Shown one piece after another: positions 1 through 42,345 of a stretch of DNA of 42,345 bases. Origin of the DNA: an uncultured Clostridia bacterium (lineage in GTDB: Bacteria > Bacillota > Clostridia > Oscillospirales > Oscillospiraceae); assembly GCA_945864305.1 (NCBI GenBank), contig CAMBAJ010000012.1:1-42345 (forward strand), read 5' to 3'. How positions within the stretch are numbered: the first letter of the stretch is position 1; every line of letters begins with the position of its first letter. The notes under the pieces were generated by a model. It was not told the origin of the DNA, made no database searches, and was given only the letters and a program-made list of their open reading frames with translations. The position numbers were made by a program, and so were the translations under genes.

Positions 1-1
1 G

Positions 2-1183
2 ACAAAAGACATCTGGAACGACAACGACGGCGAGGAGTCCCCGAAGAAGTCCCGAAAGCTCCGGGGCATCGGCGTATTCCTGCTGACGCTGGTGGTTGTG
101 CTGGGCGTGGTGCTGTTCGCCGCGTACCGGGACGGCACCGGCATGGACGTGCTGCGCCGGTACTTCAACTACGGTAGCGCGGAAAAGGCGGGAGGCACCA
201 CACTGTACGAGTACGACGCCTCCTCCAAAAACCAGTTCGCGGCTCTTGGAGACCGCCTGGTGGTCCTGTCCGATATCTCTCTGCGAGTCCTGAGCAAGGA
301 CGGCGGGGAGGTGTGGTCCGCGTCGGTCAATATGTCCGCACCGCATTTGGTGCAGAACGGAGACCGGGCCGTGGCCTATGACGTGGGCGGCACGACTTTG
401 TATGTTCTGGATCAAAACGGCGAGGTGGCGGCCCTGACCGCCGGGAACGAAGAGCCTTTCATCGCGGCGACGCTGAATGAGAAGGGCTGGCTGGCGGTGA
501 CCGCCAAGAAAAAGAACTGCAAGGGCTGGGTCGGTGTCTATGACAAGGACATGGAGCTGGTGTTTGAATTCAAATCTTCCCGCCGGTTTGTGGAGGACGC
601 CTATGTGACGGACGACTGCGCGTCTTTGGGGGCGGTGACGCTTGGCCAGGAGAACAGCGTGTTCGTCAGCAACATCGTTCTCTACGACCTGACGAAGCCT
701 GGAGAGGCGGAACCCGTGGCGGATTACGACGTCGCCAACGGCCTGGTGGCCGCCATCGGGGAGCAGGAGGGAAAGCTGGTCACAGTGTCCGACACCCGCC
801 TGACTTTGGCGGACAGCAAGGGAGAAATCACCGGCACCTATTCCTATGACGGTGCCTATCTGCGGGAATATGACATCTCCGGCGACGGCTATACGGCGTT
901 GCTGCTGAACCGGTATCAGTCCGGCAGCGTGGGCCGTCTGGCGACAGTCAGCGCTGACGGTGAGGAACTGGGCTCCCTGGATGTACGGGACGAGGTTTTG
1001 AGTATGTCGGCCTGTGGGCGGTATCTGGCTGTTCTGTATTACGGCAGTTTGGTGGTCTATAATGAGAATCTGGAAGTATATGCTTCTTTGAAGGGAACCG
1101 AAAACGCCAGAGGGACGCTGATGCGCCAGGACGGCTCCGTTTTGCTGCTGTCCTCGGAATCCGCGGAGCTGTTTTTGCCTTAA
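2..1183 (+). CDS. DUF5711-like membrane-anchored beta-propeller protein (5' end cut off)
   Basis: The reading frame is open from the first bases of the window, so the start codon lies upstream. The visible part begins with a short charged cytoplasmic stretch (KDIWNDNDGEESPKKSRKLR) followed by one hydrophobic segment (GVFLLTLVVVLGVVLFAAY), that is, an N-terminal membrane anchor. The remaining ~330 residues are repeated beta-strand units with recurring aromatic and Gly-Asp turns, as in WD40/PQQ-like propellers. I recognise this as the DUF5711 type found just upstream of cvpA in Oscillospiraceae; the function is unknown. It is the first visible gene of a plus-strand operon with cvpA and the Clp ATPase (57-nt gap to cvpA). 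The family name comes from memory of family features, not from a search. Confidence 0.75.
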   Translation, partial: TKDIWNDNDGEESPKKSRKLRGIGVFLLTLVVVLGVVLFAAYRDGTGMDVLRRYFNYGSAEKAGGTTLYEYDASSKNQFAALGDRLVVLSDISLRVLSKDGGEVWSASVNMSAPHLVQNGDRAVAYDVGGTTLYVLDQNGEVAALTAGNEEPFIAATLNEKGWLAVTAKKKNCKGWVGVYDKDMELVFEFKSSRRFVEDAYVTDDCASLGAVTLGQENSVFVSNIVLYDLTKPGEAEPVADYDVANGLVAAIGEQEGKLVTVSDTRLTLADSKGEITGTYSYDGAYLREYDISGDGYTALLLNRYQSGSVGRLATVSADGEELGSLDVRDEVLSMSACGRYLAVLYYGSLVVYNENLEVYASLKGTENARGTLMRQDGSVLLLSSESAELFLP

Positions 1184-1240
1184 ACGGCAGAAATTGCAGG
1201 GGAATTCACAAAACGTTTACAGGAGGAACGGTAGGCAACC

Positions 1241-1939
1241 ATGACAACACCTGTTATAATAGACATCATTGTAGCCGCTGTGCTGCTGGGCTTTACGGCT
1301 TACGGCGCCAGGCGGGGACTGCTGCAAACCATGGCCGGACTGGTCATTGTGGTGGTCGCCCTGGTGGGTGCCGGTATCATCGCCGCCACCTTCTCCGGTC
1401 CGGCGGCAAAATTGGTGGCCCCGGCCATCGAAAAACACATTGAGAGCCAGGTGGACGCGGCCCTGGAGGAACAGGCCAAAGAGCACCCGATGCAGGAGGC
1501 GGATGTGGAAGCCGACTGGCTGGAGGACCTGCTGGAGCGGCTGGGTATGGACCGCGACGTCCGGGAATCCATGGCGAAGCGGGCCGGAGAGACAGTCCGG
1601 GACACGGGCGTCTCCATTGCCGCGGCGGTGGTGGAGAGCATTGCCAGCTCTTTCATCTACGGAATTCTGTACATTCTCTCCTTTGCGCTTCTGCTTTTGC
1701 TGCTGCATGTGCTGGTGGGGGCAATGGGGCTGGTTTTCAAACTGCCGGGCCTGCGGGGGCTCAACGCCCTGGGCGGCGGCCTGCTGGGCCTGATCGAGGG
1801 CGCGCTGCTGCTGTTTCTGGCGGTCTGGGTCCTGAGAAGGCTGGGTGTCTCCTTTGAGACAGAGACCCTGGCCGAGGCTCATATTCTGCGAATTTTCACG
1901 ACGAACACACCGCTGAGTGTGCTGTCGTTTCTGCAATAA
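1241..1939 (+). CDS. CvpA family membrane protein
   Basis: A 232-aa integral membrane protein. The N-terminus (IDIIVAAVLLGFTAYGARRG) followed by a second hydrophobic helix is the typical CvpA opening. A charged amphipathic insertion (about residues 65-125) separates it from two further hydrophobic segments (about 145-165 and 180-205). CvpA was named for colicin V production; in Firmicutes its relatives are poorly characterised membrane proteins. An AGGAGG lies at 1221-1226, a slightly long 14 nt before the ATG. The next gene starts 15 nt after the stop, so it is very probably co-transcribed with the Clp ATPase. Family assignment is firm on architecture; the role is not known. Confidence 0.85.
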   Translation: MTTPVIIDIIVAAVLLGFTAYGARRGLLQTMAGLVIVVVALVGAGIIAATFSGPAAKLVAPAIEKHIESQVDAALEEQAKEHPMQEADVEADWLEDLLERLGMDRDVRESMAKRAGETVRDTGVSIAAAVVESIASSFIYGILYILSFALLLLLLHVLVGAMGLVFKLPGLRGLNALGGGLLGLIEGALLLFLAVWVLRRLGVSFETETLAEAHILRIFTTNTPLSVLSFLQ

Positions 1940-1954
1940 CTCTGGAGGTATACG

Positions 1955-4276
<2,322 letters not shown>

Positions 4277-4300
4277 ATGTGAGATGAGAGGGAGATTTGA

Positions 4301-4510
4301 ATGCTGTTTCGAAAGGATATTGACCCGCGCTGTGCCTACTGCCAGCGGGGACAGCAGATCAACGAGCGGGAAGTGGCCTGTATCAAGCGGGGAATCGTAC
4401 CGGTGGAGCATCACTGCCGGGCGTTTAAATACGACCCTTTGAAACGGGTGCCGCCCCGTCCGGCGGCGCTGGACACCGAGAGGTTGAAAGAGGCGGATTT
4501 TTCGCTGTGA
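4301..4510 (+). CDS. Small four-cysteine protein, function unknown
   Basis: A 69-aa protein with cysteines at 11, 14, 27 and 39 (CAYC, AC, HHC), a spacing compatible with a small zinc site. The tail motif YDPLKRVPPRP resembles small proteins I recall in other Oscillospiraceae, always unnamed. The ATG is preceded by GAGAGGGAG at good spacing, and the gene begins 24 nt after clpE, so it probably belongs to the same transcript. A very stable hairpin follows it at 4545-4577. I do not recognise a function. It is short, but the conserved cysteine pattern and ribosome-binding site make it a real gene. Confidence 0.65.
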   Translation: MLFRKDIDPRCAYCQRGQQINEREVACIKRGIVPVEHHCRAFKYDPLKRVPPRPAALDTERLKEADFSL

Positions 4511-4544
4511 TGCCATGACGCGAGTACATTGAGAGCAGAACAAC

Positions 4545-4577
4545 CAGCAGGCGCCCGGGATTCCCAGGCGCCTGCTG
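4545..4577 (+). other. Very stable hairpin between the clp operon and the EFR1 gene
   Basis: A perfect 11-bp stem (CAGCAGGCGCC / GGCGCCTGCTG), with a further GGG/CCC pair inside the loop, sits between the Cys4 gene and the next ribosome-binding site (AAGGAGG at 4583-4589). There is no U-run after it. It could end the upstream transcript, protect a 3' end, or sit in the leader of the next gene. Confidence 0.6.
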
Positions 4578-4596
4578 CTGCAAAGGAGGAACGACC

Positions 4597-5418
4597 ATGG
4601 AAATCAGAAAAGTCTGGACACTTTGTTACAGCGCAACCGGCACCACAGACAAGGCGGTGAATACCATCGGAGAGGAACTGGCGGCAAAGCTGGAGCTGCC
4701 TCTGGAGCGGCTGAGTTTCACCAGGCCTGCGGAACGTGACAGGGAGTACACTTTTTCAGAAAACGACCTGGTGGTCGTGGGAACACCTACCTATGCGGGA
4801 AAGATGCCCAATAAAATTCTGCCGGATTTCCAGAGCCGCCTTCACGGAGACGGCGCCCTTGCGGTGGCGGTGGTGACCTTTGGGAACCGGAGCTATGACA
4901 ACTCCCTGGCGGAGCTGTGCGCGGTTCTGGAGGCGGACGGCTTCCATACCGTGGCGGCGGGGGCTTTCGTGAGCCAGCACGCCTTTACCGATGAACTGGC
5001 CTATGGCCGTCCCGGCTGGAGCGACCAGATGGAGATGAAGGAATTTGCCCGGCGCATCTCTGACAAGGTAAAAAGCTCAAGGGATATCTCCAACCCAATT
5101 CAGGTCCCCGGCGACCCGGCAGCACCCTATTACGTGCCCAAGGGCACGGACGGCCAGCCTGCCAAGTTCCTGAAAGCCAAGCCCAAGACGAACCTCGCCA
5201 AGTGCACGAACTGCGGCGCCTGTGCCCGGCTGTGTCCCATGGGAGCTATTGATCCGAAGGATGTGACCAATGTGCCAGGCACCTGCATCAAGTGTCAGCG
5301 GTGCGTCCGCAAGTGCACCAAAGGGGCCAAGTATTTTGATGATCCGGCCTTTTTGTCCCATGTGGCCATGCTGGAACAGAATTTCCGGGAACCCAAGGAA
5401 AACGAAGTATTTCTCTGA
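4597..5418 (+). CDS. EFR1-type flavodoxin/ferredoxin fusion electron carrier
   Basis: A 273-aa two-domain redox protein. Residues about 5-160 form a flavodoxin-like domain with an FMN phosphate loop SATGTT (12-17) and a VGTPTYAGKMPNK segment. The C-terminus carries two 4Fe-4S motifs: C203-X2-C206-X2-C209-X3-C213-P and C230-X2-C233-X2-C236-X3-C240. This is the EFR1 (flavodoxin plus ferredoxin) layout common in anaerobic Firmicutes; partner enzymes are unknown. The AAGGAGG at 4583-4589 lies 7 nt before the ATG. A symmetric terminator follows at 5466-5505, shared with the convergent carboxypeptidase gene. Confidence 0.88.
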   Translation: MEIRKVWTLCYSATGTTDKAVNTIGEELAAKLELPLERLSFTRPAERDREYTFSENDLVVVGTPTYAGKMPNKILPDFQSRLHGDGALAVAVVTFGNRSYDNSLAELCAVLEADGFHTVAAGAFVSQHAFTDELAYGRPGWSDQMEMKEFARRISDKVKSSRDISNPIQVPGDPAAPYYVPKGTDGQPAKFLKAKPKTNLAKCTNCGACARLCPMGAIDPKDVTNVPGTCIKCQRCVRKCTKGAKYFDDPAFLSHVAMLEQNFREPKENEVFL

Positions 5419-5465
5419 GAGACGGCTGTGTTTGGGCAGAATGGCAGTACCATCCATATAGAAAG

Positions 5466-5505
5466 AAAAACACGGTATCCGGATTCATCCGGATACCGTG
5501 TTTTA
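5466..5505. terminator. Bidirectional terminator between EFR1 and the D,D-carboxypeptidase gene
   Basis: A 13-bp perfect stem CACGGTATCCGGA / TCCGGATACCGTG with a 4-nt loop, flanked by an A-run on the left and a T-run on the right. It can therefore work on both strands between convergent genes. Confidence 0.9.
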
Positions 5506-5517
5506 TCGTCTGCATGG

Positions 5518-6591
5518 TCAGTTGCAGTATGTTTTATACAGATCCACGTGATCGTAAATCGCCCGCCAAGCGCTGTGGGCGTTGCCGGTGACACAGATAT
5601 ACAGATTGCCGTCGGCGTCCCGGCCGCAGCTGGCTGCGCAGTTGCCGGACTGCATCACGTATCCGGTCTTGGCGCCGATGACCTCAATATCGCCGGTGTC
5701 CTTGTCCTCAATGCGCCGAAGGAACCAGTTGGAGAGGACCTGCCCATCCGGATGCTCCGGCGTGGGGGCGGTCTCATAGGTGCGGGCATTCAGAACCTCC
5801 TGGCACAGCTCATTCTCCATGGCCGCTTTCAGAATCATGGCCATATCATAGACCGTGCAGAAATGGTCCTCGTCATACAGGCCCACGCAATTGGTGAAGT
5901 GGGCGGTGTCTGAAAGCCCCAGTTCTTCCAGCTTTTCGTTCATCATATCCACGAACGCCTCGTGAGAGCCGGCCACATAGGTGGCGAGGCCCAGGGCGGC
6001 GTCGGCGCCGGAGGGGAGGATGGTACCGTAGAGGAGCTCCCGGACAGAGACCGTCTCACCGATTTCCAGGCCCACTACGCTGCAGTCGTTGACATAGCAA
6101 TAATCCGTGATATCAATGGTCATGGTGAAAGTGTCGTCCAGGTCCGTGATATGTTCAGCGGCCACCAGCAGCGTCATGATCTTGGTCATGGAGGCGGGAC
6201 TGATGATGGCGTCAGAGCTTTTCTCTGCAAGGATGGAACCTTGCTCCAGATCGATTACCACGGCATAGGTACTGGGAAAAGCATCGTCCAGATGGACGGT
6301 GTCCGATGTCTGCGTTGCGGCGTATGGCGGCTCTGGCTCCTCCGGGAGACTGACTGCTGGTGCCGCCTGAGGAATGGGCTCCTCCGGGACGAGCTCCGGC
6401 TCCTCCTGGTGATGTCCGCCCCAGGCGGCCAGAACAATCACCAGGACCAATGCGAATCCGGCGACAGGCAGAAACTGCATGAGCTGCCTGCGGCGGCGTG
6501 CCTGCTGCTTTTTGCGGCGCTGCTCCGCCCGCTGTGCCCGGCGGGCGGCTCGTTCTTCCTCACTGATAACAGGTGTGTACTGATCGTCCAT
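5518..6591 (-). CDS. D-alanyl-D-alanine carboxypeptidase (penicillin-binding protein 5/DacF type)
   Basis: A 357-aa membrane-anchored serine peptidase that would trim the terminal D-Ala from peptidoglycan stem peptides outside the cell. It has a very basic cytoplasmic tail (residues 14-36), one transmembrane helix (about 40-57), a Pro/Glu-rich linker (60-95), then the catalytic domain: SxxK as S134-M-T-K137, second motif S194-G195-A196 instead of the common SGN, and KTG at 308-310. The SGA variant occurs in some clostridial relatives as far as I recall, so it need not mean loss of activity. A good promoter lies upstream (6625-6653). It is a single gene between divergent and convergent neighbours. 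Confidence 0.9.
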   Translation of the reverse strand: MDDQYTPVISEEERAARRAQRAEQRRKKQQARRRRQLMQFLPVAGFALVLVIVLAAWGGHHQEEPELVPEEPIPQAAPAVSLPEEPEPPYAATQTSDTVHLDDAFPSTYAVVIDLEQGSILAEKSSDAIISPASMTKIMTLLVAAEHITDLDDTFTMTIDITDYCYVNDCSVVGLEIGETVSVRELLYGTILPSGADAALGLATYVAGSHEAFVDMMNEKLEELGLSDTAHFTNCVGLYDEDHFCTVYDMAMILKAAMENELCQEVLNARTYETAPTPEHPDGQVLSNWFLRRIEDKDTGDIEVIGAKTGYVMQSGNCAASCGRDADGNLYICVTGNAHSAWRAIYDHVDLYKTYCN

Positions 6592-6624
6592 GGCGTACTC
6601 CTTGCTGGAAATGACATTTTTTCC

Positions 6625-6653
6625 ATTATAGCAGAACCGCCGGAAGATTTCAC
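6625..6653 (-). promoter_or_regulatory. SigA-type promoter of the carboxypeptidase gene
   Basis: On the minus strand: GTGAAA (6653-6648), 17-bp spacer, TATAAT (6630-6625), with TGC just before the -10 making it an extended -10. It lies about 35 bp before the start codon. Confidence 0.7.
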
Positions 6654-6783
6654 CATGATTTTACCGTTAGAGAAAATTTTCCAGCTCATGATCCGAATTT
6701 TGAAAGAGAACAGGCCCAAAACACTGTCAGCACAGGGGCCTTTTGCATAATCTGAAAATGAAATCGGATTTGGAGGGAACTGT

Positions 6784-7851
6784 ATGGCACAGGTGACCAA
6801 CTTCTTTGTCGGCGCCAACAGCGGCGAGGGTTTTCAGAATTTATTTCCGGAACTGGTGGATCTGGAGGATACATATGATCTGATGGTATTGAAGGGCGGC
6901 CCCGGCGTGGGGAAGAACACCTTCATGCGGGAACTGGGCCGGTCTATGGAACAGGCCGGGACGGCGGTAGAGTACCTATGGTGCTCCGGGGACCCGGATT
7001 CCCTGGACGGCGTGGTCCTCCCGGAGATTCGCTGCGCGGTTGTGGACGGCACGTCACCCCACGTCGTGGAACCCCGGTATCCGGCGGCGGTGGACCGCTA
7101 TGTGGACCTGGGGCGGTTTTACGATCTGACCGCTGCCAAAGCAGCCGTCAGTGAAGTGAAAGAGCACACCCGCGCTTACAAGGCGGCGTACGTCCGGTCC
7201 TATCACAGCCTGAAGGCCGCCCGGCAGGTGGAACTGGATGCGGTGACGGCAGTGGGGAAGACTTTTGACCGGGAGCGGGCGGACCGCCGGGTCAGCGGCA
7301 TTATTGCCAGAGAACTGCGCGGGAAGGGAAACCAGGCGGGAAAGACCACCCGGCGTTTTCTGGGCAGCATCACCCACAGGGGATATATCTGGCGGTTCGA
7401 CAGCGTGGACGCGCTGTGTCCCAAGGTCTACGAATTTGCCGACAGCTGGGAGCTGGCGGGACCGGCGCTCTCCCAGCTCCATGACACGGCTGTGAAGAAC
7501 GGCTGGGATACCATCGCCTGTCTGGCTCCGGAGGAGCCGTCGCGCATTGAGCACCTGCTGATCCCGGCGCTGGGCCTGGCATTTGTCACATCCCGGCCGG
7601 GAATGGACTACGGGAAAAAGCCCTACCGCCGCATCCGGCTGGATGCCATGACGGAGGCGGAGGGGAAGGCCCGTCTGCGGTTTCAGACCCGGATGGCCGC
7701 GCTACTCCGGGAGGAGGGCATCGGCGCGCTGAAGGAGGCTAAGGCCAATCACGACAAGCTGGAGGCTGTGTATAACCCCTATGTGGATTTCGACGGCGTC
7801 CGGGCGCTGGCGGCGCTGGAGACTGGACGGCTGCTGAGCTGGCTGGGGTGA
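6784..7851 (+). CDS. PRK06851-like P-loop protein with altered Walker A
   Basis: A 355-aa protein that I assign to the PRK06851-like group of Firmicute P-loop proteins of unknown role, mainly on the opening FFxGANSGEGF, the early GGPGVGK loop (38-43) and the segment PSRIEHLLIPALGLAFVTS. Two things are odd. The Walker A reads GGPGVGKNT, with Asn where Ser/Thr should hold Mg2+. The second half of the family, which as I recall carries another P-loop, here has ADSWELAGPA at the expected place. The protein may bind ATP poorly or not at all. ATG start with GGAGGGAAC upstream. The terminator at 7878-7918 separates it from recQ, so it is probably a single-gene unit. Confidence 0.65.
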   Translation: MAQVTNFFVGANSGEGFQNLFPELVDLEDTYDLMVLKGGPGVGKNTFMRELGRSMEQAGTAVEYLWCSGDPDSLDGVVLPEIRCAVVDGTSPHVVEPRYPAAVDRYVDLGRFYDLTAAKAAVSEVKEHTRAYKAAYVRSYHSLKAARQVELDAVTAVGKTFDRERADRRVSGIIARELRGKGNQAGKTTRRFLGSITHRGYIWRFDSVDALCPKVYEFADSWELAGPALSQLHDTAVKNGWDTIACLAPEEPSRIEHLLIPALGLAFVTSRPGMDYGKKPYRRIRLDAMTEAEGKARLRFQTRMAALLREEGIGALKEAKANHDKLEAVYNPYVDFDGVRALAALETGRLLSWLG

Positions 7852-7877
7852 AAACTGCCTGCCGCGCGCGGAAAACA

Positions 7878-7918
7878 GGCCGTGGGACGGAGCGGAGACC
7901 GGGCGTCCCGCGGCCTTT
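7878..7918 (+). terminator. Terminator between the P-loop gene and recQ
   Basis: A 12-bp stem GGCCGTGGGACG / CGTCCCGCGGCC (one G-U pair) with a 14-nt loop, followed by a short TTT run. Confidence 0.65.
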
Positions 7919-7945
7919 GTATTTCGGTGGAGTTTGTGGTATGAT
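7917..7945 (+). promoter_or_regulatory. recQ promoter
   Basis: TTGTAT (7917-7922), 17-bp spacer, TATGAT (7940-7945), with an extended -10 TGG. It lies 37 bp before the chosen recQ start and directly after the upstream terminator. It would put +1 inside the longer open frame, supporting the downstream start. Confidence 0.75.
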
Positions 7946-7982
7946 GGGCACATCGTTTTCAAAGAGAAAGGAACCAAGGCTC

Positions 7983-9800
7983 ATGACGAAAGAGGAAGCC
8001 TTAAAAACATACTTCGGCTACGACGCCTTCCGGGGCGGACAGGAGCCGGTCATCGACGCGCTGCTGGACGGGCGGGACGCGCTGGCCATCATGCCCACTG
8101 GGGCGGGGAAATCGATTTGTTACCAGATTCCGGCCCTGCTGCTGCCGGGCATCACCCTGGTGGTCTCGCCGCTGGTGTCCCTGATGCGGGACCAGGTGAC
8201 GGCACTGGTGCAGATGGGCATCCCGGCGGCGTTTTTGAACAGCGCTCTGACATTCCGTCAGTATCTACTGGCTCTGGACCGGGCCAAGGCCGGACGGTAC
8301 AAGATCATCTATGTGGCGCCGGAGCGGCTGGAGACCGAGGGCTTTCGCTCCTTTGCGGAGCACGCGGACATCTCCTTGGTCGCTGTGGACGAGGCCCACT
8401 GCATCTCCCAGTGGGGCCAGGACTTCCGGCCCTCCTATCTGAATATCCCGGCGTTTGTGGAGTCCCTGCCCCGGCGGCCGGTGGTGGGGGCCTTTACCGC
8501 CACGGCCACCCCGGATGTGAAAGAGGACATCGAAAAGCTGCTGCGGCTGCGGGAGCCTCTGCGCCTTACCACTGGCTTCAACCGGGAGAACCTGTATTTT
8601 GAGGTTCAGCAGCCGGAGAACAAAAAGGCGGCACTGCTGGAGTTGGTGAAGGGCCGCCCAGGAAAATGCGGGATCGTCTACTGTTCCACCCGGAAGAACG
8701 TAGAGGAGGTCTGTGACTTCCTGAACGAGCGGGGCGTCTCCGCCACCCGATACCACGCAGGCCTGGAGTCGGAGGAGCGGCGGAAAAATCAGGAGGATTT
8801 CCTCTATGACCGGGCGACGGTCATGGTGGCCACCAACGCCTTTGGCATGGGCATCGACAAGTCGGACGTCCGCTATGTCATCCACTACAACATGCCCAAG
8901 GACATCGAGAGCTACTACCAGGAGGCGGGCCGCGCCGGGCGGGACGGCCTGCCCTCCAGCTGCATCCTGCTGTACGGCGGGCAGGACGTGCGGACCAATG
9001 AATTCCTGATCTCCCACCGGGAGCCCCGGGAGGACCTGGACCCCAGGACAGCCGAGATGCTGCAGGAGCGGGACCTCCAGCGCTTGCGGCAAATGACAGG
9101 CTACTGTCGGACCCGGCACTGCCTGCGGCAGTACATCTTACAGTATTTCGGGGAATTCGCCCCGGACTACTGCGGCACCTGCTACAACTGCCTCCACAAC
9201 TTCGAGGAGGTGGAGGTCAGCCGGGAGGCACGGTGCATCGTGGCCTGCGTGGCGGAGCTGAACCAGGCCTTCGGCGTGAGTGTCGTGGCGGAGACGCTGT
9301 GCGGCGCGGAAACGGACAAGGTGCGGAAGTACCATCTGGACCGGGAGCGGAGCTACGGCGCCCTGAAGGACCTGACCCAGAAGGAGGTCCGGGAGCGCAT
9401 CCGCTTCCTGCTGGATGAGGGTGTCCTGACCCTCAGCATCGGACAGTATCCGGTATTGCGGCTGGGAGAGCGGGCGGAGGACGTGGCCCTGAACGGACCG
9501 GCCATGTATATGAAGAGCGTGAAGGACCAGCGGCCCGCCGCCGGCCGGAAGCCGGTGCCTACGGAGTTGGACAGCCGTCAGGCGGAGCTGTTCGAGCGTC
9601 TCCGGACCCTGCGGGCCGGCATTGCCCGCAGACAGGGTGTCCCGGCCTACGTGGTGTTTTCGGACAAGACGCTGCGGGAGCTGGCGGTGGTCCAGCCCCG
9701 GAATCTGGAGGAGTTCCGGACCGTCAGCGGCGTGGGCGACGCCAAGGCCAGCCGCTACGGAAAGGCGTTTTTGGCGGAGATAGAGGCATTCAACAATTGA
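7983..9800 (+). CDS. recQ: ATP-dependent DNA helicase RecQ
   Basis: A 605-aa 3'-5' DNA helicase of recombination and fork repair. Walker A PTGAGKS (38-44), DEAH box at 136-139 followed by CISQWGQDFRPSY, motif VI EAGRAGRDG (about 314-322), and the RecQ zinc module with C375/C380/C397/C400/C403. A winged-helix region follows, then a C-terminal HRDC domain (about 530-605). The frame is open back to an ATG at 7848, but that would overlap the previous gene and contain the terminator and promoter. The ATG at 7983 has AGAAAGGA about 10 nt upstream and begins with the usual RecQ N-terminus. Confidence 0.95.
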   Translation: MTKEEALKTYFGYDAFRGGQEPVIDALLDGRDALAIMPTGAGKSICYQIPALLLPGITLVVSPLVSLMRDQVTALVQMGIPAAFLNSALTFRQYLLALDRAKAGRYKIIYVAPERLETEGFRSFAEHADISLVAVDEAHCISQWGQDFRPSYLNIPAFVESLPRRPVVGAFTATATPDVKEDIEKLLRLREPLRLTTGFNRENLYFEVQQPENKKAALLELVKGRPGKCGIVYCSTRKNVEEVCDFLNERGVSATRYHAGLESEERRKNQEDFLYDRATVMVATNAFGMGIDKSDVRYVIHYNMPKDIESYYQEAGRAGRDGLPSSCILLYGGQDVRTNEFLISHREPREDLDPRTAEMLQERDLQRLRQMTGYCRTRHCLRQYILQYFGEFAPDYCGTCYNCLHNFEEVEVSREARCIVACVAELNQAFGVSVVAETLCGAETDKVRKYHLDRERSYGALKDLTQKEVRERIRFLLDEGVLTLSIGQYPVLRLGERAEDVALNGPAMYMKSVKDQRPAAGRKPVPTELDSRQAELFERLRTLRAGIARRQGVPAYVVFSDKTLRELAVVQPRNLEEFRTVSGVGDAKASRYGKAFLAEIEAFNN

Positions 9801-9877
9801 ACATTTCTTTGTGACCGAATATCATCTCAACAACATCACCATATGCCGGGGATGACAACCCATCACCGGTGCGGAAT

Positions 9878-9923
9878 AAAAGACAGCAAGCACCTGCCGG
9901 CTGGCAGGTGCTTACTGTCTTTT
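9878..9923. terminator. Bidirectional terminator between recQ and ygiQ
   Basis: Stem AAGCACCTGCC / GGCAGGTGCTT with loop GGCT, extended after one mismatch by AAAAGACAG / CTGTCTTTT. It has an A-run on the left and a T-run on the right and serves both convergent genes. Confidence 0.92.
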
Positions 9924-9943
9924 ACACGGTTATAGAACAGGGC

Positions 9944-11956
9944 TCAGGTCCTTCCCCGACGGGGCGGCCTGCCGCCCTTTCCAGCGGGTTTCCCTCTGTC
10001 TGCCGGTGCCTTGGCACGGCCGCCGGGATTTCCCTTTTTGACGGTCGCCGATTTTCTGCCTCCGGAAGGCCTGCCTCCGCTGGACGTGCCTTTTTGATCA
10101 GAAGATCCGGACTTTTTTCCACGCTCCTCCGGCTTTCCACCGGCGTGCTGCTTGGGCGGATAGGGCCGGATGAGGCACTCTTTGCCGAAACCGATGAGGT
10201 CCTGACGGTCCGCCTTTTCTAGGGCCTCCCGGACAAGCGCGTAATTCTTGGGGTCCCGGTACTGAATCAGCGCCCGCTGCATGGCCTTTTCATGGGGATT
10301 GGTGGGGACATAGACAGGCTTCATGGTACGGGGGTCCAGGCCGGTGTAGTACATGACGGTGGAGATGGTGGAGGGCGTGGGGTAGAAGTCCTGCACCTGC
10401 TCGGGCATGTAGCCCAGGTCCCGCAGGTACTCCGCCAACTTGACGGCCTCCTTCAGCGTGGAGCCGGGGTGGCTGCTCATGAGATAGGGCACCACGTACT
10501 GCTTCTTGCCCATTTTCTCATTCAACCGCTCGTATTTGGTGATAAACTTCTGGTACACCGCGTTGGAGGGCTTGCCCATCATCTGAAGGACCGGGTCCGC
10601 CACATGCTCCGGCGCCACTTTCAGTTGGCCGGAGACGTGGTACTTCACCAGCTCCCGGAGGAAGGTATCGTCTTTGTCGCACAGCAGGTAGTCGAACCGG
10701 ATGCCGCTGCGGATGAACACCTTTTTCCCGCCCGGCAGGACCCGGAGCTTCCGCAGCAGTTCCAGATAATCCCGGTGGTCCACCTGGAGATTTTTGCAAG
10801 GGGTGGGGAAGAGGCACTGGCGGTTTGGACAGACGCCCTTTGTCAGCTGCTTCTGGCAGCTGGGATGGCGAAAGTTGGCGGTGGGGCCGCCTACGTCATG
10901 GATATAGCCCTTGAAATCCGGGTCCTGGATGACCTGCTTGGCCTCTTCAATGATGGCCTCGTGGCTGCGGGTCTGGATGATGCGGCCCTGGTGGAAGGTC
11001 AGGGCGCAGAAGGAACAGCCGCCGAAGCAGCCCCGGTTGCTGGTGAGGCTGAATTTGACCTCCTCAATGGCAGGGACGCCGCCGGCCTTTTCGTAGGAAG
11101 GGTGGTACGTCCGCATATAGGGAAGGGCGTAGACATGGTCCATCTCCTCCGTGGACAGAGGCTCCTGGGGCGGGTTCTGGACCACATAGCACCGCTCTTT
11201 CTCATAGGGCTCCACCAGCCGTTTGGCGATGAAGGGGTCGGTGTTGCGGTACTGGGTATAAAAGCTCTCGGCGTAAGTCCGGCGCTCAGCGGTCAGGGCC
11301 TCGTAGGAGGGGAGCATCAGATAGTCGTAGACGTTCTCCAGCTCCCGGGTCTTGTAGACGGAGCCCCGGACGTAGGTGATGTCGGAGATGTCCAGACCGC
11401 TGTCCAGGGCGTCAGCTACTTCTACGATGCTCCGCTCGCCCATGCCGTAAAGCAGCAGGTCCGCCTGGGAGTCCAGCAGCAAAGAGCGCTTCATGCCGTC
11501 GGACCAGTAGTCGTAGTGGGCCAGACGGCGGAGGCTGGCCTCAATGCCGCCCACCACAATGGGCTTGTGGGGATAGGTCCGGCGGATGAGGTTGCAGTAG
11601 ACGGTGGCGGCGTGGTCCGGCCGCTTTCCGATGACGCCGCCGGGAGTAAAGGCGTCCGTTTTCCGGCGCTTTTTGGACACGGAGTAGTGGTTGACCATAG
11701 AGTCCATGTTGCCGCTCATCACCAGAAAGGCCAGACGGGGTTCCCCCAGGGCCTGGATGCTGGCGGGGTCCTTCCAGTCTGGCTGGGAGATGATGCCTAC
11801 CTTATAGCCCGCGTCCTCCAGCACCCGGGAGATGATGGCGTGACCAAAGGTGGGATGGTCCACGTAGGCGTCCCCGATAACATATACAAAATCACATTGC
11901 TCCCAGCCCCGGCGCTTCATATCCTGGCGAGAGATGGGCAGAAAATTTCGTTCCAT
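9944..11956 (-). CDS. YgiQ family radical SAM protein
   Basis: A 670-aa radical SAM protein of the UPF0313/YgiQ family, substrate unknown. The N-terminal ~290 residues have the family's B12-binding-like fold region (VIGDAYVDHPTFGHA near the start, VVGGIEASLRR at 135-144). The radical SAM cluster motif is C310-X3-C314-X2-C317 (NRGCFGGCSFC). The last ~70 residues are a low-complexity tail rich in Lys, Arg, Gly and Ser, as seen in many YgiQ proteins. AAGAGGTAA precedes the ATG. Single gene with its own promoter (11986-12014). Confidence 0.93.
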   Translation of the reverse strand: MERNFLPISRQDMKRRGWEQCDFVYVIGDAYVDHPTFGHAIISRVLEDAGYKVGIISQPDWKDPASIQALGEPRLAFLVMSGNMDSMVNHYSVSKKRRKTDAFTPGGVIGKRPDHAATVYCNLIRRTYPHKPIVVGGIEASLRRLAHYDYWSDGMKRSLLLDSQADLLLYGMGERSIVEVADALDSGLDISDITYVRGSVYKTRELENVYDYLMLPSYEALTAERRTYAESFYTQYRNTDPFIAKRLVEPYEKERCYVVQNPPQEPLSTEEMDHVYALPYMRTYHPSYEKAGGVPAIEEVKFSLTSNRGCFGGCSFCALTFHQGRIIQTRSHEAIIEEAKQVIQDPDFKGYIHDVGGPTANFRHPSCQKQLTKGVCPNRQCLFPTPCKNLQVDHRDYLELLRKLRVLPGGKKVFIRSGIRFDYLLCDKDDTFLRELVKYHVSGQLKVAPEHVADPVLQMMGKPSNAVYQKFITKYERLNEKMGKKQYVVPYLMSSHPGSTLKEAVKLAEYLRDLGYMPEQVQDFYPTPSTISTVMYYTGLDPRTMKPVYVPTNPHEKAMQRALIQYRDPKNYALVREALEKADRQDLIGFGKECLIRPYPPKQHAGGKPEERGKKSGSSDQKGTSSGGRPSGGRKSATVKKGNPGGRAKAPADRGKPAGKGGRPPRRGRT

Positions 11957-11985
11957 GACGGTTACCTCTTTAGGTTGATAGGCTC

Positions 11986-12014
11986 AGTATAGCAGAACGG
12001 CGGGGAAATGTCGA
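11986..12014 (-). promoter_or_regulatory. ygiQ promoter
   Basis: Minus strand: TCGACA (12014-12009), 17-bp spacer, TATACT (11991-11986), preceded by TGC (extended -10). Each hexamer matches consensus at 5 of 6 positions. Confidence 0.75.
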
Positions 12015-12156
12015 TATCCCGGGAAAAAGAGGATAGTTCCATCGGAGGAATGTTTTGATAAAAAATCACGCACACGGCAGCGCGAAAAAAGGAAGGCCCC
12101 TTGGCGCATGAACCAGCCGGCAGAGGATCAGAATAACGCAAAAGGAGGAAAGCAAC

Positions 12157-12537
12157 ATGAGTGAGAGCAGATTTTATATCTGCCGGAATTGCGGCAATAT
12201 TGTTGGACTGATCAGGGACGCTGGCGTTCCCCTGATGTGCTGCGGCCAGGAGATGCGGCATATGATTCCCGGGGAAACAGAGGCGTCCGCGGAAAAGCAC
12301 TTTCCCACTGCGGAGAGAGAAGGGGACCTCGTCAAAGTGAGCGTGGGGGCCGCGGCCCACCCTATGACAGAGGAACACGGCATCCAGTGGGTGTATTTGC
12401 AGACTGACCGAGGCGGGCAGAGAAAGGCCCTGGTGCCCGGAGAAAAACCAATTGTCTCCTTTGCCCTTATGGAGGAGACGCCGGTTTCCGTATATGCATA
12501 CTGCAATCTGCATGGCCTCTGGAAAGCCGATCTTTGA
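12157..12537 (+). CDS. dfx: Desulfoferrodoxin (superoxide reductase)
   Basis: A 126-aa two-iron protein that reduces superoxide to hydrogen peroxide in the cytoplasm of anaerobes. The N-terminal desulforedoxin-like centre has C9, C12, C28 and C29. The catalytic centre has H48, H68, H74, C116 and H119 (CNLHG), so both iron sites are complete. AGGAGG at 12143-12148 is 8 nt before the ATG. It stands alone, with about 200 bp of non-coding sequence upstream and a strong hairpin after the stop. Confidence 0.96.
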   Translation: MSESRFYICRNCGNIVGLIRDAGVPLMCCGQEMRHMIPGETEASAEKHFPTAEREGDLVKVSVGAAAHPMTEEHGIQWVYLQTDRGGQRKALVPGEKPIVSFALMEETPVSVYAYCNLHGLWKADL

Positions 12538-12567
12538 CATAAGAACATTGACGATGCGATATTTGGG

Positions 12568-12600
12568 CCGGGGCTGTGACAAAGTGTCTGACAGCCCCGG
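12568..12600 (+). terminator. Strong hairpin after dfx
   Basis: Stem CCGGGGCTGT plus GACA paired with TGTC and ACAGCCCCGG, with a 2-nt bulge and a 3-nt loop, starting about 30 nt after the dfx stop. No clear U-run follows, so it may be a weak terminator or a 3'-end stabiliser. Confidence 0.55.
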
Positions 12601-12666
12601 TCACATATCACTCGCGGACTGGGAAGCCCCGCCGCCTGAAAACGGGGTCCGCAGTGCATGAACGAG

Positions 12667-12695
12667 TTGACAGAATACAATATCTGTGTTATATA
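12667..12695 (+). promoter_or_regulatory. Strong promoter of the trans-sulfuration gene
   Basis: Perfect TTGACA (12667-12672), 17-bp spacer, TATATA (12690-12695) with an extended -10 TGT. It sits in an unusually AT-rich stretch for this chromosome. Confidence 0.8.
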
Positions 12696-12729
12696 TAACA
12701 TATATACATAGTATGTTGATATATAATAT
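12688..12729 (+). promoter_or_regulatory. Palindromes overlapping the -10: likely operator
   Basis: A perfect 12-bp palindrome GTTATATATAAC (12688-12699) covers the -10. Downstream, ACATA-G-TATGT is a second palindrome. Together they form a larger imperfect dyad (TATATAACATA ... TATGTTGATATA) around the expected +1. A repressor site is plausible; no regulator gene is adjacent. Confidence 0.45.
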
Positions 12730-12755
12730 ACATGGCATAAAAGTGAGGGATATTC

Positions 12756-13958
12756 ATGTCAGATCACGCTAATGAGACAACGTATGGTTTTGGGACCCGG
12801 GCTGTCCACGTGGGCAACGAGGTGGATAAGGACAGCGGAGCCATCAAGCGCCCCATCACCATGGCCAACAGCTACGTCTTGCCCTATGACCCTACGGATA
12901 TGAACTGGTCCAGCGCCGGTGGGAACCTGTACACCCGAAACGGCGGCACCAACCAGAAATACCTGCAGGAGCGTGTTGCCTCTCTGGAGGGCGGGGAGGA
13001 CTGCGTGGTGCTGGCATCCGGCGTGGCGGCTCTCAGCGGGCTGTTTTTCGCCCTGCTGAACAAGGGCGATCACGTCATCTTCTCCAGCGTCACCTACATC
13101 GCCGTTTACCGGCTTTTGAACGAGCTGCTGAACAATAAGTTCGGCGTGGAGACTACCATCGTGGACACCACCGACCCGGCCAACGTGGAGGCGGCCATCC
13201 GGCCCAACACCAAGCTCATCCATATCGAGACCCCGGGCAATCCCACGCTGATGATCTCGGATATTGCCGCGATTTCGGACGTTGCCCACCGCCATGGAGC
13301 TCTGCTGAGTGTAGACAACACCTTCGCGTCGCCCTTCAACCAGCGTCCCATCGAGCTGGGGGCGGACTTTGTAGTGGAGAGCCTGACCAAGTACATCAAC
13401 GGCCACGGCGACTCCATGGGCGGCGCCATCGTGGGCAGGACAGAGCACCTGGACAAGATTCGGGCGGTGTCCCAAGTGAATCTGGGCGGCACCATCAGCC
13501 CTTTCAACGCCTGGCTCATCATGCGGGGCTCTGTGACGCTGCCCCTGCGGATGCGCCAGCACAATGAAAACGCCATGGCCGTGGCCCGCTGGCTGGAGAA
13601 GCAGCCCTGCGTCAGCTTCGTGGCCTATCCGGGTCTGGAGAGCCACAAGGGTCATGAGGTGGCGAAAAAACAGATGTCACCAGGCTTCGGCGGCGTCCTG
13701 TCCTTTGGCCTGAAGGCGGACCACGACACCCACAATCGGTTTGTTAGCCACCTGAAGGTCATCACATCCGCCGTTTCCCTTGGCCATGACGAGAGTCTCA
13801 TTGTGTTCCTGGGGGAGAACGACGAGCGGCAATATCTGTATCCGGAGGAGTTCCACAATGGATTTTTCCGCTTTTCCGTGGGCATCGAAGACGCCGAGGA
13901 TATCATCGGCGATTTGAAACAGGCACTGGAAAAGACCGGCTTGGATGTGCTGACGTGA
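12756..13958 (+). CDS. Trans-sulfuration family PLP-dependent enzyme (Cys/Met metabolism)
   Basis: A 400-aa fold-type I PLP enzyme of the cystathionine gamma-synthase/gamma-lyase/methionine gamma-lyase family. Visible features are Tyr-Thr-Arg (YTRNGG, about 59-64), the ASGVAAL cofactor loop (87-93), D187 for the pyridine nitrogen (SVDNTFASP) and the Schiff-base lysine K212 in SLTKYINGHGD. The exact reaction (gamma-synthase, gamma-lyase or methionine gamma-lyase) cannot be read from the sequence. The strong promoter with overlapping palindromes suggests switchable expression, perhaps with sulfur amino acid supply (inference). GTGAGGGA precedes the ATG. Confidence 0.88.
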   Translation: MSDHANETTYGFGTRAVHVGNEVDKDSGAIKRPITMANSYVLPYDPTDMNWSSAGGNLYTRNGGTNQKYLQERVASLEGGEDCVVLASGVAALSGLFFALLNKGDHVIFSSVTYIAVYRLLNELLNNKFGVETTIVDTTDPANVEAAIRPNTKLIHIETPGNPTLMISDIAAISDVAHRHGALLSVDNTFASPFNQRPIELGADFVVESLTKYINGHGDSMGGAIVGRTEHLDKIRAVSQVNLGGTISPFNAWLIMRGSVTLPLRMRQHNENAMAVARWLEKQPCVSFVAYPGLESHKGHEVAKKQMSPGFGGVLSFGLKADHDTHNRFVSHLKVITSAVSLGHDESLIVFLGENDERQYLYPEEFHNGFFRFSVGIEDAEDIIGDLKQALEKTGLDVLT

Positions 13959-14067
13959 AGAAAAGACAAGCGGAAGAAAATATGTTCCCTGCCGGTTCAT
14001 AAAGAGTGCGGCGCCGGTTTCCGGATTGTCCGGGAGGAGCGGGAGACGAAAGAACGGAGGTCTGACG

Positions 14068-14845
14068 ATGAAACTTGCCATGGCACAGATGCGAATGGGC
14101 ATTTCCACAGAGGAGAACCTGAGCAAAACAATCCGCTTTGTGGAACAGGCTGGAGAAGCCGGAGCCGACCTGATTTTTTTTCCCGGAGGTGCAGTTATCC
14201 CCGTTCTTCCCCCAATACGAGAAAAGGGACGCGGAGCAGTGGGCCATGTCTCTCGATGGGCCTGAGATCACGGCAATCCGGAACGCCTGCCGGAAATCCC
14301 ATATCTATGCCAGCCCCAATGTATACCTAAAACAGGGAGAACGGCGCTATGACGCCTCGCTCATGATCAATGCGGACGGCAGGATTTTGGGCGTTTCCAA
14401 AATGGTGCACATTGCCCAGGCCAAGTATTTTTATGAGCAGGACTACTACACCCCATCTGACGACGGCTTCAAGGTCTATGGGACGCCCTTTGGAAAGATC
14501 GGTGTGGTCATCTGCTTTGACCGGCACCTGCCTGACGGCATCCGCGGCTGTGCCCAGCAGGGTGCGGAGCTGATCATCATCCCCACCGCCAACATCACGG
14601 AGGAGCCATTGGAGCTCTTTGCGTGGGAGGTCCGGGTGCAGGCTTTCCAGAGCACGGCATTTGCCGCCATGTGCAACCGCGTGGGGCCGGAGGGGGCATT
14701 GACTTTTGCCGGTGAGTCCCTCCTGGCTGGCCCGGACGGCTGTCTCCGCTTCAAAGCCGGCGGCGAAGAAGAGCTGTTGATTCTGGACGTGCCGCTGGAG
14801 GAAGTCCGGCAGGCCCGGAAGGAGCGACCCTGGCTGACACTTTGA
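14068..14845 (+). pseudogene. Nitrilase-family carbon-nitrogen hydrolase, frameshifted at the catalytic Glu
   Basis: The ATG at 14068 (CGGAGG at 14055-14060) opens a typical nitrilase start (MKLAMAQMRMG ... AGADLIFFP). At a run of eight T (14174-14181) the frame changes. With seven T the reading would be DLIFFPEVQLSPFF, restoring the catalytic Glu of the Glu-Lys-Cys triad and joining smoothly to the second frame, which runs to 14845. That part has the Lys region (GVSKMVHI) and nucleophile Cys (GVVICFDRHLPDG) intact. Restored length would be about 258 aa, normal for the family. Only the single base is wrong. It may be a recent mutation, a phase-variable tract, transcriptional slippage or a sequencing error. 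Confidence 0.85.
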
Positions 14846-14936
14846 GCGAGCAGAAAAGCCCCTTGACGGCTATTCCATCCCTGCTCTCCCTGCCCCGGCA
14901 TAACTGGATTTGATGCCTATCTCCTTCCCCCCTCAG

Positions 14937-14966
14937 CAGCCCCGTACGCTTCTGCGTGCGGGGCTG
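14937..14966 (+). terminator. Hairpin after the nitrilase gene
   Basis: A 13-bp stem CAGCCCCGTACGC / GCGTGCGGGGCTG (one G-U pair) with loop TTCT, followed by TACGTTT. A modest U-run makes it a plausible terminator before the metal operon promoter. Confidence 0.6.
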
Positions 14967-15009
14967 TACGTTTGGCCGGCAAGACAAGTCATTTTTACGG
15001 AAGAATCCC

Positions 15010-15038
15010 TTGACATTTCTGTGGGAAGGGATTACACT
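15010..15038 (+). promoter_or_regulatory. Promoter of the metal-export operon
   Basis: TTGACA (15010-15015), 17-bp spacer, TACACT (15033-15038). It lies directly upstream of the ArsR-type operator. Confidence 0.7.
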
Positions 15039-15047
15039 CAAATTAAC

Positions 15048-15067
15048 AAATGAACAAGTGCTCATTT
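15048..15067 (+). promoter_or_regulatory. ArsR/SmtB-family operator
   Basis: AAATGAACAAGTGCTCATTT is a 20-bp near-perfect dyad of the TGAAC..GTTCA kind bound by SmtB/CzrA/CadC repressors. It overlaps the expected transcription start, and the operon's third gene encodes such a repressor, so autoregulation by metal is likely. Confidence 0.75.
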
Positions 15068-15097
15068 ATTAAATTAATCAGGAAGGGGATATTAAAC

Positions 15098-15316
15098 ATG
15101 AAAAAGACCTATAAGATTGATGTGGACTGTGCCAATTGCGCCAATAAGATGGAGGAAGCTGCCAAAAAGACCGCCGGCGTTGCGGATGCCACGGTGAATT
15201 TCATGGCGCTAAAGATGATTGTGGAATTTGAGGACGGCCAGGACCCCAAGACCGTGATGCAGGAGGTCCTGAAGAACTGCAAGAAGGTAGAGGACGACTG
15301 CGAGATTTTCCTGTAA
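15098..15316 (+). CDS. Heavy-metal-associated (HMA) domain metallochaperone
   Basis: A 72-aa single HMA domain with beta-alpha-beta pattern and the metal site DCANCANKME (C11, C14 of the chosen start). It would bind a soft or borderline metal (Zn, Cd or Cu) and deliver it to the ATPase encoded 46 nt downstream, which lacks its own N-terminal HMA domain. The two may thus be a split version of a CadA/ZntA pump. The frame is open upstream to 15050, but the ATG at 15098 has AGGAAGGGG at 15080-15088 and gives the standard domain length. Confidence 0.9.
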   Translation: MKKTYKIDVDCANCANKMEEAAKKTAGVADATVNFMALKMIVEFEDGQDPKTVMQEVLKNCKKVEDDCEIFL

Positions 15317-15362
15317 GCATGCTGAGCAGGCTCTGCGCCTTTGAAAGTTAGAGGAGGGCCCT

Positions 15363-17231
15363 ATGAACAAGAAACAGAAGAAAATGCTGGTCCGCATCCT
15401 GGCGGCGGTAGCGCTGCTGGTGCTTCTGGCTGTGCTGTCGGTACCTGAGGGACCTGTGCGGCTGATCCTGTATCTGATTCCTTACCTTGTGATCGGTTAC
15501 GATATTCTGCTGAAAGCCTGGAAGGGAATCTGCAATCGGCAGGTATTTGATGAAAATTTCCTGATGGCGGTGGCCACTGTGGGCGCCATGATTTTGGGCG
15601 ACTACAAGGAGGGAACAGCCGTCATGCTGTTCTATCAGATCGGCGAGCTGTTCCAGAGCTATGCCGTGGGCAAGAGCCGCAGGAACATCAGCCAGTTAAT
15701 GGACATTCGGCCCGATTACGCAAACATCGAGGGCGAACACGGCCTGGAGCGGGTGGACCCGGATGAGGTAGAGGTCGGCACGATCATCGTGGTCCAGCCC
15801 GGTGAAAAGGTCCCCATTGACGGCGTGGTGACGGAGGGAAAAGCGGCGCTGAACACCAGTGCCCTCACTGGCGAGAGTCTGCCCCGGGATGTAAAACCCG
15901 GCGACGACATCATCAGCGGCTGCATCAATATGAACGGCGTGCTGAAAATTCGGACGACTCGGGAGTTCGGAGAGTCCACGGTCTCCAAGATTCTGGACCT
16001 GGTGGAGAACTCCAGCTCTAAGAAATCCCAGTCTGAGCGGTTTATCTCCCGCTTTGCCCACTACTACACCCCTGCTGTCTGTTACAGTGCGCTGGCGCTG
16101 GCAGTATTGCCCCCACTGGTTTTACTGCTGCTGGGACGTGCTCCCGAATGGGGCCAGTGGGTCTACCGTGCCCTGACCTTCCTGGTCATCAGCTGTCCCT
16201 GTGCACTGGTCATCAGCATCCCCCTCAGTTTTTTCGCCGGCATCGGCGGCGCCAGCCACGCGGGCGTGCTGGTGAAGGGCTCCAACTATCTGGAGACCCT
16301 GGCCCAGACCCGGTATGTGGTGTTCGATAAGACCGGCACCCTGACGCGGGGCGTCTTTGAGGTGGCGGGTGTTCATCACAATCAGATGGAAGATGAGAAA
16401 CTGCTGGAGTACGCGGCTTTGGCCGAGAGCTTTTCAACCCATCCCATCAGCCGCAGCCTGAAAGAGGCCTATGGAAAGCCTCTGGACGAGAGCCGGGTGA
16501 CGGACGTGGAGGAGATCAGCGGTAACGGCGTCACAGCCAAGGTGGACGGTGTTCCCGTGGCGGTGGGCAATGAGAAACTGATGCGGAAGCTTGACGTGGA
16601 GGCGATTCCGTGTCATCATGTAGGTACCATCGTCCATGTGGCCATCGACGGGGCTTATGCCGGTCATATCCTGATTTCCGATGTGGTTAAGCCCACCTCG
16701 GCTCAGGCCATCCGGGAGTTGCGGAAGGCCGGCGTCCGGAAGACCGTCATGCTCACTGGCGACGCGGAGCAGGTGGCCCGGCAGGTGGCCCGGGAGCTGG
16801 GCGTGGACGAGGTCCACAGCGAGCTGCTGCCCGCGGACAAGGTGGACCGGATCGAGGCGCTGCTGGACCGCAAGAGCGCGAAGGAGAAGCTAGCCTTTGT
16901 GGGCGACGGAATTAACGACGCCCCTGTTCTCTCCCGGGCGGATATCGGCATCGCCATGGGCGCGCTGGGTTCCGACGCGGCCATCGAGGCAGCGGACGTG
17001 GTGCTGATGGACGACGATCCCATGAAGATCGTGACGGCCATCCGGATCGCCCGGAAGTGTATGCGCATCGTCTACGAGAATATTTATTTTGCCATTGGCA
17101 TCAAGCTGGTCTGCCTGGCCCTGGGAGCGCTGGGCGTCGCCAATATGTGGGTGGCCATTTTCGCGGACGTGGGTGTCATGGTGCTGGCCGTGCTGAACGC
17201 CATCCGGGCGCTGATCGTGAAAAAACTCTGA
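15363..17231 (+). CDS. P1B-type heavy-metal ATPase (Zn/Cd/Pb exporter type)
   Basis: A 622-aa metal-translocating P-type ATPase of the inner membrane. It has the TGES actuator loop (169-172), metal-site motif SCPCALVIS (CPC at 278-280), phosphorylation site D322 in DKTGTLT, HP motif H360-P361, and the hinge GDGINDAP (514-521). The last membrane helix contains ADVGVMVLAVLNA; an Asp-X-Gly there with CPC is the P1B-2 (Zn2+/Cd2+/Pb2+) pattern rather than copper. No N-terminal HMA domain is fused; the adjacent 72-aa protein probably supplies it. RBS GAGGAGG at 15351-15357. The ArsR gene follows after 12 nt. Confidence 0.94.
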   Translation: MNKKQKKMLVRILAAVALLVLLAVLSVPEGPVRLILYLIPYLVIGYDILLKAWKGICNRQVFDENFLMAVATVGAMILGDYKEGTAVMLFYQIGELFQSYAVGKSRRNISQLMDIRPDYANIEGEHGLERVDPDEVEVGTIIVVQPGEKVPIDGVVTEGKAALNTSALTGESLPRDVKPGDDIISGCINMNGVLKIRTTREFGESTVSKILDLVENSSSKKSQSERFISRFAHYYTPAVCYSALALAVLPPLVLLLLGRAPEWGQWVYRALTFLVISCPCALVISIPLSFFAGIGGASHAGVLVKGSNYLETLAQTRYVVFDKTGTLTRGVFEVAGVHHNQMEDEKLLEYAALAESFSTHPISRSLKEAYGKPLDESRVTDVEEISGNGVTAKVDGVPVAVGNEKLMRKLDVEAIPCHHVGTIVHVAIDGAYAGHILISDVVKPTSAQAIRELRKAGVRKTVMLTGDAEQVARQVARELGVDEVHSELLPADKVDRIEALLDRKSAKEKLAFVGDGINDAPVLSRADIGIAMGALGSDAAIEAADVVLMDDDPMKIVTAIRIARKCMRIVYENIYFAIGIKLVCLALGALGVANMWVAIFADVGVMVLAVLNAIRALIVKKL

Positions 17232-17243
17232 GGAGGAAACGCC

Positions 17244-17603
17244 GTGACAGAACGGGAAGAGTTCTGCTGTGAGACCGAGGAAGTCCATGAGGACCTGCTG
17301 AAAATCGTGAATGAGACCATGCCGGATGAGACGGAGCTGTATGATTTGGCGGAGCTGTTCAAAATTTTCGGAGACTCCACCCGCATCCGCATCCTGTTCG
17401 TGCTGTTTGAGGCGGAGGTCTGCGTCTGTGACCTGGCCTCGGTGCTGCATATGACCCAGTCGGCCATTTCTCACCAGTTGAAGATTTTGAAACAGAATAA
17501 GCTGGTCAAGAGCCGCCGGGAGGGGAAGTCCGTGTTTTATTCCCTGGCGGACGACCACGTGCGGACCATCATTGCCCAAGGGCAGGAGCACATCGAGGAA
17601 TGA
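17244..17603 (+). CDS. ArsR/SmtB-family metal-sensing repressor (CadC/CzrA type)
   Basis: A 119-aa winged-helix repressor that releases DNA on metal binding. The recognition region is VCVCDLASVLHMTQSAISHQLKILK. Both known metal sites appear possible: an alpha-3N type (N-terminal FCCE plus EVCVCD) as in CadC, and an alpha-5 type in the last helix (LADDHV ... GQEHIEE, with Asp, His, His and Glu) as in CzrA/SmtB. That fits Zn/Cd sensing. GTG start with AGGAGG at 17231-17236. It ends the operon and is followed by a strong terminator. The operator at 15048-15067 is its likely target. Confidence 0.92.
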   Translation: MTEREEFCCETEEVHEDLLKIVNETMPDETELYDLAELFKIFGDSTRIRILFVLFEAEVCVCDLASVLHMTQSAISHQLKILKQNKLVKSRREGKSVFYSLADDHVRTIIAQGQEHIEE

Positions 17604-17638
17604 TGGCGTGCCGCGCGAAAAGCCCCCGACAGAGTGGC

Positions 17639-17672
17639 GGGCCGGATGCGGGAAAGCGTCCGGCCCGTTTTT
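17639..17672 (+). terminator. Rho-independent terminator of the metal operon
   Basis: An 11-bp stem GGGCCGGATGC / GCGTCCGGCCC (one G-U pair) with loop GGGAAA, then G and five T. Confidence 0.92.
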
Positions 17673-17761
17673 GCCGCATCCGCATTCAGCAGACACCTGC
17701 GGCCCCGGCGTATTTGCCGGGGGAACCGGGACGGCGGGAATTTAAACAGGAGGAACTGTCG

Positions 17762-18637
17762 ATGAACAACAGTACGAGACCGGCCCCGGCCAAAGTGAAT
17801 CTGGCTCTGGATATTCTGGGCCGGAGACCGGACGGCTACCATGATATGCGGATGGTGATGCAGACCATCTCCCTGTGCGATACCGTCACTGTCCGGGAGA
17901 CCGGGGAGGGATTCACCCTCCATACCGGCGGCGATTTTATCCCGGCCGGAAAAAAGACGCTGGAGCAGCGGGCGGCGGAGGCCTTTTTTGCCGAGATCGG
18001 CCAGCCTGCGCCGGGCCTGGAGGTGACGCTGGAAAAGCGGACCCCCGCCTACGCGGGCCTCGGCGGCGGCAGCGCCGATGTGGCGGCTCTGCTGCGCATC
18101 CTGCGGGACAGGCATTGTCCGGCGATGCCCACGGAGCAGCTGGAGCTCATCGGCTTCGCAATCGGCAGCGACATGCCCTTCTGCGTCCGGGGCGGCACCG
18201 CCCTGGCGGAGGGACGGGGCGAGGTCCTGACGGACCTGCCGCCTCTGCCGGACTGCTGGCTGGTCCTTTGCAAGCCGGCGTTTGGTATCCCCACGCCGTC
18301 TCTGTTCGCCATGGTGGACGGCGGAGAACTGGAGCGCCGACCCGACATCGACGGTATGATGGCTGCCCTGCGGGCGGGGGACCTGGACGGTGTGGCCGCC
18401 CGGCTGGGAAATGTATTTGAGGATGTCCTGCCGGAGGAATACCACGAAGTGTTTGACATCAAGCGCCGCCTGCTGGACCTGGGCGCCCTGAACGCCGCCA
18501 TGAGCGGCAGCGGTCCCACGGTGTTCGGCCTGTTTCGGGAGCGGGAGACGGCGGCGAAGGCGGCGGAGGCGCTGAAAGCGCGGTACAGGCAGACATATCT
18601 GGCGGAACCGGTGAAAAAATTCCAGGAAACGGAATAA
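17762..18637 (+). CDS. ispE: 4-diphosphocytidyl-2-C-methyl-D-erythritol kinase
   Basis: A 291-aa GHMP kinase that phosphorylates CDP-methylerythritol in the MEP isoprenoid pathway. The N-terminus APAKVNLALDILGRRPDGYHD contains the conserved Lys and the His-Asp substrate motif. The ATP loop is GLGGGSAD (99-106), and the C-terminal GHMP motif is AAMSGSGPTVFGLF. The frame is open further upstream to 17600, but the ATG at 17762 has AGGAGG at 17748-17753 and gives standard family length; the metal-operon terminator lies inside the upstream extension. In many clostridia ispE lies near spoIIR, as here. Confidence 0.95.
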   Translation: MNNSTRPAPAKVNLALDILGRRPDGYHDMRMVMQTISLCDTVTVRETGEGFTLHTGGDFIPAGKKTLEQRAAEAFFAEIGQPAPGLEVTLEKRTPAYAGLGGGSADVAALLRILRDRHCPAMPTEQLELIGFAIGSDMPFCVRGGTALAEGRGEVLTDLPPLPDCWLVLCKPAFGIPTPSLFAMVDGGELERRPDIDGMMAALRAGDLDGVAARLGNVFEDVLPEEYHEVFDIKRRLLDLGALNAAMSGSGPTVFGLFRERETAAKAAEALKARYRQTYLAEPVKKFQETE

Positions 18638-18708
18638 AAACGGGAGTTTCTGTCCATGCTTTTGAACAAGGCTGAAAGCGGCCTACATAAGCAAAGGACG
18701 GAAACCGT

Positions 18709-19341
18709 ATGAAAACAGCGGAAAAAACATCGAAGAGACTGCATATTTGGGAGATTGCCCTGCTGATCGGTATGGCGGTATTTCTGATCTCCGGAGCAGT
18801 GTCTCTGCAAAACCGGGACCAGCTGGCGGACAAGGTGGTTCGGTTGCATATCCTGGCAAACTCCGACTCCGAGGAGGACCAGGCGTTGAAACTGCGGGTC
18901 CGGGACAGGGTGCTGGAGCGTGCCACGGAGCTGCTGGAGCAGACCGGCGACCGCCGGGAGGCGGCGGACGTGCTGCAAAGCCACCTGCCGGAGCTGGAAC
19001 GCATCGCGGCGGAGGAGATCAGCGACTGCGGATACGAATATGACGTGACCGCGGAAGTGGCCAACACCATGTTCCCTACGAAGGAGTATGATGGATTTAC
19101 CCTGCCGGCAGGAGAGTATTTGGCCCTGCGGATCATCATCGGCGAGGGGAACGGCCATAACTGGTGGTGCGTGGTGTTCCCGCCCCTGTGCACCACGGCG
19201 GCCGCCGACGTGCCCGCCTCTGCTCTGGCGGCAGGCTTTGATGAGGAGGAAGTGGCCCTTGTGACCGAGGAGAACGAGGGCTATGTGCTGAAATTCAAGG
19301 CCATGGAGTGGTGGGAGGCCATCCGGGAAAAAATCGAGTGA
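18709..19341 (+). CDS. spoIIR: Stage II sporulation protein R
   Basis: A 210-aa secreted or membrane-tethered signalling protein made in the forespore, which triggers SpoIIGA processing of pro-sigma-E in the mother cell. It has one N-terminal hydrophobic segment (WEIALLIGMAVFLISGAVSLQ, about 11-31) followed by the family motif LHILANSDSEEDQALKLRVRD and the later HNWWCVVFPPLC. In Bacillus the gene is SigF-dependent; I did not find a convincing SigF promoter in the 71-bp gap after ispE. This gene shows the organism belongs to an endospore-forming lineage. Confidence 0.94.
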   Translation: MKTAEKTSKRLHIWEIALLIGMAVFLISGAVSLQNRDQLADKVVRLHILANSDSEEDQALKLRVRDRVLERATELLEQTGDRREAADVLQSHLPELERIAAEEISDCGYEYDVTAEVANTMFPTKEYDGFTLPAGEYLALRIIIGEGNGHNWWCVVFPPLCTTAAADVPASALAAGFDEEEVALVTEENEGYVLKFKAMEWWEAIREKIE

Positions 19342-19354
19342 CGGAGGGATACAT

Positions 19355-19828
19355 GTGAAACCGGGAGGACCGCTGTTCGCGGTGCGGGATATGAAGACAT
19401 CGCTGGAATTTTACCGGGACGTGCTGGGCCTGGAAGTCGTGAATGACTTCGGCGCCAATGTGGTGCTGACAGGCGGTCTGTCTCTCCAGACCCTGGAGAC
19501 CTGGGCGGACTTTCTGGACAAGGCACCGGAGGACATCCGCTTCGGCGGATACGACGCGGAGATGTACTATGTGGCGGAGGACTTCGACGCCTTTCTGGGA
19601 ACGATGAAAGCCCATCCCGCTGTGGAGTTGGTCCATCCGCCTCTGGAGCACCGCTGGGGCCAGCGGGCGGTGCGGCTGTACGACCCGGACCGCCACATCA
19701 TTGAGGTGGGAGAGTCCTTGGCGGTGGTATGCAGGCGCTTTCGGGACAGCGGCCTGAACGAGGAGGGTATTGCCCGCCGGATGGATGTGTCTGTGGAATT
19801 CGTCCGGGAACAATTGAAGCAACTGTAA
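19355..19828 (+). CDS. Glyoxalase/bleomycin-resistance (VOC) fold protein with helical tail
   Basis: A 157-aa VOC protein. Residues 1-120 show the paired beta-alpha-beta-beta-beta modules (FAVRDMKTSLEFYRDVLGLEVVNDFG ... VRLYDPDRHIIEVGES). The last ~35 residues (RRFRDSGLNEEGIARRMDVSVEFVREQL) add a short helix-turn-helix-like extension that is not part of the basic fold. Enzyme substrate unknown. A GTG start at 19355 follows ACGGAGGGA; the nearby ATG at 19352 is followed at once by a stop. The gene is 13 nt after spoIIR and probably co-transcribed. Its stop codon lies inside the terminator hairpin. Confidence 0.8.
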   Translation: MKPGGPLFAVRDMKTSLEFYRDVLGLEVVNDFGANVVLTGGLSLQTLETWADFLDKAPEDIRFGGYDAEMYYVAEDFDAFLGTMKAHPAVELVHPPLEHRWGQRAVRLYDPDRHIIEVGESLAVVCRRFRDSGLNEEGIARRMDVSVEFVREQLKQL

Positions 19829-19865
19829 AAGGAGCCCTCCGCGAACTTCGCGGAGGGCTCCTTTT
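19827..19865. terminator. Bidirectional terminator between the VOC gene and the DUF1643 gene
   Basis: A 17-bp perfect stem (AAAAGGAGCCCTCCGCG and its complement) with loop AACTT. It starts within the VOC stop codon and serves both convergent genes. Confidence 0.93.
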
Positions 19866-19884
19866 GCACCACAAAAGACCATTT

Positions 19885-20493
19885 TTAGCGTTTCAGATAG
19901 GATTCAATATCAAATTCCAGCAGCTTCGTGTTCCGTTTCAGATACAGCGGATGGTGGGGGTGTCCGGATTTCAGCGGGGGACCGGCGGTGTACCACTTCG
20001 CCCCCGCCGTCTGACCGTCGGCGGCGAAGTCCCGCATGCAGTCCATTAGATAGTCCCGTTTTTCGATGATGTTCCCCCAGGCGGCCCACACGGCGGGCTG
20101 GGGGGAGAGGGACAGCAGATACCGGAAGGCCTTCCGGTTCTCCGCATGGAGGGCCGGATTCAGGAATGGCTCCATGTCGTCGGGCCGGGTGGCCCGCTGG
20201 GCGTAGACATTGAACATCAGGAAGCTGTCATACCCGTTGGCAAGGGCGATGCGCTGTGCGGACTGCAGTGTGGGGTCCAGGGCGTCCGGCGCGGCGGTGG
20301 AGGGGTTGATGCCCACGCAGATGAGGGGCTTCTCTCCACGCGTTCCAAGGATGTAACGGTATTCGGAATAGGTGTTTGGCACATAGAGCCAGCGGCTGAC
20401 GTCGTAGTCCGGCGAGGGCCGGAGGGCGGCCTCCAGCGCCGGGTCAAACAGCTCCAGCTGGATGGTATCGGTGGTTCCCTGGGGGATATGCAT
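19885..20493 (-). CDS. DUF1643 domain protein
   Basis: A 202-aa protein with the DUF1643 pattern: RYILG near the start, then LICVGINPSTA (58-67), DPT and the C-terminal GHPHHPLYLK. DUF1643 proteins are small, widespread and functionally unassigned, and turn up often near mobile or defence genes. The frame extends back to 20682, but the ATG at 20493 has GGGAGGA upstream and starts where the family starts; the promoter at 20525-20553 supports this. It is divergent from addB. Confidence 0.8.
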   Translation of the reverse strand: MHIPQGTTDTIQLELFDPALEAALRPSPDYDVSRWLYVPNTYSEYRYILGTRGEKPLICVGINPSTAAPDALDPTLQSAQRIALANGYDSFLMFNVYAQRATRPDDMEPFLNPALHAENRKAFRYLLSLSPQPAVWAAWGNIIEKRDYLMDCMRDFAADGQTAGAKWYTAGPPLKSGHPHHPLYLKRNTKLLEFDIESYLKR

Positions 20494-20524
20494 GGCGTTG
20501 TCCTCCCGTTTCAACATTTTCCTC

Positions 20525-20553
20525 AGGATAGCACAGACGTCTGGAAAAGGCAA
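20525..20553 (-). promoter_or_regulatory. Promoter of the DUF1643 gene
   Basis: Minus strand: TTGCCT (20553-20548), 17-bp spacer, TATCCT (20530-20525) with extended -10 TGC. Confidence 0.6.
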
Positions 20554-20632
20554 TGGGGCGGGTAGTCTCCGGCCAAGCGCGTCCGGAGCACGGGAGGGAA
20601 CCGAAAAAGAGGGTGCTTTCAAGCCAGGAGTA

Positions 20633-20641
20633 TGGTATGAT
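20633..20641 (+). promoter_or_regulatory. Extended -10 promoter of addBA
   Basis: TGG followed by TATGAT (20636-20641), identical to the recQ extended -10. The -35 region (around 20613) is poor, so the promoter would rely on the TGn element. The addB RBS AGGAGG is at 20661-20666. Confidence 0.55.
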
Positions 20642-20673
20642 ATCCAGGAAGACGAACCAAAGGAGGCACCGCC

Positions 20674-23600
20674 ATGCTGCATATTTTGATGGGCCGGGCC
20701 AAAACAGGAAAATCAGATACGCTCCTGCACCGCATTGCGGAGCTGGGAGACGACAGCCGGCAGATCCTGCTGGTGCCGGAGCACGCCTCTCACCAGGCGG
20801 AGGTGGACCTCTGCCGCGTCTGCGGTCCTACCGCCAGCCGCCACGCGGAGGTGCTGAGCTTCCGCCGCCTGAGTGACCGGGTGCTGAGCATCACCGGCGG
20901 GTTCTCCCAGGTGACGCTGGACGGCGGCGGCAAGCTGCTGACGCTGCAAAAGGCGCTGTCCGAGGTGGCGCCCATGCTGAAGGTGTACCGCCGCCCGTCC
21001 CAGAAGGCCGCGTTTTTGCAGCAGATGCTGGATTTGTTCGATGAACTGCATTGCTATGAGGTGACGCCGGAGATTCTCTGCGCCCAGGCGCAGGACATCG
21101 AGGGCGCCACCCATGACAAGCTCATGGACCTGGGGCTCCTGTACGGGGCCTATGAGGCCCGCCTCCACGGCAGCGGCATGGACGTCCGGGACCGGATGAG
21201 CAAGCTGTGCGACAACCTGGAGAGCTCCGGCTATGTGGCCGGAAAGGACATTTTCATCGACGGGTTCACCTATTTCAACGCCCAGGAGCGCCGGGTGCTG
21301 GGTATCCTGCTGAAACAGGCCCGGTCCGTGACGGTGACGCTGCTGGGGGAGCCGGACAGCCGGGAGGAGATTTTTGAAGCCACGCTGAAAACCAAGGAAC
21401 AGCTCTGCCGCCTGGCCCGGGAGAACGGCTGCCGGGTGGAGCTGAAGACCCTGACTGTGCAAAACGACACGGCCCTGGGCCATCTGGAGCGGTGCTTCTT
21501 CGGAGACAATGTCCCCTATGAGGGAGACAGCAGCTCTATCCGCGTTCGGGAATGCGACAATGCATTTTCCGAGGTGGAGCAGACGGCGGCGGATATCCTG
21601 CGGCTGGTGACGGGGGGGAAGTGCCGCTACCGGGACATCACGGTGGCGGCCAGAAACATGGGGGACTACGAGGGGACCATCGAGACCGTGTTCGAGCGGT
21701 ACGGCATCCCCGCCTATCTGAGCCGCCGCACCGACATTCTGGAAAAGCCTGTGTTGAGCCTGCTGACCGGCGTGCTGTCCTCCATCTGCAGCGGCTATGA
21801 GTACGACGACATGTTCCGCTGGCTGAAAACGGGCCTAGCGGGGCTGACGGCCGAGGAGTGCGACCTGCTGGAAAACTATGTGCTCAAGTGGGATATCCAC
21901 GGCCAGATGTGGCTGCGGGACGTGGATTGGACGGAGAATCCCGACGGCTACGGCATTCCACTGACGGAGGAGCGGGCGGAACAGTTGGCCCGGGTCAACG
22001 AGCTGCGCCGCCGGGTGCGGGGACCTCTGTATAGACTGGCCAAGCGCCTGAAATTGGCTGAAACAGCGGGTGAGAAAGCGGATTCCCTTTACAGTTTTAT
22101 GGAGGAATTGGACTTGCAGGACGCCTTGGAATCCCAGCTGCGGGCCCAGTCGGAGGCCGGACGGCTCCAGGACGCGGAGGAGACGGCCCAGCTCTGGGAG
22201 ATTCTCTGCGGCGTGCTGGACCAGTTCGTGGAGATTCTGGGCAATGAGCTCATGGAGCTGGACGAATTTGCCCGCCTGTTTCGCCAGGTGCTGACCCAGT
22301 ACAGCGTGGGGACCATTCCCGTGTCCTTGGACCAGGTGTCCGTCAGCGAGATCACCCGGAACGACCGCCACGCGGCGAAGTATCTCTTCCTGCTGGGGGC
22401 CAATGACCACGTACTGCCGGACCCGGGCCAGAACGGCGGCATTTTGAACGACGACGACCGGGACGAGCTGGCCCAGCGGGGCATTGAGCTGGCCCCGGCG
22501 GGCATGGAGCAGATGGGCATTGAGCTGCAAAATCTCTACGCGGCCCTGGCCCAGCCCACTGACGGGCTGACGGTCAGCTACCCGGTGACGGACGTCTCCG
22601 GCGCGGAGCTGCGGCCCGCCTTTGTGGCGGAGCGGATGCGGACGCTGTTCCCGGACCTGAAGGTCGAAAAAGAGAGCAATGAAAAGGAGTATCGCTTGAC
22701 AGCGGTTCTACCGGCGCTGGAGGCGGCGGGGCAGGCCCCCGGTGGCCACCTGTGGCGGTATTTCGCCGAAAATCCCGCCTTTCAGGACCGGTTGGCCGCC
22801 ATGGAGCGGGCAGCCTCTTTGAAGCGTGGCTCCCTGTCCCGGACGGCGGTCCGGGCGCTGTACGGAGACCGCATCTCCATGTCCGCGTCCCGGCTGGAGC
22901 GGATGCGGTCCTGCCATTTTGCCTACTTCATGGAGTACGGCCTGCGGGCGAAGCCCCGGACCCCGGCTTCCTTTGACGCGCCCCAGATCGGCACCTTCCT
23001 CCACTTCCTGCTGGAAAATGTCACCCGGGACGTGCTGGCCATGGGCGGCTTTGCTCAGGTGGACGAGGAGACGCTCCACGCCTTGGCGCGGCAGTACATC
23101 CGCGAATACGAGACCCAGGAGCTCCACGGCCTGGAGGGGCGGAATCCCCGGTTCCGGTATCTCTTTGCCCGCCTGCGGAACACCGCCTACGCGGTCATCG
23201 ACCAGGTGGCGGAGGAGTTGCGGCACTCGGATTTCGTGCCGCTGGAATTCGAACTGTCCTTCGGCGACCGGGGCCAGCTGCCGGCAGTAGTCATCTCCGA
23301 GCCCGACGCGGAGCTGCGCATCGGCGGCAAGGTGGACCGGGTGGACGGCTGGATCAAGGACGACAAGCTCTACCTCCGGGTGGTGGACTACAAGTCCGGC
23401 AAAAAGGCCTTTGACCTGTCGGCGGTGAAAATGGGTCTGGATATCCAGATGCTGCTGTATCTCTTCACCCTGCAAAAGGAGGGCAGAGCTTACTTCGGCC
23501 GGGAGATCGAACCGGCGGGCGTGCTGTATCTGCCTGCCCGGGATGAGATTCTGTCGGTGGAGCGGAACATTCCGGCGGAAAAGCTGCAAGGCGAACGGGA

Positions 23601-23988
23601 GAAGCTGCTGCGCCGTTCCGGACTGCTGCTGGCGGAGCCGGAGGTCCTCCGGGCCATGGAGCATGAGTCCTTACAGGAGCCCCATTACCTGCCCCTGCGG
23701 GTGAGCCGGGACGGCAGTCTCTCCGGCAGCATCGCCTCTGCGGCCCAGCTGGGAAAGCTGGGGAAGTACGTGGAAAAGCTGCTGCACCAGATCGCCCAGG
23801 AGGTGCGGCAGGGGAACATCGACGCGGACCCCTGCTGCCACAGCGAGGACGACAGCTTCTGCCAATACTGCGACTGGGCCGACGCCTGCCACTTCCAGGA
23901 TGGGCGGGACGGAGATCATCTGCACTATATCCTGCCGGTGAAGGCGGAGGAGTTCTGGAAGATGCTGGAGGAAGGAGGCGACGACTGA
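20674..23988 (+). CDS. addB: ATP-dependent helicase/nuclease subunit B
   Basis: A 1104-aa subunit of the AddAB helicase-nuclease that resects double-strand breaks for RecA. The N-terminal P-loop is GRAKTGKS (7-14). The C-terminal RecB-type nuclease domain has VVDYKSGKKAF with the catalytic Asp-X-Lys. The iron-sulfur cluster staple is present: RSCHFAYF midway and C1063-X2-C1066-X5-C1072 near the end, preceded by CC at 1054-1055. Usual length for the family. The stop is one base from the addA start, so the two are translationally coupled. Confidence 0.96.
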   Translation: MLHILMGRAKTGKSDTLLHRIAELGDDSRQILLVPEHASHQAEVDLCRVCGPTASRHAEVLSFRRLSDRVLSITGGFSQVTLDGGGKLLTLQKALSEVAPMLKVYRRPSQKAAFLQQMLDLFDELHCYEVTPEILCAQAQDIEGATHDKLMDLGLLYGAYEARLHGSGMDVRDRMSKLCDNLESSGYVAGKDIFIDGFTYFNAQERRVLGILLKQARSVTVTLLGEPDSREEIFEATLKTKEQLCRLARENGCRVELKTLTVQNDTALGHLERCFFGDNVPYEGDSSSIRVRECDNAFSEVEQTAADILRLVTGGKCRYRDITVAARNMGDYEGTIETVFERYGIPAYLSRRTDILEKPVLSLLTGVLSSICSGYEYDDMFRWLKTGLAGLTAEECDLLENYVLKWDIHGQMWLRDVDWTENPDGYGIPLTEERAEQLARVNELRRRVRGPLYRLAKRLKLAETAGEKADSLYSFMEELDLQDALESQLRAQSEAGRLQDAEETAQLWEILCGVLDQFVEILGNELMELDEFARLFRQVLTQYSVGTIPVSLDQVSVSEITRNDRHAAKYLFLLGANDHVLPDPGQNGGILNDDDRDELAQRGIELAPAGMEQMGIELQNLYAALAQPTDGLTVSYPVTDVSGAELRPAFVAERMRTLFPDLKVEKESNEKEYRLTAVLPALEAAGQAPGGHLWRYFAENPAFQDRLAAMERAASLKRGSLSRTAVRALYGDRISMSASRLERMRSCHFAYFMEYGLRAKPRTPASFDAPQIGTFLHFLLENVTRDVLAMGGFAQVDEETLHALARQYIREYETQELHGLEGRNPRFRYLFARLRNTAYAVIDQVAEELRHSDFVPLEFELSFGDRGQLPAVVISEPDAELRIGGKVDRVDGWIKDDKLYLRVVDYKSGKKAFDLSAVKMGLDIQMLLYLFTLQKEGRAYFGREIEPAGVLYLPARDEILSVERNIPAEKLQGEREKLLRRSGLLLAEPEVLRAMEHESLQEPHYLPLRVSRDGSLSGSIASAAQLGKLGKYVEKLLHQIAQEVRQGNIDADPCCHSEDDSFCQYCDWADACHFQDGRDGDHLHYILPVKAEEFWKMLEEGGDD

Positions 23989-23989
23989 C

Positions 23990-26900
23990 ATGGCAAAGCT
24001 CACATTGACGCCCCAGCAGCAGGCTGTGGTGGAAAACCGGGGCGGCAGCCTGCTGGTGTCCGCCGCCGCCGGCTCCGGCAAGACCAAGGTCCTGGTGGAG
24101 CGGCTCTTCCGGTATGTGACGGAGGAGCACTGCAACGTGGACGATTTTCTGATCATCACCTATACCAAGGCCGCCGCTGCGGAGCTGCGGAGCAAGATCG
24201 CCGCTGAGCTCTCCAAGCGCCTGGCTGAGAGCCCCAATGACCCGCATTTGAAGCGGCAGCTCCTGCGCGTGTACCAGGCGGACATCAAGACGGTGGACGC
24301 CTTCTGCACTGCCCTGCTGCGGGAGAACACCCACCTGCTGGCCCGGGAGGGGGAGCGGGACTCTCTGACCCCGGATTTCCGGGTACTGGACGAGGGCGAC
24401 GCGAAGCTGCTCCGCCAGCGGGTGCTGGACCGGGTGCTGGAGCGGTTTTACGACGACCTGGACGACGGCAGGCAGCAGCTGGCGGACACTCTGGGCGCCG
24501 GGCGGGACGACCAGGCCCTGGCGGCCCTGGTGCTGGACCTGTACGAAAAATTGCAGAGCCACGCCTATCCGGACCGTTGGCTGGAGAAAAACAGGACCAT
24601 GTGGGCGGACCTGGGTGACGATTTCGAGACGACGCCCTACGCCCGGGAGCTGCTGATGTCGGTCCACCGCAAGGCCGGACACTGGACGGCCCTGCTGGCA
24701 CAGGCGGCGGAGCGGACGGAGGACGACGCGGCCCTTCGGACAGGCTATGGGGAGAAATTCCTGACCGCCGCCCGGGGCTTCGCCGCTCTGCGGGAGACAC
24801 AGACCTGGGAAGAAGCCCGGCAGGCGGTGGACCGGATCGAATTCCCCCGCCTGAACACCCCCCGGGGCCGGAAGGACGAGCCAGAGGTGGCGGCGCTGAA
24901 GCAGGTCTGGGACAGCTGCAAGGCGGAGACGAAAAAGCTGGAGAGCCTGCTGGACGTCAGCGGGGAGGAGGCCATGGAGGACCTTAAGGCCATGGCCCCG
25001 GCCATGGTGGCCCTGCTGGAGCTGACGGCGTCCTTCGACGGCGCCTACCGGGCGGAAAAGCTGCGGATGAACGCGGCGGACTTCTCCGACCAGGAGCACC
25101 TGGCCCTGCGGCTGCTGGTCCGGGGGGACGGCGCGCCCACGGAGCTGGGAGAGCAGGTGGCGGCCCGGTATCAGGAGATCCTGGTGGACGAGTACCAGGA
25201 CACCAACGAGGTGCAGAACGCCATCTTCCGGGCGGTGTCCAAAAACGGACAGAATATCTTCACTGTGGGCGATGTGAAGCAGAGCATCTACCGCTTCCGG
25301 CTGGCGGACCCCACGATTTTCCTGGGAAAATACAACCGCTTCAAATCCTACGAGGACGCCGCCGACGGCGAGGAGCGGAAAATTCTGCTGTCCAGGAACT
25401 TCCGCTCCCGGCGGGAGATTCTGGACGCCGCCAATTTTATTTTTGCAAACATCCTCTCCGGGGAAATGGGAGACATGGACTACGGGGAGGACGAGGCCCT
25501 GCACTTCGGCGCCGAGTACTACCCGGAGCGCCACGACTGCGACACGGAATTCCACCTGATCTCCGCCCAGCAGAAATCGGCGGAGAACGACCATCCGGTG
25601 AAGAAGCTGACCGCCGAGGCCCGCTTCGTGGCCCGGCGCATCCGGCAGCTGCTGGACGAGGGCTATCCCGTCACCGACGGGGACGGCACCCTGCGTCCCT
25701 GCCGCCCGGAGGACATCGTGATTCTGATGCGCTCCCCCGGCAGCCGGACCGCGGCCTTTGCCGAGGCCCTGGCGGAGCGGGACATCCCCTGCTCCTTTGA
25801 GGAGAGCGCAGACTTTTTCCACACCATGGAGATCTCCGTCATGGTGGCCCTGCTGGAGCTCATCGACAACCCCCGACAGGACGTGCCACTGATCTCCGTT
25901 CTGCGCTCGCCGGTGTTCGGCTTCACGCCGGACCGCCTGGCGGAAATCCGGAGCAAGACCCCCACGGGAGACTACTACGACGCGGTGGAAGCCGACGGCG
26001 GGGAGGACTGCAAGGCGTTTCTGGATGCTCTGGCGGGGCTGCGGCTGGCGGCCCGGGATATGAGCGTCCACCGCCTAATCTGGCACATCTACAACACCTG
26101 GAACATCCTGGGAATCTTCGGCGTCATGGACGGCGGGGCGGAGCGGAAGGAGAACCTGATCGCCCTGAGCCGCCAGGCCGAAAAATTCGAGAGCAGCGGC
26201 TACCGGGGACTGTTCGCCTTTGTGACCCAGCTGCGGCGGCTGCTGGACTCCGACCAGGCCCCTGTCACGAAAGCCGCGGCGGCGGTGAACGGCGTCCGGC
26301 TTATGAGCATCCACAAGTCCAAGGGCCTGGAATTTCCCATCGTCATCCTAGCGGACCTGGACCACGCCTTTTCCCGGCAGGATTTCGACACGCCGGTGCT
26401 GGTCCATCCCGACATGGGCCTGGGCCCCCGGCGGACGGACCTGAAGCGCAAAGTTCGCTATCCCACCTTGGCGCGGCTGGCCATCGAGGAAAAGCTGCGG
26501 CGGGAAAATCTGGCGGAGGAGCAGCGGATTCTGTATGTGGCTATGACCCGTCCCAAGGAGAAGCTGATTCTGGTGGACTCCATGTATCACGCGGCGGGCC
26601 GCCTGCAAAAGCTGGCCGCCGTGGCCAGCTGCCCCGTGCTGCCGGAGACGGTGGCGGCGGGCAGGACCTTCGGCGACTGGATCCTGCTGCCCCTGCTGTG
26701 CCGCCCCGAGGCGGCGCCCCTGCGGGCCTTTGCGGGCGCGGCGTCTGAGACACTGTATACAGGGGAGACCAGCCCGTGGGAGGTGTTCGTCCATGACAGC
26801 GAGGACTACCGGGAGCGTTTTTCCAAGGGCAGCGCCCCGGAGGCGGAGACGCCTCTGGAGACCGCCTTTGACCCCCGGATGCTGGAATTCATCTATCCCT

Positions 26901-27550
26901 ATCAGCGGGAGACCGGTCTGCCTGCCAAGGTGACGGCCACCCAGCTGAAGGGCCGGGCCCTGGACGAGGAGATCGCGGAGAACGCCGCCCACACCCCGTA
27001 CATCCGGCCCCTGTCCCAGCCGAAATTCCGGCAGGAGCGCCGCGGATTGACCCCGGCGGAGCGGGGCACCGCCACCCATCTGGTGCTGCAATATCTGGAC
27101 TTTGCGGACCGGGATGTGAAGGGCCAAGTGGAGCGTCTGCGGGCCCGGGACCTGCTGACGGTGGAGCAAGCGGAGGCCGTGGACATCCGGGCGCTGGAGC
27201 GGTTTTTGATGTCGCCGCTGGCGGAAGAAATTCGGCAGGGGCGGAACGTTCTGCGGGAGTACCGCTTTACGCTGTTGATGGACGCCCGGGAGTACGACCC
27301 GAAAGCTGCCGGGGACGACGCCATTTTGCTTCAGGGCGTGGTGGACTGCTGTTTTGAGACCGACGCGGGATTGACTGTGGTGGACTTCAAGACCGACCAC
27401 GTGCGGACGGCGGAGGAAGTCGCCCAGCGGGCGGAGCACTACCGGTCCCAGCTGGAGACGTACAGCCGGGCGCTGGAGCAGGTGCTGGAGAAGCCTGTGG
27501 TCCGGCGGTCGCTGTATTTCCTCCATGCCGGAGAGACGGTGGAGATATGA
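23990..27550 (+). CDS. addA: ATP-dependent helicase/nuclease subunit A
   Basis: A 1186-aa UvrD-like helicase with a C-terminal nuclease domain, partner of AddB. Walker A AAAGSGKT (25-32), the motif II region ILVDEYQDTNEVQ, motif III VGDVKQSIYRFR, motif V GVRLMSIHKSKGLEFPIV, motif VI ILYVAMTRPKEKL, and the nuclease core TVVDFKTDHV near residue 1130. All motifs are intact. In AddAB the A subunit drives ATP-dependent unwinding and cuts the 3' strand while B cuts the 5' strand (family knowledge). Downstream lies the rpmE promoter, so the operon ends here. Confidence 0.96.
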   Translation: MAKLTLTPQQQAVVENRGGSLLVSAAAGSGKTKVLVERLFRYVTEEHCNVDDFLIITYTKAAAAELRSKIAAELSKRLAESPNDPHLKRQLLRVYQADIKTVDAFCTALLRENTHLLAREGERDSLTPDFRVLDEGDAKLLRQRVLDRVLERFYDDLDDGRQQLADTLGAGRDDQALAALVLDLYEKLQSHAYPDRWLEKNRTMWADLGDDFETTPYARELLMSVHRKAGHWTALLAQAAERTEDDAALRTGYGEKFLTAARGFAALRETQTWEEARQAVDRIEFPRLNTPRGRKDEPEVAALKQVWDSCKAETKKLESLLDVSGEEAMEDLKAMAPAMVALLELTASFDGAYRAEKLRMNAADFSDQEHLALRLLVRGDGAPTELGEQVAARYQEILVDEYQDTNEVQNAIFRAVSKNGQNIFTVGDVKQSIYRFRLADPTIFLGKYNRFKSYEDAADGEERKILLSRNFRSRREILDAANFIFANILSGEMGDMDYGEDEALHFGAEYYPERHDCDTEFHLISAQQKSAENDHPVKKLTAEARFVARRIRQLLDEGYPVTDGDGTLRPCRPEDIVILMRSPGSRTAAFAEALAERDIPCSFEESADFFHTMEISVMVALLELIDNPRQDVPLISVLRSPVFGFTPDRLAEIRSKTPTGDYYDAVEADGGEDCKAFLDALAGLRLAARDMSVHRLIWHIYNTWNILGIFGVMDGGAERKENLIALSRQAEKFESSGYRGLFAFVTQLRRLLDSDQAPVTKAAAAVNGVRLMSIHKSKGLEFPIVILADLDHAFSRQDFDTPVLVHPDMGLGPRRTDLKRKVRYPTLARLAIEEKLRRENLAEEQRILYVAMTRPKEKLILVDSMYHAAGRLQKLAAVASCPVLPETVAAGRTFGDWILLPLLCRPEAAPLRAFAGAASETLYTGETSPWEVFVHDSEDYRERFSKGSAPEAETPLETAFDPRMLEFIYPYQRETGLPAKVTATQLKGRALDEEIAENAAHTPYIRPLSQPKFRQERRGLTPAERGTATHLVLQYLDFADRDVKGQVERLRARDLLTVEQAEAVDIRALERFLMSPLAEEIRQGRNVLREYRFTLLMDAREYDPKAAGDDAILLQGVVDCCFETDAGLTVVDFKTDHVRTAEEVAQRAEHYRSQLETYSRALEQVLEKPVVRRSLYFLHAGETVEI

Positions 27551-27609
27551 ACATGGCGGCATGATTTGCTCCGCACTCTGAAAAAACAAAAAATATATAA
27601 GAAAAATGC

Positions 27610-27638
27610 TTGCAATTCAAAAAAACGCATGTTATACT
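27610..27638 (+). promoter_or_regulatory. rpmE promoter
   Basis: TTGCAA (27610-27615), 17-bp spacer, TATACT (27633-27638) with extended -10 TGT, in a locally AT-rich region. It leaves a leader of about 60 nt before rpmE. Confidence 0.8.
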
Positions 27639-27706
27639 AATTACCGCCTTTGCTGGGTGAAAGCTCTGCACAGGTAGTCTGGATTAGAAAGAGGTGAACG
27701 AGAGCA

Positions 27707-27910
27707 ATGAAGGAAGGAATCCATCCCAATTATCAGCAGACTACGATTACTTGCGCCTGCGGTAATGTGATTGAGACAGGTTCTACCAAGAAGGATATCA
27801 AGGTGGAAGTCTGCTCTAAGTGTCACCCCTTCTTCACTGGCAAGCAGAAGCTGGTCGATACCGGCGGACGCGTGGCCAAGTTCAACAAGAAGTTCGGCTT
27901 GGACAAGTAA
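27707..27910 (+). CDS. rpmE: 50S ribosomal protein L31, zinc-binding type
   Basis: A 67-aa large-subunit protein at the central protuberance. Starts [10 protein letters not shown] and has C16, C18, C36 and C39, the zinc ribbon of the C+ form. An AGAAAGAGGTGAA sequence lies shortly upstream. It is a single-gene unit with its own promoter and a strong terminator. Confidence 0.97.
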
Positions 27911-27924
27911 GTCTGACACATCAC

Positions 27925-27957
27925 AAAAGGGTCTGCCATTTCGGCAGACCCTTTTTT
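27925..27957 (+). terminator. rpmE terminator
   Basis: A 13-bp stem AAAAGGGTCTGCC / GGCAGACCCTTTT with loop ATTTC and a T6 run. Confidence 0.95.
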
Positions 27958-28030
27958 ATTTACTTTTTCATGGGATTCGCATATACTATATACGATGTTT
28001 GACAACGACCATTGAGAAGGAGTGTGCGCC

Positions 28031-28546
28031 ATGAAACTGCATCCCGTGGACCTGAAAACGCTGACGCCGGAGATTTTCCGGGTGTTCGGAACCCAAAACG
28101 CGCTGCTGACCGCAGGTGATCGATCCAGCTGCAATACCATGACCATCGGCTGGTGCCAGCTGGGCCGGCTGTGGAGCCTGCCTGCCTGCACGGTCTACGT
28201 GCGCCCGGAGCGCTATACCTATCGATTCATGGAATCCCACGACTATTTTACCGTGTCCATCTTGCCTGCCGCTGAAAAGCAGACCATGGCCTTTTGCGGG
28301 ACCAAAAGCGGCAGGGACGTGGATAAGATCAGGGAATGCGGCCTGACGGTCTGCTACGGCGCCGAAGACGCCCCGTTCTTTGACGAGGCGGAGCTGGTGC
28401 TGGTTTGCAAAAAGATATATGCCCAGGATATGGACCCGACCTATGTGAAGGCGGAGGCGGATGCCATCCTGTCCCACTACGGGGAGGGAAAGGGCAACTG
28501 GCACCGCATGTACGTGGGCCAGGTCGTGGAAGCCTATACGAAATAA
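28031..28546 (+). CDS. Flavin reductase-like (FMN-binding split-barrel) protein
   Basis: A 171-aa protein of the flavin reductase-like family. The characteristic segment is NTMTIGWCQLGRLWSLPACTVYVRPERYTYRF followed by YFTVSILP, which places a flavin phosphate-binding strand and turn. The physiological acceptor is unknown. The ATG at 28031 has AAGGAG at 28015-28020; an in-frame GTG at 28022 is too close to that site. The hflX gene follows after 17 nt with its RBS overlapping this stop codon, so the two are probably one transcript. Confidence 0.82.
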   Translation: MKLHPVDLKTLTPEIFRVFGTQNALLTAGDRSSCNTMTIGWCQLGRLWSLPACTVYVRPERYTYRFMESHDYFTVSILPAAEKQTMAFCGTKSGRDVDKIRECGLTVCYGAEDAPFFDEAELVLVCKKIYAQDMDPTYVKAEADAILSHYGEGKGNWHRMYVGQVVEAYTK

Positions 28547-28563
28547 GGAGAGACATTCCATAC

Positions 28564-29835
28564 ATGCGAGAGACAGAAGAAGTTCGTGACAAAGTGGTGC
28601 TGGTGGGCCTGAGCTCCCCGGTGCTGAAAAGGGCAGAGAACGCCGACGAGGAGACCATGGAGGAGCTCTCCGCCCTGGTGGAGACCGCCGGAGGCGAGAC
28701 CGTGGGTATTGTGCTGCAAAACCGGGCCACGCCGGACCCCCGCACCTTCATCGGCGAGGGCAAGGTGGCGGAGGTCCAGCTGTACTGCGAGAACGTGGGG
28801 GCCACCATGGTCATCTTCGACAATGACCTGTCCCCCTCCCAGCAGCGGGTGCTGACGGAGCTGCTGGGCATCCAGGTGCTGGACCGCTGCGGCCTGATTC
28901 TGGACATTTTTGCCCAGCGGGCCAAGACGAAAGAGGGCCGACTCCAGGTGGAGCTGGCCCAGTACAAGTATCTGCTGCCCCGGCTGACGGGCATGTGGAC
29001 CCACCTGGAGCGCCAGGGCGGCACCAGCGGCAAGGGCCCCATCGGCTCCAAGGGCCCCGGTGAGACCCAGCTGGAGACGGACCGCCGCATTATCCACAAG
29101 AAGATCGACAAGCTGCGGGCGGACCTGGAGGATGTGCGCCGGGTGCGGAGCACCCAGCGCCAGCAGCGCCGGAAGAACGAGATTCCGGTGGTGGCCATCG
29201 TGGGCTATACCAATGCGGGCAAATCTACGCTGCTGAATCAGCTCACCGGCGCGGGCATCCCGGCCAACAACCGGCTGTTCGATACCCTGGACACCACCAG
29301 CCGCCTGCTGACGGTCAGCGACACCCTAGACGTGGTGATCTCCGACACCGTCGGCTTTATCCGCAAGCTGCCCCACCAGCTGGTGGAGGCCTTCAAGGCC
29401 ACTTTGGAGGAGCTGGAGTACGCCGACCTACTGCTCCACGTCATCGACGTGTCCAACCCGGAGTGGCAGTCCCAGGCCCAGGTGGTGGAGAACCTGATTC
29501 TGGAGCTGGGCGCCGGAGACCTGCCCCGCATTGACGTGTTCAACAAGAGCGACTGCGTCCCGGCGGGGGAGATCATGCCCCACGGCGAGGACATCTGCGC
29601 CATCTCCGCCCGCACCGGCGAGGGCATCCCTAAGCTGCTGGAGATGATTGACAAGCGGCTGGACAAAGGCACCCGGCGGGTGGTGCTGCACATTCCCTAT
29701 GACAAGGGCGGCCTGCTGGACATGCTGTACCGGGAGGCCAAGGTGGAGAATGTGGAGTACAGCGAGACCATCGACGTGACAGCGGTCTGTGGCCCACGGA
29801 CTCTGGGCCAGGTGGAACCGTTTATCGAAGAATGA
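28564..29835 (+). CDS. hflX: Ribosome-associated GTPase HflX
   Basis: A 423-aa GTPase that binds the 50S/70S ribosome and helps split stalled ribosomes. The N-terminal HflX domain shows PDPRTFIGEGKV, the domain linker GPGETQLE (164-171) and a coiled-coil stretch. The G domain has the P-loop GYTNAGKS (214-221), G3 DTVGF (261-265) and G4 NKSD (327-330). AAGGAG at 28545-28550 overlaps the preceding stop. The longer open frame back to 28405 overlaps the flavin reductase and does not look like HflX. The last 14 bases overlap the convergent 72-aa gene. Confidence 0.95.
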   Translation: MRETEEVRDKVVLVGLSSPVLKRAENADEETMEELSALVETAGGETVGIVLQNRATPDPRTFIGEGKVAEVQLYCENVGATMVIFDNDLSPSQQRVLTELLGIQVLDRCGLILDIFAQRAKTKEGRLQVELAQYKYLLPRLTGMWTHLERQGGTSGKGPIGSKGPGETQLETDRRIIHKKIDKLRADLEDVRRVRSTQRQQRRKNEIPVVAIVGYTNAGKSTLLNQLTGAGIPANNRLFDTLDTTSRLLTVSDTLDVVISDTVGFIRKLPHQLVEAFKATLEELEYADLLLHVIDVSNPEWQSQAQVVENLILELGAGDLPRIDVFNKSDCVPAGEIMPHGEDICAISARTGEGIPKLLEMIDKRLDKGTRRVVLHIPYDKGGLLDMLYREAKVENVEYSETIDVTAVCGPRTLGQVEPFIEE

Positions 29836-30040
29836 ACGGGGACAGCCTTTCGCCGGTGCGCAGGCCCAGTAGGAAAGCGTGAATGGCGGTGAATTCCAGG
29901 GTTTTCTCGAACTCCTCCCGGCAGTTGGGGTCCAGCCCACTGTCCATCAGGGAGAGCCAGAATTCGTAATCGCCCTGCGGAGCAGCGTCGATTTGCGGCT
30001 TGATGCAATGGGCGTAGAGCCATATGATAAAATCAGACAT
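29822..30040 (-). CDS. Small acidic protein of unknown function, divergent from an XRE regulator
   Basis: A 72-aa acidic protein (MSDFIIWLYAHCIKPQIDAAP ... FILR), predicted helical, with no motif I recognise. The ATG at 30040 has GAAAGGCGG upstream; an extension to 30121 would run through the dyad operator and is less likely. Its 3' end overlaps hflX by 14 nt on the opposite strand. It is transcribed away from a small XRE regulator with a 29-bp-phased dyad between them (30063-30106), so the two are probably regulated together. Function unknown; a toxin-antitoxin-like pair is possible but nothing in the sequence shows it. Confidence 0.55.
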   Translation of the reverse strand: MSDFIIWLYAHCIKPQIDAAPQGDYEFWLSLMDSGLDPNCREEFEKTLEFTAIHAFLLGLRTGERLSPFILR

Positions 30041-30062
30041 TGGAAGACCGCCTTTCGAAAAA

Positions 30063-30106
30063 CGTCCGATTATTCGTGAATTTAAAATATTACGAATAAT
30101 TAGACG
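30063..30106. promoter_or_regulatory. Long dyad operator between the 72-aa gene and the XRE gene
   Basis: Arms CGTCCGATTATTCGT (30063-30077) and ACGAATAATTAGACG (30092-30106) are inverted copies matching at 13 of 15 positions. The AT-rich 14-bp spacer could hold the -10 elements of both divergent genes. Likely target of the adjacent XRE protein. Confidence 0.65.
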
Positions 30107-30121
30107 TGCCAAGGGGGACAT

Positions 30122-30328
30122 ATGAATTTTTACGAAAGATTATGCATGCTCCGCAAGGAGCGGAAAGAGACCCAGGTACAGGTAGCGGAAGCAATTGGTA
30201 TTACAGATAGACAGTATCAACGCTTTGAGGCTGGAGAGCAGAAACCCGGTTTTGACAACCTCTGGGCCATGGCGGACCCCTTCGGGGCATCCGTGGATTA
30301 CTTGATGGGCCGCAGGGAGCAGAGATGA
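30122..30328 (+). CDS. XRE-family helix-turn-helix regulator
   Basis: A 68-aa single-domain HTH protein (ERLCMLRKERKETQVQVAEAIGITDRQYQRFEAGEQKP), the Cro/CI-type fold, with helix 3 around TDRQYQRFE and the usual DYLMGR end. AGGGGG at 30111-30116. Its stop overlaps the next start (ATGA), coupling it to the GNAT gene. Probably represses itself and the divergent 72-aa gene through the dyad upstream. Confidence 0.88.
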   Translation: MNFYERLCMLRKERKETQVQVAEAIGITDRQYQRFEAGEQKPGFDNLWAMADPFGASVDYLMGRREQR

Positions 30329-30888
30329 AAAGGACTGCCATTTTGGAGACACCGCGCTTACGCCTGCGCCCCTTCCGGGACAGCGATGCGGCGGACGTCT
30401 ATGCCTACGCGAAGGACCCGGCCGTGGGTCCCATTGCGGGCTGGCCGCCTCACCGGAGTGAGCAGGAGAGCCGGGAGATCATCTGGACCGTATTCTCTGC
30501 CCCCGGCGTGTTCGCCATGGAGCTGAAAGAGACCGGAAGTGTGGTGGGTTCCGTGGGGTTTGTGGGGAACCACCCAACCGGGACCATCCCGGACTGTCCC
30601 GATGATGAGGTGGGATATGCCTTGAGCCGGGCCTGCTGGGGGTGGGGATTGATGCCCGAGGCGGTGAACGCCGTGCTGGAATATGGGTTTACCGTGCTTG
30701 ACCTGCGGCGCGTCTGGTGCGGCCACTACGCCGGAAACTGGCGGTCCAAACGGACCATGGAGAAGTGCGGCTTCCGCTATCAGTTCGCGAGAACGGATCA
30801 TGTGGCCCTGATGGGCGAGTTCCGGCAGAGTTATTTCTATCTGTTGACCAAGGAGGACTGGAATGGACGCATATCGGGTGCCCTTTGA
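30325..30888 (+). CDS. GNAT acetyltransferase (RimJ/RimL type)
   Basis: A 187-aa N-acetyltransferase. It opens with ETPRLRLRPFRDSDA, the usual RimJ/L start, and has the acetyl-CoA loop SRACWGWGLMPEAVNAVLEYGF, then LRRVWCGHYAGNWRSKRTMEKCGFR. The acetyl acceptor (ribosomal protein N-terminus, antibiotic or other amine) cannot be told. It overlaps the XRE stop by 4 nt and the YigZ start by 26 nt, so XRE-GNAT-YigZ reads as one transcript. Confidence 0.88.
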   Translation: MKRTAILETPRLRLRPFRDSDAADVYAYAKDPAVGPIAGWPPHRSEQESREIIWTVFSAPGVFAMELKETGSVVGSVGFVGNHPTGTIPDCPDDEVGYALSRACWGWGLMPEAVNAVLEYGFTVLDLRRVWCGHYAGNWRSKRTMEKCGFRYQFARTDHVALMGEFRQSYFYLLTKEDWNGRISGAL

Positions 30889-31501
30889 GAACACTGAGAG
30901 CGAGTTTGTGGAGAAGCGCTCACGCTTCATCAGCCACATCTGGCGGGTGGAGACGGAGGCGGAGGCCAGGGCGCACATTGAGGAGATGAAGAAGAAGTAC
31001 TACGACGCCCGGCACAACTGCTGGTGCTACCTGCTGAAAGAGGGGAACGCGGTCCGCTACTCCGACGACGGAGAGCCCCAGGGCACCGCCGGACAACCCA
31101 TGCTGAACGTATTTCAGCGGGAGGAGGTCACCAACGTCTGCTGTGTGGTAACGCGGTACTTCGGCGGCGTCCTGCTGGGTGCCGGCGGATTGACCAGGGC
31201 CTATACCAAGGGCGCCAAGGACGCCCTGGACGCGGCGGGCATCAGCACCATGAGCCTGTGGACGCTGTGGGACGTGCCCTGTACATACCCGCTGTTGGAG
31301 CGGATGAAGCTGGACATCACTGCCTGCGGCGGCGTGGTGCGGGACGCGGCGTACGCCGCGGATATCACCTTGCGGACGGCCTTTCCGGCCGGTGGCGCGG
31401 AACAGTTCCAGCCCCGTCTGACGGAGCTGTCCGCTGGTCAGCTGGAGATGGTCCCGGCGGGGGAAGAGTTCCTGCCCGGCCCCCGGGAAGACGCAAAATA
31501 G
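30863..31501 (+). CDS. YigZ/IMPACT family protein
   Basis: A 212-aa protein of the UPF0029 (IMPACT/YigZ) family. The N-terminal domain has FVEKRSRFISHIWRV, DARHNCWCYLL, the signature RYSDDGEPQGTAGQPML and VTRYFGGVLLGAGGLTRAY; a smaller C-terminal ferredoxin-like domain follows. The eukaryotic relative IMPACT binds GCN1; the bacterial role is not settled. It overlaps the GNAT gene by 26 nt in another frame and ends at a symmetric terminator. Confidence 0.93.
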   Translation: MDAYRVPFENTESEFVEKRSRFISHIWRVETEAEARAHIEEMKKKYYDARHNCWCYLLKEGNAVRYSDDGEPQGTAGQPMLNVFQREEVTNVCCVVTRYFGGVLLGAGGLTRAYTKGAKDALDAAGISTMSLWTLWDVPCTYPLLERMKLDITACGGVVRDAAYAADITLRTAFPAGGAEQFQPRLTELSAGQLEMVPAGEEFLPGPREDAK

Positions 31502-31507
31502 GTGAAC

Positions 31508-31543
31508 AAAAAGAGCAACGGACTGATTTCCGGTGCTCTTTTT
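31508..31543. terminator. Bidirectional terminator between yigZ and the HMA-like gene
   Basis: Stem AAAAAGAGCA / TGCTCTTTTT, one mismatch, then CGGA / TCCG with a 6-nt loop. A- and T-runs on the two sides suit convergent transcription. Confidence 0.85.
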
Positions 31544-31573
31544 ATGCGGATCATGAGAAAAATGTGTCGGCCT

Positions 31574-31792
31574 TCAATCGTCAGTCCGCACCAGAAACCC
31601 CAATTCCTGAATCTTCTGCCTGATTTCTTCCTGGCGGATGCCGGTGGAATCGTAATCCACGGCCAGACAGCCGTTTTCGCTGATGCTGACGGAGGTGACG
31701 CCGGGCAGGGTGTCCAGTTCCCGCTTCAGCTGGTTCACGTCGTGCTTGCCGTGGACATCGTCTAAAGAGAAATACGTGCTCAGTTGGGACAT
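31574..31792 (-). CDS. HMA-fold-like small protein lacking the CxxC metal site
   Basis: A 72-aa protein with the secondary-structure rhythm of an HMA domain (VNQLKRELDTLPGVTSVSISENGCLAVDYDSTGIRQEEIRQKIQELGFLV). The loop that normally carries MxCxxC reads DVHGKHDVNQ, so the two cysteines are missing. Two His residues there could bind a metal, or the domain could have another job. The ATG at 31792 has GGAAGGAG about 10 nt upstream; the GTG at 31801 is too close to that site. It lies 57 nt after the DMT transporter on the same strand and is probably co-transcribed. Confidence 0.7.
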   Translation of the reverse strand: MSQLSTYFSLDDVHGKHDVNQLKRELDTLPGVTSVSISENGCLAVDYDSTGIRQEEIRQKIQELGFLVRTDD

Positions 31793-31849
31793 GCCATCCA
31801 CTCCTTCCGCCGATAGTATGTCCGGCGGGAAGAAAATTATGGGCAGGTG

Positions 31850-32803
31850 TCAGGCGTGCTGCTTATGCGGAAGGGCGGAAGCACCCTGCCGGTTGACAAT
31901 GAAAATACCGCAGCAGACCAATGCCAGCGCCAGCAGATACTGTGCCCAGGGAAGCTGCCCGCCCTCCCGCAGAAGGAGAATGGACAGCAGAACACCGAAC
32001 ACCGGTGTCATGAATCCGAATACTGCGATGCGGGAGACAGGGTTATACTTCAGGAGCGTGCCCCAGACAGAATAGGCGACAGCGGAGATCAGCGCCATGT
32101 ACAGCAGGAGGAGGGCGCTTTTAAAGGTATCAAACCGGATCCGCCCGCCGCCCGCAAGTCCGATCAGGACCATCACGGCTCCGCCGAGGACGAACTGATA
32201 GCCACTGAGGACCACCGGATTTTCGCGGGCGGAGTAGCCGCGCATCAGAGAAGAAGAGACTGCGTAGGAGAGAGCCGAGATCAAAAGAAATCCCTCACCG
32301 GAGAGAGACATGCCTCCGCCCAGGCTTCCTCCGGACAGATTGACCAGAATAACGCCGGCGAAGCCGATGAGGCAGCCGGTAGCCTTGCGGGCGCTGAAGG
32401 GCTCCTGATGAAAGAAAAAGCAGGCGATCAGAATGGCAAAAAATGTACTTGAGGCCTCAATGATCGACGCTTTGACACCAGAGGTATGGGCCATTCCAAT
32501 ATAATAAAAGACATATTGAAGGATCGTCTGGAACAGACTTAGGACGGCGATCATGGGCCAGGAACCGCGGCGCGGGACCAGCGGTCCGCGATGCTGCAGA
32601 CTGCCAAACAGGATCACTAGGATACCGGCCAGTGTAAAGCGAATACCGCCGAAGAGAAGCTGGGCGAAGGGTTGGCCGGAGTCGATCTGAAACAGTTGAT
32701 ATCCGATTTTGACGCAGGGGAACGCACTGCCCCAGAGAAAGCAGCAAAGCGTAGCCAGCAGGCAGACGACTCCGGCCTGCTGCATGCATTTTTGTGACGG
32801 CAT
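31850..32803 (-). CDS. DMT/EamA-family transporter
   Basis: A 317-aa membrane protein with about ten hydrophobic helices in two related halves (EamA repeat): LLATLCCFLWGSAFPCVKIGY at the N-terminus and LLYMALISAVAYSVWGTLLKYNPVSRIAVFGFMTPVFGVLLS in the second half. These are drug/metabolite exporters of varied substrates; the substrate is not predictable. The ATG at 32803 is chosen because AGGAAGG lies about 12 nt upstream; longer frames to 33166 run across the promoter, terminator and tRNA fragment. Its promoter is at 32847-32875. Confidence 0.9.
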   Translation of the reverse strand: MPSQKCMQQAGVVCLLATLCCFLWGSAFPCVKIGYQLFQIDSGQPFAQLLFGGIRFTLAGILVILFGSLQHRGPLVPRRGSWPMIAVLSLFQTILQYVFYYIGMAHTSGVKASIIEASSTFFAILIACFFFHQEPFSARKATGCLIGFAGVILVNLSGGSLGGGMSLSGEGFLLISALSYAVSSSLMRGYSARENPVVLSGYQFVLGGAVMVLIGLAGGGRIRFDTFKSALLLLYMALISAVAYSVWGTLLKYNPVSRIAVFGFMTPVFGVLLSILLLREGGQLPWAQYLLALALVCCGIFIVNRQGASALPHKQHA

Positions 32804-32846
32804 AATGGTCACACCTTCCTGATTCATATGTGCATGAGAGATTTTC

Positions 32847-32875
32847 ATTATGTCAGACCTGAGAAGAAAGGTCAA
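32847..32875 (-). promoter_or_regulatory. Promoter of the DMT transporter gene
   Basis: Minus strand: TTGACC (32875-32870), 17-bp spacer, CATAAT (32852-32847), preceded by TGA (extended -10). Both hexamers match consensus at 5 of 6 positions. Confidence 0.75.
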
Positions 32876-32948
32876 TGTACAAAAGAGCAAAAGAAAAAAG
32901 ATCAAAGGGAGATTGGGTATCACGAAAAAGAGAAGGAAGCGACAAAAC

Positions 32949-32986
32949 AAAAGAGTTCTGAAGCCTTTCGGTTTCAGAACTCTTTT
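32949..32986. terminator. Terminator abutting the left tRNA fragment
   Basis: Stem AAAAGAGTTCTGAA / TTCAGAACTCTTTT with extra G-U, C-G and C-G pairs closing a TTTC loop. In the minus-strand direction it directly follows the CCA end of the tRNA fragment, so it is probably the original chromosomal terminator of that tRNA gene. Confidence 0.85.
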
Positions 32987-33030
32987 GGTACGCCGTGAGG
33001 GATTCGAACCCCCGGCCTTCTGGTCCGTAG
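32983..33030. repeat. Left att direct repeat (48 bp)
   Basis: Identical over 48 bp to 42291-42338 and in the same orientation. It runs from TTTTGGTACGCC to GGTCCGTAG. The identity stops inside the anticodon loop of the tRNA, where tyrosine integrases typically cross over. Confidence 0.92.
32986..33030 (-). pseudogene. tRNA-Arg(ACG) 3'-half fragment
   Basis: Read on the minus strand: anticodon loop CTACGGA (anticodon ACG), stem CCAGA, variable AGGCC, T arm GGGGG-TTCGAAT-CCCTC, acceptor ACGGCGT, A, CCA. The upstream bases (TGCAG) cannot pair with CCAGA, so the 5' half has been replaced by element sequence and the fragment is not a working tRNA. Confidence 0.8.
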
Positions 33031-33144
33031 CTGCAACCCAGAAATTTTTCTGATGCTTTCCAGCGCTACTCTGGTCTTTTCGCTCCCGTCCCCAATCCTG
33101 TTTGGGCCTGTTCACTCCATTGCTTCCACAAGGAAATTTTCTAG

Positions 33145-33167
33145 TCTGGGTCAGGATATGGGTCAAA
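33145..33167 (+). other. Left candidate integrase arm site
   Basis: TCTGGGTCAG, five bases, GGGTCAAA. The same two blocks with the same 5-nt spacing and orientation occur at 42187-42209 near the other end. The rest of 33031-33240 (between the att repeat and jetD) holds no gene that I can see. Confidence 0.6.
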
Positions 33168-33240
33168 ACTTATGCTAACGCCCCTGTCAAATGCCGCAAG
33201 CCAATAATACCAATTTTGCCGAGATACCCTGCACAAGCCA

Positions 33241-34431
33241 TTACAGTTTCATCGCTGCAAAAGATTCCTGTTCCACTTTGCAGTTGTTTTCTTTCATGAA
33301 GTCAAATATCTCCCTGTATGGATTTAACAACGGATATTGCATAGCTTTCCGGTCTTCTGCCGTCAGTGGACGATAGTGCCCCGCCGTGAAGCAGTCCTTC
33401 AAAGTTGGCAAATCCATCTCCATTGGTTGGAAGGGGATACCGGTCTTTTGTTTTAGATTCTCCAGAATCAGGAAGCCGTGAGGGTCCAAATCTCCGTGAT
33501 GAAAATAGTTGGCATCTGGCTCATTGGAATACACCATACGCAAAAAATTTGCCCGAACAGAATTGGGAAAACCGCCCAGATATAGGACTGCCTGGCTACG
33601 CTCTGACGTATCGTGGTACGTAGTCAGGTTCTCCACCGAGACGACGGTTTTATCCTGCAGGTGTACCGCCTGCACTGTGCTCAGCGCATCAGACGCAAGG
33701 CCAATGCCGCCGGGAAGATTGGCAACGCAAATAGCCGAATCGGCAAAATCCAGAATCCAACCGCCCTTCAGATAAAGGTAGGTTGGGTTTTCAAAAAGAT
33801 TATAATACTCCAGAATTTTATCCTTTTCTACTGGCTGTTCCGTCAGGTCTACCAGCACACTGCGGGTAATCCCTGAAATAGTCTGAAATCGTTTTGAATC
33901 ATGAAATACCGCCTCGGAAAAATTGCGGAGATATGTCTCTTTGCGTAGATGTTCCATCTTCTCCAACGCCAATAAGACATCACGCAGTTTTTCTGTATCT
34001 CCCTGAAGACCATATCCCGGTGACCGTCCTTCCTGCAGCGCAGCGATAGCCTTTTCCGCAAACCGCCTTGTCAGCCCATTCGATCGTCTCTGAGCATCTT
34101 GGAGCAGTTGCATCTGCTCCTGCCGAATCACTTGGGCCGGTTTGCGGCCCAGTAACTTATAGATCTCCGACATCCGTTCTTGGCAGAGGATGAGTTTTGT
34201 ATAATATCCCTGTGCGCTACGGGGAGCAGTGACCATCTGCCACCCGGCCAAGCGGGTAATGGCATCGTCGATTTCCTGTTCATCCATACCCAGATGGTCT
34301 TTATATTGTGGATAGCGCTTGACTACATCCAGTGTCACTGCCCGCCGCTGTCTGCCGTCAGGTGGCTGATCGTATCGCCTTTGTTCGTAGACGTCCACCA
34401 GGGTATTTAATATCTCTCGTACATAATCCAT
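33241..34431 (-). CDS. jetD: Wadjet system nuclease subunit JetD (toprim domain)
   Basis: A 396-aa protein with a mostly helical, winged-helix-like N-terminal half and a C-terminal toprim nuclease domain related to topoisomerase VI/Spo11. Toprim motifs are the Glu strand VVSVENLTTYHD (E267) and the DxD block HHGDLDPHGF (D314, D316), all intact. In Wadjet, JetD cleaves closed circular DNA after loop extrusion by JetABC (family knowledge). Fourth gene of the operon, starting 3 nt after the jetC stop. The DUF2220-type C-terminus fits JetD; the first half is more divergent. Confidence 0.9.
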   Translation of the reverse strand: MDYVREILNTLVDVYEQRRYDQPPDGRQRRAVTLDVVKRYPQYKDHLGMDEQEIDDAITRLAGWQMVTAPRSAQGYYTKLILCQERMSEIYKLLGRKPAQVIRQEQMQLLQDAQRRSNGLTRRFAEKAIAALQEGRSPGYGLQGDTEKLRDVLLALEKMEHLRKETYLRNFSEAVFHDSKRFQTISGITRSVLVDLTEQPVEKDKILEYYNLFENPTYLYLKGGWILDFADSAICVANLPGGIGLASDALSTVQAVHLQDKTVVSVENLTTYHDTSERSQAVLYLGGFPNSVRANFLRMVYSNEPDANYFHHGDLDPHGFLILENLKQKTGIPFQPMEMDLPTLKDCFTAGHYRPLTAEDRKAMQYPLLNPYREIFDFMKENNCKVEQESFAAMKL

Positions 34432-34434
34432 GGT

Positions 34435-37400
34435 TCACTTCACATCCTGATAAAACGCTTTTACTGCATTGCGTGCGCCGCTTTTAATGATTGAGCAGGT
34501 CACGTCGCAATAGGGCTGGATTGCCGATGCCTTTTCCACTGTGGTGATCAATACCACCTGCAGCCGCATTTTGCGCAGCATCTGCATCATGGGCCGGATG
34601 CGGTCACTAGTCATACGGCTGAACGCTTCATCCAGCAGTACCAGACGGACACTATTCTCACATTTGTCATAGATCTGCAGCAGCGATGCACAGATTGCAA
34701 TGTAGAACGGTGCCTGGTTTTCACCGCCGCTGCTGTCCTGGCTGACGGTGGAGAGTCGGGTAACACCACCAGTCACCTGATTTCGACATTCAATATCATA
34801 TTCCAGGTAGTAGCGATAGTCTACATAGCTGGAAAGTTCTGTGGTAATTTTTTTACCTTCCTGACGGCGCTGGGCATTCGCTTTCAATTCCACCAAAATG
34901 CGCTCCATCAGATCCTCAACTTGTGCCTCATAAGCAGGGTCGTTGCGGGCAAGCATATCTTCTATGCCACCGTCTCCGTTGATCCTACGGTTGCTGTCCT
35001 TCATGATCACATCATAGAAAGCCTTGCGTTCCGGATCGGCACTGGCCTGGACCACGAATTGATAGACCTCTTCACCATATTGCAGGTTTTCCATAGAACG
35101 GTTCAAATCCCTAAACTGCCGCCGCGCGTTGATGATATCATCTTTCATCCGATACAGAATGTCCTCCCGGAAACGTTCCTTGCACCGTTCCTGTGCCTGA
35201 TGAAGACTGGTGGTGTACCTCTGCAAATCCACATTTATCAATCGGTCACGTTGTTCCCGGAATGTCTCGATGCCCTCCAACCCCAGGGGATAATCGCAAG
35301 TGTAGGCGCTGTTGTACTCCCGCTGTTTGGGGTTCAGCTGGTCTCGCATACACTCCTCCAATGCTTTGTTTACCTGGTTCTGGTAATTTGTCTGGTACTC
35401 TACGATCTTTTCCGGGCTGCGGCTCTGGGTGGCATCCTGGTATTTTTTCTCAATTTCCGTCTGCAGCAACGGATTCTGCTCGCAAAACTCCTGCCACGCG
35501 ATCTTCGTTTCCTCGGCCACTTGAATCGCCTGGTCTTGTTCCTGCTGCTTTTCCGTTACCAAAGTTTCCTGTGCGTGGAGGGCGAATGCAATTTCTTCCT
35601 TCTTTTTCTGCTGGCGCTCCCATTCCTCCCGGCAAAGCCGTTCCGCAGTCATTTTTGCCTGAAGGATCGGGTTCCCCTGCCACTCCTGATATTCCTTCTC
35701 CGCCCGCTTCAGTTCCTGCCAGCAAGTTTCGCACCGTTGGCGGCTACCCCAGTTTTTCCGCAGGTCCGTCAGTGCTGAGCCGTCCAGAACCTTGCGGCAT
35801 TGCTGCAGTGTATCATGCAGAAATTGCGTTTGGCTGTTCAGCGCTGCAAGCCGCTCACGGAGCTCAGCGAATTCTTCTTTTGCCGCTTTTAGCTGCCGCT
35901 TGCGGGCATCCAGACCAACGAATAGTTTTGGAGTACGAAGCCGGGCTAGCCGGTAGGGAAAGTGCCGCAGCAGGTCCCGTGTCGCACTGTGGGGAAAGTT
36001 TTCCAATGTTTCCGATGTGTCACAGCAGATGATCTGACCTAACAGGCTATTCACATAATGCTTAGCCAACCAACTTTCGCTGGTGACTTTGGCTGCGAGG
36101 CTATCCAATTCCGGAGTGGCGTTTCGGTCGGCATCCCTTTCCAGAGCACGGCTATCCAGCAAGCTGACCCGCCCCACCTCGGCACCCAGCTGTTCAAACA
36201 CCCGCTTGGCCGTACGATAGTGCTTTGGCGCCACCAAGATGTCGAATCGGCGATCTCCCAGGCACGCCTCCACACAATTCTGCCAATCCAGCTCCTGTAC
36301 GGTCAAGAGCTCACACAGGACCCTGGCATCCGCATCCATACCCTGCTGGACGAACTCACGGTTGATCGCCTGGCAGACCCAGTTTGCCCGGTCATTGTCC
36401 GGATAGATCAACTGTCCTTTTTCCAAGGTTTCAATCTGCTTTCTCAGGGCATCCCGGCGCTTTTCCGCCTGCTCTAATTGGCTCCTGCTGTTAAATTCGG
36501 CCTGATCCAGCGCCTTCTCCCTTTCATGCAGCAACCGTTCCATTGCCTCCAGCTGCTCCAACTGCCGGCGTTCCGGCAATTTTTCGATTTCATCCGGCAT
36601 TTGCTCTGGCGTGAGCGCAAGCTTACAGTCCGCAAATTTTCGGTTCAGGTGTTCAATCTCCTGCTTTGCGTTTTCCAATGCACTTTGGGCTGATTGGGCC
36701 TCACGATAGTCCCTTTTGCGCTCATTCACCAGGTCCTCAAATACCTGTAACTGCTGGCGTTCACTGCTGTCCTGATTCTCCTGTGCCGCTTTCATGAACC
36801 GCTGGTGGGCCTGTTCTGTTCGCTCCTGTTGACTACCCAGTTCCCGCTGCAGCCGATCAATCTCCATATTGGCCTTAGTAATGGCCGTCAAAATCTCCTC
36901 TTCATATCCAGCGGCCGCCTGCTGCTTTGCGCACAGGACGAACCCCTGGTTGATAACGCAGTCCCGTTGTTTTGCGTAAGCTGTCTCCCCCAACTCACAA
37001 ATCTCCGTCAGAAGCTGAGCGCGGTTTTTCGCTTGGAGAAGCACATCATTCAGATTCTCCAGCTCGATTTGCTCCCTCTGCAGCGCCTCGGGGTCAATCT
37101 CTGGCTGAGGCAGAATGTAATGATAGATAAACTCCCGGAAATCCTCTATATCGTCCATTCCGGTGCCCATAGGGAATACGGCGCAGAACTTCTTGCCCAA
37201 GGGCGAATCCGCCGCGCCAATGCCCAAGGCACGGCAAATCAGATCTTTTGCCGTTTTTTGATTATCGGTGTCTCTCATTTTACCGCTTTTCAGGCAGAAC
37301 TGCTCTCGCTTGGTAGGAATGCGGTCTGGGCCCAGAAACGGAAGGTCCTCCAATGCGAAACCATGGGACGTGATATACCACCGTTGTTGTACATGGCGCA

Positions 37401-37770
37401 TATCTTCATCCGGACTCTCAGATTCGACCCGAACCGTGATTACAAAAGGCTCCTTCCCTGACACAGCAGTATCGTCCCAGAACTCAGCTCCAATGTAGGA
37501 TACCGTGTGTCCTTTGCGGCTATAACGAGGCTTATCTCCATCCTGATCACGTTGCTTGCCATGTACCGAGCCCAGCAGCGTTCGTTTGCTCTTTCGGTTG
37601 CCCAGAACATTAAAAGTTTTGTTGGTAGTCAGACAATAGCGAAGCGCATCCAGAATAGTGGTCTTACCCACGCCATTGACTCCGATCAGATATGTGATTT
37701 GCTGGATGTCCAGAAGATCGTCTGTAAAATTGTGCCAATTGATCAGCCGCAGGCGGTGCAATGCGATCAT
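34435..37770 (-). CDS. jetC: Wadjet system SMC/MukB-like ATPase JetC
   Basis: A 1111-aa SMC-type ATPase. It opens with LHRLRLINWHNFTDD and the Walker A GVNGVGKT (30-37). Long heptad-rich coiled coils (about 260-450 and 640-900) flank a central hinge-like segment (about 455-560, with LDWQNCVEACLGDRRFDILVAP). The ABC signature is SSGGENQ (about 1013-1019) and Walker B is LVLLDEAF (DE at 1047-1048). It would extrude DNA loops with JetA and JetB. The start overlaps the jetB stop as ATGA, with GGAGGAAG just upstream. A complete, undamaged frame. Confidence 0.93.
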   Translation of the reverse strand: MIALHRLRLINWHNFTDDLLDIQQITYLIGVNGVGKTTILDALRYCLTTNKTFNVLGNRKSKRTLLGSVHGKQRDQDGDKPRYSRKGHTVSYIGAEFWDDTAVSGKEPFVITVRVESESPDEDMRHVQQRWYITSHGFALEDLPFLGPDRIPTKREQFCLKSGKMRDTDNQKTAKDLICRALGIGAADSPLGKKFCAVFPMGTGMDDIEDFREFIYHYILPQPEIDPEALQREQIELENLNDVLLQAKNRAQLLTEICELGETAYAKQRDCVINQGFVLCAKQQAAAGYEEEILTAITKANMEIDRLQRELGSQQERTEQAHQRFMKAAQENQDSSERQQLQVFEDLVNERKRDYREAQSAQSALENAKQEIEHLNRKFADCKLALTPEQMPDEIEKLPERRQLEQLEAMERLLHEREKALDQAEFNSRSQLEQAEKRRDALRKQIETLEKGQLIYPDNDRANWVCQAINREFVQQGMDADARVLCELLTVQELDWQNCVEACLGDRRFDILVAPKHYRTAKRVFEQLGAEVGRVSLLDSRALERDADRNATPELDSLAAKVTSESWLAKHYVNSLLGQIICCDTSETLENFPHSATRDLLRHFPYRLARLRTPKLFVGLDARKRQLKAAKEEFAELRERLAALNSQTQFLHDTLQQCRKVLDGSALTDLRKNWGSRQRCETCWQELKRAEKEYQEWQGNPILQAKMTAERLCREEWERQQKKKEEIAFALHAQETLVTEKQQEQDQAIQVAEETKIAWQEFCEQNPLLQTEIEKKYQDATQSRSPEKIVEYQTNYQNQVNKALEECMRDQLNPKQREYNSAYTCDYPLGLEGIETFREQRDRLINVDLQRYTTSLHQAQERCKERFREDILYRMKDDIINARRQFRDLNRSMENLQYGEEVYQFVVQASADPERKAFYDVIMKDSNRRINGDGGIEDMLARNDPAYEAQVEDLMERILVELKANAQRRQEGKKITTELSSYVDYRYYLEYDIECRNQVTGGVTRLSTVSQDSSGGENQAPFYIAICASLLQIYDKCENSVRLVLLDEAFSRMTSDRIRPMMQMLRKMRLQVVLITTVEKASAIQPYCDVTCSIIKSGARNAVKAFYQDVK

Positions 37771-38336
37771 GTATCTTCCTCCTCTCCGGCCTTCCGATAT
37801 TTATTCAGTTCTTCCATCGTCGCGTCTCTTGACGCCTTCAGTACATTGTCCGGCAAGGCCAGGATCACTGTTGGATAGATCTCAATTTTGGCATTTTCGT
37901 CTGACAGACGGTCCAGTGGCCTTGCCAAATTATAGTTCTTCAAGGTTCGCAGTGCGCCTTCCAAGGTGGGACGGTCCAGCTTGCGGGGAAGATTCAGCTT
38001 CTGAAATTCGTCCTGAATCTCTCTAACCGTGACGGTAACATGCTCTCCGTCCACTGAGAGCTTCTCCCGTTTTTGCAGATACAATAACCGAAAAATCAGC
38101 AGCAAAATGCTCTCGTATTTGTTCAGGCGGGCCTGATTTCCCTCAAATTCATTGACCAGAGCAATCACCTTCAGCGGTGCGGTATGATATACGACGGTAT
38201 AGCCCAACGGCTTGAATACTCGACGCAGTTCTTCCAGATGATTGACTGCATAATAGTGTTTTTCCCGCATCTCCTCCGCCTGTACCGGTAGGAAGCAATG
38301 ATTCAGCAGGTAGTTGGCAATTTCTTTGACATCCAT
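37767..38336 (-). CDS. jetB: Wadjet system MukE-like subunit JetB
   Basis: A 189-aa mostly helical protein, predicted winged-helix (KITE/MukE-like), which bridges JetA and JetC. The central segment NKYESILLLIFRLLYLQKREKLSVDGEHVTVTVREIQDEFQKLNLPRKLDRPTLEGALRTLKNYNLA is typical of JetB/DUF4194-like subunits. The ATG at 38336 has AGGAG 8 nt upstream; an in-frame TTG at 38354 would put that ribosome-binding site inside the gene. The gap to jetA is 14 nt and the stop overlaps jetC. Assigned on size, position and helix pattern rather than on sharp motifs. Confidence 0.82.
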   Translation of the reverse strand: MDVKEIANYLLNHCFLPVQAEEMREKHYYAVNHLEELRRVFKPLGYTVVYHTAPLKVIALVNEFEGNQARLNKYESILLLIFRLLYLQKREKLSVDGEHVTVTVREIQDEFQKLNLPRKLDRPTLEGALRTLKNYNLARPLDRLSDENAKIEIYPTVILALPDNVLKASRDATMEELNKYRKAGEEEDT

Positions 38337-38350
38337 GAAAAAGTCTCCTT

Positions 38351-39751
38351 TCAAGCCCGCTTACGTACCCAAAACTGCTGGAATCGGAATCCATTGCAGT
38401 TCACCCACTCGTCTTGCACTGTGATTTCGTAATTTCGATCACCGGATTGGGAGTAGGTATGCAAACCGATGATCTTGATCAGATCATCGGTCTCCCTCCC
38501 AGCCAGCGCTGAAGCAGAGACTGTTTCGCAGCCGCTCAACACCCGGTCTGCGAACCGATTCACATTTTCCTGGGTGACAGCCTGACGGACGTATCCCATG
38601 AGCAATTCTTGCTGCCGTTGCAATTCCTCCTGGGAGATAGGCGGTTCAGGAGGTACTTGCTCAATTGGGGTAGGTTTTCGGCTGTTGACAGCTGGCTTAA
38701 GAAAGTGCTTCCCCATAATTTCGACAGGATATAGCTTCCACTGGTGACTCAGTGGGCTTTCGTCCGGTTCAAAAAGTTCCTCCGGTTTTTTGACTGTCTC
38801 CGCGTAATACCGCAGCAAATCACTGATTTTTCCCTGAGTCGATCCGTCAGACAGCAGCATAAACTGAGCCCTCTGCACGGCCCGCTGGCGGTAGGTCACA
38901 TGGTTGCGGTCGATTTCACCAATGAGGTCATGCATGATATCCAGTTCATCTCGTACTCTCTGAATCAGCCGGCGCACCGCAATGGCGCCCTCTGTCTCAT
39001 TCACTCGCTCTACCCGGCAATAGTCGGCAGTCAGCGCACTGACATACCGTCCCTCACAATCGTCCAGACCATCCAGAATTTCTGTGCGATAATTAAAAAG
39101 ATTATCGCTGGTTTTAAAACGGTGATATGCCGCAACGACGATTTCCTCCTCATACTGCTGAAACAGGTCCAGCACTTCCTGAGGTGTTCGGTTTCGGGTC
39201 AACCGATCAATGTACGTTCCGATAGAGGCGTTGAGTTGTCGAAGAGAGGTATTTAGATCCGCCATGTCGGATGAGACTTCTTTCAACACATTCTCATATG
39301 GACTTTTTTCACTCTCCATCTCTTGAAGCAGTCGATATGCTTTGAGGAGTTTACCACTGTACGTCACAGTTTTCGGATTCAGCATAGCATCAAAAACCTG
39401 CAACAGGTGGACTGCTGGAACGCTTAGGGCGGTGCGGACTTCTTCTTCATAACCGCCCTCCAACTCCTCCAGCCATCCGGTTTCCCGTAGCCGGCGCATA
39501 AACAGAAGCGCTTGGTTCCTGGGATCATGAACAACATCACCTGCTATGTCATCTTCATCCGGCTGCAGAGGGATTGATAGTCCCTCCATATATTCCTCTG
39601 CCAATTCAGTTAAAGAGCTTTTTTCCATGCTATAGTCCTGTGATGTGCCGCATCTCTTCCAAATCAGCATCAACAGGTCAGCGTATATCATCTGATTGCG
39701 TCCTGCCAGCGGGCGAAACATTTTGGGATTTAACAAGTCAAAAAGATTCAT
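38351..39751 (-). CDS. jetA: Wadjet system kleisin-like subunit JetA
   Basis: A 466-aa helical protein, MukF/kleisin-like, first gene of the operon. It opens MNLFDLLNPKMFRPLAGRNQMIYADLLMLIW, then shows an acidic region, a long middle helix bundle and a C-terminal segment beginning after PIEQVPPEPPISQEELQ that would be the winged-helix end binding a JetC head. The opening resembles the JetA group once called DUF5716 better than DUF3375 of type I, so the subtype may be II or III; I cannot fix it. The ATG at 39751 has GGGGGTGG upstream; another in-frame ATG lies at 39769. Confidence 0.82.
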   Translation of the reverse strand: MNLFDLLNPKMFRPLAGRNQMIYADLLMLIWKRCGTSQDYSMEKSSLTELAEEYMEGLSIPLQPDEDDIAGDVVHDPRNQALLFMRRLRETGWLEELEGGYEEEVRTALSVPAVHLLQVFDAMLNPKTVTYSGKLLKAYRLLQEMESEKSPYENVLKEVSSDMADLNTSLRQLNASIGTYIDRLTRNRTPQEVLDLFQQYEEEIVVAAYHRFKTSDNLFNYRTEILDGLDDCEGRYVSALTADYCRVERVNETEGAIAVRRLIQRVRDELDIMHDLIGEIDRNHVTYRQRAVQRAQFMLLSDGSTQGKISDLLRYYAETVKKPEELFEPDESPLSHQWKLYPVEIMGKHFLKPAVNSRKPTPIEQVPPEPPISQEELQRQQELLMGYVRQAVTQENVNRFADRVLSGCETVSASALAGRETDDLIKIIGLHTYSQSGDRNYEITVQDEWVNCNGFRFQQFWVRKRA

Positions 39752-40708
39752 CAGGCCACCCCCGCGCATATCTGTTGATTATTTTTTTGCAAGAATATAG
39801 CGTTGGCTTTTACTGTTATTCGTAGAAATACTCCAGTACGTGTTGCCTAAAAATTTTCGTGATAAAACAAGAAATCATTTATCATAAGAATATCATTTTC
39901 TGGCAGGATTTACAAGTCAGCTGAAAATTCAAATACTGCGTTACCAATCAATGACTAAGCATCTCTTTGAAAGAGAAAAGAACATCCGATAATTTCTCAC
40001 CCCTGTTGGCCGCTGTGTGCGATTCTCTCAGATGGGTGGCATCCTTTCCCAACCGACAACCCAGAACGAAGTGTGCGGCATTTGTGGGCCATGTTGGCAT
40101 CAGAGAGCAGTCTCACAGGTGTAAATTCCATGGCAGACTTGCCCGTCCAAGAGCGATTGCGGAGGACGAAAAGAAAAGCGGGATAAAGAACAGGCGTCAA
40201 GTGTGGCGCTCTGTTCAGTCACTTCTACCCGCAGTGCGGGCAGTTACGAGGGTTTTCGGGGCGTTCCAAAGCGGGGTCAAAATCGAAGGCGTGATATCGC
40301 TTCTACGGTCGTATTCTCCAAGAGCTTACTCCCGCAAGAAAATAATGGGGGTCATGCCCGATATAGGCGCGGATTTCAAGGGAATAGGAGAATTTATCAA
40401 CCACCTGGCACCGAGCCACCCTCCAGCCCATCCAGTCCCCATCAGCAGTGAGATCCGAATTCATACCCGATGGAGGTATTCAAAAATTGCGTCGCAGTAG
40501 ACAAAGAACAGGAACTTTTCTGCCCCCAGCATTTGCACCACCCTCCCTACATCGGATGGAGAGGAAATATATGAACAAAACGAAGGCAACAAAGAATAGG
40601 CTCTCTCGATAATGAAACTCTTAACTTTCTGATAACTCTCTGCTTTTGGGCTGGCTATTGCCGCTCCTTTTGGGTATGGTGTGTTGCTGAATAGGAGGTG
40701 GCACACAA
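39752..40708. other. About 950 bp of the island with no supportable gene
   Basis: The first ~200 bp (to about 39960) are AT-rich and must hold the jet promoter; a TATATT -10-like element reads on the minus strand near 39799-39804, but no good -35 accompanies it. From 39960 on, reading frames on both strands are open in places (177 codons on plus) but lack ribosome-binding sites and protein-like composition. Minus-strand pieces such as RAYIGHDPHYF and NPRNCPHCG, each cut by stops, suggest decayed coding sequence. A 13-bp palindrome CCCGCAGTGCGGG lies at 40226-40238. Confidence 0.5.
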
Positions 40709-41017
40709 ATGCACGATTATATGAAAGCACTTTACCACAGATTTGAGACTCCATCGGAACAGATGACCACTCTGGAAAAGGCAGCAAACAAAATTCATAG
40801 GCAGTTGGCCAACAGGCTGAAAAAGCCAGAGAAAAAGATGCTCCTGCGCCTTGTAGATCTGGAAGCTGCCCTGCGGGACCAGGCCTGCCTGAACAGTTTT
40901 ATATCCGGCTACCGCTTGGCCCAGGGTATCCAGCAGGAACTGCTGGCAGACCTGCCGCCCTACAACTTCGAGGACGAAGATGAGCGGCAAGCCTGCCAAC
41001 GAATGTGGGAGGGCTGA
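40709..41017 (+). CDS. DUF6809-like small protein upstream of the integrase
   Basis: A 102-aa helical protein (MHDYMKALYHRFETPSEQ ... KKMLLRLVDLEAALRDQ ... SFISGYRLAQGIQQEL). I recognise the KPEKKMLLRLVDL and FISGYRLA segments as the DUF6809 kind found beside integrases in clostridial elements. The function is unknown; a directionality or regulatory role is possible from position alone. AGGAGG at 40693-40698, 10 nt before the ATG. It ends 3 nt before the integrase start, so the two are co-translated. Confidence 0.7.
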   Translation: MHDYMKALYHRFETPSEQMTTLEKAANKIHRQLANRLKKPEKKMLLRLVDLEAALRDQACLNSFISGYRLAQGIQQELLADLPPYNFEDEDERQACQRMWEG

Positions 41018-41020
41018 GAA

Positions 41021-42178
41021 ATGGCAAAAAAGCGAGCGAACGGCGAGGGCAGCATCCGTAAGCGAAAGGATGGCCGCTGGGAGGGCAGGTATACCGCAGG
41101 ACATGACCCAACGACAGGTAAGACCATCTACAAGAACGTCCTTGGCAAAACACAGGCGGAGGTCAAAGAGAAACTGAAAAAAGCCATTGAGGAAGCTGGC
41201 AAGCTGGATATTGCGAGGGCTGGACAGTACACAGTAGGACAGTGGCTGGACCTCTGGCTGGAGAACTACGCCAAATTAAAAGTCCGTCCCTCATCCTATC
41301 AGACCTACCAGGGTTTTATCAAAAACCATGTGAAGCCCTCCATCGGAGACATCCCACTCTCAAAGCTGACCACCATGGATCTCCAGCAGCTCTACAAAAA
41401 GCTGCTGGAAAGCGGACGGGTAGACCGCGTTGAGGCGAAAAGCAAACCCAAAGGGCTGAGTGCCAAAACGGTGCGGAACATTCACCAGATGATCTCCTCC
41501 GCTTGCGGATTCGCCGTAAACCAGAAGCTGCTTGCCAGCAATTCCGCCTGCGCCTGCGCCCTTCCCCGCATTGAACGCAAGGAAATGAAAACCATCCCTC
41601 CGGACAAGCTGACCTCCTTCTTCGATGAAGCCAAAGAAAGCGGTGTATTCGAACTCTACTACATCGACTTGCTCACCGGCCTTCGGCGCGGAGAACTGCT
41701 GGGACTGAAATGGGATGACGTCGATCTGAAAAACGGCATTCTCCACGTCCGCAGGCAGATCATGCGGCAGAACGGAGCTGTGGTAGAGGCGCCGCTGAAA
41801 ACGAAAAACTCCTACCGCAGCATTGCCATTCCAGCAGACGCGGTAGAAGTTCTGAAAACGCAGAGAGAAAAAGTTGGTTGCGGCAGCGAGTATGTATTCC
41901 CATCTCCCACAGGCGGGCCGATCTCGCCAGATAGCGTCCTGCATATGCTCCAGCGGGTACTGAAGCGGGCGGGATTGGAACGAGTCAGATTTCATGACCT
42001 CCGCCACACCTTCGCCACCCTGGCCTTGCAGAACGGTGTGGACGTAAAGACCGTATCCGGTATGCTAGGCCACTACTCCGCAGGCTTCACACTGGACACT
42101 TACGCCCACGTTACCACCGCAGCACAGAGAACGGCGGCAAATACCATGGGAAACATCCTCTCCGGTGCTGTCCGGTAA
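41021..42178 (+). CDS. Tyrosine-type site-specific integrase
   Basis: A 385-aa recombinase. The N-terminus is an AP2-like arm-binding domain (GEGSIRKRKDGRWEGRYTAGHDPTTGKTIYK), followed by a SAM-like core-binding domain (about 70-180) and the catalytic domain with R222 (TGLRRGE), K262, H325-X2-R328 (HDLRHTF), H351 (GHYS) and nucleophile Y361 (DTYAHV). All catalytic residues are present. It resembles Tn916-type integrases. It lies about 110 bp from the right att repeat, the usual place, and presumably acts on the tRNA-Arg att site. Confidence 0.95.
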   Translation: MAKKRANGEGSIRKRKDGRWEGRYTAGHDPTTGKTIYKNVLGKTQAEVKEKLKKAIEEAGKLDIARAGQYTVGQWLDLWLENYAKLKVRPSSYQTYQGFIKNHVKPSIGDIPLSKLTTMDLQQLYKKLLESGRVDRVEAKSKPKGLSAKTVRNIHQMISSACGFAVNQKLLASNSACACALPRIERKEMKTIPPDKLTSFFDEAKESGVFELYYIDLLTGLRRGELLGLKWDDVDLKNGILHVRRQIMRQNGAVVEAPLKTKNSYRSIAIPADAVEVLKTQREKVGCGSEYVFPSPTGGPISPDSVLHMLQRVLKRAGLERVRFHDLRHTFATLALQNGVDVKTVSGMLGHYSAGFTLDTYAHVTTAAQRTAANTMGNILSGAVR

Positions 42179-42186
42179 TTTCCGCA

Positions 42187-42209
42187 TCTGGGTCAGCGTT
42201 CGGGTCAAA
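42187..42209 (+). other. Right candidate integrase arm site
   Basis: TCTGGGTCAG, five bases, GGGTCAAA: the same blocks, spacing and orientation as at 33145-33167. It begins 9 nt after the integrase stop codon and lies about 82 bp from the right att repeat. Confidence 0.6.
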
Positions 42210-42257
42210 TACTGAGCCAAACGCTAATCACGGAACATTTTACAGGAAAATGCAAAC

Positions 42258-42294
42258 AAAAAGCTCCTGAAATCGATGATTTCAGGAGCTTTTT
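42258..42294. terminator. Bidirectional terminator between the integrase and the right tRNA fragment
   Basis: A 17-bp stem (AAAAAGCTCCTGAAATC and its complement) with loop GAT. It ends the integrase transcript and, read on the minus strand, directly follows the CCA end of the tRNA sequence. It differs in sequence from the left terminator, so the element brings its own. Confidence 0.93.
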
Positions 42295-42338
42295 GGTACG
42301 CCGTGAGGGATTCGAACCCCCGGCCTTCTGGTCCGTAG
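42291..42338. repeat. Right att direct repeat (48 bp)
   Basis: Identical to 32983-33030, same orientation. The identity ends at GTCCGTAG; the last seven bases of the window (GTTGTCT) differ from the left copy. Confidence 0.92.
42294..42338 (-). tRNA. tRNA-Arg(ACG) 3' half at the window edge (5' part not seen)
   Basis: The same 3' half as the left fragment: anticodon loop CTACGGA, T arm, acceptor and encoded CCA. The bases that should form the 5' anticodon stem read ACAAC and do not pair with CCAGA, so this copy also looks broken, although only seven bases are visible. It could be the end of a second element rather than the intact gene. Confidence 0.5.
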
Positions 42339-42345
42339 GTTGTCT

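Follow-up and report, generated by a model that had tools for sequence, protein, structure and literature searches.

A type I Wadjet operon on an integrative element with a predicted MobL/MobP3-type oriT in an uncultured Clostridia bacterium

Type I Wadjet cores have been described for E. coli GF4-3 and P. aeruginosa PA14, and relatives of this type are MksBEFG of Corynebacterium glutamicum and the homologue EptABCD of Mycobacterium. According to a review, type I has been the focus of most Wadjet research to date (PMC10586767). In Clostridium cellulovorans, deletion of jetABCD is reported to raise the uptake of a conjugative plasmid by about five orders of magnitude (PMC12287153). The presence of Wadjet on mobile islands is already known, and a review records Wadjet operons on circular plasmids too; in the report on E. 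coli defence islands, Wadjet-bearing mobile elements have a preferred integration hotspot, and 18 hotspots lie at tRNA loci (PMC10121019). Integrative mobilizable elements that contain an oriT and no relaxase have been termed iOriT (PMC11389934). In plasmid pLS20 the order is oriT-aux1-aux2-rel, with auxiliary genes of the RHH type and a MOBL relaxase (PMC5675868).

Here, we describe a jetABCD operon in a DNA stretch of 42,345 nucleotides from an uncultured Clostridia bacterium (the window). It shares the four protein families, the gene order and the ATPase and toprim residues with the known type I systems, and differs from them in belonging to a divergent clade, in the shifted start of JetB and in being carried by an integrative element on which no relaxase is recognised. 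The C. cellulovorans operon is likewise from a Clostridia host and can be likened to it by description; unlike here, an island or oriT context is not part of the description seen (PMC12287153). The E. coli islands are from different hosts and, in contrast to the window island, come with no orphan oriT in the account consulted (PMC10121019). With iOriT the element has in common an integrase, att sites, the lack of a recognised relaxase and a predicted oriT (PMC11389934), whereas its cargo belongs to a type of system that destroys DNA circles, and it is as circles that such elements and their helpers move. Loci of the same genus resemble pLS20 in that a block, in the place of the oriT, is followed by one or more auxiliary genes and then a MOBL relaxase (gene order was compared, not the letters of the oriT); unlike in pLS20, the block sits in chromosomal loci and often lacks a relaxase (PMC5675868). 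What appears to be new is the predicted MobL/MobP3-type oriT block beside jetA on a Wadjet island.

The jetABCD operon

Judged by profiles of all four proteins, the operon is a complete, ordinary type I Wadjet. The genes lie on the minus strand in the order jetA-jetB-jetC-jetD, as an earlier note on this DNA had read them, all four frames are uninterrupted, and the coordinates reproduce the spacing given there (14 nt, a 4-nt overlap and 3 nt). The profile search that the note had proposed as a check matched every protein to its Jet family in PADLOC and Pfam. jetA (38351..39751, with a further in-frame ATG at 39769) encodes a kleisin-like subunit of 466 aa that matches PADLOC JetA1 (3.2e-187) and Pfam PF18982 "Wadjet protein JetA" (1.8e-88). 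jetB (37767..38336, with a possible in-frame TTG start at 38354) encodes a MukE-like subunit of 189 aa, matching PADLOC JetB1 (1.1e-62; the alignment begins at position 15 of the model) and Pfam DUF4194 (5.5e-19). The product of jetC (34435..37770) is an SMC ATPase of 1111 aa with a hinge, which matches PADLOC JetC1 (E=0) and Pfam SbcC_Walker_B (2.8e-19), SMC_hinge (1e-6) and AAA_29. jetD (33241..34431) encodes the toprim nuclease subunit of 396 aa (PADLOC JetD1, 2.6e-103; Pfam JetD_C PF09983, 1.8e-13).

JetC contains Walker A, signature and Walker B motifs in addition to the hinge, features of a type I Wadjet SMC protein, and the sequences GVNGVGKT, SSGGE and LVLLDEAF are all present, as had been claimed. 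The toprim residues E267, D314 and D316 of JetD, also said to be intact, are invariant in 8/8 and 39/39 aligned JetDs. Codon comparison with the related set of locus L080 (proteins 72-86% identical) gave dN/dS values of about 0.04 for jetB, 0.10 for jetC and 0.05 for jetD, which are rough because dS is 1.8-3.3; this suggests that the three genes are under constraint. The PADLOC and Pfam E-values together with the codon constraint rule out a chance assembly of motifs. Sequence searches of the PDB found one homologue of JetC (8dk1_C, 5.9e-8) and no match for JetB; three rows for JetD (thioredoxin, glutaredoxin, E 0.03-0.5) and two for JetA (E above 0.5) were taken as chance matches.

The suggestion that the set represents a less studied subtype fails, since PADLOC places all four genes in type I and the DUF5716 group to which JetA was likened corresponds to PADLOC JetA1. 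JetB had also been called short, and it does look N-terminally short. No JetC relative found exceeds 77% identity, and the protein falls into a distinct, divergent clade in a tree made with a quick method, in which branches are long and deep joins unsure. Six of the 80 rows were left out of this tree beforehand: L081, L135, L140 and L156 are cut by contig ends, the jetC of L094 is broken and L084 is a near-copy. In most other sets, JetB starts about 10 residues farther from the conserved motif than in the window clade, and the N-terminal stretch missing here may help JetD docking. An N-terminal IFDR motif of JetB is reported to contact JetD, and in the review, as far as seen, it is not called type-defining. 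The letters IFDR occur in no JetB frame scanned, from the window or elsewhere, and the motif is thus not discriminating.

The integrative element in tRNA-Arg(ACG)

The element that carries the operon is integrative, spans 9.3 kb and encodes a tyrosine integrase of its own; apart from Wadjet it has no recognisable cargo. The element is bounded by a direct repeat (32972-33030 and 42280-42338, 93% identity over 59 nt, spacing 9308) with a 48-nt perfect core, and in 15/17 loci of relatives a complete tRNA-Arg(ACG) has the repeat sequence at its 3' end (ARAGORN). On the minus strand, attL (32983..33030) is an integration-derived copy of this 3' end, and attR (42291..42338) is the tRNA-Arg(ACG) 3' end beside the integrase, with 7 further bases, not of the tRNA, before the contig ends. 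Because the contig stops within attR, it gives no direct view of the right junction. Two genomes have the site without the element (G067, locus L050, and G011, locus L047); there hflX/IMPACT lies 3' of the tRNA, with no integrase or jet match in between. The island end of the window recurs in G008, where the DNA to the right of the tRNA is collinear with both. The integrase module is kept in this genome, jetA is cut by a multicopy sequence, and jetBCD were not found.

The integrase (41021..42178, plus strand, 385 aa) matches Phage_integrase (4.3e-30) and Phage_int_SAM_3 (1.2e-17) and contains the motif HDLRH. Just 5' of it, a gene on the same strand (40709..41017) encodes a DUF6809 protein of 102 aa (Pfam PF20648, 5.7e-7). 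The same gene order is repeated at related integrases in six loci (L172, L078, L194, L196, L198, L201), and the DUF6809 protein is possibly an excision or regulatory factor. A profile scan inside the element recognised no relaxase among the seven ORFs that it covered, namely jetA to jetD, the genes for the integrase and the DUF6809 protein, and an ORF without a family. The earlier description as a small non-conjugative island holds in so far as the island is small and integrative and no conjugation genes are recognised, and misses the predicted orphan oriT.

The predicted oriT and the possible role of the island

A block of about 200 bp beside jetA (40158..40359, plus strand) is predicted to be an orphan oriT of the MobL/MobP3 type, and with this reading the island becomes a predicted relaxase-less mobilizable element (iOriT). 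The block contains two predicted hairpins on the plus strand, hairpin 1 (40187..40216), which shows covariation and whose stem is also predicted by RNAalifold, and hairpin 2 (40225..40243), followed by a conserved GTTACG. The two-hairpin structure has 15 cells with double changes (reached by 0/500 shuffles) and 6 pairs with double changes (13/500); two of the five covariation measures are weak, reached by 13 and 47 of 500 shuffles. In hairpin 2, 96% of the cells are paired and 1/8 pairs covaries.

The block and MobP3 relaxases were scanned for in 61 of the 86 genus genomes. Among the 47 block copies listed, 26 are followed, at a distance of 495-863 bp and on their own strand, by a match to a MobP3 relaxase, and 21 have no downstream relaxase, four of the latter being near contig ends. 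An accessory gene and a relaxase lie directly 3' of the block in 10 loci. The relaxases match NF041499 (1.3e-115 to 4.2e-118, four proteins) and PF18555 (two proteins). Conversely, 31 of the 57 MobP3 rows entered (66 listed) lack the block upstream, with six candidates per genome scored in the block scan. The block persists in relaxase-less islands; in relaxase-bearing copies its mean identity (76%) is lower than that of the DNA downstream (80%). The host MAG itself contains one MobP3 element (contig C11), whose block is 88% identical; a match to the coupling protein family PF12696 (TraG/VirD4) was not found in this MAG (88.6% complete), and G008 has no MobP3 relaxase match. Rfam has no family for the block in a search of 27000-42345, where the one sub-threshold match lies outside the island. 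Searches with a relative's copy (L205) against plasmids, of the block against phage records and with the exact hairpin pattern against viral contigs gave no match.

Taking these data together, the island is probably an integrative element with type I Wadjet as its sole cargo and an orphan oriT that a MobL/MobP3 relaxase could nick in trans. By homology, JetABC would be a loop-extruding SMC motor and JetD a toprim nuclease. As in type I systems studied so far, the complex would extrude small circular DNA to completion before JetD cuts, so that plasmids, and other elements in their circular transfer form, would be destroyed and the chromosome spared. The att repeats and gene content point to integration and excision by the element's own integrase; the relaxase of another element would nick the oriT, and the conjugation pore, none being recognised on the element, would likewise come from a helper elsewhere. 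The anti-plasmid weapon may thus be a hitchhiker that other mobile elements carry along. That the island uses Wadjet to exclude rival plasmids is plausible, given the biology of type I systems. More doubtful is a further step, in which it hitchhikes on the MobL relaxases of others and, once established, its Wadjet destroys plasmids and integrative elements that arrive in circular form, perhaps even those that supply its relaxase. At 9.3 kb, the excised circle falls among the sizes that are reportedly cut, and therefore immunity based on the order of events or on expression would be needed; if true, such self-immunity of the island would add a novel rule to the conflicts around defence on mobile elements. 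A circle-cutting system on an apparently relaxase-less element, for which a circular stage is unavoidable and whose helpers go through one too, sets up a direct, testable conflict.

The block could instead be the promoter or leader of a relaxase operon, left behind after relaxase loss, on an island that is an immobile or only site-specifically mobile relic. In the 10 loci with a relaxase, 16-29 bp separate the end of the block from the accessory gene; the hairpins might be those of an RNA, and orphan copies are also partly alike to the right of the block (65% mean identity). However, seven orphan copies (21 pairs) keep a mean identity of 85.5% in the block against 42% just upstream, a sharp edge, with no accessory or relaxase gene following, and the pLS20 oriT is itself located upstream of auxiliary and relaxase genes (PMC5675868). 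In addition, the island sequences of the window and G008 hardly differ outside 40252 to 40522; the switch sets in just after hairpin 2 and could reflect recombination near a nick. We therefore regard the promoter reading as unlikely.

Assignment of the operon to a mainly MukBEF/MksBEF-like chromosome organiser is prompted by the related JetABC sets without JetD; it is highly improbable, since jetD is present, intact, apparently constrained and 3 nt from jetC, and since housekeeping condensins are not expected to be as patchy as this set. That Wadjet is plain host-beneficial cargo, with incidental effects on rival mobile elements and an island that has no stake in them, is a possibility of more weight, even if we lean against it. 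It fits a related Wadjet located beside defence-like genes in G061 and the cut jetA of G008, where the integrase module stays. On the window island, by contrast, Wadjet is the only recognisable cargo, and at least one other orphan-block locus has defence-like neighbours (PDC-S26 and WYL in L172). The predicted MobL/MobP3 oriT provides a sequence handle to find trans-mobilizable islands in the genus.

Relatives of the Wadjet set

Of 60 genomes (59 of them relatives), the window's own was the only one in which JetC was found; in the genus it was found in 5/86 genomes, only two of these five being close. Viral contigs searched with JetC contained no relative. G061 encodes a Wadjet set that is 77% identical, near tRNA-Pro, with neighbours that resemble other defence systems as judged by eye; it is not on the same element as the window set. 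JetABC relatives were taken as the best 80 of 444 confirmed stretches (77 loci). An integrase near Wadjet as a general rule was not supported, since a match was present only in the window, L117 and L138 among the 80 loci, in a scan with a small home-made recombinase profile that is weak for distant recombinases and with many flanks ending at contig ends.

In Faecalibacterium, JetABC sets of the window clade have no JetD in 11/15 genomes, a count that is not a prevalence because it comes from the best 80 of 444. Among the sets labelled as having no JetD, the label is weak for L086, where the contig ends 312 bp after jetC. JetABC sets related to that of the window and also without JetD are present in G443/L089 and L102. 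The Faecalibacterium sets lend themselves to a comparison of SMC complexes that cut plasmids with ones that possibly do not.

The jet operon and its type

Four open reading frames on the minus strand follow one another in the order jetA-B-C-D. The genes extend from 39751 (or 39769) to 38351 for jetA, from 38336 (or a TTG at 38354) to 37767 for jetB, from 37770 to 34435 for jetC and from 34431 to 33241 for jetD, and their spacing (14 nt, then a 4-nt overlap, then 3 nt) agrees with the earlier note. The profile searches proposed there as a check matched all four proteins: JetA (PADLOC JetA1 3.2e-187, Pfam PF18982 1.8e-88), JetB (JetB1 1.1e-62, DUF4194 5.5e-19), JetC (JetC1 0, SbcC_Walker_B 2.8e-19, SMC_hinge 1e-6) and JetD (JetD1 2.6e-103, JetD_C 1.8e-13). 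The catalytic JetD residues E267, D314 and D316, reported as intact in that note, are indeed unvaried in 8/8 and in 39/39 JetDs in two alignments. We compared the window with L080, the nearest named relative found (a MAG of an uncultured Oscillospiraceae, Jet proteins 72-86% identical); dN/dS was approximately 0.04-0.10 for three jet genes, values that are rough because dS is 1.8-3.3, and for jetA dS was not obtained. Taken together, the family matches, the invariant residues and the dN/dS values establish that the operon is real and complete, and it is apparently under constraint.

The suggestion that the set might be a less studied subtype proved wrong. For the Jet proteins, scores with the listed PADLOC models of types II and III fall far below those of type I, and type I is the subject of most work to date according to a review (PMC10586767). 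The set is thus type I but forms part of a separate clade. A JetC tree of 74 rows (quick method, midpoint root) places the window inside a fully supported group of 25, separated by a branch of 2.23. JetC identity is at least 36% within this clade and at most 29% outside it among the best 80 of 444 confirmed stretches; short partial matches outside the clade reach 32-33% in two other searches. Predicted JetB starts, taken as the nearest ATG, lie 8-14 residues before the conserved LLN motif in 27 of the 28 rows of the clade (one row has no ATG), compared with 16-25 residues in 32 of the 36 other rows having both motif and ATG. The review excerpt (PMC10586767) describes an N-terminal IFDR motif of JetB as the JetD contact; these exact letters are absent from every JetB frame scanned, in the window's clade and in the others alike.

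JetABC sets without JetD

A JetD match is missing in 20 of the best 80 of the 444 confirmed stretches; in four of them the contig breaks off no more than 312 bp from jetC, and 16 are left. On the JetC tree the absence of JetD requires at least four changes. The clade's JetC is present at 68-100% identity, twice with inner stops, in 15 of 31 genomes of one genus, Faecalibacterium judging by L084, and G251 of the same genus has a clade JetC at 46%. JetD was found in eight of the 31 genomes, namely G251 and seven in which it adjoins a distant JetC, and 11 of the 15 Faecalibacterium genomes with the clade's JetC have no JetD anywhere. JetABC sets without an adjoining JetD were seen in the Faecalibacterium loci L083, L084, L088, L097, L098 and L103. 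These sequences hint at a non-cutting SMC role for the Faecalibacterium JetABC. JetABC alone is therefore poor ground for inferring defence; the window's set does have JetD. We found no description of JetABC without JetD in Faecalibacterium in the accessible portions of the open-licence literature, PMC10123090 included. A second, separate JetABC group without JetD match (L139, L142, L143, L146, L147, L150 and L134) lies on contigs titled Bacilli, Bacillales, Izimaplasma, Acholeplasmataceae and unnamed bacteria.

The island and its tRNA-Arg(ACG) site

The window is one entire contig (C12) of a MAG with 98 contigs and 88.6% completeness. The island is bounded by a direct repeat of 59 nt (32972-33030 at attL and 42280-42338 at attR; 93% identical, spacing 9308 bp), whose perfect 48-nt core is the 3'-terminal part of tRNA-Arg(ACG). 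Both copies in the window are partial tRNAs; ARAGORN detected the whole tRNA in 15 of 17 relative loci. A tyrosine integrase (41021-42178) adjoins attR, preceded by a DUF6809 protein (40709-41017). In two relatives, G067 and G011, hflX and IMPACT genes lie 3' of the tRNA with no integrase or jet match in between. To the right of the tRNA, the sequence of G008, a genome that carries this island end as well, runs collinear with both relatives. In G069, G075 and G077 an integrase match lies between two tRNA-Arg cores spaced 8-11 kb, so tRNA-Arg(ACG) is a recurrent integration site.

The jet cargo is rare. Of 60 genomes (own and 59 relatives), the one that contains the window alone gave a JetC match. 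In the genus 5 of 86 genomes matched, the close ones being only the own genome and G061 (77%), and in the order 15 of 394. The G061 copy sits elsewhere, near tRNA-Pro. A broken relative of the island is present on contig C35 of G008 (genome approximately 95% complete), where the whole tRNA-Arg and the DUF6809-integrase end, with proteins 97-98% identical, are retained. There the match to jetA is lost after approximately 220 of 466 codons and followed by a 111-bp sequence (L042 1-111). Five copies of this sequence in G008, all at or a few bases from contig ends, fit the end of a multicopy insertion sequence. The remainder of the jet operon was not found in G008 and is thus deleted or unassembled.

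The last seven bases of the contig, GTTGTCT (42339-42345), follow attR and are not tRNA sequence; they resemble the beginning of other islands at tRNA-Arg(ACG). In G075, G077 and G078 the core is followed by cTTGTCT, and G069 differs; from these seven bases, a second island in tandem beyond attR is possible. In L044 and L048, hflX and IMPACT lie on the opposite side of tRNA-Arg compared to L047 (G011) and L050 (G067), which suggests a local rearrangement that turned the tRNA around with respect to the genes on its hflX side. In G066 (L043 3769-7692) the 3' side of tRNA-Arg(ACG) has type II methyltransferase and restriction-enzyme-like genes.

A predicted orphan oriT beside jetA

A conserved block is located beside jetA at 40158-40359. 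Longer copies in the genus are 72-90% identical and the copy in the G008 island 92%; since only six candidates per genome were scored, copy counts are lower bounds. For 26 of 47 listed copies a MobP3 match follows 495-863 bp downstream on the same strand; 21 have no such match, four of them near contig ends. Seen from the MobP3 side, with 57 of 66 rows used (the 55 that pass the cut-off plus two under it), a listed block lies upstream of 26, and none is listed for the other 31. One further copy lies next to a relaxase in G061. In ten fetched loci the block is followed after 16-29 bp by a gene of approximately 139 aa and then by the relaxase, with only an incomplete or split copy in L199, L200 and L204. 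The relaxase is MobP3 by NCBIfam (four proteins tested, 1.3e-115 to 4.2e-118) and MobL PF18555 (two proteins tested). The 139-aa protein gave no convincing family in the two copies scanned by profile; from its sequence and position we read it as an RHH-like auxiliary. This order resembles plasmid pLS20, where oriT precedes the RHH auxiliary genes and the MOBL relaxase (PMC5675868). DUF6809 and the integrase come after the block in the window and in L042, L172, L078, L194, L196, L198, L201, L210 and L212, and the L205 relaxase has no match in the fetched stretches.

Seven orphan copies (21 pairs) share on average 85.5% identity within the block, 42% in the DNA directly before it and 65% directly after it; for eight relaxase-bearing copies (28 pairs) the means are 76%, 38% and 80%, with a baseline of 32% for unrelated DNA. 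The two hairpins within the block, 40187-40216 and 40225-40243 (plus strand), jointly have 93% of cells paired, with 15 double-change cells and a covariation score of 0.175, none of the three values being reached in any of 500 shuffles; six pairs have double changes (reached by 13/500 shuffles) and 15 further pair types occur (47/500). Relatedness alone may inflate all scores of this kind. Between the window and G008 there is one difference in 39991-40251 and approximately 44 in 40252-40522, the switch starting directly after hairpin 2. Taken together, the position beside relaxases, the identity profile, the hairpin covariation, the switch and the pLS20-like order argue for the block as a predicted oriT and, with the term used as in PMC11389934, for the island as a predicted iOriT. 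The host MAG has one MobP3 element (C11), whose block is 88% identical to that of the window, and no match to the PF12696 coupling protein; transfer of the island would therefore need an outside helper.

The operon and its residues, the att repeats, the rarity and the predicted oriT with its partners can be read from the DNA; how they would work together is taken from type I studies. In the parts of PMC10586767 seen, circles below approximately 100 kb are extruded and then cut, and the window's JetABCD would act likewise. In Clostridium cellulovorans deletion of jetABCD raised conjugative uptake by about five orders of magnitude (excerpt of PMC12287153). The island may benefit by keeping other elements out, and its own 9.3-kb circle would presumably have to escape cutting, for example if an incoming copy integrated ahead of Jet protein build-up. 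Wadjet operons coexist with and even sit on circular plasmids (excerpt of PMC10586767), thus some tolerance must already exist. In E. coli, Wadjet-bearing mobile elements favour one hotspot (excerpt of PMC10121019). No description of a Wadjet island that carries an orphan oriT was found in the accessible portions of the open-licence literature.

Three other orphan-block loci, L172, L078 and L194, have proteins of 413 aa and 324 aa in common at 97-100% identity; the L172 copies, the ones profiled, match PDC-S26/PD-(D/E)XK and WYL. In L194 these two genes lie across the integrase on its far side, and the other large gene there encodes an alpha-amylase; a tie between orphan-block islands and defence genes is thus a lead rather than a count. 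L078 7111-12982 lies on C1 of the window's own genome, with a block, DUF6809, a related integrase and no relaxase found. The 77% Wadjet set of G061 lies with a MobP3 element and two tRNA-Pro genes nearby (L221/L222, 268000-305000), a region in which methylase, helicase/ATPase and CBASS-like genes were recognized by eye. At L199 4588-6153 a single frame of 521 aa combines a MobP3 relaxase domain with the terminal part of a tyrosine recombinase and apparently arose as a natural fusion by deletion.
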